NCBI GenBank assembly: GCA_021158465.1
Contig: JAGGUN010000006.1
Span: 6,631 to 70,630 of the forward strand
Direction of reading: 5' to 3'
Length of the DNA: 64,000 bases
Source of the DNA: a bacterium
GTDB taxonomy: Bacteria; UBP14; UBA6098; 4484-93
The translations under genes and the position numbers were made by a program. The notes under the pieces are model-generated. The model ran no database searches. It was given only the letters and a program-made list of their open reading frames with translations, and was not told the DNA's origin. The first letter of the stretch is position 1; each line of letters begins with the position of its first letter. Positions 1 to 64,000 of the stretch are shown here, piece after piece.

Positions 1-477
1 AACTCGTTTAAGAGGTTGGTCGAGGGGTACGAAGCTCCGGTGAAGCTTTTCTTTGGGCTCGCAAATCGGTGTGCCGCTGTTCGGGTTCCCCTGTATGCAA
101 GTTTACCGAATGAAAAGAGGTTCGAGTACAGACCGCCGGATGCAACTGCCAACCCCTATCTTGCAATTGCTGGTATGATAATGGCAGGAATGGATGGGAT
201 AGAGAAGGATATCCTGCCGACGGAGGAGAATATGTTTGGTCCGATAAACGGACCTGTGGATGCGCTCCCGGAGGAAAAGAGAGCAAGGATTGCCTCACTT
301 CCAAGAGACCTACTCGAAGCGGCGGAGGCTCTTGCCTCTGACCACAGTTTCCTCACAGCAGGGGGGGTCTTCTCCGAGTCCGTTATAGAAGAGATAGTAG
401 AAAAGGAGAAAAGGGAACATAAGGAGCTTCTGCTGTATCCACACCCGAGGGAAATGGAGCTCTATTTCGGTATATAG
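1..477 (+). CDS. glnA: Glutamine synthetase type I, C-terminal part (5' end outside window)
   Basis: Catalyses ATP-dependent formation of glutamine from glutamate and ammonia in the cytoplasm. Only the last 158 residues are present; the frame is open from base 1. The conserved C-terminal block is clear: a CAAVRVP segment, then KRFEYRPPDATANPYLA and the AGMDGI helix, which carry substrate and metal contacts in the family. The segment where the adenylylated Tyr of enterobacterial GS lies (NLYDLP type) is replaced by ILPTEENMFGP, so adenylylation control is unlikely; this is an inference from the family. The stop TAG is followed six bases later by the next gene, whose GGAGGT ribosome binding site overlaps the stop region, so the two are probably co-transcribed. 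Confidence 0.95.
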   Translation, partial: NSFKRLVEGYEAPVKLFFGLANRCAAVRVPLYASLPNEKRFEYRPPDATANPYLAIAGMIMAGMDGIEKDILPTEENMFGPINGPVDALPEEKRARIASLPRDLLEAAEALASDHSFLTAGGVFSESVIEEIVEKEKREHKELLLYPHPREMELYFGI

Positions 478-482
478 GAGGT

Positions 483-2516
483 ATGATGAGGCGAATCCTT
501 CTTGTGGCAGTTTTCTTTATCCTGTTTCCTGTTCTTGTGGAGGGGAAGTATTCCTACACGAAGGTTGTTCCAGGTTCACATAATGTAGACAGATCGCTTC
601 TCAAGAAGATCAGGGAAGCAGGAGGGGTAGAGGAATATCCCAACGCCCATTCGATTATTATAGAGGATGTGGACAGCACCGAGTTTGATGCAACGGGCAG
701 AGCGCATTTTTGGTGGTACGGGATAGTGAAGGTCATCTCATCGCTCGGTGTGAAGGATTATGGGACGGTGAAGATACCTTACGATACACTCTTTATGAGT
801 GTAAAGATACATTTTGCCCGCATTATCAAGCCGGACGGAACTGTTGTCTGGGTGGGAGAGGATGACATAACCGACGAGACGATGGAGGGGTTCGAGTATA
901 TGGACATATATGAACCGAACCTCCGGAACAAGGTCATAACATTCCCCGACCTCGAGAAGGGCGATGCCGTTGAGTATTTTGTGGAATATAATATGTTCGA
1001 GACGCGGTTTGAGGGAATATTTGATGGGTCCCACTATTTTCAATCGACTGATCCGGTATTGCATTCTCGTTGTGTGGTCATAGGTCCGGAGAGTAAGCCG
1101 CTGAACTGGAAAGTCTTCAACGACGAGGAGGAAAAGGTCAGATTCAAACGGAAGAAGAAGTCCGGTAAGATAATCTATAAGTGGTGGGCAGATGAAATGG
1201 AGCAGGTGATTAAAGAGGATGTTATGCCGCCCTTCGAGAATGTAACGACTGTTCTACTCTTCTCCACAACGGACTGGAGGGGGTTTTCCCGTAAGGTGTA
1301 CGAGCTTTCTGAGCCGATGATCTCTCTTGAATCCGAAGCAAATATGTCCGTTATGCCAGCAGAAGGGGACACAACTCCTCTGGTGGACGCTATCCGAGAG
1401 ACGGTCAAAGAGCTGATAAAGGGCAAGAAAACAGACGAAGAGAAGCTCCGCGCAATCTACTACTATGTTGCTCAGAAGATAAGGTATCTCGGACTTCCGT
1501 TGTCTGGCAAGGAGGCTGTCGAGCCGCACCCTGTTGCCCAGACATTCAGAAACAAAGCAGGTGTTTGTAAGGATAAATCCGCTCTGCTTGCAACGATGCT
1601 CCGCCTTGCAGGGTTTGATGCTTATGTCGCTCTCACCAATCCGATGAGGAAGGTCCATGCCGAGATAGCCGCTACTCAGTTCAACCATATGATTACCGCA
1701 ATTCGCCTACCTGACGGAAATTACCGCTTCTTCGATTCAACGGATGATCTGTGTATGGATATGCTTCCTACATACGAGGCAGGGAAGGGAGTCCTTGTTG
1801 CCACACCGGAGGGGGAGGAGCTTATGTATATCCCTGACATCCCGGCATCGGAGAATACAGGGAAGATACGGGCTGTATCTCGTGTGGATGAAACAGGCAA
1901 ACTCACAAGCAAGGTTACGATATCTGGTGCGGGAATCTATGATGAGGTCCTGCGTATGATAGTTCGCCAGAACAAACCAGAGGAACGCAAACGCTTTGTT
2001 ATCAGGCTTCTGAAGCGGATAAGCCCAGATGCGAAACTCAGATCTCTGTGCATCTCCCCAAGACCTATCACAAACCTTTATGAGCCTGTGAGGCTCGAGA
2101 TAGAATACGAGGTCCCAGATTATGCAACCGTCGCGGGGAAATATCTTCTCTTGAGGTTGCCGATGGCTACCGACGCACTGGATGTTATGTCTAATACACT
2201 CTCGTATATTACCCAGCTCGAAACGCGAGACTACCCGGTGTATCTCGGCTATACAGTAGGAGCGGAGACCAACGAGACGCTCGAGATACCCTCAGGGTAT
2301 ATGTTCCGAGTTTCACCTGATAATTTCAAGGTGGAGGATGCGAACTTTCTGTTCATGGTTAACCAGAGGCTCGAGGGGAAGAAGATTCTTTACCACAAGC
2401 GGTATGAGCTCAAGCGCTGTGAGATACCTGCTTCCGATTATCCCAACCTGCGCGAGATGGTTGGACAGTTCACTGACTACCGGAAGAGCCAACTTGTTCT
2501 GAAAAAGGCACAATAA
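483..2516 (+). CDS. Secreted DUF3857/transglutaminase-like protein with intact triad
   Basis: 677 residues. An N-terminal signal peptide (about residues 1-21) is followed by a DUF3857-type beta domain (roughly 60-250) and a transglutaminase-like domain (roughly 300-425). The catalytic triad is complete: Cys362 in GVCKDKS, His402 in FNHMITAI and Asp418 in FFDSTDD. A C-terminal beta-rich part completes the usual architecture. Such proteins are common in Bacteroidetes-like bacteria as periplasmic or surface proteins; their substrates are mostly unknown. The gene has a GGAGGT motif directly before two adjacent ATG codons (483 and 486). It is followed 15 bases later by a paralogue, so the pair likely acts together. 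Confidence 0.85.
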   Translation: MMRRILLVAVFFILFPVLVEGKYSYTKVVPGSHNVDRSLLKKIREAGGVEEYPNAHSIIIEDVDSTEFDATGRAHFWWYGIVKVISSLGVKDYGTVKIPYDTLFMSVKIHFARIIKPDGTVVWVGEDDITDETMEGFEYMDIYEPNLRNKVITFPDLEKGDAVEYFVEYNMFETRFEGIFDGSHYFQSTDPVLHSRCVVIGPESKPLNWKVFNDEEEKVRFKRKKKSGKIIYKWWADEMEQVIKEDVMPPFENVTTVLLFSTTDWRGFSRKVYELSEPMISLESEANMSVMPAEGDTTPLVDAIRETVKELIKGKKTDEEKLRAIYYYVAQKIRYLGLPLSGKEAVEPHPVAQTFRNKAGVCKDKSALLATMLRLAGFDAYVALTNPMRKVHAEIAATQFNHMITAIRLPDGNYRFFDSTDDLCMDMLPTYEAGKGVLVATPEGEELMYIPDIPASENTGKIRAVSRVDETGKLTSKVTISGAGIYDEVLRMIVRQNKPEERKRFVIRLLKRISPDAKLRSLCISPRPITNLYEPVRLEIEYEVPDYATVAGKYLLLRLPMATDALDVMSNTLSYITQLETRDYPVYLGYTVGAETNETLEIPSGYMFRVSPDNFKVEDANFLFMVNQRLEGKKILYHKRYELKRCEIPASDYPNLREMVGQFTDYRKSQLVLKKAQ

Positions 2517-2531
2517 ATTAAGGAGAACAAG

Positions 2532-4412
2532 ATGAAGAACCCCTTTCTCTCACTAATATTCGTCATTATTGTGGTGGGAAACTTGAGGGCAGATGTCGAT
2601 GTTGATTCGCTCATCCAGAATTCACCTCCGCCTTCCCGGTATCCTGAGGCAGGAGCCTGTATACTCCTTTATGAGGAGACCGATTCCATCCTGGAGGATG
2701 GCGGGTATGTAAAGGAGATCCACAGGGTTATAAAGATATTCGACTATCGGGGGAAGAAAGAGTATTCAAATGTCAAGGTGCGGTATAACAGGGAGAAAGA
2801 GAGGGTCGATTTGCTCTTTGCTCGCACCTACCGAACGGATGGAACGGTAGTGGAGATTGATAGCGGAGCGATAAACGAGATAACCCCTGCTGGTTTCGGT
2901 GAGGCAGGAATTTGTGCCAATATTAAGACGCTCGTCTTCTCTCTTCCCTCTGTCGAGGACTCGAACTCGATTATCGAATACTCATACCGTATCTCGAGCC
3001 TCAAGCCACCAGAAGAAGGATATTTTTCCACCATATTCTTCTTTCGCTCACACGATCCGATCCTCCACCTACGATATAGGGTTTCCACACTCCCTGATAG
3101 AACTCTTTTGATTTCGCTTCATAACGGAGCAAAAGAGCCGGTCAGACTGGGAAACGGCTACCTCTGGGAGATAGATTCTATTCCTGGATACATTCCCGAG
3201 GAAGATTCTCCCCCACAGAGTCGTTTTCTTCCAAATGTATATGTAACGACCGCTGACGACTGGGGGACACTCGGCAAGATGCTGCTTGAGAAATTCGATG
3301 AAGCCTCAGTGAGTTCTCCTGAGATCACCTCGAAGGTGGTTGAACTTGCCGAGGGCAAGTCACGGGAGGAAGCAGTAAAGTCGATATACTTCTTTGTCAC
3401 ATCACTCCGCAGTGTAAAGGTGCTCGATTATGGCGATGGCTCTTACTTCCCGAACCCTGCTGCAGATGTCCTGAAGAACGGCTATGGGGATACCAAGGAT
3501 AAGTCTGTCCTCTTGTATGCTATGCTGAAAGAGCTGGGAGTCCCTGTGCAGATTGCCCTTGTCAACAGCCGAGGTGAACTGATTGACACGACCGTGCCGT
3601 CACTTAAGCAGTTCAACCGCGTGACAGTGGGTGTGGAGGATAACCTCTTCCTCGACCCGCTTGCTGAGTATAGCCCCTATCCTTATCTCGGTTATCTCGG
3701 TGGAAGCACACTGTTTCTTCTGGGCAGTGAAAGGAGGGGTTTTATCTGTATCCCTGAGTTTGCACCCGATATGAACAGGGTGTCTGTAGATATAAAGGTT
3801 ATGCTCGACACATTGGGAGATGCGGAAGTCTCCTTCAACACCTTCCCGAGAGGTTACTTCGACAGATGTATAAGAGAAGAGCTCTTCGGTCAGAAGAGGC
3901 GCAAAAAGAAGATGCTTATATCTAAGAGCCTCTCATCGTTCGGAGGTGGAGCGAAGCTTCTGGATTATTCTATTTCTCCCGTTGAGAGCCTCGATACCCC
4001 GGTATCTCTTGTTGTGAATTTCCACAAACCGGGTTTTGTTCGTTGGGAAAAGGATGTTGGAATACTCACACTTCCTGGTGAGCTTCCGTTCCTCCGCCGC
4101 CCCTGGTCACTGTCGCTCGATACAAGGAAGTTCCCAATGATGCTACCATCAAACCTCTCCTGGAATATCCGTTGGGAGGTTGAATTCCCTGAGACATTCT
4201 CTCTTGAATATTTCCCTGATTCTTCCCTTGTATCCAATGAGCTTGGCAGCTTTACTGTGTCCGGGAAGAATGTTGGGAACAAGGTCATCTTGGAATACAC
4301 GCTTACTGTGTTCAAGCGGTATATAGAGCCAGATGAATATCATAGCTTGCGAGAACTTAACTCAAGGTTCAGCCTCCCGAAGAACAATCTCATCCTGTTT
4401 GAGAAGAGATGA
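2532..4412 (+). CDS. Secreted DUF3857/transglutaminase-like protein, catalytic residues lost
   Basis: 626 residues, with a signal peptide (about 1-20) and the same domain order as the preceding gene. At the position of the catalytic Cys the motif reads GDTKDKS (Thr321). The His position is Arg363 in FNRVTV, while the Asp is kept (Asp375, FLDPLAEY). The fold is evidently retained but the thiol chemistry is not possible, so it is probably a binding or regulatory pseudo-enzyme partner of the upstream paralogue. The reading frame is intact over full length, arguing against a decaying pseudogene. Its stop overlaps the start of the next gene (ATGA). Confidence 0.8.
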   Translation: MKNPFLSLIFVIIVVGNLRADVDVDSLIQNSPPPSRYPEAGACILLYEETDSILEDGGYVKEIHRVIKIFDYRGKKEYSNVKVRYNREKERVDLLFARTYRTDGTVVEIDSGAINEITPAGFGEAGICANIKTLVFSLPSVEDSNSIIEYSYRISSLKPPEEGYFSTIFFFRSHDPILHLRYRVSTLPDRTLLISLHNGAKEPVRLGNGYLWEIDSIPGYIPEEDSPPQSRFLPNVYVTTADDWGTLGKMLLEKFDEASVSSPEITSKVVELAEGKSREEAVKSIYFFVTSLRSVKVLDYGDGSYFPNPAADVLKNGYGDTKDKSVLLYAMLKELGVPVQIALVNSRGELIDTTVPSLKQFNRVTVGVEDNLFLDPLAEYSPYPYLGYLGGSTLFLLGSERRGFICIPEFAPDMNRVSVDIKVMLDTLGDAEVSFNTFPRGYFDRCIREELFGQKRRKKKMLISKSLSSFGGGAKLLDYSISPVESLDTPVSLVVNFHKPGFVRWEKDVGILTLPGELPFLRRPWSLSLDTRKFPMMLPSNLSWNIRWEVEFPETFSLEYFPDSSLVSNELGSFTVSGKNVGNKVILEYTLTVFKRYIEPDEYHSLRELNSRFSLPKNNLILFEKR

Positions 4413-5731
4413 TGCAGAGAGTGCTGGAAGCAAATACCACCTCATTCATTGTGCCCCTTCTGATATTGGATGCTGCTGTGCTTATAGCTGGAATAGGGGT
4501 TCACTTCATCGTTCCGGTTCTTTTCGTGGTTGTTCCTCTTGTTTTGCTCGTTGTTGTCCTTTATCCTGAGTTTGGTTTGGCTTCTGTGGTATTCAGCGCA
4601 TTTTTGACGAACCCGATTTTCTTCTGGCTGACCGGTGAGTACAGAGCCCCAGGCTGGACATATCTTCTAAAGGTCATCTTTCCGCTCGCTGCCATCCTTG
4701 GCTTTTACCTTTCTGGTAAAAGGTTCGAAATAAGGTTTGGCTCTGTTGAGTTTTTTATCTTCCTCCTTATAGGGATATATATTCTCGCCCTTTTGTATTC
4801 CCCGGACATAACGGGAGGTATAGGCAAGCTTGCGAAGGTGATGGTTGCGGTTCTAACCGGGTTGTTGCTTGTTCCGTTTATGCGCGCAGACAGCGAGAGC
4901 TTCCGCAGGCTTTTTTCTTCCATCCTATTGTTTGGCGTTTTGATGCTCATCTATTCCGCCTTTGCCTTATCGACAGGAGCCTTTTCCTCGGCAGGCAGGT
5001 TCTATGCTGGCATCGGTACAATCGTCTATCCAAGGCTTCTTGGGCTCGTTAACCTTGTGAATGTGTTCTTCTTTTCCACTGCGAAGACCAAAGGTAAGAA
5101 GGTGTTCTTTCTCGCTCTCATTGCCGTGACGCTTTTCTTCCAGATAGTCGCTGCTACACGAGGACCTCTGGCTGCATTTATCGTCTGTAGCATAATCTAT
5201 GTATTCACCTTTTGGAAGGCGAAATCAATCTACAGGCTTTTATTGACAGTTTTGCTTATTGTTGGGCTTGTCGGACTGTTTGCGCTTGCGCCCGGAATGC
5301 AGAAAACCCGTATGACGGAGAGTATATCGATTGACCAGTCAGCTCTAACTAGGGTCTTTCTCTACTCTCTTTCCTTCAGGCTTTTCCTCCAGCATCCGAT
5401 CCTTGGAGTCGGTTTCAACGGGTTCTCACAGGCTCTTCCATCTTGGGCAAAGGCTATTGGTGTGGTCTATCCGCACAATATCTTTCTCGAACATGCAAGC
5501 GAGATGGGGATAATAGGAGTTCTTGCCTTTGTGCTCTTTTTGCTTGCCGTCTTCTCGCGCCTTTACTCGAACCTGTGGGGCAAGAATAAACTCTCCGGCG
5601 AGCTGCGAACCTGCTTCATCTGGGTCGCAATTGTGTTCCTTTACTTTTTGGCAAATGCCCAGGTTTCGGGAAGTTTCGCTGGGAATTATGCGGTGTATCT
5701 CTTTGCAATAATGCTCTCACAGATGGTCTAA
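4409..5731 (+). CDS. O-antigen ligase/polymerase-family membrane protein
   Basis: 440 residues, almost entirely hydrophobic, with about ten or more predicted membrane spans. The segment near residues 330-385 (a GVGFNGF motif, then PHNIFLEHASEMGIIG) is the typical Wzy/WaaL O-antigen ligase signature, in which the conserved His and surrounding loop face the periplasm. It probably polymerises or ligates a surface polysaccharide. The start overlaps the preceding stop by four bases (ATGA), so translation is coupled. Which polysaccharide it acts on cannot be told; no other surface glycan genes adjoin it. Confidence 0.75.
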   Translation: MMQRVLEANTTSFIVPLLILDAAVLIAGIGVHFIVPVLFVVVPLVLLVVVLYPEFGLASVVFSAFLTNPIFFWLTGEYRAPGWTYLLKVIFPLAAILGFYLSGKRFEIRFGSVEFFIFLLIGIYILALLYSPDITGGIGKLAKVMVAVLTGLLLVPFMRADSESFRRLFSSILLFGVLMLIYSAFALSTGAFSSAGRFYAGIGTIVYPRLLGLVNLVNVFFFSTAKTKGKKVFFLALIAVTLFFQIVAATRGPLAAFIVCSIIYVFTFWKAKSIYRLLLTVLLIVGLVGLFALAPGMQKTRMTESISIDQSALTRVFLYSLSFRLFLQHPILGVGFNGFSQALPSWAKAIGVVYPHNIFLEHASEMGIIGVLAFVLFLLAVFSRLYSNLWGKNKLSGELRTCFIWVAIVFLYFLANAQVSGSFAGNYAVYLFAIMLSQMV

Positions 5732-5745
5732 GGAGGTAGAAAAAG

Positions 5746-7143
5746 GTGGCACTTAAGTTTTACAACACTCTCACCAAGCGTCTTGAGGAGTTTTACACGA
5801 TAAACCCGGGTGAGGTGAGGATGTATACCTGTGGTCCGACGGTTTATGATTATGCTCATATCGGCAATTTCAGGACCTATATCTTTGAGGACCTGCTCCG
5901 TAGGTATCTGAAATACAAGGGGTTCCGCGTTGTACAGGTTATGAATATAACGGATGTCGATGACAAGACGATTCGCCGCTCAAGGGAGGAGGGTGTCTCG
6001 CTTAAAGATTACACAAGCCGCTATACCGAAGCTTTCTTCGAGGATATAGATACGCTTCGGATTGAGCGTGCGGAGTTCTATCCTCATGCCACAGAACACA
6101 TCGGTGATATGGTTGCACTGATTCAGAAGCTGATTAAAAACGGTTATGCTTATGAGGTTCAGGGGTCCTGGTACTATGATGTTTCGAAGTTCAAGGGGTA
6201 TGGCAAGCTTTCTGGGGTAAAACTTGATGAGCTCAAGCCTGGTGCCAGGGTGTCTGCTGATGAATATACGAAGGAAGAGGTTCACGATTTTGCCCTGTGG
6301 AAGGCTTATACCCCCGACGACGGAGGGGTCTTCTGGGAAACCCCCTTGGGCAAGGGGCGTCCTGGTTGGCATATTGAATGCTCCGCTATGTCGATGAGAT
6401 ATCTCGGCAACCATTTCGATATTCACACAGGAGGGGTCGACAATATCTTCCCTCACCATGAGAACGAGATAGCCCAGTCGGAGGCGGCAACAGGTGAAAA
6501 ATTCGTGAACTTTTGGCTGCATTCGGCATACCTTATTGTTGAGGGAGAGAAGATGTCCAAGTCGAAGGGTAACTTCTATACCCTTCGGGATATACTCAAG
6601 CGTGGGTATGACCCTGTTGTTGTTCGGTATCTGCTCCTTTCGAGCCATTATCGGCAACAGCTGAACTTTACATTTTCCGGGCTTGATGCAGCAAAATCAT
6701 CACTCTTCCGCATCTGGGATTTTATCGATAATCTGGGGAGGATCGAGTTGGACCTCCCTCATAATCCAGAGGTCGACACAATAATCGAGACCGCTTCATC
6801 CGGGTTTACCACCTCGCTCGACGATGACCTGAATATATCCGGTGCACTCGGCGCTCTGTTCAACCTTGTCCGCAGGATAAATAGGCTTATCTCGTCCGGT
6901 AGTCTGGGCAGGGATGATGCTCGTCTGGTCCTCGAGAAGCTGTCCGATTTCAACCGTGTTCTTGATATATTTCCGCGGGAGAACGCACCCATCGAGGATT
7001 GGATTCTTGAGATGATAAAGAAGCGGGATAAGGCACGGAAGAATCGGGATTGGGAGACTGCCGATAGGATACGGGATGAGCTACAAAAAAAGGGTATAAT
7101 GCTTCAGGATACTCCGAAAGGAACGGTTTGGAAGAAGAGGTGA
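5746..7143 (+). CDS. cysS: Cysteinyl-tRNA synthetase
   Basis: Class I aminoacyl-tRNA synthetase charging tRNA-Cys. 465 residues, the normal length. The HIGH motif is present as AHIGNF following the zinc-ligand Cys in CGPTVYDY. Further zinc ligands are in WHIECSAMS and in the FPHHENEIAQSE segment, and the KMSKS loop is EKMSKSKGN. The start is a GTG at 5746, chosen because AAGGAGG lies at about 5731-5737 and the protein begins at the usual place (ALKFYNTLTKR). It sits inside a + strand operon between a membrane glycan gene and a HIT protein. Confidence 0.97.
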   Translation: MALKFYNTLTKRLEEFYTINPGEVRMYTCGPTVYDYAHIGNFRTYIFEDLLRRYLKYKGFRVVQVMNITDVDDKTIRRSREEGVSLKDYTSRYTEAFFEDIDTLRIERAEFYPHATEHIGDMVALIQKLIKNGYAYEVQGSWYYDVSKFKGYGKLSGVKLDELKPGARVSADEYTKEEVHDFALWKAYTPDDGGVFWETPLGKGRPGWHIECSAMSMRYLGNHFDIHTGGVDNIFPHHENEIAQSEAATGEKFVNFWLHSAYLIVEGEKMSKSKGNFYTLRDILKRGYDPVVVRYLLLSSHYRQQLNFTFSGLDAAKSSLFRIWDFIDNLGRIELDLPHNPEVDTIIETASSGFTTSLDDDLNISGALGALFNLVRRINRLISSGSLGRDDARLVLEKLSDFNRVLDIFPRENAPIEDWILEMIKKRDKARKNRDWETADRIRDELQKKGIMLQDTPKGTVWKKR

Positions 7144-7148
7144 GATAG

Positions 7149-7634
7149 ATGGAGGTAATCTTTGCACCCTGGCGGATGGAATATATAACTCGGGGTGACC
7201 TCGAGGAAGGATGCCTTTTCTGCCGTGTCCTGTCCGAGGAGGATGACAGAAAGAACCTGCTCCTTTTCCGTGGTGGGTTGGTTTCTGTTGTAATGAACCG
7301 CTATCCATACACCAACGGACATCTTATGGTATTCCCCAACAGGCATATAGGCGATGTAAAGGAGGTAACATCGAAAGAGGCATCAGACATTTTCAGGTTT
7401 GTATCCCATTGTGTCAAGATACTGAATGAGACGGTTTCCCCAAGCGGGTTCAACATCGGAATGAATATTGGCAGGAGTGCGGGTGCAGGTGTTGTGGACC
7501 ATCTCCATATACATATTGTTCCCCGCTGGGACGGTGACACGAACTTTATGCCTGTTGTGTCCAGCACGAAGATAATAAGTGAAGCGCTCGAGGCGACATA
7601 CAACAAGCTACTGCCTAAGTTCAAGAAGCTATGA
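7149..7634 (+). CDS. HIT-family nucleotide hydrolase/phosphorylase (Ap4A type)
   Basis: 161 residues. The histidine triad is DHLHIHIVPRW (about 117-127), preceded by the nucleotide-binding NGHLMVFPNRH segment. The N-terminus has FAPWRMEYI and a CLFC pair, a combination typical of bacterial Ap4A phosphorylase/hydrolase-like HIT proteins, so a role in removing dinucleoside polyphosphates made by tRNA synthetases is plausible next to cysS. The gene begins five bases after cysS and overlaps plsC by four bases. Confidence 0.85.
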   Translation: MEVIFAPWRMEYITRGDLEEGCLFCRVLSEEDDRKNLLLFRGGLVSVVMNRYPYTNGHLMVFPNRHIGDVKEVTSKEASDIFRFVSHCVKILNETVSPSGFNIGMNIGRSAGAGVVDHLHIHIVPRWDGDTNFMPVVSSTKIISEALEATYNKLLPKFKKL

Positions 7635-8332
7635 GGGTGCTTTTTAATCTCCTCGGTGATCTCTACCTCTTTACTACCACCTCGCTTTTTGTTTTTATCC
7701 CGATGGTTGCTCTCATCTTTCCCTTGAGAAGTTTCTCCTCTCGCTTTATGCATCTGTGGAGCCAGGTGCTTCTCCGTTCGTTCGGTATCAAACTGGATGT
7801 CTCCGGCGTTGAGAATCTCGAGAAGACGAAAGGGGTTCTATTTGTTGCCAACCATTCGAGTTATCTCGATGTACCCGTGCTTTTTGCTTCCCTGCCCTGT
7901 CAGTTTGGCTTTGTGGCGAAGATTTCCCTTCTATGGTTTCTCCCCATTTCGCTCTGGGTATACGCTACAGGAGGGCTTTTCTTCGAGAGGAGACGGACAA
8001 AAGGGGAGTTCTCCCGGATGATGAAACTCATTCGCTTTGTGAAGGCAGGAAGGAATTTTCTCCTTTTCCCTGAGGGAACACGGACACGAACAGGCAAACT
8101 CGGCAGGTTTTCTCCCGCAGCGTTTAAGATAGCTACCCTCTCCGGTGCAACGGTTTACCCCATTTATATCAAGGGAAGTTTCGCTCTTTTGCCGCCAGGG
8201 AGTTTCTTTGTCAGGCAGGGGGTCGTTAATGTAACTATTGGAGATGAGATATGTGCTACCGGTTCTCTTGTGCTTCTTGAGAAAACCTCACGGTGGTTTG
8301 CCTCATTTCAAAAGGATGAGCTTCCTCGATAG
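7631..8332 (+). CDS. plsC: 1-acyl-sn-glycerol-3-phosphate acyltransferase
   Basis: 233 residues. Membrane-associated enzyme of phospholipid synthesis adding the second acyl chain to lysophosphatidate. The catalytic NHX4D motif is NHSSYLD (residues 74-80) and the glycerol-phosphate-binding motif is FPEGTRTR (about 146-153). One or two hydrophobic N-terminal segments would anchor it. It is the last gene of the left + strand operon. Its final 30 bases overlap the end of the convergent protease gene, with no terminator visible between them. Confidence 0.9.
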   Translation: MRVLFNLLGDLYLFTTTSLFVFIPMVALIFPLRSFSSRFMHLWSQVLLRSFGIKLDVSGVENLEKTKGVLFVANHSSYLDVPVLFASLPCQFGFVAKISLLWFLPISLWVYATGGLFFERRRTKGEFSRMMKLIRFVKAGRNFLLFPEGTRTRTGKLGRFSPAAFKIATLSGATVYPIYIKGSFALLPPGSFFVRQGVVNVTIGDEICATGSLVLLEKTSRWFASFQKDELPR

Positions 8333-11300
8333 GCTTTTTCCGCCTGACTTAAGAACGACGAAATAAAGCCCCGTTGGATAGCCTCTGGCATCCCAGACGA
8401 CATCGTGGTTTCCGGCTGGGAAACTGCCTTTTGCAACTGTTTCTACCTTCTGACCGTTTATGTTGTAAATCTCGAGCAAAATTGTCCTCTCCCTTGCCAG
8501 ATTAAACCGTATGGATGCGCTTGCATTGAACGGGTTGGGTATCGGTTCAAGCAGGGAGAGGTTCTGATGGATGGATGCTTCTTCTACCTCTGTCGGGATT
8601 GAGCCGTAGATAGCCATATCATTTATATACCAGCCAGGCTCCGTGTTCACCTGCGAGCTGCTGAACAGGAAGTAAATCTGCACGGTATGCTCTCTGTACG
8701 GTCTTAAGTCGAATATCTCCTTGTGCCAGAAATTGCCCCTGTCATCATCTGCAAATGCGAACTGGCGCTTTACCTCACTCGATGTGACATACCGTGAGAG
8801 TGCTACATCGTAGCCATAGTATGGACATATCTTGAACCTGTCGCCCCCATCGACGGAGATAGCAACAATTCCCCCATCGTGGTAGCCATAGTAGTTCGGT
8901 GGCTGGAAGCAGTACCAGTGATAATAGATGAGGAACGGGTCGGCTGAGCTCGACAGGTCTATCTCCGGGGAGACAAGCTCGGATACGCTCTGATTTCTGT
9001 AGTCGCCATCCAGATTCGTTGCCCAGCAGTTTGTGCCAACAGGAACATCTCCCGGACCAGATGTTGGAATGCCATACTCCCAATCGTTTAGTGCTCCAGC
9101 TGTCGAGAAACCCGATGCAGATGTTCCTATGTCAAAGTGAACTAAATACTCCTGGACGAATGGTCCCTCATTGAACTCTGTTGTCCTGGGATACCGATAT
9201 TCCTGTCCTCCTGAGAAGAAGCAGAAAGAATAGTTGTATGCGCCTGTGCGAAGCGTCGTTGTGTATGAGAAGACTGCTCCATCTGTCGGGTCGGTGTCGG
9301 TTGTCGATAGCGGATACTTAGCACCCAGTATGGACACGAAGGCTGAATCGGGGAAGAGGTTCGATGTGTAAATTATCGAGAATGTATATTCATCCTCTGG
9401 TCCACCCGCTATCGGATAGACTTCTCCTCTTTCTATTGCAACATCCCGAGCCGCTCCAATGTATATGTCGTCGATGTATATCCCCTCCCCGTGGACATAG
9501 TTGTCGCTCTTAAAATACAGCCCGAGCGTTGCCTCATCTCCTGCCGGGAAGCCGGAGATCTCGAATGCCGCCTTGCTCCAGTTGTGCTCTATGAAGTTGA
9601 GTATTCCGAGCAGATGCCAGCTTCCATCGTGATGCAACAGAACGGCACAACTGTCATACCCAGGTTCTGTCTCAGCCAGATACCAGAGTTCGACCACACC
9701 GTCTGCCGGAATGAAGAAGATTGGGCTCTCAAGTAGGTTCGTTGTCGTGTCACGATAGTAGAAGTAGTAGTCAACGCCGCAGTAGTATGAATGTGTTCCG
9801 GAGAGGCTTCTATGAGTGGTTAGGTTCCACATCCCGGATGTGCTCCAATCTGCCACTGTTCCTTCAAACTCATCGGACAATCCAAGTGTCCCGACGGTTA
9901 TATACAAAGTATCTGTGCTTGTATATCCCCAATCGGCGCTTATACTTACCTGCATAGGCAGGGTCAGAGGTGAAGGACAATCTCCTGCGATCTGAATTTC
10001 GTAGTTTGAGAGCGCTGATTTCTGCTCGCTCGAACCTATATTACCATAAGATGCGGACCCTGTTGTTATGGTAAGATGCGATGAAAGTGAGGTAAGGGTT
10101 GCATGAACTGTGTAGGCAGTTTTTGAGCCGGAGTTAAGAAGGCTCACATTTATTGTTGCATCCTCCCCAGGTTCGATAAATCCATCGTGGTCCGTCTCGT
10201 CGTTGAGTATGTAGTTCACAGCGGATATTGAAGGCGAATGCAGTGTTATATCGAAGTTCGATCTCCACAAGGAATCCTCCGCATCCGTTGCGATTACCGT
10301 AAAGCTCGCTATGTGTTCGTCGGGAGCGTTAGAAGAGACCTCAAACAGATAATTCCCGGTGCTTGTTCTTGTAGCACCTGCTGGAATGCTCCCGAAGGAT
10401 TTGACTGAGTCCCTTATTATCACATAAGGATCGGATGTTCTGATTGTTGCTTCGACGGATGTCGCCTCCTCTGTTCCGGAGTTCTTGAGAGTGAGCGCCA
10501 GCTCAACAGTCTCTCCAATGCTCGCATCGCCCTCGCCGTCTCCGTTGCTCGGGAGCACCCTGTCGTCGTCGAGTGTATGTGACTGGTAGACAATATGGGG
10601 TACATCGCCGCCTAATACAGTGATTTCGCCTGTGTATGGTATCTTGTTGTATGCAGTGACGGTTATATAAAGCGTATCCACCACCGTGCAGTTGACGGAT
10701 AGGGTCACCTGCCCCGAGGAGTTTGTGTACGCTGCTGTGTGGATGTCGTCGTCGTTTGTTATGCAGACGAGAGCATCCTCGACCGGCAGTCCTGATGATG
10801 TGACGGTAACACTAACATCGTTTGGTCCAAGATAGATGTTTTCCGGGTGTGCCACAGTCAGAGGGTGCGGCACCCGAAACCACAGAGCTGTTGATGGGTC
10901 ACCAAGGAGGTTGTACTCCTCGAAATAGTATTTTGCCTCCCCCTCACCTGTTCCAGGGTACTCCGCATACACCCCATAAAGCCCTTTCTGTGTCATGCCA
11001 TCGAGGAAGTAGTATCCGGCAACGAATGTCGAATCGTACATCCTGCGTTCCATTTCATCATCCTGGTCCCAGTAAGAGTAGTCAGCGGCACCCAGCGAGG
11101 CGAGGGCTCCCTTGTTCGTCTGTCGTATCCAGGTCTCCATAAAGCACTCACTGACAGAAAACTTCCCGGTTAAACAGGCGTTGCTGATTACGAAAGGATA
11201 CATATCCTGATTAGTCAACGCTCTCACATTACTCTGGCTGAAGCTGGGACCGCCCCAGGAATCCTCCGAGCCATGCCCAGAATAGTTAACTATCATCCTA

Positions 11301-12550
11301 CCGTTGTTTATTGCGTTCGTTATATCCCCTGTGCTACCACCATAGTAACCCTTTATGTGGTCACAGGAGAAACCAGCGGGGTCAAAATATGTATCTATGG
11401 CGTACTGGTGGGTCCCCTCTGCAACGCCGTGGTATGAATAGTCATTCGACGCTATGAAGCAAGCTTTGTCAGCCCAGGCAGTGACAGTATAGTTGAACTG
11501 CTCGTAGTCGAGGTATCTGTTGATTAGGTTTGTCAACTGAGATGAGCTGGCAACCGACCACCTTCCGATAAATATGTCGGGTAGATAATCACCTCCCGAA
11601 AGAAGCGCGTATTTGAGATCGGTGACCTCACCTGTGACATCGCCCGTGAACGCTGGTATGTCGCCGTTATCTCCGATAATAAGCACAAAATCCGGCACAA
11701 CGGGACCAGAATCGTACTGGCTCTGAATATAACTCTTAATAGAGCTGGCACTTGTTCCTATCTCCGATGTCGTGGCAACAACAACCTTGTATCCCTTCCT
11801 CGATTTCCAGTGGGCATAGGATGCGATCTCATCAGCATACTCATCAGGGGTTATGATGTAAAACCCGATATCCGTTGGCACTACCCAGTTTGGCTCAAAA
11901 TCATCCGGGTTTAAGAGAACTGATTCCGCTATCTTCCTGAAATGCCAGGAACAGTATCTGGATTTTATCCTGTAAGTTTTGTCAACCTTCGAGCCCAAAA
12001 GGCGAAGCGTAAGTTTCCCTCTCTTAATGACAGTGAGTTTGCCCGAGACCGGGTTATAATTTACCGGTTGGATCCGGATATTTGCGATTCTGTATGAGCG
12101 TGCAACAGCGATATCCTGCACCTCGACGGGGGACTGGAGTAGGAACTTGTCCTGATAATACGAGTTCCAGTTTATAGTGAAATGCTCGTCTGGATCGTAT
12201 CCTGGTATCTTTGGGGCAGGTGGTTGCCTTGGATAGATGAGCTCGTCGACTGATATCGTCTCTGACTCCGTTACATCAAATTCTGCCATCACCGTTGCAT
12301 CAAACGGCACCTGAACAAGCCTGATAACAACAGGAAGCTCTGGCTCACCTATAAACGGGCATCTACCCTCTCCGGGAAGGGACAATCTGATAAACTTCCC
12401 CTCCGGAGTCTCTACAGCCGATGAAGAAGGTATGCCACCACGATACTCAAGCTCTATTCTATCCCAGTTAGACTTGAGGACACAGACTTGTGACGCCGTT
12501 ATTCGCAATGGCAAAAGAGAGACGGTGATTAAAATGAGAAACCGCTTCAT
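8303..12550 (-). CDS. Gingipain-like C25 cysteine protease with T9SS C-terminal domain
   Basis: 1415 residues. Order: signal peptide (about 1-20), propeptide-like beta region (to about 225), C25 peptidase domain (about 226-557), Ig-like and MAM/jelly-roll-like beta domains, then a type A T9SS sorting domain at the end (PNPFNASASIRF, later NGQKVE, GLYFVVL and the terminal SRKLILLK). The catalytic pair is His426 in YSGHGSEDSWG and Cys459 in VISNACLTGK. The protein is predicted to be exported by Sec, then T9SS, and anchored or released at the cell surface to degrade proteins. It has its own promoter candidate upstream and overlaps plsC tail to tail. Confidence 0.9.
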   Translation of the reverse strand: MKRFLILITVSLLPLRITASQVCVLKSNWDRIELEYRGGIPSSSAVETPEGKFIRLSLPGEGRCPFIGEPELPVVIRLVQVPFDATVMAEFDVTESETISVDELIYPRQPPAPKIPGYDPDEHFTINWNSYYQDKFLLQSPVEVQDIAVARSYRIANIRIQPVNYNPVSGKLTVIKRGKLTLRLLGSKVDKTYRIKSRYCSWHFRKIAESVLLNPDDFEPNWVVPTDIGFYIITPDEYADEIASYAHWKSRKGYKVVVATTSEIGTSASSIKSYIQSQYDSGPVVPDFVLIIGDNGDIPAFTGDVTGEVTDLKYALLSGGDYLPDIFIGRWSVASSSQLTNLINRYLDYEQFNYTVTAWADKACFIASNDYSYHGVAEGTHQYAIDTYFDPAGFSCDHIKGYYGGSTGDITNAINNGRMIVNYSGHGSEDSWGGPSFSQSNVRALTNQDMYPFVISNACLTGKFSVSECFMETWIRQTNKGALASLGAADYSYWDQDDEMERRMYDSTFVAGYYFLDGMTQKGLYGVYAEYPGTGEGEAKYYFEEYNLLGDPSTALWFRVPHPLTVAHPENIYLGPNDVSVTVTSSGLPVEDALVCITNDDDIHTAAYTNSSGQVTLSVNCTVVDTLYITVTAYNKIPYTGEITVLGGDVPHIVYQSHTLDDDRVLPSNGDGEGDASIGETVELALTLKNSGTEEATSVEATIRTSDPYVIIRDSVKSFGSIPAGATRTSTGNYLFEVSSNAPDEHIASFTVIATDAEDSLWRSNFDITLHSPSISAVNYILNDETDHDGFIEPGEDATINVSLLNSGSKTAYTVHATLTSLSSHLTITTGSASYGNIGSSEQKSALSNYEIQIAGDCPSPLTLPMQVSISADWGYTSTDTLYITVGTLGLSDEFEGTVADWSTSGMWNLTTHRSLSGTHSYYCGVDYYFYYRDTTTNLLESPIFFIPADGVVELWYLAETEPGYDSCAVLLHHDGSWHLLGILNFIEHNWSKAAFEISGFPAGDEATLGLYFKSDNYVHGEGIYIDDIYIGAARDVAIERGEVYPIAGGPEDEYTFSIIYTSNLFPDSAFVSILGAKYPLSTTDTDPTDGAVFSYTTTLRTGAYNYSFCFFSGGQEYRYPRTTEFNEGPFVQEYLVHFDIGTSASGFSTAGALNDWEYGIPTSGPGDVPVGTNCWATNLDGDYRNQSVSELVSPEIDLSSSADPFLIYYHWYCFQPPNYYGYHDGGIVAISVDGGDRFKICPYYGYDVALSRYVTSSEVKRQFAFADDDRGNFWHKEIFDLRPYREHTVQIYFLFSSSQVNTEPGWYINDMAIYGSIPTEVEEASIHQNLSLLEPIPNPFNASASIRFNLARERTILLEIYNINGQKVETVAKGSFPAGNHDVVWDARGYPTGLYFVVLKSGGKSLSRKLILLK

Positions 12551-12599
12551 CTTTCCCCCACGATCCTATTTTTAGCATTGTAGACATAGATGACTGTGT

Positions 12600-12630
12600 A
12601 TTATATAACCATTTTGATTTGGATGTGCAA
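12600..12630 (-). promoter_or_regulatory. Promoter candidate for the C25 protease gene
   Basis: On the minus strand TTGCAC (12625-12630) is followed after 17 bases by TATATA (12602-12607), or after 19 bases by a perfect TATAAT (12600-12605). Leader to the ATG at 12550 would be about 45 bases. It lies in the 85-base gap between the ABC exporter stop and the protease start. Confidence 0.5.
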
Positions 12631-12635
12631 CCTTT

Positions 12636-14729
12636 TTACTCATATTGGAGGCGATATAGGTCATAGTATAGTCCTCTTTTTGATAGGAGCTCCCGGTGAT
12701 CCCCCGATTCTTGTATCCTCCCATGATGGATGACGAAGATTTTGTTCACTCTCTGGATGGTTGAGAGCCTGTGGGCGATGATGAGGGATGTTCTGTTCTG
12801 CATAAGTTTCCCGAGCGCATCCTGGATTAGAAGTTCCGTGTCTGTATCGATGTTGCTTGTTGCCTCGTCAAGGACGAGTATTTTCGGGTCAAACGCGAGC
12901 GCCCTTGCGAACGCGAGTAGTTGCCTTTCGCCAGCAGAGAACGTTGCTCCCCGCTCCATCACAGGCGCATCAAGCCTACCAGGCAACGAGCGGACAAAAT
13001 CTGCCGCGTTGACATACTCCAGAATCTCCCAAAGTTGCTTGTCTGGTATCTCCTTGTCGAGGCAGATGTTGCGACGGATTGTCGAGGAGAAGAGAAATAC
13101 ATCCTGCAGAACAACTGCAATCTGCCCTCTCAAAAATGTCTTGTCGAATGCCTTAATATTAATATCATCTATGAGGATCTCCCCGTTCTGCACATCGTAA
13201 AACCGCGACAGAAGGCTTATTATCGTTGTTTTGCCGGCACCAGTTGCACCAACGAAGGCTATCGATTCCCCAGGTTCGACAACGAACGAGACATCCTTCA
13301 GCACAATCTCAGTATCGTAGGCGAACGATACATTCCTGAACTCAATTTTCCCCCTGATCTCGTCCAGAACGATAGCCCTTTCCGGATTTTTTATATCCGG
13401 TTCTTCCTTAAATACGAGCTGTACCCTCTCTGCTGCCGCCATCGCCGACTGGATTATGTTAAATTTCTCTGCCAGCTCCCTTATCGGCTGGTAGAACATC
13501 CCGATATAGCTCAGGAAGGCAACGAGAGAACCGAGCGAGGTCAGATTGTGCATAACATTCCCACCGCCATACCAGAGGACAAGAGCCACTCCGAGGTAGC
13601 GTAGCACAGTTATGATAGGAGAGAAGGTTGCGTGTGAGACCAGCAGCTTCATATTTGCTTCATAATACTTCTGATTGATCCTGTTGAACTCCGACTGTTT
13701 TGCCTTCTCCTTTGCAAAGAGCTTTGTTACCCTGATGCCTGATACATCCTCGGAGAGGCGTGCGTTCAAACTGGCGAGCCTCTGCCTGACAAGCCGATAT
13801 GCTTTACGGAACAGTTTCCGAAAGAAGTATGTTACGCCTACTATGGCGGGCAGGAGTGTAAAGCTCACCAGCGCAAGCCTCCAGTTTAGGATAAGCATCG
13901 CTACGGCGAGTCCCACTATTATAAATATGTCCTTGAAGATGGATGTGATAACCGATGTGAACATCTCATTCAGTGCATTCACATCGTTGGTGCACCGTGT
14001 GACAAGCCTACCGAGTGGGTTCTTGTCGAAGAACTTGAGCGATAGAGAAAGCATATGTTCAAATAGGGACTGTCGTATGTGATGCATGACCTTCTGCCCG
14101 ACATAGGTAATCGAATAGATCTGGGCGAATTGGAATATGAATACGAGGAATGCCACTATAGAAAATATGATGGTCAGCCTGAGAATCCCCTTGAGATCCT
14201 CTATTCGCAGGGTTTTTAGTTCATCCTTAGATAGCTTTTCCACTGCTTGGAGCTTGGCTGCGAAATGCTTCCCGTCAAAGACAAAAATCTCCCTATGCTT
14301 TTTGAGGATATTCAGTTTTTCCTGATTGTCCGCTATATCACCGAGGATATATCCTGCATCGGATATTATCCCCTTTCGCTCGAGAGTAGCTCTCTCCGGG
14401 TGTGATAGCTTGTTGAAGTTGATGAAGTAGATCGTATCTTGTATAACCGTTATCTGTTTTTCGTATTCTTTCAGGAGCGAATCCTCTGGCGATATATTCC
14501 TAAGCAGTCTGTAGTTTTTTACGATATATGTGTCTATAGTGAACTTCGCGAGATACGGGAATAGCAGTTGTCCGGCACTTGTAAGAAGCAAGAGCAGTGT
14601 TGCCAGTATGATAAGCCATCGATAACCTCTGGCAAACCGCATAAGCCAGCCGGCAAGCTCACGGTCGTAGAACTTTCTGCCTGTCAGGTCATCATCAAAA
14701 AACGGTCCGCCTGGATGTGAGTGTGGCAT
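12636..14729 (-). CDS. ABC exporter subunit with canonical catalytic Glu (heterodimer partner)
   Basis: 697 residues: six-helix exporter membrane domain then nucleotide-binding domain. Walker A is GATGAGKTT and Walker B is ILVLDEATSNID with the catalytic Glu, but the signature motif is unusual: FSAGERQ instead of LSGGQ. An insertion of about 110 mostly charged residues (about 75-185) lies between the first two membrane helices and should form an extracytoplasmic domain. The start overlaps the stop of the upstream ABC gene by one base (TAATG), so the two are translated together and probably form a TM287/288-like heterodimer. The substrate is unknown; the co-transcribed secreted FG-GAP protein is the only clue. 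Confidence 0.85.
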   Translation of the reverse strand: MPHSHPGGPFFDDDLTGRKFYDRELAGWLMRFARGYRWLIILATLLLLLTSAGQLLFPYLAKFTIDTYIVKNYRLLRNISPEDSLLKEYEKQITVIQDTIYFINFNKLSHPERATLERKGIISDAGYILGDIADNQEKLNILKKHREIFVFDGKHFAAKLQAVEKLSKDELKTLRIEDLKGILRLTIIFSIVAFLVFIFQFAQIYSITYVGQKVMHHIRQSLFEHMLSLSLKFFDKNPLGRLVTRCTNDVNALNEMFTSVITSIFKDIFIIVGLAVAMLILNWRLALVSFTLLPAIVGVTYFFRKLFRKAYRLVRQRLASLNARLSEDVSGIRVTKLFAKEKAKQSEFNRINQKYYEANMKLLVSHATFSPIITVLRYLGVALVLWYGGGNVMHNLTSLGSLVAFLSYIGMFYQPIRELAEKFNIIQSAMAAAERVQLVFKEEPDIKNPERAIVLDEIRGKIEFRNVSFAYDTEIVLKDVSFVVEPGESIAFVGATGAGKTTIISLLSRFYDVQNGEILIDDINIKAFDKTFLRGQIAVVLQDVFLFSSTIRRNICLDKEIPDKQLWEILEYVNAADFVRSLPGRLDAPVMERGATFSAGERQLLAFARALAFDPKILVLDEATSNIDTDTELLIQDALGKLMQNRTSLIIAHRLSTIQRVNKIFVIHHGRIQESGDHRELLSKRGLYYDLYRLQYE

Positions 14730-16480
14730 TAGTCGTCCCGCTCCTCGATTTCTGTTTCAAGCTGCTGCTTCTCGTATATTGTCTTGTATATCCCTTCTTC
14801 TCTTATCAACTCTTCATGTCTCCCCTCCTGGACAAGTTTCCCTCTGTCAAGTACGAATATCCTGTCCACATCCTTCACGGAGGATATCCTATGGGAGATT
14901 ATTATTGTCGTTCGGTCTCTTCTGAACTTGCGGAGATTGGCGAGAATTTCTGTTTCCTTCTGCATGTCGACGGAGGAAAGTGCGTCATCGAGTATGAGTA
15001 TCCTCGGGTTGATGAGCATCGCACGAGCAATGGTTATCCGTTGTTTCTGCCCACCGGAAAGTGTTACCCCTCGCTCACCGACGGCAGTGTAGTACCCATC
15101 AGGGAAACCCATTATCTCTTGGTGTATCCCGGCAAGCTTTGCAAAGTGGATGACATCCTCGAGCGTCGCATCCTCAACACCGAATGCTATGTTGCGAAGT
15201 ATTGTATCAGAAAACAGGAACGGGTCCTGTGGGACAAACCCGATGCTCTTTCGTAGAAGCTTTAGTGGTATGCGGTTTATGTCCACATCGTCGATGAAGA
15301 GTACCCCATCGGGTATGTCGAAGATGTGGGGTATCTGGGACACGAGGGTTGTCTTTCCGGAGGATGTTCTCCCTACGACGGCAACAGAGCTATTTTCGGG
15401 TATAACAAGCGAAATATCCGACAAAGCATATTCACTCTTCCCTGGGTATTGGAAAGAGAAGTTCTTAAACTCTATCTTTCCCCTAATCTCTTTCAAAGGA
15501 ATAGGGTTCTCTGGTTCCAGTGGCTCAACCTCCTCATCGAACAGCTTGTTTATCCTCTTCATCGAAGCCTTTCCTCGCTGATACAGGTTTGTCACCCATC
15601 CGATGGCTATCATAGGCCAGGCAAGCATTTCGAGATATGTAGTGAAGGCGACAAGCGAGCCCATAGAGAGTGTTCCTGCTATTACCTTCCTCCCGCCAAC
15701 AAATATCGCTATAACAAACGCTGTCATAATGATGAGCCCGATGAGTGGGTCGAATACCCCCCATACCCTTGTGAGCGATAGGTTCCGTTTCACATACTGT
15801 TCGCTTATCCGCTTAAACTCTTCTGCGTTGGCTTCCTCCTGGACATATGCCTTGACAACCCGAATACCTGAGAATATCTCCCGAACCTTGTCCGTGAGCG
15901 TGGCGAATGTCTCCTGCACCAGTCGAAACCGTTCCTGCAGAACCTTTCCGAAGACAGGTATGAGGACAGAAAGAGCTGGCAACGGGATGAGGGCGTAAAG
16001 TGTCAGTGTAGGACTTATGGAAAGAAGCATTGCAAGAGAAGCAACGGAAAGAACAAGGCTGTCGGTGGCAGCAATTGTTGCCATACCGAGCATCATCCTT
16101 ACAGCCTCAAGGTCATTGGTAGCAAGAGCCATAATGTCGCCAGTCTTGGTCCGATTGAAAAACTTCGTCGGAAGAGACTGTGTGTGCTGGTAGAATTCGT
16201 TCCTTAACTCTCTTTCAATCCGCCTGGAGTTTCCGATGATGAAATAGCGCCACCCAAAGCGAGCAACCCCCATTCCTATGGCAATGACAAGAATGGCGGA
16301 GATATAAGTCAATATCCCCTTAGGGGTTGCCCTGAAATAGGTCAGGTCATCAATTGCCCTTCTTATGATCTGCGGGATGAGGAGCTGAAGCCCGTCCACA
16401 ACAAGAAGGAAAAGAATTCCAAGTATATAATACCACTTGTAGCGTATTATGTATTTCTTTAGCCTATAGAAGGTCCCCAT
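14729..16480 (-). CDS. ABC exporter subunit with degenerate catalytic site
   Basis: 583 residues from the ATG at 16480 (MGTFYRLKKY). A longer in-frame start at 16582 would run into the preceding gene and is rejected. Membrane domain followed by ATPase domain. The signature is canonical (LSGGQKQR), but Walker B reads ILILDDALSSVD, with Asp in place of the catalytic Glu. Together with the neighbour's DEATSNID and FSAGERQ, this gives one competent and one degenerate composite ATP site, the pattern of asymmetric heterodimeric exporters such as TM287/288. It begins eight bases after the FG-GAP gene stop. Confidence 0.87.
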   Translation of the reverse strand: MGTFYRLKKYIIRYKWYYILGILFLLVVDGLQLLIPQIIRRAIDDLTYFRATPKGILTYISAILVIAIGMGVARFGWRYFIIGNSRRIERELRNEFYQHTQSLPTKFFNRTKTGDIMALATNDLEAVRMMLGMATIAATDSLVLSVASLAMLLSISPTLTLYALIPLPALSVLIPVFGKVLQERFRLVQETFATLTDKVREIFSGIRVVKAYVQEEANAEEFKRISEQYVKRNLSLTRVWGVFDPLIGLIIMTAFVIAIFVGGRKVIAGTLSMGSLVAFTTYLEMLAWPMIAIGWVTNLYQRGKASMKRINKLFDEEVEPLEPENPIPLKEIRGKIEFKNFSFQYPGKSEYALSDISLVIPENSSVAVVGRTSSGKTTLVSQIPHIFDIPDGVLFIDDVDINRIPLKLLRKSIGFVPQDPFLFSDTILRNIAFGVEDATLEDVIHFAKLAGIHQEIMGFPDGYYTAVGERGVTLSGGQKQRITIARAMLINPRILILDDALSSVDMQKETEILANLRKFRRDRTTIIISHRISSVKDVDRIFVLDRGKLVQEGRHEELIREEGIYKTIYEKQQLETEIEERDD

Positions 16481-16488
16481 ATATACCC

Positions 16489-19400
16489 TTATCTCAAGAA
16501 GAGAACCCTTCTTCGAGCGGTTCTGCCTGATGTTTTCAATCGCACGAGGTACAACCCTGATGGGAGAGATTTTGGCTCCCAAGAGACAGTCTTACCATTC
16601 ACCTCGGTATGGAACACTATCTCGCCGTTGATGTTGAATATCTCGATCCGCTCGATTTCTCCATTTGAGGCAGAGAAGTGAACTGTTGAATTGAACGGAT
16701 TTGGGTAAATAAGGACCTTATCTGTGTAAGTAGTGTCCTCCCGTGTAATAAAGGGCGGTAACGCACCGAACATCTTGAGATAAGATGGGTCATCCGGTAT
16801 GGGGAGGAGGTATCTTGTCACTTCGGCTGGTATATCGAGCATCCCTTCTCCTCGTGATAGCACCCAGTACCCGTTTCCCGGGTAGAGCTCCGTTTCCGGG
16901 AGGTACAGCGGCGGGGATGTGCTGAAGCGATAGGCGGGTGGTATGACGAGTCCACCAGGTAGGGAAGCGGTCTCGCTCGTTGCGGAGATGAGGTTCCAGC
17001 CAGGGAAGAGTTTCGTTCTTATCTTCTCTATTGGGATGCCGACAATAAGGGTCGTTTCCGGCAGGCTCGAGTGGACAAAATATCCCAAGCCTGTTATGTG
17101 CTGTCCGGGTGCAAAGAAACGTCCGCTCTGATTGTCATAGGCGAATGCTAACGATGGGAAAAGTTCGTCTGTTCTGTAAGACGATGGATACACGGGGAGT
17201 GAGATGAGGTTCCATCCATCGGCAAGTTGGATGGGGAACTCTATCTGCGGCTTGAAGAAGAAATGTATTGTCAGTGTCTCTCCAAGGGTGAACTGGAAGC
17301 TGTTATACGACTTCATATCCAACCAGTTGTTCAGGAGAAATACACCTTCTCCAAGCATCTCTGGGTTCCAGGATACTGTCGCTTCTCCTTCTCCGCTGGT
17401 TTCTATGCGCCAGACGGTGGTATCGCTGTCTGTTCCACGGTAGTCGTTTGCAAGATGGTGCAATGCAGGGTATCTTTCGTCCTCGATGTAAAACTTCGCG
17501 TCAACAGCGGCTCCCACGGGTGGGAGCATAATTCTGTCGACGAGGAAGTCGAACCCATCTGTTGCTCCCCTTGCCAGTCCGAAGTAGAGCCGACGCGGAT
17601 TGAGCGGGAAAGAAGAAACAACAAGCTCACAGGTGAAAACAAGATTGACCTCAAATTCCGTGCAAACAGCCCCGTCAAGCCTGTTCGGGGAGCAGATATC
17701 AGGAGAATCCATAACATCCCTCAGGCAGATAGAAAGCGTCTCCCCATCATCGAGCACGATTCCAGCCCTTACTGTCGATATGACGAGCGTTTCCCCGGTA
17801 AATGTCAGAGCCGAATCCGGTACGGAGACGATACTGTCGTTTATGACGAGTGTAATCGAGTCGTAGTTGACACCGCTTATGTTATCCCAGAGCGTGAACA
17901 CAATCTCCGGCTGACGGGTTCTCAGAACATCCCAGGGGCTTGGTGAGATTACCCCTGCTGTTGGTGGTTCCGTGTCGACAACGAAATATCCTGATACAGG
18001 CTCGCCTAAGGAAGCGCCCTCGGTGTCGGACAAGTTTACAAGGGAGAATCTAACCGTGTCACCGTTTGTGAAGGGATTGCTTGGATGGAATTCGAGCAGG
18101 CTGTCCAAGAACGACAGCTCAGAGGAATCCGTTGTATACTCCACTCCGTTCACCAGCAGATGAATGCTCTCTGTGTCTATATCGCTGTCGTCTGTTATCA
18201 GGAAGGTTATCCTCTGATCAGGGCAGGAACTAACTGCTCCTATGGGTGGGAATAGTAACTCTGCCTCGGGTGGTCTGTTCGATGCATATCCAAGATAGAT
18301 GTAAGCCTTGCCATCGTCCTCCCGATAGCAGTCAGCTAAAGGCGCTGTTATGACTATGTCCTCGTATCCGTCGCCGTTTATGTCGCCAATGCGGCTTATA
18401 TCCCAGCCGAAACGGTCGCCGGGGTTCTCGGCGAACATCACTATGTCCGGAATGGTATCGAGAATCTCGCCACCGAAGTATATGCTCACCATACCGCCGT
18501 GTGCGCCTGTTACGGGATCATAGCTTGAGGCAACTGCAAGGTCAAAAAAACCGTCTCCGTTTATGTCGCCGACAGAGGATATGTTTGTGCCAAGGTTCTG
18601 CTCCTCACCGTGCCCCTCGATGACAAGGTCAGGAATGCTGTCTGGCTCCTCACCACCAAGATACACATAAACCTTCCCAGAGGACTCTGCGTCCCCGTGA
18701 TGATGGTATGCCCCTGACGCAAAATCATCGTATCCATCCCCATTCATATCTCCTATCCCTGTTACAACTCCGCCGAAGAAGTCCATCGGCTCCTCACCAC
18801 TGACGATTACATCTGGAACCGTATCAAGTGGCTCGCCACCAAAGAAAATCTCGGCAAGCCCAGGAGCCTCCCAGTATCTACCAGCCTGAACAGAACCAAC
18901 AATCAGGTCGGGGGCACCATCTCCGTTTATGTCGTATCCTCCGTCAAGGTCGCACCCGAAGTCGTTCAGTGAGTCAAGCCCTGTCAGCTCAATGTCTGCT
19001 TCGCCATCTCCTGCTACCCCGCCAAGGTAGATATAAACCTGACCAGTTCGGTCTCCAAGTGCATCGTTGTAAAGTGCACCAACCGCTACATCATCGAACC
19101 CATCCCCGTTTATATCTCCAAGCCCGGTTACAGCGTAGCCGTAGTTGTCGACGAACTCGCGTCCTGACATCTCAACATCGGGGACACCATCAAACGACGG
19201 TCCACCGAAGAAGATGTAAGCTTTGCCTATGCCGAGTGAGACATTTGCACCGACAAGCAGATCGGAGAAGCCATCTCCATTGAAGTCGCCTGCCGGGGAT
19301 ACCGATATGCCGAACTGGTCGCGCTCTTCTTCACCCTCTATGATGAAATCTGGCAGACTGTCCATATCCGGTCCACCGCGATAGATGAATACCGCTCCAC

Positions 19401-19599
19401 GGGATGAGTTCCTCATAGGTGCTCCAATGATGAGATCAGGATGTTCATCTCCTATCAGATTTACGCCGCAGGCTGACCAACCATAATATGCACCTGACTC
19501 ATCACCTGCAAAACTCTTAAAGAGGGATAATGTATCCTGTGCGTCCGCGGACCCAAAGGCAGCGGCGATCAGAATGAGTGTGAGAACGAAGGTTCTCAT
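16489..19599 (-). CDS. Secreted FG-GAP repeat protein with T9SS C-terminal domain
   Basis: 1036 residues from the ATG at 19599, preceded by CAGGAGGG. Signal peptide (about 1-20, cleaved near ADAQ), then seven FG-GAP/integrin-alpha-like repeats in the first 440 residues. Six carry a clear calcium-binding core of the type GDINGDGFDDVAVG; the first is degenerate. The middle holds Ig-like beta domains. The end is a type A T9SS sorting domain (YPNPFNSTVHF, then GLYLVRL, RRRVLFLR). It is likely a calcium-stabilised surface adhesin or binding protein. It has its own promoter and is followed eight bases later by the two ABC exporter genes. Confidence 0.88.
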   Translation of the reverse strand: MRTFVLTLILIAAAFGSADAQDTLSLFKSFAGDESGAYYGWSACGVNLIGDEHPDLIIGAPMRNSSRGAVFIYRGGPDMDSLPDFIIEGEEERDQFGISVSPAGDFNGDGFSDLLVGANVSLGIGKAYIFFGGPSFDGVPDVEMSGREFVDNYGYAVTGLGDINGDGFDDVAVGALYNDALGDRTGQVYIYLGGVAGDGEADIELTGLDSLNDFGCDLDGGYDINGDGAPDLIVGSVQAGRYWEAPGLAEIFFGGEPLDTVPDVIVSGEEPMDFFGGVVTGIGDMNGDGYDDFASGAYHHHGDAESSGKVYVYLGGEEPDSIPDLVIEGHGEEQNLGTNISSVGDINGDGFFDLAVASSYDPVTGAHGGMVSIYFGGEILDTIPDIVMFAENPGDRFGWDISRIGDINGDGYEDIVITAPLADCYREDDGKAYIYLGYASNRPPEAELLFPPIGAVSSCPDQRITFLITDDSDIDTESIHLLVNGVEYTTDSSELSFLDSLLEFHPSNPFTNGDTVRFSLVNLSDTEGASLGEPVSGYFVVDTEPPTAGVISPSPWDVLRTRQPEIVFTLWDNISGVNYDSITLVINDSIVSVPDSALTFTGETLVISTVRAGIVLDDGETLSICLRDVMDSPDICSPNRLDGAVCTEFEVNLVFTCELVVSSFPLNPRRLYFGLARGATDGFDFLVDRIMLPPVGAAVDAKFYIEDERYPALHHLANDYRGTDSDTTVWRIETSGEGEATVSWNPEMLGEGVFLLNNWLDMKSYNSFQFTLGETLTIHFFFKPQIEFPIQLADGWNLISLPVYPSSYRTDELFPSLAFAYDNQSGRFFAPGQHITGLGYFVHSSLPETTLIVGIPIEKIRTKLFPGWNLISATSETASLPGGLVIPPAYRFSTSPPLYLPETELYPGNGYWVLSRGEGMLDIPAEVTRYLLPIPDDPSYLKMFGALPPFITREDTTYTDKVLIYPNPFNSTVHFSASNGEIERIEIFNINGEIVFHTEVNGKTVSWEPKSLPSGLYLVRLKTSGRTARRRVLFLR

Positions 19600-19616
19600 T
19601 TTCCCTCCTGCTCTAA

Positions 19617-19644
19617 CTGATAAAAATCTATCAAAGTTTGTCAA
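19617..19644 (-). promoter_or_regulatory. Promoter candidate for FG-GAP/ABC exporter unit
   Basis: Minus strand TTGACA (19639-19644), 16-base spacer, TATCAG (19617-19622, 4 of 6 to consensus), followed by a short leader with CAGGAGGG before the ATG at 19599. A/T-rich sequence lies just upstream of the -35. The leader is short, so the -10 assignment is tentative. Confidence 0.45.
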
Positions 19645-19648
19645 AAAA

Positions 19649-20935
19649 TCAAATCCTTTGTTTGGAGAAGCGTCCTGCCTCGGTGAAGATGGAGTCCTTC
19701 CGCGAGATGATATGCCCGACGAGGCTTGCTACCATAGTGGGGAGGACAAGTGGTATTCCTGCTGCCTCCGCGGAGAATATTGTCATAGCGAGAGGGGTGT
19801 TCGTTGACGATGCGAAGAATGATAATGCACCGGCAACAGAGGCTATCTCCGGGGGGATGCCAAGAGGGAGTTGTCCGAAGAACGCACCGACAGCAGCCCC
19901 TATGAAAAATGTCGGAAGTACCAGCCCACCAGCAGCCCCAGAACCAACTGTCAGCCCTGTAGCAACTATTTTCCCAGCAAGAAGAAAGATAATGACAAGG
20001 GGCGCAATCTCGCCAGGGTTCTCAAAGAGTGCGTTTATCGTTTCATATCCCAGCCCCCAGATGTGTAGCTCTTTCCCTATGAAGATGTAGTTTATCGCAT
20101 ACAGTATCGAAAGGATCACACCTGCAAATGCGGTCTTCAGATAGAGCTTCTTCTTCCACCTGCTGAAGGAAAGCTGCACGGTCCGGAAAAACCTTGTCCA
20201 GAAACTTGATACAACACCAGATAGGATTCCAAGAAGAATGTAGGTAACAATATTCTTCGGTGGGAGGTTGTAATTATGGATGCTTGAAGGGATTGAGAAG
20301 TACAATGCATTTGGCAAAAGCTGAATATAGACGAGGTGAGCCGAGATGCTTGCGAACCCAGAGAGAGCGATAGAACGGTACTCTATGTTGTTTAGGAAGA
20401 AAAGCTCGGCGCCGAAGACAGCCCCTGCAATGGGAGCGTTAAATAGAGCCGAGAACGAAGCTGCAACCCCTGCGATGACAACGTACCGAAGTGAAATCCG
20501 CCTAAGGATGGGTAGTCTTCCAAGGTTGGATGCCCAAGCGGCAGATACCATAATTGCCGGTCCCTCTCTCCCACCACTTCCACCGAAGGCAACCGTCGCC
20601 GTGTAAGCGAGTATCTCCACGGGAATGCTGAGTATCCCCATAGTCCCCTTTTCCCTGTGAACAGCCGCAAACACCCTGACAAGCCCGTGTCGGGTCCTCC
20701 GAGAACTCTTGGAGATTATAAGCCCCGAAAGAAATAGACCAACAGGAGGCAAAAGAATAACACCCCAGAGGCGCGATAGGGCGGGAGAAATTGCCTCTAT
20801 ACCAAGAAACAAGAACAGCTGGAAGATATAGATGAGACCGCCTGTCGTGGTACCGATGAATACCCCTGCAACAATCCATCGGAAGCACTCAACAAGCTGC
20901 CCATTGAGGCTCTTCCAATATCCGTTCCTATACAT
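19649..20935 (-). CDS. ClC-family chloride channel/transporter
   Basis: 428 residues, about ten or more membrane helices. ClC signatures: GGSGGREGP (about 118-126) with Glu124 at the gating-glutamate position, FNAPIAG after it, and GSGAAGGLVLP further on. The first anion-filter motif (GSGIP in E. coli ClC) is not recognisable, reading around SRRTRHG. It therefore moves chloride or another anion, but whether as channel or H+ antiporter cannot be decided. The start at 20935 has GAGG unusually close to the ATG and no alternative ATG nearby. Confidence 0.85.
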   Translation of the reverse strand: MYRNGYWKSLNGQLVECFRWIVAGVFIGTTTGGLIYIFQLFLFLGIEAISPALSRLWGVILLPPVGLFLSGLIISKSSRRTRHGLVRVFAAVHREKGTMGILSIPVEILAYTATVAFGGSGGREGPAIMVSAAWASNLGRLPILRRISLRYVVIAGVAASFSALFNAPIAGAVFGAELFFLNNIEYRSIALSGFASISAHLVYIQLLPNALYFSIPSSIHNYNLPPKNIVTYILLGILSGVVSSFWTRFFRTVQLSFSRWKKKLYLKTAFAGVILSILYAINYIFIGKELHIWGLGYETINALFENPGEIAPLVIIFLLAGKIVATGLTVGSGAAGGLVLPTFFIGAAVGAFFGQLPLGIPPEIASVAGALSFFASSTNTPLAMTIFSAEAAGIPLVLPTMVASLVGHIISRKDSIFTEAGRFSKQRI

Positions 20936-20981
20936 ACCTCTAATCTAAGAATTTTTCTACAAAATCAAGCGTTTTAATCCG

Positions 20982-21009
20982 TTGCGTTGAGGATGTTTTT
21001 TTGTATATT
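20982..21009 (+). promoter_or_regulatory. Weak promoter candidate before the uracil-DNA glycosylase gene
   Basis: TTGCGT (20982-20987), 16-base spacer, TATATT (21004-21009) on the + strand. It would leave only about nine bases of leader before the ATG at 21025, so it is a doubtful assignment. The 89-base gap between the divergent ClC and glycosylase genes holds nothing else I can recognise. Confidence 0.25.
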
Positions 21010-21024
21010 TGCATCAAAGATAAA

Positions 21025-21786
21025 ATGACCATCGACGAACTAAATCAGCAGATAAGAGGATGCAGCAGGTGTAGGCTATCGGAGACGAGGAGGAACGCTA
21101 TCTGCGGTCAGGGGAAACGAAACGCCAGATTGATGCTGATAGCGCAAGCACCCGGAGAAAATGAGGATAGAGAAGGAAAGATGTTTATTGGTCCCTCTGG
21201 GAAGGTGTTGGATGAACTGTTGGAAGCCTCCGGGGTCAAACGGGAAGAGATTTATATGACAAATCTGATTAAATGTATGCTCCCAAAGTATAGAAGACCA
21301 AAGCAAGACGAGATCGATATTTGCGGTGAGTATCTTCTCAAGGAGATAGAAATAGTAGATCCCGATATACTAATTCCACTGGGTTATTATGCAACCAGAT
21401 ATATCTTTGAGAGATATGCTATTCCGGTGCCGCCTAAGCCAGAGTTCCGTGAAGTTTATGGCAAGCTTATTCTCACCGACGATAGGAAGATATTCCCTTT
21501 GAGACACCCTGTAGCTCCTCTCTATCAGCCGTCTGTCAAGGAAGAAATGCTGAAAAACTACTGCAGGATGCGTTTTCTTCTCACGGATTGTAAATGGTAT
21601 CCTGTGTGTCCAATGAAGAGGTTCTACGAAGAGGGTAGATTGGATAGGAGATGGATAGAGCTTTACTGCAAGGGGGATTGGGGAAACTGCGTTCGATATC
21701 AGATGGAGGAGAAAGGAGAACCACATCCGGATTGGATGCTTCCCGATGGTTCTGTTGACGAAAGATTGCGCGAAGGGGGCTTATGA
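21025..21786 (+). CDS. Family 4 (4Fe-4S) uracil-DNA glycosylase with C-terminal Cys extension
   Basis: 253 residues from ATG 21025; an in-frame TTG at 21001 is less likely. Removes uracil from DNA. Family 4 motifs: CSRC near the N-terminus, APGENEDREGKMFIGPSG (uracil pocket), a KCMLP...C pair supplying the other cluster ligands, and HPVAPLYQPS as motif 2. Beyond the normal end there is a tail of about 60 residues with four more Cys (WYPVCPMKRF, then YCKGDWGNC) ending in PHPDWMLPDGS. I do not recognise the tail's function; it looks like a further metal-binding element. The gene overlaps the next one by four bases. Confidence 0.88.
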   Translation: MTIDELNQQIRGCSRCRLSETRRNAICGQGKRNARLMLIAQAPGENEDREGKMFIGPSGKVLDELLEASGVKREEIYMTNLIKCMLPKYRRPKQDEIDICGEYLLKEIEIVDPDILIPLGYYATRYIFERYAIPVPPKPEFREVYGKLILTDDRKIFPLRHPVAPLYQPSVKEEMLKNYCRMRFLLTDCKWYPVCPMKRFYEEGRLDRRWIELYCKGDWGNCVRYQMEEKGEPHPDWMLPDGSVDERLREGGL

Positions 21787-22625
21787 AAAGGATATTTATT
21801 CTTATCACTATTCTTTTGCCAGATGTTGTTTTCGCATTGCCCCTGCCGAGATACGGTGTTTGGGCTGATCTCTCGCGGGATAAATATCTCCTTGTCGATA
21901 CCCGCTTCTCCTACCGTGATTATACCCGTTTCTATTCGCCAGGGCACGCTGGGTTTGTCGAGCTCAAGGATTCCATGCTCGTCGAGCGAATGCTCGAAGC
22001 AGATGTAACATTTTCACCGACCAGAGAAATATTCATTCAGGCTCGTATCCCTTATAAAGAGCGTTTCTTCCTCTTTGATACAAGGGAAAAGGTAAGTGGG
22101 ATGGGTGACATAGTTACAATTTTGGGCTACCGGAACCGCGTATCGGATGAGGTCCCTTGCCTTTTTGTCGGGGCAAGCTTCCCCACTGGTGATACGACCT
22201 CGGTCTCTCCACTTGGAACAGGTAGCTTTGATGTAACAGTTGGCGTGTCAAGCATCACTCGGGACTATCAGGACAATGAGGCGCTCGACTTCTCTGGACA
22301 TCTTGCGATATGGCTTCGTAATCTGACAGGAGATAAGAACAAGGGGCTTTCCAATGAGGCGGAGATAGACTACTGGATTAGATACCCTGTCTATATCGCT
22401 GACAAGCCAAGGTTGGGATTAACTGGGGAGGTATACATCCTTCTCGGAGAGGATATAAAGGGACACTACTTAGTCGATTTGACGCTCGGTATGTTTTTTA
22501 CGCCTGTCGGCTGGGCGACGGTTGAGCTTTTCTGCAGCTATCCTGCTTTATCGAAGGAGAGGGAAAATTATCGGTTTTCGCCCTCGTTGAGGCTGTCCCT
22601 TTCCGTTCCGAGAGGGGGCAAATAG
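21783..22625 (+). CDS. Predicted outer-membrane beta-barrel protein, function unknown
   Basis: 280 residues: signal peptide (about 1-18), then alternating amphipathic strands throughout. A FPTGDTTS turn resembles that seen in barrel families such as the MetA-type channels. The end, SPSLRLSLSVPRGGK, does not show the classical C-terminal Phe. No catalytic motif is visible. It is translationally coupled to the glycosylase gene (ATGA overlap) although the functions seem unrelated, and its last 58 bases overlap the end of the convergent rnfG. Confidence 0.6.
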   Translation: MKRIFILITILLPDVVFALPLPRYGVWADLSRDKYLLVDTRFSYRDYTRFYSPGHAGFVELKDSMLVERMLEADVTFSPTREIFIQARIPYKERFFLFDTREKVSGMGDIVTILGYRNRVSDEVPCLFVGASFPTGDTTSVSPLGTGSFDVTVGVSSITRDYQDNEALDFSGHLAIWLRNLTGDKNKGLSNEAEIDYWIRYPVYIADKPRLGLTGEVYILLGEDIKGHYLVDLTLGMFFTPVGWATVELFCSYPALSKERENYRFSPSLRLSLSVPRGGK

Positions 22626-23158
22626 GAGAAAAGCTCATTCAATGATCTTTTTATAGAGTTTGTGACAGCCCGTGATGTGATGGTTGCTCCCGTGATCGCC
22701 TTTACCTTGCCTCCATCCTTGTCCACCAGAAGCTCATTTGTGGTAAGTCCTATGAACTGCTTCTGGAACCAATCATCCTGTGAGTGTGTTCCGAGCCCTG
22801 GAGTCTCCTGCTGGTAGACAACCTTAACACCTCTTATCCTGCCGGTCTTATCCATTCCAACAATTGTCCTGACAGTCGATGAGAAGCCGCTTCCATACGC
22901 CGTTGTAACATACCCCAGAGATACTGTGGTGTCCGGGTTTTTGTATGCCTCGTAGTATTCCTTACCGTTTTTTGTCTCCCTCCGGATAAATACCGCTGCA
23001 TCGGGCATAACGGACCTTATCGCCTGCTGTTTCTCGAGCCTTTCCTGCTCCTCTATCTTTGGGCGAGTAATCGAGTTAATCTTGCCAAGAGCCACCGCCG
23101 CAACGATCGTCACAATGAAAAGTGTTCCTCCGAGCTTCAGTATTCCATCGGGTTTCAC
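22568..23158 (-). CDS. rnfG: Rnf complex subunit G (FMN-binding)
   Basis: 196 residues. One N-terminal membrane helix, then the periplasmic FMN-binding domain. The covalent FMN attachment motif is GATITSRAVTN near residue 180. Rnf couples ferredoxin:NAD+ electron transfer to Na+ or H+ movement. The start is taken as the GTG at 23158, which overlaps the rnfD stop (GTGA) and has GGAGGT about nine bases upstream; an ATG at 23197 would overlap rnfD by 43 bases. It is the last gene of this Rnf group, as no rnfE, rnfA or rnfB follows. Confidence 0.9.
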   Translation of the reverse strand: MKPDGILKLGGTLFIVTIVAAVALGKINSITRPKIEEQERLEKQQAIRSVMPDAAVFIRRETKNGKEYYEAYKNPDTTVSLGYVTTAYGSGFSSTVRTIVGMDKTGRIRGVKVVYQQETPGLGTHSQDDWFQKQFIGLTTNELLVDKDGGKVKAITGATITSRAVTNSIKRSLNELFSYLPPLGTERDSLNEGENR

Positions 23159-24192
23159 TTCTTCTTGACCTCCCCGAATATTCTCGGCTTCGTCCACCGG
23201 TCGATGAGCGGCACAGTGATATTCATAAGCAGGATAGAGTATGATACCCCCTCAGGATATCCACCGAACCGCCTTATCAAAACCGTCAAGACACCCGCGC
23301 CAAGTCCGAATATCCATCTTCCTTTTGGTGTTATCGGGCTTGTAACCATATCGGTTGCCATAAAGAATGCACCCAACATAAGCCCGCCTGTGAACAGTTG
23401 GAAGGGAACATTTCCATGGAAAAATCCGCTTTCTCCTCCAAGTATCCAGCCAAGTAGAGCCACCGTTCCGATGTATGAGACGGGTATCCTCCAATCAACT
23501 ATCTTGACTATTATGAGGATAATCCCTGTCAATATTATAAGAGCGGCTGATGTCTCACCGATGCATCCGCCTATCTTTCCCCAGAACATATTTTGCCAAC
23601 CAGAATACAGCCCCTTGATGGTTTGGTTAGCCTGTGAGACTTTCTCCGCTCCCGATGCCGGGTCTCGGACTATCTTTGCCGCCAGTTTGAAGGCGTTAAG
23701 CGGTGTAGCTGTGGTCACCGCAGCGATGCCCGAAAGTGTTCCACCCTTTGGCGGTATCCAGAGTGTTGTCATCTGCACCGGCCAAGACGCCATCAAGAAT
23801 GCCCTTCCAATGAGTGCCGGATTGAGCGGATTATACCCCAGTCCTCCAAACGCATGTTTGCCTATTGCAATCCCGACAAACGCCCCAACAACAGGCATCC
23901 AGTAGGGCACCCCCGGTGGTAGATTGAAAGCGAGGAGCATCCCCGTTATAATTGCACTACCATCAAGCGCGGTTATGGGAATTTTCCTTATTGCCTGGAT
24001 TGCCGCTTCTGTTCCGACTGCCGATGCCACGGCGATAAGTGTTAGAATGAGCGCCCTCGGACCGAACAGATATGTGGCAAACACGAGCTCAGGTATGAGC
24101 GCTAAGACCACTGCATACATAATCTTTGGAACGCTGTATCGCCCCTTGAGATGGGGTGCTGGTGTAACAATGAGTTTTGCGCTGTTAGCCAT
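23155..24192 (-). CDS. rnfD: Rnf complex subunit D
   Basis: 345 residues with multiple membrane helices. The N-terminal APHLKGRYSV and the later TTATPLNAFK motif, the region of the covalently FMN-modified Thr, identify RnfD (NqrB-like). It overlaps rnfC by eight bases and rnfG by four, so all three are one translational block. It forms the membrane part of the redox-driven ion pump together with RnfE/A, which are not in this window. Confidence 0.92.
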   Translation of the reverse strand: MANSAKLIVTPAPHLKGRYSVPKIMYAVVLALIPELVFATYLFGPRALILTLIAVASAVGTEAAIQAIRKIPITALDGSAIITGMLLAFNLPPGVPYWMPVVGAFVGIAIGKHAFGGLGYNPLNPALIGRAFLMASWPVQMTTLWIPPKGGTLSGIAAVTTATPLNAFKLAAKIVRDPASGAEKVSQANQTIKGLYSGWQNMFWGKIGGCIGETSAALIILTGIILIIVKIVDWRIPVSYIGTVALLGWILGGESGFFHGNVPFQLFTGGLMLGAFFMATDMVTSPITPKGRWIFGLGAGVLTVLIRRFGGYPEGVSYSILLMNITVPLIDRWTKPRIFGEVKKK

Positions 24193-25510
24193 CTTGTTTC
24201 CTGCTTCTTATAATGTTTGTCACCTCGGACTTTCCATACTTTATGAGCTGGACAAGGTTGCGCTCCGAAGGGCAGATAAAGGAGCAGGAGCCGCACTCGA
24301 TACAATCCAATATATGGTTATCCTCTGCCTGCTCCCAGTTTGAGTTCTCTACGAAATCTGCAAGCTCAGTCGGGACCAGATTCATTGGGCAAACATCTAC
24401 ACATTTTGCGCATCGGATGCAAGGTTTCGGCTCATTGACTGTGGCTTCTTTTTGCCCCAAAATGAGTATCCCACTTGTCCCTTTGATGATGGGGAACTCG
24501 TCGGTATACTGTGCAATTCCCATCATAGGACCGCCTACAATGATCTTTGCTGGTGGTTGGCTTGTGCCGTCGCAGGCGGATATGAGCTCCTTTGCCTGTG
24601 TCCCGATCCTGACAAGGAGGTTCGCCGGTGTGTTCACGATCGAGCCAGTGACAGTTACCACTCGCTCGATGAGCGGAGTTCCAAGCACTACAGCATCAAA
24701 TAAAGCTTTCGCTGTTCCAACATTCTGGACATAGGCTCCAACATCGAAAGGCAAGCCGCCCGAGGGAACCTCCCTACCCGTCAGAGCCTTTATTAATTGC
24801 TTCTCAGCGCCCTGCGGATACTTCGTCCTGAGCGATACAACCGTTATATTGTCCCCTGAAAGCCTTTGTGATAATACCTTCACAGCCTCGGGCTTGTTAT
24901 CTTCTATGGCGATGAATCCGTTTTCCGCGCCGAGGGTATACATTATCATCTTCATCCCCTCGATGATCTCGTCGGGGAATTCGAGCATGAGCCTGTAATC
25001 CGCGGTGAGATACGGTTCACACTCCGCACCGTTTAGAATGACTGTGTCTATCTTTTTGCCCTCCGGAGGTGAGAGCTTAACATGCGTCGGGAATGTTGCT
25101 CCACCCATACCAGCAAGACCAGCATTTCTCGCAATCTCGATAATATCCTTTGGAGAAAGAGATTGCCAATCCTCAACAGTTCTTAGCTCAGAGGAGAAAT
25201 GCTCCTCGCCATCATTCTCGATTATGATTGTATCAACCTTTCTGCCGAGTGGATGGTGGAAAGGTTCAATCGATTTGACAACCCCAGAGACGGATGAATG
25301 CACAGGAACAGAGACAAACCCTGCAGGCTCAGTTAGCCTCTGCCCTTTATCAACTTTATCTCCCCTTGCAACAATCGGTTTCCCTGGTGCTCCAATATGC
25401 TGGGAGACAGGGATGTATAAAATCTTTGGCGGGGCAACCTTCCTTATCGGCTTTTCCTCAGTAAGCTCCTTGTGTTCCGGTGGATGAACTCCTCCTTTGA
25501 ATTGCATCAT
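24185..25510 (-). CDS. rnfC: Rnf complex subunit C (NADH-binding, 4Fe-4S)
   Basis: 441 residues from the ATG at 25510, with AGGAAAGGG upstream. Domain order: biotinyl-lipoyl-like N-terminal part (MMQFKGGVHPPEHK, HSSVSGVV), NuoF-like NADH/FMN domain (GMGGATFPTHVK, LNGAECEPY), then two 4Fe-4S motifs, CIRCAKCVDVCP and CIECGSCSFICP. It is the peripheral subunit where NAD(H) reacts. It has a separate promoter candidate in the 69-base gap after thyX. Confidence 0.95.
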   Translation of the reverse strand: MMQFKGGVHPPEHKELTEEKPIRKVAPPKILYIPVSQHIGAPGKPIVARGDKVDKGQRLTEPAGFVSVPVHSSVSGVVKSIEPFHHPLGRKVDTIIIENDGEEHFSSELRTVEDWQSLSPKDIIEIARNAGLAGMGGATFPTHVKLSPPEGKKIDTVILNGAECEPYLTADYRLMLEFPDEIIEGMKMIMYTLGAENGFIAIEDNKPEAVKVLSQRLSGDNITVVSLRTKYPQGAEKQLIKALTGREVPSGGLPFDVGAYVQNVGTAKALFDAVVLGTPLIERVVTVTGSIVNTPANLLVRIGTQAKELISACDGTSQPPAKIIVGGPMMGIAQYTDEFPIIKGTSGILILGQKEATVNEPKPCIRCAKCVDVCPMNLVPTELADFVENSNWEQAEDNHILDCIECGSCSFICPSERNLVQLIKYGKSEVTNIIRSRKQDG

Positions 25511-25538
25511 AGTATCCCTTTCCTGAAATTGGAGATTA

Positions 25539-25566
25539 AATTTATTGCGCAAAGGTTGGATGTCAA
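25539..25566 (-). promoter_or_regulatory. Promoter candidate for rnfCDG
   Basis: Minus strand TTGACA (25561-25566), 16-base spacer, TAAATT (25539-25544). Leader to the rnfC ATG at 25510 is about 20-25 bases and includes AGGAAAGG. Supports rnfCDG being transcribed independently of thyX. Confidence 0.5.
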
Positions 25567-25579
25567 GAAAAACTGACTG

Positions 25580-27034
25580 TTATATCTCGGAATATCGTTT
25601 TCTCACCTCGTCAAACTTCCCACAACTCCTTTTCCCCTCAGGGCAGTATCCGAGGCGGATACATCTTGGACCAGCCTTCTTGAAAATGATAGGCGCAACC
25701 TCTTTCACAAGTGTAAGCATCTTCTCGGCAACAACTTTTATCTCCCACTGGGCTCGGTTACAGGTGCGAAGCCCGAAGAAATGATATAGTTCCCTCGCAT
25801 TCATAGTCGTTATGATCTCTGTTGTATTCCCTGAAAGGTATGTATAAACAGCTGTCTCTTTTGGCACACCAGATGCAAGGAATTTCTCATACAAGCCCTC
25901 TGAGCGTCGGAACGCTTCCTTGTAAAGGCGTAGAAGCTCTTTTCTCCTTTTTATCGTTTCCGGAATAACGAAGTTCCTACTCTTGCCGATATCGGTAAGG
26001 CTGGGTATAACGGGTGAGTGCATCCTGTGGCGTGTTATATGTGTCAGGGCAGGGAGTGAAATGCCTCTTATCCTAAAGCAGAAGCTTGCCTGCTCAAGAG
26101 CCCTCTCTCGCAGGGAACAAAGAACGGAATCCAAAACGCTCTCGAAAAGCTCCTTTGTGTATAGATTCCTTATTGTCTCTGTGTCTCCCAGGCTTTTCTC
26201 CATAACTGCAGCAGTGAATACAACCCTTTCCGGGTCAGGTGTATAGGAGAGGAGTTCAACGGTTGGCTCCCTCTCCTCGGAACGAGTAAGGTTCCGTTCC
26301 CTCGATAGCTTGTGGATGAAGTCGCCCTCTGCTGGTTTTTCCACAAGGTTCCCGAGATTAGAGAATATACCAGGAAGAACTCTTTGCATCTCCTCGAGCA
26401 ATCTTTCTCCCACCCATCTTATCTCGGGGAAGTTCTTTCCCCTGCCGTGGATCGCCTGGGATATAATATTCATCATCTCCCGCGCATTCGCCGTGAAGAA
26501 TAGGTTGGTCTTGAAGCTATATGGCAGGACAAACCTCGCATCCTCCTGTGGGATGCCAGCTTTGGTGAGTCTGCGATATGTCTCGAAGAGGAACTGCATA
26601 ACCGAGATGTATCGTCGGTAAAGCCCTTTTTCCCCTATCTCAGGAATAATGTATGGGTAAGATGTAGTAAGCCCTGGGAAGAGCGGTAGCTCTGGCTCTG
26701 GCAATATCCTCGGGACGATGAACCCTGCCTCCGAGTAGTCGACATACCGCCTCGATTGGACGGTGAAGGAGGCGAGCCTGAACTCTATCAAGAACTGCTC
26801 GACAAGGGCGGAAACATTCTCAATAGCAAATGTAAAGCCGGAATGCTCGATGACCGATAGATGCCCCATACTCGCCACACGGAAAAGGGAATCTGCCTGC
26901 CCGCCTGGTGGCGTCGAATTGAATATATCTGTCGCACTTCCCTCTTTGTAGGAGAGTCTTGTTGCCGCGGTCAATACCCTCTGCGGGTCAGGTGTGGAAG
27001 CTATAAGTGATACACGGGGAGAACTCTTCCTCAT
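25580..27034 (-). CDS. thyX: Tandem-domain flavin-dependent thymidylate synthase (ThyX-like)
   Basis: 484 residues, about twice a normal ThyX (about 220-250). Two ThyX-like domains at about 8-230 and 257-465. Domain 1 keeps the His/Glu-His element (HLSVIEH, 58-64) and SFTVQSRRYV (89-98) but has EFR where the FAD-binding RHR belongs. Domain 2 has RHR (335-337) and the C-terminal NAREL...LRTCNRAQWEI block (412-432) but lacks the other elements. The halves therefore look complementary. A Cys-rich tail (Cys458, 464, 471) follows. It should make dTMP with FADH2 and methylene-tetrahydrofolate if the split site works. Its ATG overlaps the smpB stop by one base. Confidence 0.8.
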   Translation of the reverse strand: MRKSSPRVSLIASTPDPQRVLTAATRLSYKEGSATDIFNSTPPGGQADSLFRVASMGHLSVIEHSGFTFAIENVSALVEQFLIEFRLASFTVQSRRYVDYSEAGFIVPRILPEPELPLFPGLTTSYPYIIPEIGEKGLYRRYISVMQFLFETYRRLTKAGIPQEDARFVLPYSFKTNLFFTANAREMMNIISQAIHGRGKNFPEIRWVGERLLEEMQRVLPGIFSNLGNLVEKPAEGDFIHKLSRERNLTRSEEREPTVELLSYTPDPERVVFTAAVMEKSLGDTETIRNLYTKELFESVLDSVLCSLRERALEQASFCFRIRGISLPALTHITRHRMHSPVIPSLTDIGKSRNFVIPETIKRRKELLRLYKEAFRRSEGLYEKFLASGVPKETAVYTYLSGNTTEIITTMNARELYHFFGLRTCNRAQWEIKVVAEKMLTLVKEVAPIIFKKAGPRCIRLGYCPEGKRSCGKFDEVRKRYSEI

Positions 27035-27519
27035 TATCCCCTTCCCCTAAGCCATTCCCCCAGTTCACGCTGTTTTTCACGTTCTTTCTCCCTTTCCACA
27101 AGCTGTGCCTTTCTGCCGAATTTCTTTCTTCCCCTCACCAGGGCTATCTCCAGCTTTACAAGCCCGCGCCTTGTAATATATATCCGCAAAGGGACGATGG
27201 TGTATCCCTTCTGGCTCGTTTTCGAACTAAGTTTCCTTATCTCTTTCTTGTGGACAAGCAACCTTCTTGTTCTTCTGGGGTTCGGTTTGAAGACTGCCGC
27301 TTTTTCGTAGGGTGAGATATGCATATTGTAGATGAAAAGCTCGTCTCTCTTCACCATTGCAAATGCGTCTGAGATGTTTACTCTCCCAGAGCGGACAGAC
27401 TTTACCTCGCTGCCCACAAGTTCGATCCCTGCCTCGAGCCGCTCGACAATGTCATACAGAAGTAAAGCCTTTTTGTTGGTGCTGATAACCTTGGCAATGT
27501 TTTCTTCAGATGTTTTCAT
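27034..27519 (-). CDS. smpB: SsrA-binding protein SmpB
   Basis: 161 residues, normal length. Needed with tmRNA to rescue stalled ribosomes. Family features: VGSEVKSVRSGRVNISD, ISPYEKA, the HKKEI helix and a basic C-terminal tail (REKEREKQRELGEWLRGRG). Its start overlaps the end of the NtrC-type regulator by 14 bases and its stop touches thyX, so it sits within a longer operon. No ssrA gene is visible in the window. Confidence 0.96.
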   Translation of the reverse strand: MKTSEENIAKVISTNKKALLLYDIVERLEAGIELVGSEVKSVRSGRVNISDAFAMVKRDELFIYNMHISPYEKAAVFKPNPRRTRRLLVHKKEIRKLSSKTSQKGYTIVPLRIYITRRGLVKLEIALVRGRKKFGRKAQLVEREKEREKQRELGEWLRGRG

Positions 27520-28864
27520 CCCTGCGTATCCCGTATTTCTTCATAATATACTGGAGGCTTTGCCTTTTCATTCCGGCAAGTTTCGCTGCTTTTGATATGT
27601 TCCAGCCTGTCCTCGCGAGAACGGAACGGATGTAGCTTTTGTCGAACTCTTCTCGTGCCTGTTTGTATGTTATATTCCCGCTGAATTCTGTCTCGTTGGG
27701 TAGGGTCGTTTCGGAGTAGCTTCCCCTGAGAGTATCCGAATCGGAGAGGGCAACTTCCATAGCGATAAGGTTTTCCAGTTCTCTTATATTCCCCTCCCAT
27801 CTACGGCTGATGAGGCTTCTCATAAAGGAGTCTGATATCTTCGTAACATTCTTCCCGAGCTTCTGTGAGTATATCTTAAGGAAATAGTATGCCAGCTGGG
27901 GGATATCCTCTCTTCTTTCCCTGAGCGGTGGGATTTTTATCTTGACTACATTCAGTCTGTAGTAAAGGTCTTCCCTGAATTGCCCCGATTGGGCGAGCGA
28001 AAGGAGGTTCTTCTTTGTTGCGGCGATAATCCTTGTATCGACGAATCTCGGCTTATCGGAGCCGATTGCTCTTATCTCCCCCATCTCTATTGCTCTCAAG
28101 AGCTTTCCCTGGGATTCTTTTGGAACAGAGTCCACCTCGTCTAAGAAGAGCGTTCCCGAGTCTGCTTCCTCAAACAGCCCTTTCCTTTCGCTCACTGCTC
28201 CCGTGAATGAGCCTCTCCTGTGCCCAAATAGCTCCGATTCGAATAGCCCCTCCGGGATTGCAGCGCAGTTAACGGCAACAAACGATGAACTCCTCCTCGG
28301 AGATAACAGATGTATCCTTCTTGCCACAAGCTCCTTACCTGTTCCAGATTCCCCCTCGATTAGCACAGAGACCGGTTGTGGAGCAACTTTCTCTACCAGC
28401 TGCTTTACGGTCTGGATCGCCTTGCTTGTTCCGATTATCTCGAACCTTCTCCCCTGAACAATTTGCGAAAGGTTCTCCCGTTCTCGTAGGAGTTGCGCTC
28501 GCTCGAGTGCTTTGTTCACCTTGATGACTAAAGCATCGTTGTTTATCGGCTTTTCCACATAGTCGTAAGCCCCCTCCTTCATTGCGGTAACGCTGGTTTC
28601 AATGGATGGGTATCCTGTTAGAACGATGATGGTTGCATTCGGCTTTGCTTCCTTCGCTTTTCGGAGGAGTTCAAGACCGTCCATCTCCGGCATCATAAGG
28701 TCAGTTATGATGAGGTCAAAATCCTTCCTCAGTAGGTCATTGAGTGCATCTTTCGCCTTCCGGTAGGTGGCTACCTCGATATTGCCAATCCGGGAGGTGA
28801 GGATCTTCTTGAAGAGATCTAAGAACCTCTCCTCATCATCGATCACCGCTATCTTTCTTTGCAT
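27506..28864 (-). CDS. Sigma-54-dependent response regulator (NtrC family)
   Basis: 452 residues: receiver domain with phosphoacceptor Asp55 (LIITDLMMPEMDG), AAA+ domain with Walker A GESGTGKE, sigma-54 contact loop GSFTGA (a GAFTGA variant) and Walker B FLDEV, then a Fis-like helix-turn-helix at the end (NISKAAKLAGMKRQSLQYIM). It activates sigma-54 promoters when phosphorylated. No sensor kinase lies nearby, so its signal is unknown. It overlaps the upstream polyferredoxin gene by 29 bases. Confidence 0.93.
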   Translation of the reverse strand: MQRKIAVIDDEERFLDLFKKILTSRIGNIEVATYRKAKDALNDLLRKDFDLIITDLMMPEMDGLELLRKAKEAKPNATIIVLTGYPSIETSVTAMKEGAYDYVEKPINNDALVIKVNKALERAQLLRERENLSQIVQGRRFEIIGTSKAIQTVKQLVEKVAPQPVSVLIEGESGTGKELVARRIHLLSPRRSSSFVAVNCAAIPEGLFESELFGHRRGSFTGAVSERKGLFEEADSGTLFLDEVDSVPKESQGKLLRAIEMGEIRAIGSDKPRFVDTRIIAATKKNLLSLAQSGQFREDLYYRLNVVKIKIPPLRERREDIPQLAYYFLKIYSQKLGKNVTKISDSFMRSLISRRWEGNIRELENLIAMEVALSDSDTLRGSYSETTLPNETEFSGNITYKQAREEFDKSYIRSVLARTGWNISKAAKLAGMKRQSLQYIMKKYGIRRDENI

Positions 28865-29624
28865 ATCTTATTCCCAGCTTGAAGTTTCTCCCTAACGGGC
28901 AGCCTCTTGTGCATTTTAAGCAGCCATAACAGTTAACCGATCTTATCACATTTGCCCTGTAAAGGTCGATTTCGCCAGGGCATACACTCGCAAGTGTGCA
29001 ATTCTGTTCCAAGCAAGGTTTGTCGAAGCAGGTGGACCTGAGTGTGAATATCGAGAACAGCCCGAATACGCCCAATATCACACCGAACGGGCAGACAAAC
29101 TTGCAGAAGAACCGCTCGATTACAAGGGAACCTGCAACAAACAGAACAAGAAGAACAATAGACACCGTTCCAAGAAGCTTCGTGTGGTAGAAGAGAGGGC
29201 AGATGCTCTGGCAGCAGATAACACCAGACTTTATGCTAAGGAACGACACTGTAAGAAGAACCAGGAGAGGTGCAAAAAAATAAACATAGGAAAAATTCCC
29301 GGGGAGTCTACAGGAAATTCCCAGCTTTTTGCCTGCTGCAAAGAGTAGCCTCTCTACTGTTCCGATGGGGCATATCCAGCCGCAGAAGAACCGTGGTATG
29401 ACAAGCGAGGACAAAACGGCTGTTGCTCCTATTGTTACTCCCGTCGGGAAGAAGACCCCTGCCTCGAATCTGGTTGATATATTGATGAGCAGAAGGTTTA
29501 CCAGCGAGAACGGGCATATACTATGCACAGCGGCATACGGTTTCAGGAAAAACACCATAAGCAGAACGGTCACTCCAAGAAATATACCCTCGGTGATTCC
29601 TCTTATTGTTTGGATCTTCCTCAT
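28836..29624 (-). CDS. Membrane-bound polyferredoxin (NapH/MauN type 4Fe-4S protein)
   Basis: 262 residues, four to five membrane helices. Paired CxxxCP motifs at membrane borders (FFCGWICPIG and FFCKFVCPFG), then Cys-rich 4Fe-4S segments near the C-terminus (PCLEQNCTLASVCPG, CYGCLKCTRGCP). The family passes electrons across or along the membrane from quinols or ferredoxins to periplasmic acceptors. The partner here is unclear. It is coupled by overlap both to the preceding aminopeptidase (ATGA) and to the following regulator. Confidence 0.8.
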   Translation of the reverse strand: MRKIQTIRGITEGIFLGVTVLLMVFFLKPYAAVHSICPFSLVNLLLINISTRFEAGVFFPTGVTIGATAVLSSLVIPRFFCGWICPIGTVERLLFAAGKKLGISCRLPGNFSYVYFFAPLLVLLTVSFLSIKSGVICCQSICPLFYHTKLLGTVSIVLLVLFVAGSLVIERFFCKFVCPFGVILGVFGLFSIFTLRSTCFDKPCLEQNCTLASVCPGEIDLYRANVIRSVNCYGCLKCTRGCPLGRNFKLGIRYAKKDSGDR

Positions 29625-31555
29625 TTGAGGAAAAGGGCTTTCGATGTGACAAACTCATCGCCGCTTCTCGCTCTTATTAAGTAGACACCAGACGAAAGTT
29701 TTCTGGGACGCCAGATGGCTTCGCCGTCTGCGGTGAAACTGCAGACCCTATCACCTTTGATGTCGAATATCTCGACAGTTGCTTCCCTATTCGTCCAGAT
29801 GACAACTGACAGGTTGAACGGATTAGGGGAAACGGTCAGAGATAGTTCCTTTGGTGGTGAGGAGCTCGTATCTTTAATACCAACTCCAGCAAAGCGGTAT
29901 GTGCAAAGAGCGTGGTTGTGATAGTTGAAGTCGTTGACGACGGCTATCTCAGGAAAGTCATATTCAAAGCGGTTCCATCTTCTTGCTTCTATCATCACAG
30001 TGTCCACGACAAACTCTCCTCCCACCCGCAGTCTCATAACCAAGGGAACACGGAAAAGCGGAGCATCCTCCTGTACCTGCTCTACCTGTATAATGGTATG
30101 GTATGTTCCCGAATCCGTCGGGTATGAGTTCCAGTAATAGTCGAACTCTGGATACCCTGCCTCATAGATCCACTGATTGAAGAACCAGTCAAGCTCTTCG
30201 CCTGATCTCTCCTCTGCTATCCTCTGGAAATCGGATATTGTTGCATATGAATATCTAAAGCTATCGGCATAGTCAGAGAGGAGATCGAAGAAGGTATCGT
30301 CCCCAAGCAGGAAGCGCAGCATATCCAAAACCGCTCCCCCTTTTTCGTAGACAGTTACACCCCACATATAATCCGGGTCGTATATCGGGAAGCGCCCTTC
30401 TCTACTCTCTCCCTCGATGTACTGCGAGTGCATCCCACCGATGTATCCCCTTGCATCCTCCTCACCCCAGGCGTTCTCGACATAAAGAGCCTCGGAAAAT
30501 ACGGCGAACCCCTCGTTAATCCAGATGTCCTTCCAGCTACCACAGGTGACCATATCACCCCACCAGTGATGTGAAAGCTCATGTGCCACGACGGTTATGT
30601 AGCTCCTGTCACCTGTAACAAGATTATCCCCGAAGGTTGTTATGGTCTGATGCTCCATCGCACCCCAGCCCCACATAATCGGAGCTTCACACATACCATA
30701 CTTCTCGAACGGGTAACTACCGTAGAACCGGCTGTATATGTTTATTGCCTCCGTCACAGGATACCAGTCGTAGACAGCATTCTCCGAGTCATCAGGATAG
30801 TAATATAACCAAACAGGTAGCGTATCTGCTACCCAGAGTGTATCGAGCATGTAAGGGAATATCGAAACGGCGATAAGGTACGGTGCGATTGGGAAGCGTT
30901 CTCGCCAGTTGAATTTGACCATGTCGTCGAGCGTATCAACAGATGTAAGCTCTCCATTTGACGCCACAAGATACCCCTCGGGCACCGTCGCTGATAGAAA
31001 GAGAAGCGCTTTGTCCGAGGGGTCATCCTTACAGGGAAACCAGAACCGAGAATCCGATGGCTCGGTGAATGTGAAAAAGACATCATCGCCAAACTTGTTC
31101 GGTGCCCGATAATATCCAGCAGTTGGTGTCCCATGGTAGAAGATTGAGATAAGGTATAGTGGAAAGCTGGTGTCTGCTGGTTCAGGTAGGTTCACGGTTA
31201 GAAGGTTGCCCGAGCGTGTAAAACACTCTGTTCGGGTAGTATCAACGAGGAGCGAGTCGATAATAAGAGAACTTCCCATATCAAGCGTTATACTGTCTCC
31301 CTCGAGAAGGTGAACGAGTATCTGACAACTCCCTTTGATTCCTCTCGTTGGTATGAGGAACTCGAGGTCTATATTGTAGCATTCTACATCGTAGTTGCTC
31401 GAATCAGGAAAGGAGCTCGGTAGATCTTTCCCCATGCAGAGTCTGTGTCGCAGTTGGCTTGTTCTCACTGCTGCGTCAAATCCGTCCTGGTAATCGGCGA
31501 AGAGTGGTCCGAGAAAAAGCGTTGCCAGAAAGAGAAGAGAAAAGCAGCTTCTCAT
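29621..31555 (-). CDS. Secreted M1-family aminopeptidase with T9SS C-terminal domain
   Basis: 644 residues from ATG 31555; an upstream in-frame start at 31627 would add 24 residues before the signal peptide. Signal peptide about 1-20. M1 active site: GAMEH (298-302), zinc motif HELSH (325-329) and third ligand Glu348 in NEGF. The C-terminal 80 residues are a type A T9SS sorting domain (SPNPFNLSVVIW, VEIFDIKGDRV, GVYLIRA, SKALFLK). It is predicted to release N-terminal residues from peptides outside the cell, which fits the neighbouring TonB system and the secreted C25 protease as a peptide-scavenging set. Confidence 0.9.
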   Translation of the reverse strand: MRSCFSLLFLATLFLGPLFADYQDGFDAAVRTSQLRHRLCMGKDLPSSFPDSSNYDVECYNIDLEFLIPTRGIKGSCQILVHLLEGDSITLDMGSSLIIDSLLVDTTRTECFTRSGNLLTVNLPEPADTSFPLYLISIFYHGTPTAGYYRAPNKFGDDVFFTFTEPSDSRFWFPCKDDPSDKALLFLSATVPEGYLVASNGELTSVDTLDDMVKFNWRERFPIAPYLIAVSIFPYMLDTLWVADTLPVWLYYYPDDSENAVYDWYPVTEAINIYSRFYGSYPFEKYGMCEAPIMWGWGAMEHQTITTFGDNLVTGDRSYITVVAHELSHHWWGDMVTCGSWKDIWINEGFAVFSEALYVENAWGEEDARGYIGGMHSQYIEGESREGRFPIYDPDYMWGVTVYEKGGAVLDMLRFLLGDDTFFDLLSDYADSFRYSYATISDFQRIAEERSGEELDWFFNQWIYEAGYPEFDYYWNSYPTDSGTYHTIIQVEQVQEDAPLFRVPLVMRLRVGGEFVVDTVMIEARRWNRFEYDFPEIAVVNDFNYHNHALCTYRFAGVGIKDTSSSPPKELSLTVSPNPFNLSVVIWTNREATVEIFDIKGDRVCSFTADGEAIWRPRKLSSGVYLIRARSGDEFVTSKALFLK

Positions 31556-31577
31556 CTTTCCATCTGATAATAGAAGA

Positions 31578-31597
31578 AAGCGGCGAATGAGCCGCTT
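31578..31597 (-). other. Hairpin in tonB-aminopeptidase gap
   Basis: A 7-bp perfect stem (AAGCGGC / GCCGCTT) with a six-base loop lies in the 73-base gap between tonB and the aminopeptidase gene. On the minus strand it is followed by TCTTCTATT, too weak for a clear terminator. It may attenuate or process the message. Confidence 0.35.
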
Positions 31598-31628
31598 CCT
31601 GTCTTTGCAAAGATGTAGGAAAAACATT

Positions 31629-32249
31629 TTACTTTAAGGTGAACTTTATGGGTATCTGCATCTTTACCCTGACTGGTCTGTCTCTCTGCATAGCAGGTGA
31701 GAATTTCCACTGCTTGACGGCAGCGATTGCGACATCCTCGAATACTCCCTTGGGGCGTGCCTGGATAACCTTGGCTGACTCGACGGAGCCGTCTTTCCCA
31801 ATAACGATCTCCAAGAGGACGGCGCCTTCGGTTCCTGACTGTCTTGCGAGCTCTGGATACACAGGTTCAACCCTTTTTATTATCTCGGGCTTTTTCTCGA
31901 CGGCGAAGAAATCTATCGCCTCCTCTTCCTTTGGTGGAGGAGGCACATAGCCTGTGTCAATGAGTTCGGTATTGTCAATTGTCACCGTATCCGGGACCTC
32001 CTCCTTCTCTGCAGCAATCGGTATGGCAATTTTTGGCGCCTTCCTCTGCTTCTTTATCTCCTGCTTGGTGATAGGAATGTCTTCCACCTGTATGGTCACC
32101 TGAGCCTCTGGCGCAGCGAGTTTCTTGACCCTGGTCTGAACAAAGGCAAGGCTTGCCAAAAGAAGAAACTCAAGTGTAATGATAAGAGCCTTCCTCGTAA
32201 AAAGAGGCATCTGCGCTCTGAGGTCTGCTCTCTTGTTTGCATACTTCAT
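31629..32249 (-). CDS. tonB: Energy transducer TonB
   Basis: 206 residues. An N-terminal membrane helix (about 20-42) is followed by a charged, proline-containing linker (GYVPPPPKEEE) and a C-terminal TonB domain beginning near VEPVYPELARQSG. That domain ends with the VKQWKFSPAM and PVRVKMQIPIKFTL strands. It transmits proton-motive force from ExbB/ExbD to outer-membrane receptors. It starts two bases after exbD2 and closes the exbB-exbD-exbD-tonB set; no TonB-dependent receptor gene is in the window. Confidence 0.92.
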   Translation of the reverse strand: MKYANKRADLRAQMPLFTRKALIITLEFLLLASLAFVQTRVKKLAAPEAQVTIQVEDIPITKQEIKKQRKAPKIAIPIAAEKEEVPDTVTIDNTELIDTGYVPPPPKEEEAIDFFAVEKKPEIIKRVEPVYPELARQSGTEGAVLLEIVIGKDGSVESAKVIQARPKGVFEDVAIAAVKQWKFSPAMQRDRPVRVKMQIPIKFTLK

Positions 32250-32251
32250 AT

Positions 32252-32671
32252 CTACCCTTCCCCTCGCCTGAGGCTGAGCGTAGCGAAGTTAACCCTCAAA
32301 GCGTTAGCTTTCTTGAGCTCCTCCATCACATGGGCAACATACCCGTATTCTGCTTCTTTATCTACCTGAAGTGAAACGATAGTGGCTGGGTTCTCCTGGA
32401 GCTTCTGATACATTACAGGGTATACCTCTCCCATCGATACTATTACATCGTCTATATTTATCCTGTTTGAGCGGTCTATCCAGAGGTGAACTATGTTACG
32501 CTTTACCTCGAGCTTCTGCGTGGACTTTGCAGCAGGGAGCTGAACCCTCAGCCCCTGATATTGCTTGAAAACCGTTACAACCATAAAAAATATGAGCAAC
32601 AGAAACACAATGTCGGCAACAGATGCCGTTGGTATCCTTGCCTCAGCTTTAGCTTTCTCTTTAAACTTCAT
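32252..32671 (-). CDS. exbD: ExbD/TolR-type proton-channel subunit (second copy)
   Basis: 139 residues: one N-terminal membrane helix containing the conserved proton-carrying Asp (SVADIVFLLLIFFMVV) and a small periplasmic domain. Works with ExbB to energise TonB. It is separated from the first exbD by 13 bases. Two different ExbD copies in one operon are usual for Bacteroidetes-like bacteria. Confidence 0.9.
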   Translation of the reverse strand: MKFKEKAKAEARIPTASVADIVFLLLIFFMVVTVFKQYQGLRVQLPAAKSTQKLEVKRNIVHLWIDRSNRINIDDVIVSMGEVYPVMYQKLQENPATIVSLQVDKEAEYGYVAHVMEELKKANALRVNFATLSLRRGEG

Positions 32672-32684
32672 AGAGGTTCTCCTG

Positions 32685-33095
32685 TCAGAATTCGGGTACC
32701 GCTAAGGATATCTTCTTTGCTCCAGAAAGCTTTATCCTGTCGAGGGTGCGTATCATGTATTCGTATTTCGCTTTCTCATCCGTCTTGAGTGATATTATGA
32801 GCCTCGGGTTCCGGGATATATGCTCTCTTATGATCTGCTCGAGGTTGTCCAGCTCGACGATCTCTCCTTTGACAAGTATCTTTCCCGCGGCGTTCACATA
32901 TACATTCAGGATGTTCTTAGAACTGACCTCGACTTCCTCCCCCGGGGGTGGAAGAGTGAGCCCTATCCCCTTCTCGGCACTGAGACTCGTGGTGACAAGA
33001 AAGAATATGAGCAGAAGAAATACGATGTCACCGAGGCTTGCCGTAGGTATCTCAAGGGTGGGTTTGATATGCCGTTTTACATTCCTAAATTCCAT
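32685..33095 (-). CDS. exbD: ExbD/TolR-type proton-channel subunit (first copy)
   Basis: 136 residues with the membrane helix SLGDIVFLLLIFFLVTTS carrying the conserved Asp, then a periplasmic domain. The N-terminus (HIKPTLEIPTASLGD) parallels the second copy (EARIPTASVAD), showing the two are paralogues. Starts three bases after exbB. Confidence 0.9.
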   Translation of the reverse strand: MEFRNVKRHIKPTLEIPTASLGDIVFLLLIFFLVTTSLSAEKGIGLTLPPPGEEVEVSSKNILNVYVNAAGKILVKGEIVELDNLEQIIREHISRNPRLIISLKTDEKAKYEYMIRTLDRIKLSGAKKISLAVPEF

Positions 33096-33098
33096 GCC

Positions 33099-33725
33099 TT
33101 ACTCCGCTGTCTTCTTTAACAGCTCCATCTCGAGTAGGCTCTCTACAAGGTTATTAGCGGAGTCTTCCGTATCAACCACCATCTTGTCTATCCGCTGGAC
33201 AAAGTAGTTGTAAATTATCTGGAGCGGGATCGCAACGGTTAGTCCGCCAAATGTTGTTAGAAGAGCTGTTGAAATACCACCTGCCACCTCCGATGGGATG
33301 ATATCGTTTGACCTAGCAATCTGCTCAAAGGCGATAATCATACCCTGAACCGTCCCCAAGAAGCCTATCATCGGTGCCACAGAGACGATGGTAGAAAGCC
33401 ATATCAAACCGCTCTCTAAAAAGGCTACCTCTATTGCTGCTGTATTCTCCATTGCGCGCTCCACCGCTTCCAACCCCTTGTCAAGCCTGGAGATACCAGC
33501 GTGGAAAACCGCTGAGATAGGTCCTCGCGTTTTCTCGCAGGTCTTCAAAGCCTCCTCAACCTTGTTTGCCTTTAAAAGGGAAAGAATCTTGTTTAAGAAC
33601 TTCTCTGAGTTTATCGACGCCAGCATAAGGATAATGAACTTTACAATCGCAATGACGATGCCGACTACCAAAAGCCCAAGAAGAACCCACATAAGCGGTC
33701 CACCCTTATTGAAGTAGTAAACCAT
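33099..33725 (-). CDS. exbB: ExbB/TolQ/MotA-type proton channel
   Basis: 208 residues with three membrane helices. The family signature is SVAPMIGFLGTVQGMIIAF (about 115-135), followed by the GGISTALLTTFGGLTVAIP helix. First gene of the TonB-energising operon; promoter candidate immediately upstream, right after the terminator of the neighbouring unit. Confidence 0.93.
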   Translation of the reverse strand: MVYYFNKGGPLMWVLLGLLVVGIVIAIVKFIILMLASINSEKFLNKILSLLKANKVEEALKTCEKTRGPISAVFHAGISRLDKGLEAVERAMENTAAIEVAFLESGLIWLSTIVSVAPMIGFLGTVQGMIIAFEQIARSNDIIPSEVAGGISTALLTTFGGLTVAIPLQIIYNYFVQRIDKMVVDTEDSANNLVESLLEMELLKKTAE

Positions 33726-33768
33726 TTATAGCTCTCCTTTCTGTTTGTTTCCGAATTTCTAACTACAT

Positions 33769-33796
33769 AATCTAAACATCTCAGTTTCCTTGTCAA
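33769..33796 (-). promoter_or_regulatory. Promoter candidate for exbB operon
   Basis: Minus strand TTGACA (33791-33796), 16-base spacer, TAGATT (33769-33774). The -35 lies one base beyond the T-tract of the upstream terminator. Leader to the exbB ATG is about 35-40 bases, with AAAGGAGAG before the ATG. Confidence 0.55.
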
Positions 33797-33797
33797 T

Positions 33798-33829
33798 AAA
33801 AAAAAGCCACCCACAATATGTGAGTGGCT
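33798..33829 (-). terminator. Rho-independent terminator of the secreted-protein unit
   Basis: Minus strand stem AGCCACTCAC / GTGGGTGGCT (10 bp, one G-T pair) with a five-base loop, then eight T residues. It ends transcription of the 39394-33855 unit. Confidence 0.9.
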
Positions 33830-33854
33830 CTTACCTCCTTCCGGATGCAGTAAC

Positions 33855-34712
33855 TTATTTCAGGAGTATCATCCTCTTCTTTGCCTTGAAATCCCCAGCC
33901 TTGATGGTGTAAAAGTATACACCCGATGCAACAGGCTTCCCTTCACTGTCGGTTCCATCCCAGATGACTTCCTTGTAGCCTGCCTTTTCACGCCTATTGA
34001 CAAGCACCTTTACCCTCTCTCCGAGGATATTGGTTACCTCAAGCTTCACATCCGTATCCTTTGGCAGGGCATACCTTATGACCGTTGTTGGGTTGAACGG
34101 GTTCGGGTAGTTCTGTGAGAGCGAGAACTCCTTTGGCAGGTCGGTCTTCTCTTCTATCCCTGTGGCTATAAGGTTCACAATTATTGTAACATACGGCGGG
34201 AGTTCGTACAACACGGTATCGACACAGCAGGAATCACCGATAATAGCTGGGTTATCGTGTGCCCTGACCCAGGTGCAAACATGTAAGGTGTCGCCTGGCT
34301 CGGTTCCAGAGGTGTTGCGGATAGGAGTCCCGTTTCTGTAGAAGTTCCCAAGCGGGATATACACACAAACATAACCCTCTACATTCACCACATCGAACCC
34401 TTCCCCATACCAGGGGTTCATTGTGTCGGTGACAAACCAGGTGCCAGAGGAGTCATATGAGAGCCACGCCTCAAAATAGATACCCAGCTGATGACAGTCA
34501 TCGGGGGGATACCTTTCCTCACCAGGGGGTGGGTCGACACTCTCGGAGAATGGTGTGAGATAACCTCCCAGATGGTCATAGTAATAGAAGTGAATGGGCT
34601 CAACCCATCCGCTTGTTCCGCCAGGCGCGGCAGGTGCGGCAAAAGCTCCTACCGCCACGGAGATAAGCAGTGCCAGCGCAACCAATCCAATTCTCATCAT
34701 CTTAATCTTCAT
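33855..34712 (-). CDS. Secreted protein with T9SS C-terminal sorting domain, function unknown
   Basis: 285 residues: signal peptide (about 1-25), a roughly 175-residue beta-rich region with several Cys (CHQL, CVYIP, CTWVR, DSCCVDT) that I cannot assign, then a textbook type A sorting domain from NYPNPFNPTTVIRYALP to KKRMILLK. Being the last gene before a strong terminator, it belongs to the cluster of A/B/C secreted proteins upstream and is the only member with a clear T9SS tag. It may be a surface-exposed component or cap of whatever the cluster builds. Confidence 0.75.
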   Translation of the reverse strand: MKIKMMRIGLVALALLISVAVGAFAAPAAPGGTSGWVEPIHFYYYDHLGGYLTPFSESVDPPPGEERYPPDDCHQLGIYFEAWLSYDSSGTWFVTDTMNPWYGEGFDVVNVEGYVCVYIPLGNFYRNGTPIRNTSGTEPGDTLHVCTWVRAHDNPAIIGDSCCVDTVLYELPPYVTIIVNLIATGIEEKTDLPKEFSLSQNYPNPFNPTTVIRYALPKDTDVKLEVTNILGERVKVLVNRREKAGYKEVIWDGTDSEGKPVASGVYFYTIKAGDFKAKKRMILLK

Positions 34713-34736
34713 TTTTTCTCCCTCCCAATATTTGTT

Positions 34737-36149
34737 TTACCTTGTTGGCCAGAGTTCAACTGTTGTCCCCATCTTCACGAGGTATGGATATCCTGCCTCT
34801 ACATTCTCATGGTTTGTCCATTCATAGTGCGGTGTTGGGAACGGGATGAACAGCCATTCGGCAACGGTCACATACCCCTGAGAAAGGGCGTTCCATCTCA
34901 TAAGCGAGGGGGCTACATCACCCTCGGTTTCTGGGTCGTGTCCACCAGCAACTATGATATCCTGAAGTAGCTCAACCCCCGTTGTAATACCAGCGAGGTA
35001 GTGCTCGAAAAACGGGAGTGATATCCAGTTGTAGCTCGGCCTGTCGGTATGATGATACAGCTGCCAGTGTGGCTCGTTCCCCTCATGGTTCGGCAGATAG
35101 CATATCTTGTTAAAGGATAGCACTGTTTCGGGGAAATTCTGCCCGGAAAACATATATGGATATCCGACATGAACATAACCGGTACCTATCCACTCCCAAT
35201 GCGGAGTGGGAAACGGTACAAATGTTGATTCTGCAAGGGTAGTCCAGGTCTGTGTAGCTGCGTTGAACTCCATCACAAGATAGATTCCACCACCCAAAGC
35301 CTCACTCAATTTCTTCCCGAAGTTGACAGAACTGGTGTCCGTGCCAAGACCGAGTCCATCCACCACATAGGTAATCCAGTTGTAAGAGCTCCTGTCAGGG
35401 TAGTTGTCATAGACTTTGAAATCAAATTCACCTACACAATTGGATGGAGCATAGCTCTCGATGGTGTCCCCCGATACAATATCAACCTTGTAGGAGGTTA
35501 TCACATAGAACCAGTTAACGGCGGTATCGGCAATACCAGGTCCCAACGCTTCTGCCACCGGATCATCCAGATTGTCAGTGAAGTCCAGAGCACCGGAGAA
35601 TGCAGCAATCCTGTTACTTGGTGTACATTGCTCTATGCTGAATATCGGCACTGTGTCCCTGTAGACGAAGTATCCATCAGCCTCCATAACATAGCTGGAC
35701 ATCTTAAGTGCTATGTAGTCATCAGGCTCAAGCCTCGCATCGTTGATCCATATGTTCTCAGGAGGACGAGGACGCTCCGACGGTAGCATCGTGACATAGA
35801 TGTAAATGTCTTCCGAATAGTCCAGCGGAGAGAGTGTCTCTCTCGGAACCCTCCTCGGTGCTACCGACCTTGCAAGCCTCGCACTCCTCTCCTCCTTTCG
35901 AGGAGGGGTCCTCCTCTCATGTGGTAGACTTGTAGCTCTGGCACCCTCGGGTTTAAGCTCTGTAGCACCTCGAGTCTCTCCTGCTCCTTTGACAGGAACG
36001 AGTTGGTTCAACGCGGGTAACTCGTCTACCTTTTTCTCCTCCTCAAGGTTTAAAGAACCCTTGAGCGACTTTTCTTGGGCAAGTGCGGGCGAAACTGCCA
36101 AAAGAGTCACCAGCAGTAAAACCCAAACCCAGCCTAATCTTTTCATCAC
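34737..36149 (-). CDS. Secreted protein with two internal repeats (family C), function unknown
   Basis: 470 residues. Signal peptide about 1-24. Residues 60-105 form an Arg/Lys/Glu/Pro-rich, probably disordered segment (ERRTPPRKEERSARLARS). Two related repeats occupy about 254-336 and 371-460. Each begins with SYNWI, contains the hallmark PFPTPHWEW or PFPTPHYEW, and ends in GYPYMF or GYPYLV. No T9SS tag is present at the end (VELWPTR). AAGGAGGT precedes the ATG, 14 bases after family B3, so it is co-transcribed with it. I do not recognise the family. Confidence 0.7.
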   Translation of the reverse strand: MMKRLGWVWVLLLVTLLAVSPALAQEKSLKGSLNLEEEKKVDELPALNQLVPVKGAGETRGATELKPEGARATSLPHERRTPPRKEERSARLARSVAPRRVPRETLSPLDYSEDIYIYVTMLPSERPRPPENIWINDARLEPDDYIALKMSSYVMEADGYFVYRDTVPIFSIEQCTPSNRIAAFSGALDFTDNLDDPVAEALGPGIADTAVNWFYVITSYKVDIVSGDTIESYAPSNCVGEFDFKVYDNYPDRSSYNWITYVVDGLGLGTDTSSVNFGKKLSEALGGGIYLVMEFNAATQTWTTLAESTFVPFPTPHWEWIGTGYVHVGYPYMFSGQNFPETVLSFNKICYLPNHEGNEPHWQLYHHTDRPSYNWISLPFFEHYLAGITTGVELLQDIIVAGGHDPETEGDVAPSLMRWNALSQGYVTVAEWLFIPFPTPHYEWTNHENVEAGYPYLVKMGTTVELWPTR

Positions 36150-36163
36150 AACCTCCTTATCGG

Positions 36164-36946
36164 TTAAAAATCAACTACTATGCGAACGAACCTCCTCTTT
36201 TCCCCTGCTTCCACAAATAGAATCTTCTCATAACACCCTTTTCTCCTTTCCCGCTGAGGAAGACTTAATTTCCCCCTTACAAGCCTCCTCTCACCAGGGG
36301 AAAGGGGGTAAACATCCTCTTCCAGTTCCAGATTCCATCCATCTGGAAACAGCTGACATCCAGGAGTTCGTTTTACCTCCTGTGCATCCATAGGATAATC
36401 TACATCTAACTTATATATTATAGTGTCTTTGGTCGAATTTTCAAGTAGAAATTGAAAGATTCGTGCATTTTTCAGGATAACCTTGTTTGGGAGAGGAAGA
36501 AGCAATGAAGATTCGGTCTCGACAAAGAGCTTCACCACTCCCACAAGTTTGAACATTCTACTTGAATCTGAGACCTCAACAGCTATCCCCCCTAAGAAGC
36601 TTCTGTTGAAAAGCTGCTTCTCCTCTGGAATCTTGAGAGCAAAATTTATTTTCTCTTCACTTTCTCCCTTCAGGATGGTTGTCTTCTGCTTTACAATTAT
36701 CCAGGAGCTATCAGGGAGTGGTTCATAGTATCTTGTTCCTACGAGGGAGACAGGGTATGCTCGAATGTATGTATCATTTCTGGTAAGGTTTCGGACAATT
36801 ATGCCCTCCTTTGACCGGGTTTTTTTGCCCAAACGAACATCCTGAAGGATAATGACCGATGGGAAAAGCTCAACCTCAAAGCATATTATTTCCCTTGCAA
36901 AGAGGAGAAGCAGAAAAGCTATTGTCAAAGAACCGAGCTTTCTCAT
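36164..36946 (-). CDS. Two-domain Ig-like secreted protein B3 (chaperone-like), function unknown
   Basis: 260 residues from ATG 36946, after rejecting an upstream extension without signal peptide. Signal peptide about 1-20. Two beta-sandwich-like halves. It shares with B1 and B2 the motif LPDSSW and a following IPEE...FNR segment, at equal positions. The layout resembles fimbrial chaperones and DUF916/COG1470-type Ig proteins, but no family signature is strong enough for a firm name. It has its own promoter candidate just inside the gap after A3. Confidence 0.6.
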   Translation of the reverse strand: MRKLGSLTIAFLLLLFAREIICFEVELFPSVIILQDVRLGKKTRSKEGIIVRNLTRNDTYIRAYPVSLVGTRYYEPLPDSSWIIVKQKTTILKGESEEKINFALKIPEEKQLFNRSFLGGIAVEVSDSSRMFKLVGVVKLFVETESSLLLPLPNKVILKNARIFQFLLENSTKDTIIYKLDVDYPMDAQEVKRTPGCQLFPDGWNLELEEDVYPLSPGERRLVRGKLSLPQRERRKGCYEKILFVEAGEKRRFVRIVVDF

Positions 36947-36964
36947 CTCTCCGTTTCCAAAAAC

Positions 36965-36993
36965 AAGATATATGAGATCCAGGGATATGTCAA
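36965..36993 (-). promoter_or_regulatory. Promoter candidate for B3-C-cargo genes
   Basis: Minus strand TTGACA (36988-36993), 17-base spacer, TATCTT (36965-36970), immediately after the A3 stop. TTATAAAAAA lies upstream as an A/T-rich element. The leader is short (about 12 bases from the expected start site), which weakens the call. Confidence 0.45.
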
Positions 36994-36998
36994 GTTTT

Positions 36999-37670
36999 TT
37001 ATAACCAGACTGGAAGCGCAGTGATCTCAACCATAATGGTCTGTCTTATGTCCCAGGCGGTTGTTCTTGTTGGTGCATGGAACCTCAGCCAGATTTTTAC
37101 CTTGTTTGTCCCAGCAGTAGAGGATGAAGGGGGTCTTGCCATGAGGTGAAGACCAGTTGGTCTTATGCCAGGTACTGTGCTCCAGGATGGGTTGTAGTAT
37201 CTGTTGGAGGTTATCTCTGTATCCGTCATTGTTAGGAATGTCAGGACGCCTACCAGAAAATCATCATCTGTTGGTCTGGTGGAGGTTATATCGCCCACGA
37301 GTGCGTTAAGCACAAATATATCCTCATCTGCTTCATCGGAGAACTCGTTTGGCATCCAATGCAATGAAGGGTATACTACAAGGGCAAAGTCGAGGGTAAT
37401 TCCTCCTGTGTTCTCCAGTATTATCGCCTCTGAATCCGCCATAATGCAAACCGTGTCCGATGGTGTAACCCCTGTCCACTCGCCGGCAACCTCTCTTACA
37501 TACCCCGGATACCAGACGGTGTTCGATACGGAAAAGCTCGGTCCTTTCATCCTGGTAAAAACATACACCCTGCCCGATTCGGTGTACGAACTTTGGGAAA
37601 GAGCAACTCCCCAGGAAAGGGGAAGGATAACCAGCAACGCAAGCAAAACAAACTTTAGCCTCTTGTTCAT
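36999..37670 (-). CDS. Secreted beta-rich protein A3, function unknown
   Basis: 223 residues with a signal peptide (about 1-25). Shares with A1 and A2 the pattern SGRVYVF..M.G, a W.PG segment, the hallmark ENTGGITLDFAL, a following P..W segment, and a late hydrophobic strand (KVKIWLRFHAP). It is shorter and more divergent than A1/A2. Located three bases after B2 and before B3, so A and B families are interleaved and co-expressed. The hallmark 'NTGG' strand recalls the way TasA-like biofilm proteins and similar beta-sandwich subunits are built, but this is only a shape analogy. Confidence 0.6.
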   Translation of the reverse strand: MNKRLKFVLLALLVILPLSWGVALSQSSYTESGRVYVFTRMKGPSFSVSNTVWYPGYVREVAGEWTGVTPSDTVCIMADSEAIILENTGGITLDFALVVYPSLHWMPNEFSDEADEDIFVLNALVGDITSTRPTDDDFLVGVLTFLTMTDTEITSNRYYNPSWSTVPGIRPTGLHLMARPPSSSTAGTNKVKIWLRFHAPTRTTAWDIRQTIMVEITALPVWL

Positions 37671-37673
37671 AAC

Positions 37674-38465
37674 TTATTCTCTCTCCTTCATCACTGTGAT
37701 AAAACTTGAACTACTTCTGCTACTGATAACAAGATACCCTTTCTCCGCAGGGAGAAACTGATCTTCTATAACAAGGTAAAGTTCCTTTCTTTCTAGTTTC
37801 TCTAAAAATATATTATCGACAGGAATCTGCCAGAACATTATATTACTACAGACATATACTCCTTCCGGCATGGACGAGGTTTGGGGGTTGGAGATATCGG
37901 TAGTCCAAGAGAAATTTATCTTTACCGACTGCCTTGGGTCGTTGTTCATAACCACGAACCTCTTTTTCGTTTCACCGGGAGCAAACAGTATTTCTCCCGG
38001 GGAGCAGCAAAGCCTCTTTGGGCAGGACACTACCGTCTCGTTTGACGCCGTAGAGACAGTGACAATTGTACCAAAGCCGGCTGATACAGTTCCTCTTCCC
38101 CCTGTCCGTATCATAAAGCGATAATGCTGATTAAAGTATTCTTCCTCGGGTGGTATGGAAAGGTATATATTGATAGACCTGGTGGACTTTGCTGGCACTA
38201 CAAATGTTGTCTCGTCGAAGCTGACCCAGCTCTCATCCGGTATATAGTCGAAAAAGAAATCCCCTGGCGCCTTTTTTACCCTGAGAGAAAAACTGGCTGA
38301 GGTTGGATTCTTGTTGATGACAGAGAGAGGCGGTTCAAGCCGTATCCTATCGCCTGGATATACGCTATCCACCTCATAGCTCAAGGGAACCACTCCTATC
38401 TCGAAAGGAAATCCTCTCCCTGACATAACAAAAAATATAGAAACAAAGACGATTATTCTTTTCAT
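37674..38465 (-). CDS. Two-domain Ig-like secreted protein B2 (chaperone-like), function unknown
   Basis: 263 residues; signal peptide about 1-20, then PLSYEVDSVYPGDRIRL, the family motif IPDESWV and IPPEEEYFNQHYRF. Between the halves is a Cys-rich stretch (SCPKRLCCSPG) not seen in B3, followed by APGETKKRFVVMNND, typical of an Ig-like strand pair. Overlaps B1 by four bases (ATGA) and is followed three bases later by A3. Function unknown; a periplasmic chaperone or assembly factor for the A proteins is the working guess. Confidence 0.6.
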   Translation of the reverse strand: MKRIIVFVSIFFVMSGRGFPFEIGVVPLSYEVDSVYPGDRIRLEPPLSVINKNPTSASFSLRVKKAPGDFFFDYIPDESWVSFDETTFVVPAKSTRSINIYLSIPPEEEYFNQHYRFMIRTGGRGTVSAGFGTIVTVSTASNETVVSCPKRLCCSPGEILFAPGETKKRFVVMNNDPRQSVKINFSWTTDISNPQTSSMPEGVYVCSNIMFWQIPVDNIFLEKLERKELYLVIEDQFLPAEKGYLVISSRSSSSFITVMKERE

Positions 38466-39394
38466 TCTTCCGGGGTAATGATCACTCGAACGAATCTTCT
38501 CAAGCGTGCCTCCCCTTTTGGAACGAGGAACAGAAGAACCTCCCAGTTGTTGCTCAGTAGCTCCTTATTATCAGGTAGGCGAACCTTTACAGGATAGGAG
38601 ACTGATTCCCCGGGAGCGAGTGTAATCTTGGGCGGTTTCTTGAATATCAAAAGGAATCTTCTCTTCTTTGGGACCACCCAGGAAGCGTCCTCTGGATAGA
38701 AGTTTCTTGGTTCTGATGGTTCGATCCTGAAACTGTATGATAATGTGTCGGCTGGTGGAGGGACGAAGCTAACAAGCGTAAACTCCCTCGGGATGGTATC
38801 GTTATTGAATATGGTAATCTCCTTTTCAACTTCCCCGCCGAGCTTGCAGGTTGTGTATAGCTTGCTCGGTGCCACAGCGATGATGCCAGCCGGCGGAACC
38901 TCGGGTTCTGGCTTCGGTGCAGTCTCGATTATATAGTATGACGAGACAGCAAGCCTTATGCCCATCCCTGTTCCTTTCAGAGCCGTCTCTTTCCCGAACC
39001 CACCAGGATACGCCTTTGCAGTTACCTTGAATATCCATGCCTGATTGTAGTACTTCTCACTGTCAGGGATGCTTATGATCATATTGAGTTTCCCAGTATC
39101 CTGCGGCATAACGGTTATTGTGTCCAGAGGGAGCTTTATCCATTCGGAGTCGGGCAAAGGCAAAAACCCCTTATATACAGATCTTGGGCATGATATCTCA
39201 AGCTTATACCCAAGAACACTCGCCTTATCGCCGAGGAGGTTTATCGAGATGCCTGCGTCGGCTTCCAGATTGTAGCTCGTGCCAGGTGTTATACCGCCTA
39301 TATCGATTATCAGAGGCTCCATACCGATCCCCAGCGAGAAAAGGCTCCGAGTAAGCACCCCCAGAAAAAATAGAATAGAGACAACTTTCCTCAT
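38462..39394 (-). CDS. Two-domain Ig-like secreted protein B1 (chaperone-like), function unknown
   Basis: 310 residues; signal peptide about 1-20, first Ig-like half with LPLPDSEWIKLP and IPDSEKYYNQAW, a Pro-rich linker (PKPEPEVPPAG, about 165), and a second half with KEITIFNNDTIPREFTL and LAPGESVSYPVKV. It ends in RRFVRVIITPEE, similar to RRFVRIVVDF of B3. The start has a GGGGGG ribosome binding site. First gene of the B1-B2-A3 block, with a promoter candidate upstream. Confidence 0.6.
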   Translation of the reverse strand: MRKVVSILFFLGVLTRSLFSLGIGMEPLIIDIGGITPGTSYNLEADAGISINLLGDKASVLGYKLEISCPRSVYKGFLPLPDSEWIKLPLDTITVMPQDTGKLNMIISIPDSEKYYNQAWIFKVTAKAYPGGFGKETALKGTGMGIRLAVSSYYIIETAPKPEPEVPPAGIIAVAPSKLYTTCKLGGEVEKEITIFNNDTIPREFTLVSFVPPPADTLSYSFRIEPSEPRNFYPEDASWVVPKKRRFLLIFKKPPKITLAPGESVSYPVKVRLPDNKELLSNNWEVLLFLVPKGEARLRRFVRVIITPEE

Positions 39395-39451
39395 TATATA
39401 TCCCCCCTTTTTCCCATGTCTCTCCGAGGATAGCTTTATACTTTCCTTTAA

Positions 39452-39480
39452 ATGGTAAAACGCTTCTCCTTAAAAGTCAA
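39452..39480 (-). promoter_or_regulatory. Promoter candidate for B1-B2-A3 block
   Basis: Minus strand TTGACT (39475-39480), 17-base spacer, TACCAT (39452-39457). The spacer contains AAGGAGAAG, also seen in the A2 promoter (TAGGAGAAA). Confidence 0.45.
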
Positions 39481-39511
39481 GGGATTTTTCAATTTTCTCA
39501 CGCCTTGTCCA

Positions 39512-40360
39512 TCATGGTGTTAACCTTGTGTCGGTATCCCAGATTTCTGCACCGAACCACAGGTGGAATCTGTGTGGTGTGAAGTCGGTTGAAGATGCTG
39601 GAGTAAGCATCAAAAGCCAGAGTAAGACCTCATCATCGTCACTGGGATCCCCGGAGCCGTTACGGTCACGATTGGTCTCTGCTACAAGCTTCAGCCCCTC
39701 GGTGTCGGCGTTCCAGTAGCCGTCGGTGCTGACCTTCGGATAATAGTAAGTAGTAGTTGCCTCTTTATAGTCTCCTGCAAGCTCTGTCTCAGGGACATTG
39801 TCGTTGGAGGACCCTGCCATTGAGCCGCTTATTTCATCATACTCGATGCCAAACTCCTCGCTTGTTGGCATCCCACCGAAATCCTCTGTAACATCGGTGA
39901 AGATACCCGCAAAGAGGATTTCATCCTCCCAAGGGGCATTTCCCGCAGTGGAAGTCAAGGGAACCCAGTCCATCTCGTCCGGTATGTGTTCATCCCAGGT
40001 TGAGGGGTCCTCTAACCAGAATCCGAAATCCATTGTAACGCCACCGGTGTTCTCAATCCTGAACTTGTTGTCGCTCTGCGTACCTGAACGGGAAGCTAAA
40101 TTCTTGGTATAATAAAAACTGCTGGGGGAGACTATTATATCCCCACTCTCGTCCAGATCTCCAGGCATCCAGGCTGTGTGGTCGATCTCCCAGCGGATGC
40201 CGATCATCTTGGCATACACGACGATGCGCCCGCTCTCGTTGGTTCCATAGCCAAGCCCTTCCCCATAGTACCTATCTCGCCACCCATGCTCTGCCCAAAC
40301 GGCTGAGGTGAGGAAGAAAATCAGTGCTGTAAATAGTAATCTCTTCATCTTTATGTCCAT
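39512..40360 (-). CDS. Secreted beta-rich protein A2, function unknown
   Basis: 282 residues from ATG 40360 (alternative ATG at 40348). The longer open frame up to 40513 is rejected because it reads through a terminator. Signal peptide ends near AVWAEHGW. Strongly similar to A1 over its whole length: GLGYGTNESGRIVV, IRWEIDHTAWMPGD, IENTGGVTMDF, WNAD.EGLKLVAE, and the end HLWFGAEIWDTD. Acidic, Gly/Ser-rich segments with DRNGSGDPSDDDE suggest calcium binding. Own promoter and preceding terminator make it an independent transcript. Confidence 0.7.
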   Translation of the reverse strand: MDIKMKRLLFTALIFFLTSAVWAEHGWRDRYYGEGLGYGTNESGRIVVYAKMIGIRWEIDHTAWMPGDLDESGDIIVSPSSFYYTKNLASRSGTQSDNKFRIENTGGVTMDFGFWLEDPSTWDEHIPDEMDWVPLTSTAGNAPWEDEILFAGIFTDVTEDFGGMPTSEEFGIEYDEISGSMAGSSNDNVPETELAGDYKEATTTYYYPKVSTDGYWNADTEGLKLVAETNRDRNGSGDPSDDDEVLLWLLMLTPASSTDFTPHRFHLWFGAEIWDTDTRLTP

Positions 40361-40403
40361 TGTAGTTATCTTCTTTAACCTATCATTCCTTAATTGCCTT
40401 TTA

Positions 40404-40432
40404 ATAATAGGACCATTTCTCCTAGAAGTCAA
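40404..40432 (-). promoter_or_regulatory. Strong promoter candidate for A2
   Basis: Minus strand TTGACT (40427-40432), 17-base spacer, TATTAT (40404-40409): five of six matches in both boxes. The leader to the start codon is about 40 bases. Confidence 0.7.
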
Positions 40433-40464
40433 GATTTTTTGTAGGCTGAGGGAGATGCCCCTGC

Positions 40465-40494
40465 AAAAAAGCCCCCCTTTTGAAGGGGGGCTTT
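40465..40494 (-). terminator. Rho-independent terminator after A1
   Basis: Minus strand 12-bp perfect stem (AAAGCCCCCCTT / AAGGGGGGCTTT) with a three-base loop, running into a six-T tract. It separates A1 from A2. Confidence 0.92.
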
Positions 40495-40522
40495 CCTCAC
40501 ATAGGTAACCCATTTGTAAGGC

Positions 40523-41383
40523 TTACGGCGCGAGAAGATCTGAATCCCAGATCTCGGCAGAAAGCCACAGATGGAATGTGTGCAGATTGAAGTCACCTGC
40601 ACTAACAGGTGTTAGCATCATTAGCCAGAGATAAGCCTCATCCTCATCGTCAATGTTACCGTTGCCTGTCTTGTCCTCGTTGTATTCCGCTACGAGCTTC
40701 AACCCCTCGTCATCGGCATTCCAATACGCATTGGCAGCAGTCACAGGGGTGTATGTTCCGCCGGTAGCCGTGACATTTGCCTCGCAGTTTGCAACAGAAT
40801 CACGAACCACATTTTCTCCATCGGCTGAGGCGTCCCAGTGACCGTCAGTTTCGTTATAGATGATATCATACTCATCGGAGAACGGGTAGCCATCTCCATA
40901 ACTTGTAGTTGTGTCGGTGAAGATTGCAGCAAAGAGAACCGTGTCCTGGTTAGGGATATAGTTTGCAACCGCTACAAGAGAGGAAGTGTAGGGCATCCAG
41001 TCTCTTGCATCAGGTGTGTGCTCATCCCAGACCGAAGGGTCCTCAAAGTATAAAGCCATATCGATGGTAGCACCGCCCGTGTTCTCAATATGGAACTTCA
41101 ACTCGTCCGTCTCGCTACTTACACCCTTTGTGTAGTAGAACTCTCTCGGCATAACGACCTGCACGCTATCACCCTCTGTCACTTCGACCGTATCGCCGGG
41201 TGCCCAGGATGTGTGGTCGATCTCCCAACGGATACCCATCATCTTGGCGAATACAACGATACGACCGCTCTCGTTGGTGCCATATCCGAGCCCGTCACCA
41301 TAATAGCCATTGCGCCAGCCGTTGTCTGCCCAAACAGCTGTCGCAAGGAGAAGAACTAACGCTACAAACAATAGCTTCTTCAT
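40523..41383 (-). CDS. Secreted beta-rich protein A1, function unknown, predicted highly expressed
   Basis: 286 residues; signal peptide to about AVWADNGW. Same family as A2 and A3: GLGYGTNESGRIVVF, IRWEIDHTSWAPGD, IENTGGATIDMAL, then WNADDEGLKLVAE, an acidic GNIDDEDEAY segment and a C-terminal HLWLSAEIWDSD. The start has AAGGAGGA seven bases upstream, close to a perfect ribosome binding site. Two tandem consensus promoters and a dedicated terminator surround it. All this suggests an abundant extracellular or surface structural protein. No enzymatic motif is visible and I do not recognise the family. Confidence 0.7.
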   Translation of the reverse strand: MKKLLFVALVLLLATAVWADNGWRNGYYGDGLGYGTNESGRIVVFAKMMGIRWEIDHTSWAPGDTVEVTEGDSVQVVMPREFYYTKGVSSETDELKFHIENTGGATIDMALYFEDPSVWDEHTPDARDWMPYTSSLVAVANYIPNQDTVLFAAIFTDTTTSYGDGYPFSDEYDIIYNETDGHWDASADGENVVRDSVANCEANVTATGGTYTPVTAANAYWNADDEGLKLVAEYNEDKTGNGNIDDEDEAYLWLMMLTPVSAGDFNLHTFHLWLSAEIWDSDLLAP

Positions 41384-41441
41384 CCTGCTTCCTCCTTCCT
41401 TTGGGTTTTAGGGTTACCTATTCCTTCTACTTTCACTATTA

Positions 41442-41469
41442 ATCTTAAAGTAATTTTCCCTCTTGTCAA
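41442..41469 (-). promoter_or_regulatory. A1 proximal promoter candidate
   Basis: Minus strand TTGACA (41464-41469), 16-base spacer, TAAGAT (41442-41447), with an A/T-rich block (AAAAATAAACGAAAAAATTT) upstream that looks like an UP element. Confidence 0.55.
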
Positions 41470-41495
41470 GAAATTTTTTCGTTTATTTTTAGAAG

Positions 41496-41525
41496 TTTAT
41501 AGCAATTTAATTTTGCACTTGTCAA
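41496..41525 (-). promoter_or_regulatory. A1 distal promoter candidate
   Basis: Minus strand TTGACA (41520-41525), 18-base spacer, TATAAA (41496-41501). It lies 56 bases upstream of the proximal promoter in the same direction. Confidence 0.55.
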
Positions 41526-41578
41526 CTGTTTTTTTCTGCCAATATCTTATGGAGCAATGAGTTAATGCCAATAAACAC

Positions 41579-43366
41579 CTATTTCCATCTTCTATCTTTT
41601 TTCATCTGTTCGATCGCTTTCAGGATATTATCTTTGTCCGATGCTCCCGGTTTCAGTTCGAGATACTTTTCAAAGAACCTCTCGGCGGGTTCCCTCATAC
41701 CCATCTGGTAGTAGCATATTCCGAGTTCTTTTGCCACTTTTGAGTTATCGGGATATTCTTGATAAAGTTTAGTGAGTATATCGATAGCTTCTTTTTCCCT
41801 GCTCGTATTGAATAGCAGGTTTGCCAGTTCTATCCTTGCCACCACGAGTTCTTTGCTATTTTCTTCCTTTGCCGATGCAATTCTCAGGAACCTTTCGGCG
41901 TTTTTTATGTCCCCGGTTTTTCTGTAGCACACGCCTATGCTGTAGCTATTGTAGTAGGCGATTTCCTCGGGGGGGAGCAGCTCTTCGAGCTTGTTTGCGT
42001 ATTTTATCACCGAGTCGCATTCTTCTATTCCTGCATATGCGGCGACGAGGTTGCCAAGCAGATTCTCATCTGTCGTATCGATATCGTATGCGGTATAGAG
42101 CGGTGGAATAGCCTCCTTAAATTTGCCGTATGCGATGTAGGCGTTCCCCAGCTGGATGCTTATGAGATAGTCCCCTGGTATCTTTTTGTTTGCGTCTTCC
42201 CACACCGTTACCGCAGTTTGCCAGACATCGTTTCGTTGCACTGTCAGTATGGAATAGGAGGCGATGAGTGAGCCTGTCAGTATATAAACAGCTGATGGCT
42301 TTTTTATAAGTTTTGCGAGCCATCCGATAAGATAGGCGATGCACACCGCATAGCCAACGGATGAGACGAGTGCGTATCTGTCTGCTTTTTGTATGGCGAT
42401 TTTAACAAACCCCATAGTCGGCAGCAGGTTGACATAGAACCATAATATAAAAAAGGAAACAATCTTATTCTTTTTATAGAAATATATTATAAGATAGACC
42501 ATCACAGCAAGCAGGATGAATGCGAGGATGATTTTCCCTGCTGGAAGGCTGACCATCCTGGTTTCCTGATATCTTGCCACAAGCCTGACAGGGAGGAACA
42601 TCTTGCCGATGTAGAATGCGAGGTTATAAACGATGATGAACGGGTGAAGCCCCTGGTAGCTCAGATTTCCCTTGAGAAAGGTGGTTCCGGCGAAGAAGAG
42701 GAAATATATCACCCCTGGGAATGTTATAATCCAGTAAGGGATGTGGGCGAGAAATATTCTTCGTTCCCTCTTGAAATAGAGCCAGTAGAACAGAAGCACA
42801 AGAGGGAGTGTTACTGCCTGGGGTTTCGACAGGACGGAGATGATATATGAGCCGTATGAGGCGATAAGAAACCATCTGTTTCCCTTCTCCACCCAGAGGA
42901 TGAAAAGATACAGCGATAGGAGGAAGAATGTCCCGAATAGCACCTCTTTTCTTGCGGCGAGGTATGTAACGGATTCCACATGAAGCGGATGGACGGCAAA
43001 TACTGCTGTTGCAAGGAGGGCGGGCTTCTCGGAATGCAGTATCCTGAAGAGGCACTTATACAGGAGGAAGATGATTACGAGGTACAGCAGCAGGTTATGC
43101 AGATGCAGACCGAATAGAAGATATCTTGCTCCGAATATGGTATGGTCGATAGAGTATGAGAAGTCTCGGATTGGCTGGTATGTCGAGCCAACCCTTATGC
43201 TGAATATCTTTGCAATTCTCTCTGCCGATAGCACTCCGACCTTGGAACTCTTCAGGATAAGATTGATGTCATCCCAGTTGGTGTAGTCGTTATCGAATGT
43301 GTTGATGTAGAGTGCCGCTGTTATACAGAGGATAAGAACGAGCCAGATGCCTTTACGGTTTTTCAG
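41579..43366 (-). CDS. Multi-spanning membrane protein with TPR tail (TMTC/PMT-like), second copy
   Basis: Roughly 595 residues: about ten or more membrane helices, then tetratricopeptide-type helices from about residue 400. The motifs NDYTNWDD, STYQPIRDFSY and HPLHVESVTYLAARKEV are shared with the next gene upstream and match membrane O-glycosyltransferase-like TPR proteins (TMTC/PMT type), so transfer of a lipid-linked sugar to secreted proteins is plausible but unproven. The start is problematic. The only ATG/GTG/TTG start keeping helix 1 is GTG 43477, overlapping the previous gene by 125 bases; CTG at 43366 aligns with the paralogue's start and gives the same length. Confidence 0.7.
   Translation of the reverse strand: MKNRKGIWLVLILCITAALYINTFDNDYTNWDDINLILKSSKVGVLSAERIAKIFSIRVGSTYQPIRDFSYSIDHTIFGARYLLFGLHLHNLLLYLVIIFLLYKCLFRILHSEKPALLATAVFAVHPLHVESVTYLAARKEVLFGTFFLLSLYLFILWVEKGNRWFLIASYGSYIISVLSKPQAVTLPLVLLFYWLYFKRERRIFLAHIPYWIITFPGVIYFLFFAGTTFLKGNLSYQGLHPFIIVYNLAFYIGKMFLPVRLVARYQETRMVSLPAGKIILAFILLAVMVYLIIYFYKKNKIVSFFILWFYVNLLPTMGFVKIAIQKADRYALVSSVGYAVCIAYLIGWLAKLIKKPSAVYILTGSLIASYSILTVQRNDVWQTAVTVWEDANKKIPGDYLISIQLGNAYIAYGKFKEAIPPLYTAYDIDTTDENLLGNLVAAYAGIEECDSVIKYANKLEELLPPEEIAYYNSYSIGVCYRKTGDIKNAERFLRIASAKEENSKELVVARIELANLLFNTSREKEAIDILTKLYQEYPDNSKVAKELGICYYQMGMREPAERFFEKYLELKPGASDKDNILKAIEQMKKDRRWK
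42941..42994. repeat. 54-base perfect repeat shared by the two TMTC-like genes (copy 1)
   Basis: Identical at every base to 44721-44774, while the flanks differ. It encodes the HPLHVESVTYLAARKEV region. Confidence 0.9.
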
Positions 43367-45140
43367 TTTCCCCTGCCTCGAGTTTTTGGACTGCCTTTCG
43401 TATCTTCTCCGCGTCGGATGCTCTCGGATAAAGGTTGAGGTACCTCTTGAGGTATTCCAGAGCCTTCTGTTTATCACCTGACTTGTAGTAGAGTGTTTCG
43501 AGGTTTCGCAGTGCTAATGTGTGTTTTGGGTCTATTTTGATGGCTCTTGTAAGCATCTTTTCAGAGAGTTCTGGTCTCCCTGTTCTGAAATACAGCACCC
43601 CGAGGTCGGACAGTGCGAGAAGGTCTCTTGGGTTGTGTTCAAGTGCCTTTTTCAGCCAGTATTCTCCCTTTTCGAATTTTCCCATCATAAGGAATGATGA
43701 GCCCATATCCCTCATAGCAGAGGGATGCAGTTTCTCGGGACCTGTTATCGCAAGCGCTTCCTCGAAGTATCTGACCGCCTTGTCGTACTGCTTTGTCCTT
43801 GAGTAAGCCTGCCCGATGTTGTAGAGTATCTTTGGCTCGCGTGGGTTTATCTTGTATGCCCAAAGCAGGGGGGGAAGAGCCTCCTTATATTCGTGATATT
43901 CGTTCCTTGCCCTACCGACGCCCCAGCAGACTATATAATTCTTAGGGTATTTCTTATAAGCATCCTCCCAGATGGTTTTTGTGTTCCGCCAGACAAAGTT
44001 TCTCTGAACGGTGAGGGATGAATAGAAGATCAGGAACGGTAGGGCGATGAGTATCGCAACCCTTTCACATCTTTTTTTCCTTATCCTCTTTGCTATGTAG
44101 AATATACCCATAGACAGAAGGGCTGCATAGGAGAGTGACGAGATAAAAACATATCTGTCAGCCCTTTGAATAGCGATTCTCAGAAGACCTGATGTCGGGA
44201 TGAGGTTCACCAGGAACCAGGCAATGAAGAAAGATACCTTCTTCTGTTTTTTGTAGAGGAGTATGATTAGTGCAACTAAGAGCGAGACTACGGCGACCCC
44301 GATCAGCTTGTCAAAAAGGCTCATCGTTCTTATGAAATAATCGGGGTACCTTATGCACATCTTTACGGGTGCGATGAGCATTGCGATGTAATTGGTAACC
44401 TGCCTTGTGATGATGAGCGGATGTATCCCAGGGTAGAATGAGCCCTCCTTTGGAGTTATGGTTCTTGAGAAGAAGATGAAGTATCCGAGGATGACAAGCA
44501 TCATCCCCCAGAAGGGGAGCTCGCTTGTGAAGCGGTTCTTTTTCTTCTTTGAGAAGTATGTGTCCCACATAAGGAGACATAGAGGTAAGCTCACAGCAGA
44601 TGGCTTGGATAGGAGGGCTATGACAAATGAGATAAAGGATAGAATAAGGTTTTTTCCTTTTTTCTCCTTGTCAGCTGTGATGTACAGGTAAAATGATAGA
44701 AAGAAGAAGAAGTTGACCAACACCTCTTTTCTTGCGGCGAGGTATGTAACGGATTCCACATGAAGCGGATGGACAGCGAATATCGCTGTTGCGAGGAATG
44801 CGACATCCTCTTTCATGAACCTCTTCAACAGGAAATAGACCACGATGAGAGTTAGAAGATAGAAGATGAGATTAGTCAGATGGTAGCCTATGGGGTTTAG
44901 GTGCCAGATGGCATAGTCTATAGCATATGAGAACTCACGGATCGGCTGGTATGTGCTTCCCGCACTGGGTAGGAATATCTTTTTGAGGTTGTCGAGTGCC
45001 AGTGACCTGATTCTCGTGTTCTTGACGATGAGGTTGTTGTCGTCCCAGTTGGTGAACTCGTTCCAGAAGGAGTTGAGATATAAGAGGACTACCAGAAGGA
45101 GGATAATTCCAAGTTTCAGCGTGTCGCTTGCAAGGTTCAT
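43353..45140 (-). CDS. Multi-spanning membrane protein with TPR tail (TMTC/PMT-like), first copy
   Basis: 595 residues from ATG 45140, which overlaps the glgA stop by one base (TGATG); the longer frame to 45227 is rejected. Helix 1 is followed by NEFTNWDDNNLI with the conserved Asp pair, STYQPIREFSYAID, HPLHVESVTYLAARKEV, further helices to about residue 400, then four or five TPR units (PREPKILYNIGQAYSRTKQ, PRDLLALSDLGVLYFRTGR). Probably a membrane glycosyltransferase acting on secreted proteins, inferred from TMTC/PMT similarity. Its paralogue follows. Confidence 0.75.
   Translation of the reverse strand: MNLASDTLKLGIILLLVVLLYLNSFWNEFTNWDDNNLIVKNTRIRSLALDNLKKIFLPSAGSTYQPIREFSYAIDYAIWHLNPIGYHLTNLIFYLLTLIVVYFLLKRFMKEDVAFLATAIFAVHPLHVESVTYLAARKEVLVNFFFFLSFYLYITADKEKKGKNLILSFISFVIALLSKPSAVSLPLCLLMWDTYFSKKKKNRFTSELPFWGMMLVILGYFIFFSRTITPKEGSFYPGIHPLIITRQVTNYIAMLIAPVKMCIRYPDYFIRTMSLFDKLIGVAVVSLLVALIILLYKKQKKVSFFIAWFLVNLIPTSGLLRIAIQRADRYVFISSLSYAALLSMGIFYIAKRIRKKRCERVAILIALPFLIFYSSLTVQRNFVWRNTKTIWEDAYKKYPKNYIVCWGVGRARNEYHEYKEALPPLLWAYKINPREPKILYNIGQAYSRTKQYDKAVRYFEEALAITGPEKLHPSAMRDMGSSFLMMGKFEKGEYWLKKALEHNPRDLLALSDLGVLYFRTGRPELSEKMLTRAIKIDPKHTLALRNLETLYYKSGDKQKALEYLKRYLNLYPRASDAEKIRKAVQKLEAGETEKP
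44721..44774. repeat. 54-base perfect repeat shared by the two TMTC-like genes (copy 2)
   Basis: Identical to 42941-42994, in the same orientation relative to the genes. Confidence 0.9.
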
Positions 45141-46591
45141 CAGCTGGTGTAAAGCATGATGTATCTTTTTGCTGATTTGTGCCAGGAGAAGTCTTTTTTC
45201 ATTCCTCTTATCATAATCTTTCGCCAAGTCGGGTAATCTTCAAAGACTGTTAGGGCTCGGTTTATTGCCTTCAGAAGGGCTTTGGGATCGTATTCCTCGA
45301 ACAGGAACCCTGTTCCTGACTTGGGGTTCTCTGTAAAATCTACTATCGTATCCTTGAGTCCTCCCGTTTTCCTTGCTACAGGCACTGTTCCGTAATGCAT
45401 GGCGAACATCTGAGTCAGTCCGCAGGGCTCGTATCTCGAGGGTATGAGCAGTATGTCGCTTCCTGCGAATATCCTGTGCGAGAGTTTTATGTCAAAACGG
45501 ATGTTCGCTGACACCTTTTTGGGGAATGAAAGAGCCATCTTCTCGAAGAACTCCTCATAGTCAGGCTCACCCGTTCCGAGGAGTGTGAATGTTACATCGC
45601 GCATCATAAGCTGTGGAAATATCTCCTTTAGTATGTCTATTCCCTTCTGTGGAGCGAGGCGGGTTATTATCCCGAGCATCGGGAGGTCAAGCGTCTCTTT
45701 TGGTAAGCCGAGTTCCTTTATAAGCTCTAACTTATTCATCCGCTTTCCTGATAGGTCATCGCTTGTGTAAGAGAACGGGAGGTTCGGATTATTCTCTGTT
45801 GTCCAGATGGTTTGATCGATGCCGTTTAGTATTCCAGATAGTTTATGCGAATATTTTGAGAGTAGTCCCTCGAGTCCGTATCCGTATTCTGGTGTTTTTA
45901 TCTCCTCGGCGTATGTCGGTGATACTGTTGTTATCCTGTCGGCATACTCTATACCGAGCTTCATAAAGTTCACCTTGCCGTAGAACTCGAACGGAGACAT
46001 AGGGTAGAACCTGTCTTTGCCAACCCCGATGAACGAAAGTATGGAGGGGTCATATTTCCCCTGATAGCCGATGTTGTGGATGCTGAATATTGTCCTGGTA
46101 TCGGGGAGTATCGCTTGTTCTTTTATATACATAGGAACAAGAGCGGTCTGATAATCGTTGCAATGGATAACATCGGGAGAGAGCGACAGGGCTTTTATGG
46201 TTTCGATTATCCCCTTGGCAAAGAATGTCCATCTTTCGCCGTCATCGGGATATGCTTTACCGGTTTTTGGATCAGTGTAAACGCCTTCGCGGGAGAAATA
46301 GTTACCATTCTCTATGAAATAAATACTAACGCCTGTTTTATCCTTGCAAGAGAAAAGTCTCATCCGTTCTGTTCTCCCAGCCATATCGATGGGTATCGGT
46401 TTTACATCTTTTACAGGCTTTATCCCGAAGCGGTCGATGTCTATTGTTCTATACAGGGGAAGGAAGAGCGTTACCTTATGTCCCATTTTAGAGAACTCTT
46501 TTGGAAGTGCCCCCATAACATCCCCCAGACCGCCGACCTTTATGTATGGATAAGCCTCTGCTGAGCTGATGGCTATGGAAAGCGGCTTCAT
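45140..46591 (-). CDS. glgA: Glycogen (starch) synthase, ADP/UDP-glucose type
   Basis: 483 residues, GT5 family. Adds glucose from a nucleotide sugar to an alpha-1,4-glucan. The N-terminal KVGGLGDV substrate-binding motif (about 17-24) is present, followed by the second Rossmann domain with GIITRLAPQKGID, PSRYEPCGLTQMFAM and the KTGGLKDTIVD loop. Overlaps hypB by four bases, an unexpected union of carbon storage and hydrogenase maturation genes. No other glg gene is in the window. Confidence 0.93.
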   Translation of the reverse strand: MKPLSIAISSAEAYPYIKVGGLGDVMGALPKEFSKMGHKVTLFLPLYRTIDIDRFGIKPVKDVKPIPIDMAGRTERMRLFSCKDKTGVSIYFIENGNYFSREGVYTDPKTGKAYPDDGERWTFFAKGIIETIKALSLSPDVIHCNDYQTALVPMYIKEQAILPDTRTIFSIHNIGYQGKYDPSILSFIGVGKDRFYPMSPFEFYGKVNFMKLGIEYADRITTVSPTYAEEIKTPEYGYGLEGLLSKYSHKLSGILNGIDQTIWTTENNPNLPFSYTSDDLSGKRMNKLELIKELGLPKETLDLPMLGIITRLAPQKGIDILKEIFPQLMMRDVTFTLLGTGEPDYEEFFEKMALSFPKKVSANIRFDIKLSHRIFAGSDILLIPSRYEPCGLTQMFAMHYGTVPVARKTGGLKDTIVDFTENPKSGTGFLFEEYDPKALLKAINRALTVFEDYPTWRKIMIRGMKKDFSWHKSAKRYIMLYTS

Positions 46592-47259
46592 CTTGGCTCC
46601 TTGGACTGTTTTTTTATTGCCTTGGCGACGGGAATGACCGTCTCGGGTTTCTTTGATGTTACCTCGAAAACAGGCAGTTTCGGATTTATTCGTGAGAGGT
46701 GATCTCTAAACTTCTCGCTGCTGAAATCGATGTATGGGAGGAGGTCTATCTTTGTCAGGACGAGCATACTCCCGCTTACGAACATTGGCGGGTACTTAGC
46801 GGGTTTGTCCTCTCCTTCGGGGACGCTCGATATGATTATTCTCATATCCTCCCCAAGATCGAAGAATGTCGGGCAGATAAGGTTGCCGACATTCTCGATA
46901 AAGAGATATTTTGTTCCATTGAGGTCGAGTTTTTCTATTGCACGGGATATGAGGTGGGCGTTCAGGTGGCAAGCTCCCTTGGTGTTTATCTGGACTGTCC
47001 TGACTCCAAGCGATTCCATTCTATGACTGTCGATATCCCCCTCGAGGTCGCCCTCGATAACAGCGATATTATCCTTCCCGAGATGAGGGATAAGCATCTC
47101 GAGGAATGTGGTCTTGCCGGAGCCGGGTGAGCCTGTGATGTTCACGGCAAGTATCTCCTTTTCTCGAAAGAAGCTCCTGTTCTCCGCGGCGCGAGTGTCG
47201 TTATCCTTGAGAATATTTTCCTCTAATGTGATGATCTCATGCTTATGCTCATCACACAT
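46588..47259 (-). CDS. hypB: Hydrogenase nickel incorporation GTPase HypB
   Basis: 223 residues. GTPase inserting nickel into [NiFe] hydrogenase with HypA. Walker A is GSPGSGKTT. The metal-site segment TKGACHLNAHLI has the expected Cys and His; Walker B-like IENVGNLICP and LTKIDLLPY complete the fold. The N-terminus is short (MCDEHKHE), without the long His-rich nickel store of some HypB. Overlaps hypA by eight bases. It serves the [NiFe] enzyme encoded upstream at 49-62 kb. Confidence 0.95.
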   Translation of the reverse strand: MCDEHKHEIITLEENILKDNDTRAAENRSFFREKEILAVNITGSPGSGKTTFLEMLIPHLGKDNIAVIEGDLEGDIDSHRMESLGVRTVQINTKGACHLNAHLISRAIEKLDLNGTKYLFIENVGNLICPTFFDLGEDMRIIISSVPEGEDKPAKYPPMFVSGSMLVLTKIDLLPYIDFSSEKFRDHLSRINPKLPVFEVTSKKPETVIPVAKAIKKQSKEPR

Positions 47260-47599
47260 CTTCTACTACCTCCATTTCTACGATTTCCGACTCGTATCCT
47301 CCTGTTATATCGATGGATGTCTCTCCACAGAAAGGGCATCTCATCTCAAAGTTCTTTATGTCAAACTCACTTTGACAGGTGTTGCATTTACCTCTAACCG
47401 GTTTGATTTCTATCTCAAGGATTGTATCCTTAAACCTCTTATCCCCTCTTGTTAAGGTACTGAATGCGGTTTCGAGTAGGTCTTTCTGCACCATCTTTAG
47501 TTCGCCGAAACGGAGTTTTATTCTCGTTACCTGTTTCTTCCCATCGAGCATAGGGTATATAACCGATAGGAGCCGTCTTGCGATGCCTGTTTCATGCAT
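47252..47599 (-). CDS. hypA: Hydrogenase maturation factor HypA
   Basis: 115 residues. Nickel chaperone with the obligatory N-terminal MHE (Ni ligand His2) and a zinc site made of CNTCQ and CPFCG pairs. Starts three bases after the maturation protease gene and overlaps hypB. Confidence 0.95.
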   Translation of the reverse strand: MHETGIARRLLSVIYPMLDGKKQVTRIKLRFGELKMVQKDLLETAFSTLTRGDKRFKDTILEIEIKPVRGKCNTCQSEFDIKNFEMRCPFCGETSIDITGGYESEIVEMEVVEDV

Positions 47600-47602
47600 A
47601 TC

Positions 47603-48064
47603 CTATAGGTTCAGCCTTGATTTTACCTTTTCGAGGAACCTGAGTATTCCGACCTCTACATCAGGGGATAAATCCTCACCAAATCCTATATTCAGTGGTT
47701 GAATTCCCAGAAGTTTTACATCGATATCCTGGTAATTTTTCAGGAAATGCACAAGGAGCGAGAACCCTGGTCCGTGCGTGAGGGGGAAGGAGTTCATCAT
47801 TTCCTCTGCGGCGAACAGCCTTGTTTCTCCTGGGGTTCCTCCGAAATCCACTGCATCCACGATAATCAATACTTCGGGAGCAAGCTGTGCAATCTTTTCG
47901 GCGTAGTTTTCGGGCGCGGTCCCGGATACCAGTGTCCTTTCAGGGAATATCTTTTTCATCTCCTCGGCAAGGACGACCCCTGCTGCATCGTCGCTCTTCA
48001 GTTTATTTCCCACACCGAGAATAACAAACTTCCTGCTGAGGTGTTGTATAAACTCATCAATCAT
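47603..48064 (-). CDS. [NiFe] hydrogenase maturation endopeptidase (HycI/HybD family)
   Basis: 153 residues. Cleaves the C-terminal peptide from the hydrogenase large subunit once nickel is in place. Motifs: GVGNKLKSDDAAG at the N-terminus, SGTAPENY, VDAVDFGG and HGPGFSLL, which supply the metal-sensing acid and His residues, and GIQPLNIGFG. Its expected target is the large subunit at 55192-56379, which keeps a 35-residue tail after the DPCxxCxxR motif. Overlaps the methylase-like gene by four bases. Confidence 0.92.
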   Translation of the reverse strand: MIDEFIQHLSRKFVILGVGNKLKSDDAAGVVLAEEMKKIFPERTLVSGTAPENYAEKIAQLAPEVLIIVDAVDFGGTPGETRLFAAEEMMNSFPLTHGPGFSLLVHFLKNYQDIDVKLLGIQPLNIGFGEDLSPDVEVGILRFLEKVKSRLNL

Positions 48065-48618
48065 CGAACGGTTCTGTGAATGGTTGCGAAGGCGGTTTTC
48101 CCAATGCCGTTTTCTTCCATAATTTTTATTACCGGTTCATATTGTTTCATAGGAAACCTCACATTGATGGTAAGACCTGGATGAGGACAGGTGCAGATTA
48201 GATACATTGGATTATCTTGTAAGGAAGATAAATCTCTTGCGTCACCAACGAGGATCTGGGGGTGAATTTCCTTGCCGAAGGGATTTGGTTGTTGAGACCC
48301 CATATTGAAGTCCGCGTCCTTTTTTGCCGGTTCGAGAGGCTTATCGTTGATGTCGTGGGCTATGCACCTTCTCCCTAATAGTTTTGCCTCAACTGCGGTT
48401 GTGCTCGCTCCGCAGAAATAGTCTAAGACCGGGTCTCCAGGTTTTGAGTATTTGAGGATTACATTCCGATTGGATGTTCTTAGAACGCCGAGGTTGGTAC
48501 CACGCGGTTTTGTAACGGCTCGTTCGATATACTTGAGGCTGGCGCCGTCCTTCTTCCCGATTTCTGGGTTAGGATTGCTTCTCGCTTTTTCTTTTAATCT
48601 TGCTTTTTTGTTGGGCAT
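48061..48618 (-). CDS. Truncated/degenerate DNA methylase-like protein
   Basis: 185 residues. A Rossmann SAM-binding motif is clear (LDYFCGASTTAVEAKLLG, then CIAHDIN), as in N6-adenine/N4-cytosine methylases. The catalytic TSPPY/DPPY motif after GDARDLSS reads TCPHPGL, which is not active-site-like, and the protein stops some 40 residues later, well short of normal size. It may be a remnant or a SAM/nucleic-acid-binding protein with another role. It leads the hyp-glg operon behind a strong promoter and is coupled by an ATGA overlap to the protease. Confidence 0.6.
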   Translation of the reverse strand: MPNKKARLKEKARSNPNPEIGKKDGASLKYIERAVTKPRGTNLGVLRTSNRNVILKYSKPGDPVLDYFCGASTTAVEAKLLGRRCIAHDINDKPLEPAKKDADFNMGSQQPNPFGKEIHPQILVGDARDLSSLQDNPMYLICTCPHPGLTINVRFPMKQYEPVIKIMEENGIGKTAFATIHRTVR

Positions 48619-48649
48619 TATAGGTTATCTTTGCGTTTAGTTTGTTATT

Positions 48650-48677
48650 ATTATATCAAATTTTCGCTGCGGTTCAA
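48650..48677 (-). promoter_or_regulatory. Promoter for methylase-hyp-glgA-TMTC operon
   Basis: Minus strand TTGAAC (48672-48677), 16-base spacer, perfect TATAAT (48650-48655), about 30 bases before the ATG at 48618. Best -10 box seen in the window. Confidence 0.7.
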
Positions 48678-48717
48678 GGTAAATTCTTGGTTGGACGCTG
48701 TTTTGTGGACAGATTGT

Positions 48718-49335
48718 TTAGCCCCAGTCTTCTTTGAGGAACATACTTGCCCGGCAGGCAGGGCAAAGCCTTCTGTAGAAGTCCTCTCTGAGGAAACGCT
48801 CTCTTGCCTCTTTGTCGGCTGGTTCCTCATCTATCAATCCGAGTTCAATTGCCCTCTGTATTATGATGGTCTGGTTTGCGAACGCCTTCTCGCCCAGTTT
48901 CTTCTCGAGCCAATCGAGATGCTTCTCTGTCGTTATCGGCTTGCCGCATATCTCGCAGAGGACGAGTTTGTCCTCGATTCTCTCGAAGAAGTCCTCCTTC
49001 GACAGTGATGCCATCTCGAACTCGTTCGTGAACTCGATGCCATCCTGCGTTGTGCAATGTGCGAGGCATTCGCCGCAGAAGATGCATTTTCCGTAATCCC
49101 GGATGAGCACACGATACATCTTGTCGTCCTTTTTGTATTCCTCGACCTTGATTGCGTCCGATGGGCAGACCTCGGCGCAAGCTCCACAGACTATACAGTT
49201 TTCCTCGATGAATATGGGTTTCCCTCTGAACTCTTTCTGCACCTCGGCAGGAGCGAACGGATATTTGGTTGTAAAGGGTGCGCTTGTAAGTGAACGCAGA
49301 GCCTCACCGAGCTCCCTTACCTTCGGTCTCTTCAA
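48718..49335 (-). CDS. HycF/MbhN/NuoI-like 2x[4Fe-4S] subunit of the hydrogenase
   Basis: 205 residues from a TTG start at 49335, chosen because GGAGGGG lies six bases upstream and 13 bases after the mnhG stop; no suitable ATG exists. Two ferredoxin motifs, CIVCGACAEVCP and CIFCGECLAHCT, carry electrons between the input module and the [NiFe] subunits. The C-terminal third has two spaced pairs (CEICG and CPAC, about 60 apart), like the zinc/iron tail of E. coli HycF/HyfH. Last gene of the hydrogenase operon. Confidence 0.85.
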   Translation of the reverse strand: MKRPKVRELGEALRSLTSAPFTTKYPFAPAEVQKEFRGKPIFIEENCIVCGACAEVCPSDAIKVEEYKKDDKMYRVLIRDYGKCIFCGECLAHCTTQDGIEFTNEFEMASLSKEDFFERIEDKLVLCEICGKPITTEKHLDWLEKKLGEKAFANQTIIIQRAIELGLIDEEPADKEARERFLREDFYRRLCPACRASMFLKEDWG

Positions 49336-49348
49336 CTTTATCCCCTCC

Positions 49349-49678
49349 TCACATATTGGTGTCTTCGTGGTATTTATCCACAACGGAGCCTTCCCAGAGT
49401 TTGATTCCTGCTTTGTGGCTGCCACGAGCAAGTGCATGAGCGCCGGTTGGTGAAGTGAGTAAGATGAATGCAGCGCATATCAGAGCCTTGATGCCCCCTG
49501 CTGTGATTCCGAAGTGAAAGCAGGCTCCAAAAAGTATGAAGCAGGTCCCAAGTGTCACACATTTTGTCGCTGCCTGCAGCCTGTTATAAACATCTGGGAG
49601 ACGAACAAGCCCGATTGCTCCCAGAAGGTCGAATGCAACCCCTGTGACAAGCAGGATTTCTGCTATGATGTTACTCAT
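49349..49678 (-). CDS. mnhG: Mrp Na+/H+ antiporter subunit G
   Basis: 109 residues from ATG 49678 (GGGGAGGGGG upstream, overlapping mnhF by eight bases); a longer frame to 49753 is rejected. Three membrane helices with the typical GAIGLVRLPDVYNRLQAATK. Corresponds to MbhC of archaeal membrane hydrogenases. Confidence 0.9.
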   Translation of the reverse strand: MSNIIAEILLVTGVAFDLLGAIGLVRLPDVYNRLQAATKCVTLGTCFILFGACFHFGITAGGIKALICAAFILLTSPTGAHALARGSHKAGIKLWEGSVVDKYHEDTNM

Positions 49679-49925
49679 CGAACCCCCTCCCCTCGAGGAA
49701 TTTGGCAAGGGCAATGGTGCCGACGAAGGAGATGAGTGCCCAAGCGATAGCAATATTCAGGTAGTAGCCGCGCCCTGTTATGATTGACATAAAAGCACAG
49801 AAGCCGACGATGATCGTTCCAAGAATGTCGATGGATACTGTCCTGTCTGCTGGTGTGGGACCAAGTGCTATCCGATACAAACAGAGAAAACTTGCCAGCA
49901 AAAGGACGATGATATAGCCTGTCAT
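49671..49925 (-). CDS. mnhF: Mrp Na+/H+ antiporter subunit F
   Basis: 84 residues, three membrane helices, with the family segment YRIALGPTPADRTVSIDILG. Overlaps mnhE by four bases. Equivalent to MbhB. Confidence 0.9.
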   Translation of the reverse strand: MTGYIIVLLLASFLCLYRIALGPTPADRTVSIDILGTIIVGFCAFMSIITGRGYYLNIAIAWALISFVGTIALAKFLEGRGFDE

Positions 49926-50407
49926 TCGAAGATTCTCCTTATTATTTTTTCAAACCTATCCACTATTATCTTTGTCTGCTTTTCAGGGTCATCTGTTTTT
50001 ACATTTATCCAGTGGACATAGAGGTAGTCGTCGATTATATCCACCGTCAGCGTCCCGGGTGTGAGTGTTATCGAATTTGCGAGGAATGTTTGTCCCATAT
50101 CGGTTTTGAGTGTTGTTTTCACCTTGACAATTCCAGGGCGTATCGGCAGGGCAGGATGGAGCACGCGATATGCAACATCGAAGTTCGCCTTTATGATTTC
50201 CCACAGAAGGCATGGAATGTAGATAATAAACCAGAATATCCTGATAGGATTGACAAGCCTGGTCACCTTCTGCAAGAAGATGTCGGACAGGAGCAGGACC
50301 GTTATAAGCGAGAATATCAATCCGACGGCAATGTCCTGCCAGTCCAAGCTCCAGGTTAGAAGGAGCCAGAGGATGAACAAAACAGCGAACTGGATTATCT
50401 TTCTCAT
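49922..50407 (-). CDS. mnhE: Mrp Na+/H+ antiporter subunit E
   Basis: 161 residues; two or three N-terminal helices and a cytoplasmic domain with VKTTLKTDMGQTFLANSITLTPGT, the MnhE hallmark. Equivalent to MbhA. Starts 14 bases after mnhD. Confidence 0.92.
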   Translation of the reverse strand: MRKIIQFAVLFILWLLLTWSLDWQDIAVGLIFSLITVLLLSDIFLQKVTRLVNPIRIFWFIIYIPCLLWEIIKANFDVAYRVLHPALPIRPGIVKVKTTLKTDMGQTFLANSITLTPGTLTVDIIDDYLYVHWINVKTDDPEKQTKIIVDRFEKIIRRIFE

Positions 50408-50421
50408 TTCCTCCCTGCCTT

Positions 50422-51903
50422 CTAAAATCCTAAGACATTTGTTATATATCCCCAGCCGGTTGTATCCAGCAGAGAATTTGCCGCCGGGGACAGGATTGAC
50501 GAGTTAAGCAGCGGATAGCCGAGCCCGAGTGCAAGGCAGAGAACCGCAAGTATTATCATAGCGGATGACATAGCGAATGGAGATTCCTTTACCTTTGCCA
50601 GTTTATCGGGTAGTTTTCCGAAGAGTGTGTATTTCTGCAACTTCACATAGTATGAAATCGTTATAAAGGCGACGCCAACGGCGATAATCCCAGGGACTAT
50701 TTCTCCAGCCCTGAAACAGGCGATAATTATTATCAGCTTGCTCCAGAAGCCGGCAAACGGCGGTATCCCGGAGATTGAAAGGGCGCCGATGGATGTTGCA
50801 ATGGATGTCACGGGCATCCTTTTGGATAATCCCCCGAATTCCCTCATATCTCTGGAGCCTGTTGCTTTCTCGATTGAGCCGGAGCAGAGGAACAGAAGTC
50901 CCTTGTAGGTTGAGTGGTTCAGGAGGTGGAAGATGGCTCCGACAAGACCGAGTGCGGTTCCAAGGGACAAGCCGAGGAAGATGTATCCTATCTGACTTAT
51001 AGTCGAGTAGGCAAGCATCCTTTTTATGTCCCACTGACCTATTGCCAGCAGTCCGCCCACGAGCATAGAAATAACTCCGAGAACCATTATTACTTTGAGG
51101 AATATCGGGTCAACGGGGATAACATTGTAGAATACCCTTGCCATAGCATACACACCCAGAGCCTTGACGAGAACGCCTGACAGCATTGCGGATACAGGTG
51201 CAGGTGCAGATGGGTGTGCATCGGGCAACCAGGCGTGGAACGGAACAAGGGCAGCCTTCGTTGCAAAACCTGCAAGGAATAGAACGGCTGCAAAGAGAAC
51301 CGCAGCGTTATTCCCAGTCCCCTTCAGGAAAACGGATATATCTGCCATATTGACGGAGCCTGTCACGGAATATATTATCGCCACCCCGAACAGTATGAGC
51401 GTGGATGCAATCGAGCCGAGTATGAGATACTTGAAGGATGCCTCCAGCTCCTCAGCCTCGACACCGAACCCGACGAGTCCGTAACTTGCCAGAGACGCTA
51501 TCTCGAGGAAGACAAACAGGTTGAACATATCCCCTGTCAACACGACGCCGTTCATACCTGCCATCATAAGCAGAAATAGGGCAAAGAACTTCGGTTTGTT
51601 TGTGTACCATTCCATATACGATAGGGAATAAACTGTAACGAAGAATCCGAGCAGATTGATGACGAGGAGCATAAGCTCCGATAGCGGGTCGAGAACGAGG
51701 CAGATGCCCCAGGGAGGTGCCCATCCACCCATTCGGTAGACGATTGGCTCGGAGCCGATGAGAAGGATGGAGGCTACGAGGGTAAATCCACCGACAACGG
51801 TTGCCCATATATCTGCGAACCGCTTCCACCATTTCGTTACAATCAAGATCAGGATTGCTGAACCAAGCGGTGCTGCAATCGTTCCTAAGGCAAGGTTCTC
51901 CAT
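50422..51903 (-). CDS. mnhD: Mrp antiporter subunit D (NuoM/N-like, MbhH-like)
   Basis: 493 residues, about 14 helices. Ion-translocating NuoL/M/N family core: the FLEIASLASYGLVGFG helix, KAALVPFHAWLPDAHPSAPAPVSAML with its conserved Lys, and DIKRMLAYSTISQIGYIFLG. One of two such pumps in the operon. Probably moves Na+ or H+ in response to hydrogenase turnover. Confidence 0.93.
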   Translation of the reverse strand: MENLALGTIAAPLGSAILILIVTKWWKRFADIWATVVGGFTLVASILLIGSEPIVYRMGGWAPPWGICLVLDPLSELMLLVINLLGFFVTVYSLSYMEWYTNKPKFFALFLLMMAGMNGVVLTGDMFNLFVFLEIASLASYGLVGFGVEAEELEASFKYLILGSIASTLILFGVAIIYSVTGSVNMADISVFLKGTGNNAAVLFAAVLFLAGFATKAALVPFHAWLPDAHPSAPAPVSAMLSGVLVKALGVYAMARVFYNVIPVDPIFLKVIMVLGVISMLVGGLLAIGQWDIKRMLAYSTISQIGYIFLGLSLGTALGLVGAIFHLLNHSTYKGLLFLCSGSIEKATGSRDMREFGGLSKRMPVTSIATSIGALSISGIPPFAGFWSKLIIIIACFRAGEIVPGIIAVGVAFITISYYVKLQKYTLFGKLPDKLAKVKESPFAMSSAMIILAVLCLALGLGYPLLNSSILSPAANSLLDTTGWGYITNVLGF

Positions 51904-51922
51904 ATAATTATCTCCTTAAATT

Positions 51923-52267
51923 CTATCCACGCAACCTGTTTATCTCGGACATATCGAATGTATTGTATTTCTCGTAAAGCCTTATAGCGAGTGCCGCCAT
52001 AAGAGCAAGAGTTCCCAGCCCGATGACAATCGATGTTAGGACGAGCGCCTGTGGGAGCGGGTCCACCCCCTTCGAGGCAAATTCTGCCACATCCTGTCCC
52101 TTGGCAAGTATTGGAGCTATTCCACCCGCTTTGTAGCCAACGAGTATCAAGAACAGGTTGACAGAGTATTCGATTATGACCATACCGATTATCTTCTTTA
52201 CGATATGCCTCTTTGCTATGATGGAGTATATCCCGATGACGAAGAGGACGGTGCAGAGGATATACAT
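51923..52267 (-). CDS. mnhC: Mrp antiporter subunit C (NuoK-like)
   Basis: 114 residues, three helices, with GMVIIEYSVNLFLILVGY (membrane Glu) and PLPQALVLTSIVIG, as in MnhC/MbhG. Overlaps mnhB by one base. Confidence 0.92.
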   Translation of the reverse strand: MYILCTVLFVIGIYSIIAKRHIVKKIIGMVIIEYSVNLFLILVGYKAGGIAPILAKGQDVAEFASKGVDPLPQALVLTSIVIGLGTLALMAALAIRLYEKYNTFDMSEINRLRG

Positions 52268-52713
52268 TATTCTTCCTCCTTTTCAGTAAGGACACGCCCG
52301 TAGATGGAGAGGGCGACAAGTATCGCATACAGCGATGCGCCGACCTTGACCCCGATGGCAATATTGGAGAGTGGAATGGTTCCTGCACTCACGAGCCTGA
52401 AGGGTGTCCCATGATTGATGAAGTTGTAAAGGAAGTATCCGCTGAAGATTGACCCAAGGAGACCGATTATGAAGAATGAGAACGCTCCGAGGTTGTCGGA
52501 CAGCGATGCAGCGAAGTTGGAGAGCTTTCTCATTGCGACCTTCTTGCTGAAGGCAAGCATTATAAGGACATACGCGATGGAGATAAAGACCCCTCCTGCA
52601 AATCCGCCTCCAGGGGTGATGTGTCCGTATATCACTATGGATGCCCCATAAAGGAGTATAAAGCCTATGACCAGTCGTGCGACGGTCTTTACTATTTTTG
52701 TCATTCCTTCCAT
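52267..52713 (-). CDS. mnhB: Mrp antiporter subunit B (MbhF-like)
   Basis: 148 residues, four helices, with the hallmark HITPGGGFAGGVFIS and a later GTIPLSNIAIGVKVGASL. Equivalent to MbhF. Starts three bases after the MbhD/E-like gene. Confidence 0.92.
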   Translation of the reverse strand: MEGMTKIVKTVARLVIGFILLYGASIVIYGHITPGGGFAGGVFISIAYVLIMLAFSKKVAMRKLSNFAASLSDNLGAFSFFIIGLLGSIFSGYFLYNFINHGTPFRLVSAGTIPLSNIAIGVKVGASLYAILVALSIYGRVLTEKEEE

Positions 52714-52716
52714 ACT

Positions 52717-53298
52717 TCATCTACTCCCTTTTATCTCTTTGTCCTCGATGATACCGAAGCTGCCTTTATCCTTCTCGCTGGTATGCTTTCTCCCCTTCGG
52801 GCGAAGGATGACAAATGCGCCGAGGATGGATGTGAACAGCACTATCGCCTCGCCGAGCGTATCGTATGCTCGATAATCGAGGATGACCGATGCGACTATA
52901 TTTGCGGCGCCAGTCTCTCTTGTCCCCTCACGCAGGTAGGAGCTTGAAACCCTCATAAGCGGGTTGCCGAACTCGGGCAACCCTTTGTAAGCCCAGAAGG
53001 CGAATACGAGGAACAACCCTACGAACACGAGCCCAACGATATTAGCAAAGTTGTCCTGCCGCCGCTCGATTGCGTAGTTGTCCGCTCTGATTGTAACCCT
53101 TATCAGTATAATCAGCGATAGCACCTCCACGATTACCTGCGTGATGGCAATGTCCGGTGCCCTCAGGAAAAGGAATATCACGGATGCTCCAACTCCAACG
53201 GCACCGACTGCTATGACCGCCGAGAGCATATTCTTCGTCTCCACAGCAACGATCGCGCCGATTATCATAAAGACCATCAAAACATAGAAGACTGTCAT
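52717..53298 (-). CDS. MbhD-MbhE fusion (C-terminal MnhA-like antiporter segment)
   Basis: 193 residues. The first part (DUF4040, FLRAPDIAITQVIVEVLSLI) corresponds to MbhD and the second (YLREGTRETGAANIVASVILDYRAYDTLGE, within about 120-165) to MbhE; in Mrp antiporters both form the C-terminus of MnhA. Here they are a separate gene, and the large pump part of MnhA is replaced by the HycC/NuoL-like neighbour. Confidence 0.88.
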   Translation of the reverse strand: MTVFYVLMVFMIIGAIVAVETKNMLSAVIAVGAVGVGASVIFLFLRAPDIAITQVIVEVLSLIILIRVTIRADNYAIERRQDNFANIVGLVFVGLFLVFAFWAYKGLPEFGNPLMRVSSSYLREGTRETGAANIVASVILDYRAYDTLGEAIVLFTSILGAFVILRPKGRKHTSEKDKGSFGIIEDKEIKGSR

Positions 53299-53307
53299 AG
53301 TGCTCTC

Positions 53308-55185
53308 CTATGGTGTTAGAACGGTGATTAGTATCGCTACAACCCCTATTATACACCAGGAAAGATATGTCGAAAGCACACCTGTGTGCATAAGTTTCAT
53401 CGGTCTGACGAAAAGCGACTGCCCGAGGAAACCAAGATAATTGTAGAGGTCGAACACGCCTCGCTTTGCGTCCCGGTAAACGCCCTTGAGTATCCCGAGT
53501 TTCTCAACTGTCTTGTAATATTCTGTTCCCGGGAAACGGACACTGTCCGGCTCCTTTGTCAACGGACTGTAAGAGTATGGGAACTTCTCGCCGTAGAAAA
53601 ACGGCTCGACAACCTTCATCTTCCCTGTCCTGAGGATTGCGTAAATCAGAAGCCCGATGAATATCCCGACAATTATAAGCACCGTAGCAAGGGTCGAGGA
53701 GTAGAAGCCCATTCCAAGCATCAACGGGGCTGTTATACTTATGTTTGTGGAGTATCCAAGAGCTGGCAGGATGAGTTTGTAGACCGGATAGCTGGCAAAC
53801 ACTCCGAAGAAGATACATAGAACAGCAAGTAGCAAACTCGGTATCTTCATACTGATTGGAACATCTGTGATTTTTCCCGGGAGACCCTCCGGTTTCTTGC
53901 CTGTAAATATCGATGCGAGCACCTTTATAAAGGATGCAAGTGTGAGTGCACTTCCGAATACTGCAACGACGAGCCATACGGTCTGATGTGTCTCGACGAG
54001 CCCCTGATACACGAGCCATTTCGATGCGAACCCGTTGAACGGTGGAATCCCGGAGATTGAGAAGGCAAATATTGTCATTGTGATGAATGTGAACGGCATA
54101 TACCTTGCCAGCCCACCTACCTGGTCGAGTTCGGTTGTCTCTGCTCTCTTTTCAACGGAGCCTGCCGAGAGGAAAAGCCCTGATTTGTATATTGCATGGT
54201 TTATCATATGAAACAGTCCGCCGACTATCCCGGCAGTGACACCTGTTCCGATGCCAAGGACCATATAGCCGACCTGGCTTATCGCGTGGAACGATAGCAG
54301 TTTCTTTAGCTCGTGCTGAACCATCGCCATACCGACAGCGGCAAGAACGGTAACGCCGCCTATCACGAGAAGAACGGTTCTTAGTCCACCGTTCAGCTGG
54401 AAGATATCGAGCGATATCCTCGCCAGAAGATATATACCGAGCAGTTTATCGAGTGAAGCTGGCAGAAGAGCCAGAACAGGTGTCGGTGCCCCCTCCGCTG
54501 CTGTCGGTATCCAGGAGTGAAGCGGCATCGCGCCGGCTTTTGCCATAGCGGCTGCAAGGAATAAAAGATACATAACGGTTGATGTGGTATCGGATACAGG
54601 TATCTTCAGAGTGGATAGCGAGAGATTTCCGTATTTCAGTGCGACGAGCACAACTCCCAGGAGCATACAGGCGTCGGTGAAGCCGAGTATGACAAATGCT
54701 TTCCCCATACCTGCTCTTGCCTTATTATTACCACCCAGTCCGATGAGGAAGAACAGAAGTGCAGTCAAAATCTCCCAGAAGATAAGGAGGAAGAACAGAT
54801 TGTCCGAGAGCAGAACGCCGTTTGCCGCAGCAAGTGTCCAGAGGGAGAAGGCATAGTATATATGGAGCCCCCGCTTGCCTGCCATAAAGCTCCAAGAGTA
54901 GAGGACGATGATGGTGACAAAGAAGCTTGCGAATATCACAAGGAGCGAACTGAGCGGGTATCCTCTGAAGGCAAATGGAAGCTCGAACCCGCCGAGGTTG
55001 AGTGTGAAGAAACTTGCCCTTACCTCTCCGAGGGGGTATAGAGCAAATGAGAGATAGAATGTATAGGCAGCCGCCAGAAAGGCGATTATCTCTTTTATCC
55101 ATTTGACCCGCGGGAGGATAAGGCACAAGGCTCCTGCTATCGCTGGAACAACGAGAATGTTCGAGAACATCTGATTTGCCATCAT
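53308..55185 (-). CDS. HycC/HyfB/NuoL-like proton- or sodium-translocating subunit
   Basis: 625 residues, about 15 helices. NuoL-family core: LLIFWEILTALLFFLIG, KAGAMPLHSWIPTAAEGAPTPVLALLPASLDK, and ELKKLLSFHAISQVGYM. The soluble C-terminal segment (VEPFFYGEKFPYSYSPL) resembles HycC/HyfB rather than MnhA. Follows the large subunit gene by six bases. Supplies a second ion pump linking the hydrogenase core to the Mrp part. Confidence 0.9.
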   Translation of the reverse strand: MMANQMFSNILVVPAIAGALCLILPRVKWIKEIIAFLAAAYTFYLSFALYPLGEVRASFFTLNLGGFELPFAFRGYPLSSLLVIFASFFVTIIVLYSWSFMAGKRGLHIYYAFSLWTLAAANGVLLSDNLFFLLIFWEILTALLFFLIGLGGNNKARAGMGKAFVILGFTDACMLLGVVLVALKYGNLSLSTLKIPVSDTTSTVMYLLFLAAAMAKAGAMPLHSWIPTAAEGAPTPVLALLPASLDKLLGIYLLARISLDIFQLNGGLRTVLLVIGGVTVLAAVGMAMVQHELKKLLSFHAISQVGYMVLGIGTGVTAGIVGGLFHMINHAIYKSGLFLSAGSVEKRAETTELDQVGGLARYMPFTFITMTIFAFSISGIPPFNGFASKWLVYQGLVETHQTVWLVVAVFGSALTLASFIKVLASIFTGKKPEGLPGKITDVPISMKIPSLLLAVLCIFFGVFASYPVYKLILPALGYSTNISITAPLMLGMGFYSSTLATVLIIVGIFIGLLIYAILRTGKMKVVEPFFYGEKFPYSYSPLTKEPDSVRFPGTEYYKTVEKLGILKGVYRDAKRGVFDLYNYLGFLGQSLFVRPMKLMHTGVLSTYLSWCIIGVVAILITVLTP

Positions 55186-55191
55186 CGCTCC

Positions 55192-56379
55192 TTATTTCCC
55201 CAGTTTCTTCCTTATAAGTTCTGTTTTCTCCTGGCTGAGCTTGATGAGGTCTGCTTCCTTGAGAGTTGACCTGTTTCCAGATTTGTCCACAACACCCACC
55301 CTTTCGGTGCAGCAGTAGCAGGGGTCGATCGATGCCGTTATGAGTGCGACATCGGCTATCTCCTCACCGATGCAGCTTGCCTTGAAGGATGGCAGGTTCA
55401 TAAATGTCGGTGCACGAACCTTGTGGCGGTAAGGCATATTGCTGCCATCGCTTCTGACATAGTGAAACACCTCACCTCTTGGCGCCTCATGAATTCCTAT
55501 CCCTTCCCCCGGTGGAACCTCAGAGAGTTCTGCATCGATTGGTCCATCGGGAAGGTTCTCGAGGCACTGGCGGATTATCTTCACGCTCTCGAAGTTCTCC
55601 AGCAGTCTGACCACCGCCTTTGAGAAGACATCGCCGTCCGGCTGAACACACACATCCCATTTGACCTTGTCGTATGCTCCATATGGATGGTCACGCCTCA
55701 CATCCCAGTCGAGATTGCTGCCTCTGGCAGTCGGTCCTACGACAGAGTATGCGATGGCGTCCTCGGTCGAGAGCACTCCAACGCCCTTTAGTCTCGCGTG
55801 CATCACAGGGTCGTCCAGTATCGCGTTGGTGATAAGTTCGTTCGGCTTCCAGACCTCCTCTATCCGCTTGAGTGCATATTCTATCTGCTCATCGTTGAAA
55901 TCTCTTCTAACACCCCCCGGCTTGAACATAGCATAATGGTTCCTGTTCCCTGTTAGCTTCTCGCTTATGTCCAGTATTGTCTCCCTGCATTTCCAAGCCC
56001 ACATAAACACCGTGTTGTAGCCGATGAAATGTCCGGCAAGACCGACCCATAGCAGGTGTGAGTGTATCCGTTCCAGCTCAGCTATGATGGTTCTTATATA
56101 CTGCGCCCTCGGTGGAGCCTCTATTCCGGCTACATCCTCCACTGCCTGAACATAGGCGAACGGATGCGATGTCGAGCATATACCGCATATCCTCTCGACG
56201 ACGAATGTATCCTGGTCCCAGGTCTTGCTCTCGACTATCTTCTCTATTGCCCTGTGGTTGTAGCCTATCCTGACATCCATATCGACGACCGTCTCGCCGT
56301 CGACATAGAGTATGAAAAACTCTGGCTCCTCCAAGAGCGGGTGGTATGGTCCTATCGGGATTACTGTTTTCTTTTTCAT
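55192..56379 (-). CDS. Group 4 [NiFe] hydrogenase large (catalytic) subunit
   Basis: 395 residues, NuoD/HycE-C/MbhL family. Both nickel-ligand pairs are intact: RICGICSTSH (Cys65 and Cys68, His72) near the N-terminus and DPCYCCTER (Cys354, Cys357, Arg360) near the C-terminus. It is therefore a true hydrogenase, not a respiratory complex I NuoD. After Arg360 there are 35 residues, the piece expected to be removed by the maturation protease at 47603-48064. The gene directly adjoins the NuoC-like gene. Confidence 0.95.
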   Translation of the reverse strand: MKKKTVIPIGPYHPLLEEPEFFILYVDGETVVDMDVRIGYNHRAIEKIVESKTWDQDTFVVERICGICSTSHPFAYVQAVEDVAGIEAPPRAQYIRTIIAELERIHSHLLWVGLAGHFIGYNTVFMWAWKCRETILDISEKLTGNRNHYAMFKPGGVRRDFNDEQIEYALKRIEEVWKPNELITNAILDDPVMHARLKGVGVLSTEDAIAYSVVGPTARGSNLDWDVRRDHPYGAYDKVKWDVCVQPDGDVFSKAVVRLLENFESVKIIRQCLENLPDGPIDAELSEVPPGEGIGIHEAPRGEVFHYVRSDGSNMPYRHKVRAPTFMNLPSFKASCIGEEIADVALITASIDPCYCCTERVGVVDKSGNRSTLKEADLIKLSQEKTELIRKKLGK

Positions 56380-56853
56380 CTAAAAGTCCCTCCTGAAGTC
56401 CTTTCTCATTGGATATTTCCCATCGGGCCAGTCATCAGCCAGAAGCAGATGCCTCATATCGGGATGCCCGACAAATTCAACCCCGAAAAGCTCGTGTATC
56501 TCGCGCTCGATCCAGTCAAATGCGGGGATATCCTTCCCGATGGATTCTATCCTGAAATCTTCCCTTGGGACGAGCGTCTTGACATTGATAAAGATGTTTC
56601 TCTGATTGTCGAGAGCCATATGGTATAATATCTCCACACCGTCGGGTGTGTCGACGCCAGATGAGATTGAATGCCTCCCAGCATACTCGTAGAATATGTA
56701 TTTTACCACTTCGGGAGCATCCTTCTTGTCGACCAGAATATATATCCTGCTGTGGCGAGGGTGTGCAGTATCCAGTATCTTGTCTCCGAATCTTTCCTTT
56801 ATATCGTTTATGTAGAAATTAGGGTCCTTTTGTTCTTTGATTCTGTCTATCAT
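56380..56853 (-). CDS. NuoC/HycE-N/MbhK-like 30 kDa subunit
   Basis: 157 residues. NuoC hallmark: FDWIEREIHELFGVEFVGHP and the terminal DDWPDGKYPMRKDF. In E. coli HycE this domain is fused to the large subunit; here it is separate, its stop one base before the large-subunit start. Structural scaffold between small and large subunits. Confidence 0.92.
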   Translation of the reverse strand: MIDRIKEQKDPNFYINDIKERFGDKILDTAHPRHSRIYILVDKKDAPEVVKYIFYEYAGRHSISSGVDTPDGVEILYHMALDNQRNIFINVKTLVPREDFRIESIGKDIPAFDWIEREIHELFGVEFVGHPDMRHLLLADDWPDGKYPMRKDFRRDF

Positions 56854-56867
56854 CTTATTCCCTCTTT

Positions 56868-57299
56868 CTATATTGCCTTCAACGCCTTAACGATAGCGTC
56901 TATCATAGCCTCGGGTCTCGGTGGGCATCCTGGGACATAGACGATGACGCCCTCCGGGTCTACCTCGTGTATGACCTTGTCTACTGGTCCTTCCGTGTTG
57001 TATCCGCCTGCGAATATCCCGGTCGATATGCCGCAAGAACCGAATGCGAACACAACCCTCGGTCTCGGTGTCTGGAGATAGACCTCTATGAGTCTTGGCT
57101 TGCTAAGCCTGTTTACCATACCTGTTACGAGCAGTGCGTCGGCGTGCCGTGGTGAGCCGACCAGCAGTATCCCAAACCGCTCAACATCAAACCTTGGTGT
57201 CAGGAGGTCGAGTATCTCAATATCACAGTTGTTGCACGGTGAGCAGGCAACATGGTATACCCATATCGACTTCTTGAACGCCTTCATCTTAAGACTCAT
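56868..57299 (-). CDS. [NiFe] hydrogenase small subunit (NuoB/HycG/MbhJ-like)
   Basis: 143 residues. Proximal 4Fe-4S cluster ligands in CSPCNNCDIEI, GSCG and YVPGCPPRPEA. Short, single-cluster form typical of group 4 enzymes and complex I. Passes electrons between the NuoI/HycF-like chain and the nickel site. Confidence 0.94.
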   Translation of the reverse strand: MSLKMKAFKKSIWVYHVACSPCNNCDIEILDLLTPRFDVERFGILLVGSPRHADALLVTGMVNRLSKPRLIEVYLQTPRPRVVFAFGSCGISTGIFAGGYNTEGPVDKVIHEVDPEGVIVYVPGCPPRPEAMIDAIVKALKAI

Positions 57300-57329
57300 A
57301 TATACTCTCCATCTTTGAGTGAGCGGTTT

Positions 57330-58250
57330 TCATAGTCCAACATAGCTTAATATTCCGGACAGAGTCGCAAGCGGTGTTAGAATCGCCCAGAAGAGGTTCA
57401 TAGCCTGGTCTATCCTCAGCCTCGGGTTTGTATTCCGAATGATGCTTATGATGAACACGATCACAAGATATTCTATGATGAACCAGAGTATTCCAAGCCC
57501 CTGCAGGTTCATCCCGCCGAGGAAAATGGTTATAAGGAATAACGGCAAGGTATAGAGGAGTAGCGCCTTCATCAATTTGAGGATTGCAAGAAGCGAGCCT
57601 GAGTATTCGAGTATAATGCCGGATGCAATCTCGCCTTCTGCTTCGGGGATGTCGAACGGGACGAGTCCCAGCTTCGCCTGGGTTGAAATGAGTGCCACAA
57701 TAAATCCGATGATACCTGATAAGCTCCAGAGGTTGGCTCCATTTACCCGTTGGTATTCGATAATCCCACCGATGGATAGGGTGTGTGCCTTTGCTGCTAT
57801 GCTGAAAAGGATAATTACGAACGGAAGCTCATAGGACATAAACAGCTTCATCTCGCGGGATGAGCCGACCTGTGAGATGGGGTTCCCTGATGCTGAAGAG
57901 CCAAATATGATGGCGATGGAAGGTACCATCAGAAGATACCAGAGGACAATAATGTCCCCTGTGAAGCTCATCTTTGGATACAAGCCTGCTACGCCGAGCA
58001 TAGCTGCCACAAGTAGTGCCGTGGAGAAGCCAACAAAGGGTGCCAGAACGAAGCCCGTTTTCTTTGCCGTGGATGGTATTAGTGTCTCCTTGGTGAACAG
58101 TTTCAAGATATCAACGAAACCCTGATACCACGGTGGTCCCACTCGCCACTGAACTCGTGCCGTTATCTTCCTGTCATACCAGACGGTCAAAAGCCCGATG
58201 ATTATTGCAAACAGAAATCCAGGGAATACAAGGTAGTTGAAGATTATCAT
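57330..58250 (-). CDS. NuoH/HycD/MbhM-like membrane anchor subunit
   Basis: 306 residues, about eight helices. Family motifs: YDRKITARVQWRVGPPWYQGFVD at the N-terminus (within 24-47), LKLFTKETLIPS, SSREMKLFMSYELPF and VPFDIPEAEGEI. It forms the interface where redox energy is passed to the ion pumps. Confidence 0.94.
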   Translation of the reverse strand: MIIFNYLVFPGFLFAIIIGLLTVWYDRKITARVQWRVGPPWYQGFVDILKLFTKETLIPSTAKKTGFVLAPFVGFSTALLVAAMLGVAGLYPKMSFTGDIIVLWYLLMVPSIAIIFGSSASGNPISQVGSSREMKLFMSYELPFVIILFSIAAKAHTLSIGGIIEYQRVNGANLWSLSGIIGFIVALISTQAKLGLVPFDIPEAEGEIASGIILEYSGSLLAILKLMKALLLYTLPLFLITIFLGGMNLQGLGILWFIIEYLVIVFIISIIRNTNPRLRIDQAMNLFWAILTPLATLSGILSYVGL

Positions 58251-58262
58251 TTGTTCTCCCTG

Positions 58263-58754
58263 CTATCTCCTTATGAGTTTTCCAAGGCTCCGTGCTCCCA
58301 GAACCGTCTTTTCCTTGTAAGTCTCATCCAGTTTTCTGAACTCCAGTGCTCCTGTTGTGCAGGTTGCAACGCAGGCAGGAACTTCCCCTTCTTCGAGCCG
58401 TGTTATACATAGGTCACACTTGCTGATGGTATGCCGTATGAGCTCGGGGTTTATTGCCCCGAACGGGCAAGCGATAGCGCAGGACATACACCCCGTACAC
58501 TGGAAGCTTTTTCTCCTCACGATGCCGTTCTCATCCCTGTACATCGCATCCTGAGGACAGGCTGCGACACAGGCGGCGTCCTTGCAGTGGCGACAATGCT
58601 GCGGGATTCCCGCTATCTCCTCTACATAACCACGGGAAAGGTTGTGCCAGACATTGTGGGAGTTGGCACAGGCAACCTCGCAGGATTTGCAGTCGATACA
58701 GTAGTCCAGGTTAACATAAACCCTATAATCTTTCTTCTGTTCCACCTCTTTCAC
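58263..58754 (-). CDS. HycB/CooF-like ferredoxin with four [4Fe-4S] sites
   Basis: 163 residues, with four Cys groups: CIDCKSCEVAC, CRHCKDAACVAACP, CTGCMSCAIACP and CDLCI...CVATC. Such proteins link an input dehydrogenase to membrane hydrogenases (HycB in formate hydrogenlyase, CooF in CO oxidation). Overlaps the NuoG-like gene by four bases, so that protein is its likely partner. Confidence 0.92.
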   Translation of the reverse strand: MKEVEQKKDYRVYVNLDYCIDCKSCEVACANSHNVWHNLSRGYVEEIAGIPQHCRHCKDAACVAACPQDAMYRDENGIVRRKSFQCTGCMSCAIACPFGAINPELIRHTISKCDLCITRLEEGEVPACVATCTTGALEFRKLDETYKEKTVLGARSLGKLIRR

Positions 58755-60409
58755 TCCTTCCGGATGCTTACCGGCACAGGACCCACAGATTTGTTTAGCC
58801 CCCTGCCAAATATCATGGCTGTTTCCCTATAGTGTGCAGGAAGGGAAACAACATTCTTTGGCATGTCGGATACCGTCTTGATGGTAAAGCAGGCGGTTCC
58901 ATAGTCGCTTGTAACCAGAGCGGTTTCACCATCTTTTACATCGAGCTCGTCTGCTTTCTGTTCGTTTATCTCGATCCACGGTACAGGGAAGTAGTTTTTG
59001 TTGTACGCTGTTCTTCTGGTCAGGAAGCCTGCTCCGAGATGGGTCGGAAAGGCTGTTGCTACAGCTGTCAGAATGGTATCCGGTCTCTTGCTCTCGGTGG
59101 AAAGTTCTGCCTTCTCCATCGGTTTGAAGCTATCCAGTGTCTCTTTTATCTTCTCCGCATCGGGGATGGATATCTCCTTACCTGTAAGCTTGCTGATGTC
59201 GAGCAGAAGCGAGTCGAGTGTCGGTATCCCGCTAACAGGTGCGAACTCATCGGGGAACGGAAGAATATCACCCGAGATGGTAAGATAGCTTCCGTTCGAT
59301 TCGAAGATAAATCCTGCCGGCAGAACGAGGTTGTAGTTATCGTTCTTTGCCGGTCTTATCGGCGATATGAGTATTCTGCTTGCCAGCTTGTCTAATACAG
59401 TTGTTGCGGCTGGCAGCTGGCAGAATGCGCAACAGTTGATGCAGATTAGAGTGTCTATTTTGCCTTGCTCTATTGAGCTTATCATCTCGCTTATTGGGAC
59501 AAGGTCTTTTATTACCCTGACGACTCCGAGGGAGTTCGAGTATGTTGTGAAGGGTAAGAACCCTTTGTTGAGCCTCTCTGTCAGCTTATACCCTGCTTCA
59601 TACAGGAGAGGGATATTTTCCGTATGTCCTTCTGTATGTGAGATTATCAGGATGGAGCCTTCGGTATCCTTAAATCTTGCGAAGACACATTCGGCAACAT
59701 CTGGTGTCACACCGCATCTCTCTGCGAGCAGTGAAATGTCGATGCTATTGTATTCCTCGGCTCCGGCTAATTTGGCGAGCATAGTAATAAATTCCGCTTC
59801 TCTGCCAGGTTTTAGATGGATATTCCCTGTTCTTGAGAACCGTCTTGTTCTCGATGGGACCGAGTCAACAACGCAGATATCCGCCCCTCTTGAACCGTAT
59901 CTCGATTTGAGTATATGCCTCCCGATAGTCGGATGCTCGGAGAGGATATCACCGACCACCAGTAGAAAGCTTGTCTTCTCTATGTCCTCGAGGTGTGTTC
60001 CTCTGGTTCTGGCAAACATTCCAGCGAGCCAGTCCGATGTGTTGGAGAGGGAAAGTTTTGCACCTGTCGACTCTGCCAGTTCTCCGAGGATGTAAGCCTG
60101 TTCGAGCGTTATGCTGCCGTCGGTTATAATTCCTATCCGCTTGCTCGATGACAGTGTCTTCTGCAAGGTCTTCTTGGCTCTTTCCCAAGATACTTCCTCG
60201 GAGTTGAGTATCGGGAAGCGAACCCTTTCGTGGGAGCGTATGAGTTCCGTTATAAGGTTTCCTCTCGCACACAATCCTCTGCCGTCGGGGTCGTATTCAG
60301 TGCTTATCAGTTCATTTGCCGAGAAGTGAGCCGAGATCGCTCCCTTCCTGATAAAGAAGGTATCATTCATTGGGCAAAATGTGCAGATCCTCTTTGTTCT
60401 CTCTCGCAT
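58751..60409 (-). CDS. NuoG/molybdopterin-oxidoreductase-like protein without Mo ligand
   Basis: 552 residues from ATG 60409 (GGAG upstream); an alternative start at 60448 overlaps the previous gene. Domains follow the molybdopterin-oxidoreductase order: N-terminal Fe-S part, central alpha/beta domain (SFLLVVGDILSEHPTIGRHI, DICVVDSVPSRT) and C-terminal beta-barrel (WIEINEQKADELDVKDGETA). The N-terminal cluster has Cys9 and Cys12, then Asp16 at the third-Cys position, and Cys47. At the Sec/Cys metal-ligand position of formate dehydrogenases it reads LSNTSDWLAGM, so no Mo or W ligand exists. Probably an electron-transfer scaffold, not a formate dehydrogenase. Confidence 0.8.
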   Translation of the reverse strand: MRERTKRICTFCPMNDTFFIRKGAISAHFSANELISTEYDPDGRGLCARGNLITELIRSHERVRFPILNSEEVSWERAKKTLQKTLSSSKRIGIITDGSITLEQAYILGELAESTGAKLSLSNTSDWLAGMFARTRGTHLEDIEKTSFLLVVGDILSEHPTIGRHILKSRYGSRGADICVVDSVPSRTRRFSRTGNIHLKPGREAEFITMLAKLAGAEEYNSIDISLLAERCGVTPDVAECVFARFKDTEGSILIISHTEGHTENIPLLYEAGYKLTERLNKGFLPFTTYSNSLGVVRVIKDLVPISEMISSIEQGKIDTLICINCCAFCQLPAATTVLDKLASRILISPIRPAKNDNYNLVLPAGFIFESNGSYLTISGDILPFPDEFAPVSGIPTLDSLLLDISKLTGKEISIPDAEKIKETLDSFKPMEKAELSTESKRPDTILTAVATAFPTHLGAGFLTRRTAYNKNYFPVPWIEINEQKADELDVKDGETALVTSDYGTACFTIKTVSDMPKNVVSLPAHYRETAMIFGRGLNKSVGPVPVSIRKE

Positions 60410-60425
60410 CACACTCCGTTCTTCT

Positions 60426-61280
60426 TCATATAGAGCCAAATGGGTCATAGTTCATAATGTCCGCATAACACATATCTGGTCCATCCTTGCAGAGATAGTA
60501 CGGACCTATGTTGCAGCGATGGCACTTGCCGACGCCGCAAGACATCCGTCTGTTCATCGAAAGGTATATCTGCTCCGGCTTGAAGCCGAGGTCAAGTAGC
60601 TTGTATGTCACGAACTTTAGCATGATCTCAGGACCGCAGGAGACAGCATATGTATTTTCGATATCGACATCGAGGTTGTCTAAAAGCACCGTCACGAGCC
60701 CGACAGTCTGTGAAACACCCTCGAATTTGAACTCTCCCTTTTCCCATTCGGGGTGTGGTCTGTCGATACTGATGGACATATCGACCTTGCCCTTCTTTAC
60801 CCATTCTTCATACTCATCCCTGAAGACAAGGTCGTACGGGGACCTGGCTCCATATTTTATGGAGATTCTGTTTACCTTTTCATACCGCTCGCCGAACAGT
60901 CCATACAAGCAGGCTCTAAGCGGTGCGAGCCCGACACCACCGCCGATAACGAGAGCCGTTTTGCCGTCGAAGAGATGCGTTGGATACCCATGCCCGAAAG
61001 GTCCCCGGAGTCCGAGTATCTCCCCTGGTTTTACCTTCTCGTGGAGGTAGTCTGTCACTCTTCCCGTCTTGAGGATGGTGATGACCAGCTCATCTACCTC
61101 CCCTGGCTTGGAAGATGGAGTGAATGGCGCCTCGCCGATTCCCGGGACGGAAAGTTGCATAAACTGCCCTTCCCTGAATGTAAGAGGCTGGGAAAGCTTG
61201 AAGAAGAAGGATTTTATATTGGGGGTTTCATCCTTTATCTTTATCAGTTCGGCTTCATACGGATAGTATATATTCTTCAT
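60426..61280 (-). CDS. NAD(P)H/FAD subunit (sulfhydrogenase gamma/PyrK-like)
   Basis: 284 residues. FAD-binding barrel with FREGQFMQLSVPG, NAD-binding motif VIGGGVGLAPLRA (about 111-123) and a C-terminal [2Fe-2S] site, Cys248, Cys253, Cys256 and Cys264 (CGVGKCHRCNIGPYYLC). Family of HydG (gamma) subunits of soluble hydrogenases, sulfur reductases and dihydroorotate dehydrogenase PyrK. Probably the NAD(P)H entry or exit point of the hydrogenase complex. Confidence 0.92.
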   Translation of the reverse strand: MKNIYYPYEAELIKIKDETPNIKSFFFKLSQPLTFREGQFMQLSVPGIGEAPFTPSSKPGEVDELVITILKTGRVTDYLHEKVKPGEILGLRGPFGHGYPTHLFDGKTALVIGGGVGLAPLRACLYGLFGERYEKVNRISIKYGARSPYDLVFRDEYEEWVKKGKVDMSISIDRPHPEWEKGEFKFEGVSQTVGLVTVLLDNLDVDIENTYAVSCGPEIMLKFVTYKLLDLGFKPEQIYLSMNRRMSCGVGKCHRCNIGPYYLCKDGPDMCYADIMNYDPFGSI

Positions 61281-61285
61281 TACGG

Positions 61286-62335
61286 CTACTCCTTCGATGT
61301 GGCAGTTTTGGCTGCCTCGTCGAGGTTCTTAAATGTTTGCCTCATATCTATCTTGCCGAGGCAGTTGACGATGCACCTTCCACAGCCGACGCAGGCATAG
61401 ACGCCGTTGTACCGTATCGGATAGTGCAGGAACTTGTGGTTATATCTATGCTTGAACCTCTCAAGCAAACTTCTCCTCGGATTTGTTCCACCTGCCATAC
61501 GGGCAAACCCTGAATACTGGCATGAATCCCAGACAGAGAACCGATAATTTGCATCCTTTCCCTTCAGGTCGTATAGGGTGAAACAGAAGCAGGTGGGGCA
61601 TACATTTGTGCAAGCACCGCATCCGACACAATCTGCTGCTGTTTCCCATCCATCAGCCCCCTCGGATGCCTCGAGCAATTCCCTGTAGCTCTTTTCTGTC
61701 TTGAACTCTTTGTTTATCTCTTCAAGTTTCGCCAGTATAGTTTCCCTGTTTGTCTCCATCTGTGAGATAGCCTGCTGTTCTGCCTCCGAGAGCGAAAGCG
61801 AAGAAAGTATCTTGCTACCTCTCTCGCTTCCTGCGACAGCGACATACCCCCCATCGACGGGTGATAGGTTGATATCAAACCCCTCCTCGGCGTAGGGCTT
61901 ATCCCCGAGCAGGTTGCAAAAACAGGTGTCCAGTGCATCTGTGCAGTCGATGCTCACCAGGAAAAGAGATTCCCTTGCCGATTTGTAGAACGGGTCAACA
62001 TAGTCCGGGTCGTTCAGGAAGACCTCGTCGAATATCTTGATACCCCTTATGTCGCATCCCTTGACACCGATAACAGCCCTTCTGGGGAAATCTGGTGTTA
62101 TATCCTTGTACTCATCTGATGGATACTTCGCTACCAGCTGTCGGAGTTTCAAGAGGAAAAGTCTCAGGCTCTCTGCAGTTCTGACAGGGGCGAACTCGAA
62201 CTCCTCCGGTATATCATCGAGCCGAACGATACGGCCTGCCCCCTCCGACCTCGTGCAGGCAAAAAGCTCATATTCCTGTGAAATCTTTGAAAAAAACTGC
62301 TTGAGTTTCTTTTCTGGCAAGAAAACTCTCTTCAT
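61286..62335 (-). CDS. 4Fe-4S electron-transfer subunit (sulfhydrogenase beta/AsrA-like)
   Basis: 349 residues from ATG 62335, with GGGGGAGAAGG just upstream; an ATG at 62371 lies inside the likely leader. The N-terminal alpha/beta part (ITPDFPRRAVIGVKGCDIRG) and the two cluster motifs CVGCGACTNVCPTC (about 236-249) and CVGCGRCIVNC (about 315-325) identify HydB/AsrA. Pairs with the gamma-like protein five bases downstream. First gene of the 17-gene hydrogenase operon. Confidence 0.9.
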   Translation of the reverse strand: MKRVFLPEKKLKQFFSKISQEYELFACTRSEGAGRIVRLDDIPEEFEFAPVRTAESLRLFLLKLRQLVAKYPSDEYKDITPDFPRRAVIGVKGCDIRGIKIFDEVFLNDPDYVDPFYKSARESLFLVSIDCTDALDTCFCNLLGDKPYAEEGFDINLSPVDGGYVAVAGSERGSKILSSLSLSEAEQQAISQMETNRETILAKLEEINKEFKTEKSYRELLEASEGADGWETAADCVGCGACTNVCPTCFCFTLYDLKGKDANYRFSVWDSCQYSGFARMAGGTNPRRSLLERFKHRYNHKFLHYPIRYNGVYACVGCGRCIVNCLGKIDMRQTFKNLDEAAKTATSKE

Positions 62336-62384
62336 TCCTTCTCCCCCGTAGGAGCAAGTTATTTTCTTCACTTATGAGTGCATC

Positions 62385-62412
62385 AATATAAAAGATTTCT
62401 TTAACTCGTCAA
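62385..62412 (-). promoter_or_regulatory. Promoter of the hydrogenase operon with internal palindrome
   Basis: Minus strand TTGACG (62407-62412), 16-base spacer, TATATT (62385-62390), directly after the rex stop. The spacer contains the inverted repeat AAAGA-AA-TCTTT (62391-62402), a possible operator for Rex or another repressor. Confidence 0.6.
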
Positions 62413-62421
62413 GAGATTTTT

Positions 62422-63054
62422 TCAAAGATTTGAGAGATAGAAGGTCAGGGTTTCCAGGTCCTGGAAGAAGTTGACATTCTTGACAAGGGTATTTTCTTTT
62501 GGGAGGAGTCTAACCGGTGTAAAGTTCAAGACAGCGGGTATTCCAGCACCCACAACCTTCTCATAGACTCCAACTACCTCCTCCTTTGGTATGGTCAAAA
62601 CAGCTATCTCTATCCTTTTGGTTTTGGCTATCTTGTTCAGGTTTTCGATGTTATAAATCTGTATCCCGTTGTACAGCTTGCCCACCAGAGATGGTTTCTT
62701 ATCGAATATCGCGACGAACTCGAATGAGCTTGTTGTGAACCCCTTGTGGGTGATAAGTGCTTTTCCGAGGTTTCCGAGCCCGATGAGTGCGAGCCTCCAG
62801 GTTCGCTTGAGTCCAAGGATACCCCTTATCTTCTCGATGAGGAGGTCGATGTCGTATCCTGTTCCTTTTTTGCCGAATGTGCCGAAACAGGACAGGTCTT
62901 TCCTGACCTGTGCCGATGAGAACCCGTTTCTCTCCGCCAGCTCGAGGGAGGAGACGGAACCCTTCCCCTCGGATTTTATATCTAAAAGGGTCAAGAGATA
63001 GACCGACAGCCTCTCCACTATGGGTAGAGGCATTTTGCCAAGCTTCTCTCTCAT
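62422..63054 (-). CDS. rex: Redox-sensing transcriptional repressor Rex
   Basis: 210 residues, normal length. Winged-helix domain with FSSAQVRKDLSCFGTFGKKGTGYD (within about 45-70), then a Rossmann domain with LALIGLGNLGKALI, and the C-terminal helix FFQDLETLTFYLSNL. Senses the NADH/NAD+ ratio and releases DNA when NADH is high. Lies directly upstream of the hydrogenase operon in the same direction, and overlaps the malic enzyme gene by four bases (ATGA), so it is positioned to control redox disposal. Confidence 0.96.
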   Translation of the reverse strand: MREKLGKMPLPIVERLSVYLLTLLDIKSEGKGSVSSLELAERNGFSSAQVRKDLSCFGTFGKKGTGYDIDLLIEKIRGILGLKRTWRLALIGLGNLGKALITHKGFTTSSFEFVAIFDKKPSLVGKLYNGIQIYNIENLNKIAKTKRIEIAVLTIPKEEVVGVYEKVVGAGIPAVLNFTPVRLLPKENTLVKNVNFFQDLETLTFYLSNL

Positions 63055-64000
63055 ATACCTTCCGGTTCGGGTGGGGCAGGGGGAATGAACTGCTTCTCCA
63101 TAAGTAGCTGGGTTTCCTCTCTTGCTCTTTTGATCTTTGCTTCAGCGACCTTGAGCAGCTCTTCTTTTGTCATCTTTATTCTTGCTATTCCCTGCTCGAT
63201 GGCTTTCATACCCACGGCAGCTGCTTCTCGCGGGAATACCTCCCACTCATCCATAGTTGGGATGATATAGTCTTCGCGCAGTCCTTTGTCTTCTGCCACC
63301 TTGGCAAGCTCGACTGCGGCAGCGACGCACATCTCGTCTGTGATCGTTTTTGCCTGGACATCGAGTGTCCCGCGGAAGATGCCGGGGAAACCGAGAGAGT
63401 TGTTCACCTGATTTGGAAAATCGCTTCTTCCTGTTGCGACGATTCTTGCCCCTGCCTCTTTTGCCTCCCAGGGCCAGATCTCTGGGATGGGGTTTGCACA
63501 GGTGAAGAGTATCGCATCCTTTGCCATAGTTGAGACCCATTCAGGCTCAATGACGCCTGGTCCGGATTTCGACAGTGCAATGCAGACATCTGCTCCCTTC
63601 ATTGCTTCAGGTATGCCTCCTCTGACCCTGTTAGGATTGGTCATCTGCGCCAGTTCCCATTTCTCCTTATATCTCTCTGGAAGGTCATCCCTGTCGGTGT
63701 GGAGCGTTCCCTTGGAATCGACTAAGATGACATTCTTCGGGTCGATGCCGATATCGAAGAGGAGATGTGCAATTCTGACATTAGCAGCTCCTACTCCTAT
63801 CATAGCGACCTTTATCTCTGGAAGTTTCTTCCCAACGATTTTAACAGCGTTTATGAGCCCCGCGACCGTGACCGCTGCTGTTCCCTGCTGGTCGTCGTGC
63901 CATACCGGTATCCTTGCGCGCTTCCTGAGCTGCTCAAGTATATAGAAGCACTTTGGCTGGGAGATGTCCTCGAGGTTTATTCCGCCGAATGAAGGCTGAA
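63051..64000 (-). CDS. NAD(P)-dependent malic enzyme (5' end outside window)
   Basis: About 316 C-terminal residues are visible; the frame is open to the window edge, so an internal ATG at 63803 is not the start. Oxidatively decarboxylates malate to pyruvate. Motifs: FGGINLEDI and VWHDDQQGTAAV (metal and substrate), VAMIGVGAANVRIA (nucleotide binding), LFTCANPIPEIWPWEA, and TGRSDFPNQVNNSLGFPGIF. The C-terminus carries a charged helix and PPAPPEPEGI. Co-transcribed with rex, joining a carbon-flow step that makes NAD(P)H to its redox sensor. Confidence 0.94.
   Translation of the reverse strand, partial: QPSFGGINLEDISQPKCFYILEQLRKRARIPVWHDDQQGTAAVTVAGLINAVKIVGKKLPEIKVAMIGVGAANVRIAHLLFDIGIDPKNVILVDSKGTLHTDRDDLPERYKEKWELAQMTNPNRVRGGIPEAMKGADVCIALSKSGPGVIEPEWVSTMAKDAILFTCANPIPEIWPWEAKEAGARIVATGRSDFPNQVNNSLGFPGIFRGTLDVQAKTITDEMCVAAAVELAKVAEDKGLREDYIIPTMDEWEVFPREAAAVGMKAIEQGIARIKMTKEELLKVAEAKIKRAREETQLLMEKQFIPPAPPEPEGI

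Follow-up and report, generated by a model that had tools for sequence, protein, structure and literature searches.

Gene content of the cluster

The window, i.e., the 64,000-nucleotide stretch of DNA analyzed here, contains a cluster of eight genes that encode three A proteins, three B proteins, a repeat protein (C), and a protein with a C-terminal tag of the type IX secretion system (T9SS) (Table 1). All eight reading frames are open, and all lie on the minus strand. Each encoded protein begins with a hydrophobic, signal-like segment, and none of the eight contains a later transmembrane helix or a lipobox. The genes are closely spaced or overlapping; for example, B1 and B2 share 4 bp and the gap from A3 to B2 is 3 bp. 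For A2, we took the ATG at 40360 as the start, as the longer mechanical open frame to 40513 crosses the A1/A2 hairpin. In L007, the one same-genus genome compared, all eight genes occur in this order.

Table 1. Genes and candidate transcription signals of the A/B cluster, with the two genes directly upstream (positions in the window).
Feature	Coordinates	Strand	Description
TPR + PMT_2 (TMTC-like) membrane protein	43353..45227	-	PF13231 (3.2e-10) plus TPRs; candidate neighbor
TPR + GT-C/PMT-type (TMTC-like) membrane protein	41579..43477	-	Possible glycosylation partner; candidate neighbor
Promoter-like site before A1	41442..41469	-	TTGACA-16-TAAGAT; consensus match only
A1	40523..41383	-	Stand-alone A-domain protein; signal-like N-terminus; strongly acidic, net charge approximately -36
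Terminator-like hairpin A1/A2	40472..40489	-	T run; stem kept in same-genus genome
Promoter-like site before A2	40404..40432	-	TTGACT-17-TATTAT; both hexamers kept in same-genus genome; consensus match only
A2	39512..40360	-	Stand-alone A-domain protein; ORF
B1	38462..39394	-	Exported two-domain Ig-like partner; AF2 model
B2	37674..38465	-	Ig-like partner; lineage shared with B of G002:C160 and G005:C83
A3	36999..37670	-	Stand-alone A-domain protein; paired with B2 in trees
B3	36164..36946	-	Ig-like partner; groups with B2
C	34737..36149	-	Exported; two imperfect repeats (SYNWI...FPTPH.EW...GYPY); conserved in same-genus genome
T9SS-tagged protein	33855..34712	-	Exported; C-terminal T9SS type A / FlgD_ig-like domain
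Terminator-like hairpin 3' of T9SS-tagged gene	33802..33832	-	14 pairs, T tail

Sequence comparisons show that A1–A3 and B1–B3 are two genuine paralogous families, in agreement with the preliminary description of three homologous A and three homologous B proteins encoded on one strand. Identity is 57% between A1 and A2 and approximately 30% between A3 and either of them, and all three share the motifs ESGR.YV, ENTGG.T.D, and GL.L.A. When A1 was used to query its own genome, A2 (E = 2e-92) and A3 (E = 1.9e-6) were recovered with no further match. The B proteins are related by BLASTP (E = 2e-14 for B1–B2 and 1e-8 for both B1–B3 and B2–B3) and carry the motifs PDxSW and IP..E.YYNQ; a scan of the genome_contigs collection with B found just eight loci.

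It had been considered that the two families might match known, unrelated families. No such match was found in Pfam or NCBIfam, where none of A1–A3 or B1–B3 hit a family above cut-off; family A likewise lacked a match to a PDB family, and none of its members was found in viral contigs. Weak Pfam matches to VapB, KOW2_Spt5, FixG_C, and a Tc toxin repeat fell below cut-off and were set aside as chance or as a generic Ig fold. The scattered weak matches of A profiles to PDB sequences (lectins best, at E = 0.0045; also PapE, MHC, and chemokine) were judged to be chance, and the B profile retrieved HYDIN alone (E = 0.06). Protein C matched no family in Pfam or NCBIfam. The T9SS-tagged protein matched PF13860 (5.4e-9) and, above cut-off, TIGR04183 (1e-8).

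The positions of the promoter-like and terminator-like sequences suggest that A1 may be made as a separate, abundant transcript and that the genes from A2 through the T9SS-tagged gene may form an operon. Given the strong terminator-like hairpin 3' of the T9SS-tagged gene, the downstream ExbB/ExbD/TonB genes are probably separate from the cluster, and we set aside an operon linkage to them. The preliminary description had reported no enzyme at this locus; this holds within 33855–41383, but two genes for TPR/PMT-type glycosyltransferases lie directly upstream.

Linkage and coinheritance of A and B

Profiles built from nothing but the window's own A and B proteins (three each) detected B in all 17 genomes of the class, usually in several copies, and A in eight of them. 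With these profiles, five of the eight A matches outside the genus were located less than 1 kb from a B gene, compared to an expectation of 0.04 (0.044); two of the remaining three were on a short contig or close to a contig end. The conserved co-occurrence in relatives that had been anticipated is therefore observed, and it reaches other bacterial families. Deeper profiles, searched domain-wide against 386 genomes, detected A in 31 genomes and B in 36. Outside the class, both families were present in 11 genomes (eight families), A alone in three, B alone in eight, and neither in 347 (Fisher 7e-14, or 8e-8 without the five genomes that helped train the A profile; genomes are not independent). 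A and B were on the same contig in all 11 of these genomes, for ten of which gene maps were made. With the deeper A profile, which was partly trained on loci originally fetched for their B, 52 stand-alone A genes were identified outside the genus, of which 33, in 20 genomes, were within 1 kb of a B. The A:B pairing is well supported by these genomic data. A literature search found no such system named outside known clades.

The pairing is not one-to-one. Arrangements of A-B, A-B-A, large-A-A-B, and B without A were all observed, and the equal numbers of A and B genes in the window, which had been taken as suggestive, do not reflect a rule. An A gene was near (≤3 kb) for 32 of 85 B matches; since B is also found without a nearby A, it may have other partners.

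In phylogenetic trees built from 22 adjacent A/B pairs, A and B split in the same way, and the splits follow locus type, not genome. The short-type A proteins (~180 aa) of five genomes form a single clade (99/99), as do their partner B proteins (91/85), even though four of these five genomes also contain a long-type A/B pair. G002/G005a, G005b/G005c, and G014/G016 group in both trees, with some of the deeper forks being weak, and the A3/B2 pair of the window falls with G002/G005a in both the A tree and the B tree. Such matching splits indicate that the pairs have been inherited as pairs. Two adjoining A/B modules, A1-A2-B1 and B2-A3-B3, are a better description of the cluster; the presence of two A/B lineages in the window explains the interleaved gene order.

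The A core also terminates large exported proteins of 390 to approximately 3,820 aa. In all 29 distinct large proteins examined (nine of at least 390 aa from the loci first fetched, some cut by the locus, plus 21 further matches, with one duplicate), the A domain stops 1–5 residues before the end of the protein. A-tailed open frames extend up to 3,600–3,830 aa, and the genome under study has one of 3,826 aa (G000:C23) in which no Pfam domain was found. The parts ahead of the A domain are in some cases papain-like (L051), clostripain (L072), or a beta-helix (L183). In G000:C31, G005:C105, and G010:C84, a large protein is followed by two small A proteins and then B; the window itself contains no large A-tailed protein. 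Most A-tailed giants are distant from B, with 8 of 61 located within 3 kb, and B would hence have to act on them in trans. The strictly C-terminal position of A speaks for retention or anchoring no less than for fiber building, and the earlier reading of the locus as encoding a fiber or S-layer is not supported.

Predicted B fold and comparison with known surface systems

An AF2 model of B1 was obtained from 13 sequences (pLDDT 74, pTM 0.71). Its best VIA structural match is the Enterococcus faecium WxLIP protein 9i1y_A (Z 12.3, rmsd 2.9 Å over 120 residues, model residues 21–162), and a WxLIP bound to a long WxL protein (9i25) scored Z 11.3. Domain 1 also resembles the chaperones FimC, Caf1M, EcpB, CsuC, and CfaA (Z 10–11; rmsd 2.4–3.5 for FimC, Caf1M, EcpB, and CsuC); more widely, numerous PapD-like chaperones and eukaryotic ASH/MSP domains score between Z 10 and 12. 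WxLIP is ahead of the chaperones by approximately 1 Z unit, over one domain; domain 2 matches mainly other ASH/PapD-like chains. The model places B domain 1 in the PapD/ASH/MSP/WxLIP fold group, but with many eukaryotic ASH/MSP domains scoring almost as well as WxLIP, the fold alone does not decide the function of B. A loop of low confidence (residues 131–147), between strands 119–130 and 148–158, appears to sit where PapD-type chaperones have their interactive F1-G1 hairpin. The model of A1, from 10 sequences, was poor (pLDDT 49), and its Foldseek matches were discarded (all E > 0.2). The earlier suggestion that B proteins chaperone or anchor A subunits is thus upheld in part: the predicted fold of B1 supports the analogy with chaperones and WxLIP and the A:B co-occurrence is conserved, whereas the fiber or S-layer and the one-to-one number that accompanied it are not retained.

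By the tests made, A/B is a member of neither the WxL/WxLIP nor the chaperone-usher systems, though it is similar to both in plan. WxL clusters encode a small WxL protein, a large protein with a C-terminal WxL domain, and a two-Ig WxLIP, a hairpin of which is predicted by AlphaFold2 to insert into WxL (PMC10599100). Like these clusters (DUF916-DUF3324; Lactobacillales, Bacillales), several A/B loci combine a stand-alone domain, a C-terminally tagged large protein, and a two-Ig partner, and the predicted fold of B1 domain 1 is closest to WxLIP; in contrast, the A/B bacteria are diderm. The Pfam WxL family was not matched by any of 18 family A members at E 0.1, nor by the three window A proteins at E 1, and none of 24 members contained two W-x-L motifs. 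At E 0.1, WxLIP_PGBD (DUF916) matched three of the 24 B members examined (best 3.4e-6), with WxLIP_HBD (DUF3324) not among the matches listed. None of the 24 has the C-terminal membrane helix that is a WxLIP trait, and B also has no lipobox.

Chaperone-usher pili (PapD/FimC, CsuC, Caf1M) likewise pair subunits with an exported two-Ig protein of PapD-like fold, and their subunits occur both alone and as the C-terminal domain of a larger protein, as in the adhesin FimH, where the pilin domain is at the C-terminus. The locus could on this basis encode a pilus with a divergent usher or none, in which B is the periplasmic chaperone, the stand-alone A proteins are pilins joined by donor-strand exchange, and the A-tailed large proteins are tip adhesins on the FimH plan. 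The chaperone-like scores of B1 domain 1, the position of its low-confidence loop, and the hairpin behind A1, which fits an abundant main subunit, are all compatible with this. However, the PF00577 usher was absent from the genome under study and 36 others (0/37), with a positive E. coli control, and no PapD_N match was obtained at E 0.1 for the 24 B members. Furthermore, A is carried by proteins of 2,000–3,800 aa scattered far from any B, unlike pilus tips. We therefore regard a pilus as a rather improbable explanation.

It is unlikely that A is instead a new C-terminal secretion signal, for the T9SS or another machine, with B as its escort or receptor. A resembles the T9SS sorting domains (Por_Secre_tail, CHU_C) in being beta-rich, in its strict placement at the very C-terminal end of surface proteins, and in often occurring in the same genomes; SprA is present in 16 of the 17 class genomes, including the one under study, and T9SS-tagged proteins are found within or beside A/B loci. 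Yet there was no SprA match in the A+B genomes G186, G188, and G324, each >90% complete, nor in G005, which is 89% complete and has three A/B loci. Small A proteins consist of the domain alone, which would be needless for a mere signal, and are paired with B. A also lacks matches to Por_Secre_tail, CHU_C, and FlgD_ig; for TIGR04183, PF18962, and CHU_C, no A member matched and only the 33855–34712 protein did.

Finally, although all of these proteins are exported and beta-rich and Ig-like domains are common, linkage far above chance and the parallel A and B trees make it very improbable that they are secreted adhesins or matrix proteins that act independently and are merely neighbors.

A proposed system for surface protein retention

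The repeated occurrence of A, which is also the tail of giant proteins, beside a PapD/WxLIP-shaped B makes it probable that the window encodes a not yet described means of holding or assembling surface proteins. We judge it about as likely as not that A and B work as a pair that retains or assembles proteins at the surface of diderm bacteria, with B binding A and keeping A proteins at the envelope. What we infer here is direct binding of B to A, strand donation, and surface location. In the proposed mechanism, a beta-rich A domain of ~150 residues would act either alone (A1–A3) or from the extreme C-terminus of large exported proteins. B, an exported PapD/WxLIP-like protein of two Ig domains, would bind A domains, probably by edge-strand addition through the hairpin around residues 119–158 of B1, and would thereby keep A proteins folded and retain them at the envelope. 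The stand-alone A proteins may form a base or coat, with A1, behind which lies a terminator-like hairpin, probably being produced in excess, and A-tailed giants and hydrolases may be displayed on this layer. The window would represent two ancestral A/B modules that were joined, together with C and the T9SS-tagged protein.

The TMTC-like genes directly upstream may add to this system. A TPR + GT-C/PMT gene recurs beside A/B in G005:C153 and G005:C135, and TMTC-like matches lie on A/B contigs in six of nine cases in G005 (on two contigs) and two of four in the genome under study. As the link is confined to two bacterial families and includes tandem copies, it is a lead only. Animal TMTCs belong to an O-mannosylation pathway for cadherins, which the human TMTCs serve, and prokaryotic look-alikes exist (PMC7801869). 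The neighboring genes share with the TMTC O-mannosyltransferases a GT-C/PMT membrane part and TPRs. A more specific version of the proposal is accordingly tentative and, in our judgment, possible rather than probable: a hitherto undescribed diderm display system with neither usher nor sortase, in which a PapD/WxLIP-like B completes the strictly C-terminal A domain of proteins of up to ~3,800 residues and holds it at the cell surface, with neighboring TMTC-like enzymes glycosylating beta-sandwich proteins in some lineages, including this one.

How very large proteins are retained at the surface of diderm bacteria outside the Proteobacteria is mostly unexplained. With a conserved C-terminal domain and its Ig-like partner, many 'hypothetical' giants of uncultured phyla could be named and assigned a mechanism open to testing. 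Such a pair would also suggest that strand sharing is a broader strategy, of which the WxL/WxLIP plan of Firmicutes and the plan of pilus chaperones are two branches.

Neighbours of the A/B genes and a giant A-tailed protein

Genes for TMTC-like TPR-PMT glycosyltransferases adjoin A/B loci repeatedly, in two bacterial families; this holds for six of the nine matches to such proteins in genome G005 and for 2/4 in the genome from which the window derives. An M1-family peptidase encoded in the window has a weak Por_Secre_tail match. No Pfam domains were found in the 3,821-aa A-tailed ORF of the window's own genome.

Features of the A/B loci and their surroundings
Feature	Location	Remarks
TMTC-like TPR-PMT glycosyltransferase genes	window 41579-45227; also L053, L054	adjoining A/B loci
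M1-family peptidase	window 29621-31627	just downstream of ExbB/ExbD/TonB
3,821-aa ORF	L193 4122-15587 (G000:C23, own genome)	A-type domain at its end
A1 counterpart	L007 9073-9912	sister genome
Hairpin 3' of A1	window 40472-40489	loop TTCAAAA
Hairpin, sister genome	L007 about 9020-9042	loop TTTTGAA

A1 and its hairpin in the sister genome

The A1 counterpart in the sister genome, a MAG, lacks the start and signal peptide, while the promoter region upstream is similar to that of the window. Their absence may be due to a deletion, or to the A1/A2 repeat having been collapsed in the MAG. The stem of the post-A1 hairpin is identical between the two loci, and the sister-genome loop is the reverse complement of that in the window.

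Other loci with B-like genes

Several B genes, at loci L077, L084, and L087, adjoin a gene for a 1,270-aa protein; the protein at L087 combines VWA with a T9SS CHU_C tail. Distant B-like proteins are encoded at L168 (G077) and L169 (G348) beside proteins of ~940 aa, ~180 aa (exported; two copies in L169), and ~460 aa. These gene sets look like a further fimbria-like operon, one whose large partner has gone unrecognised.
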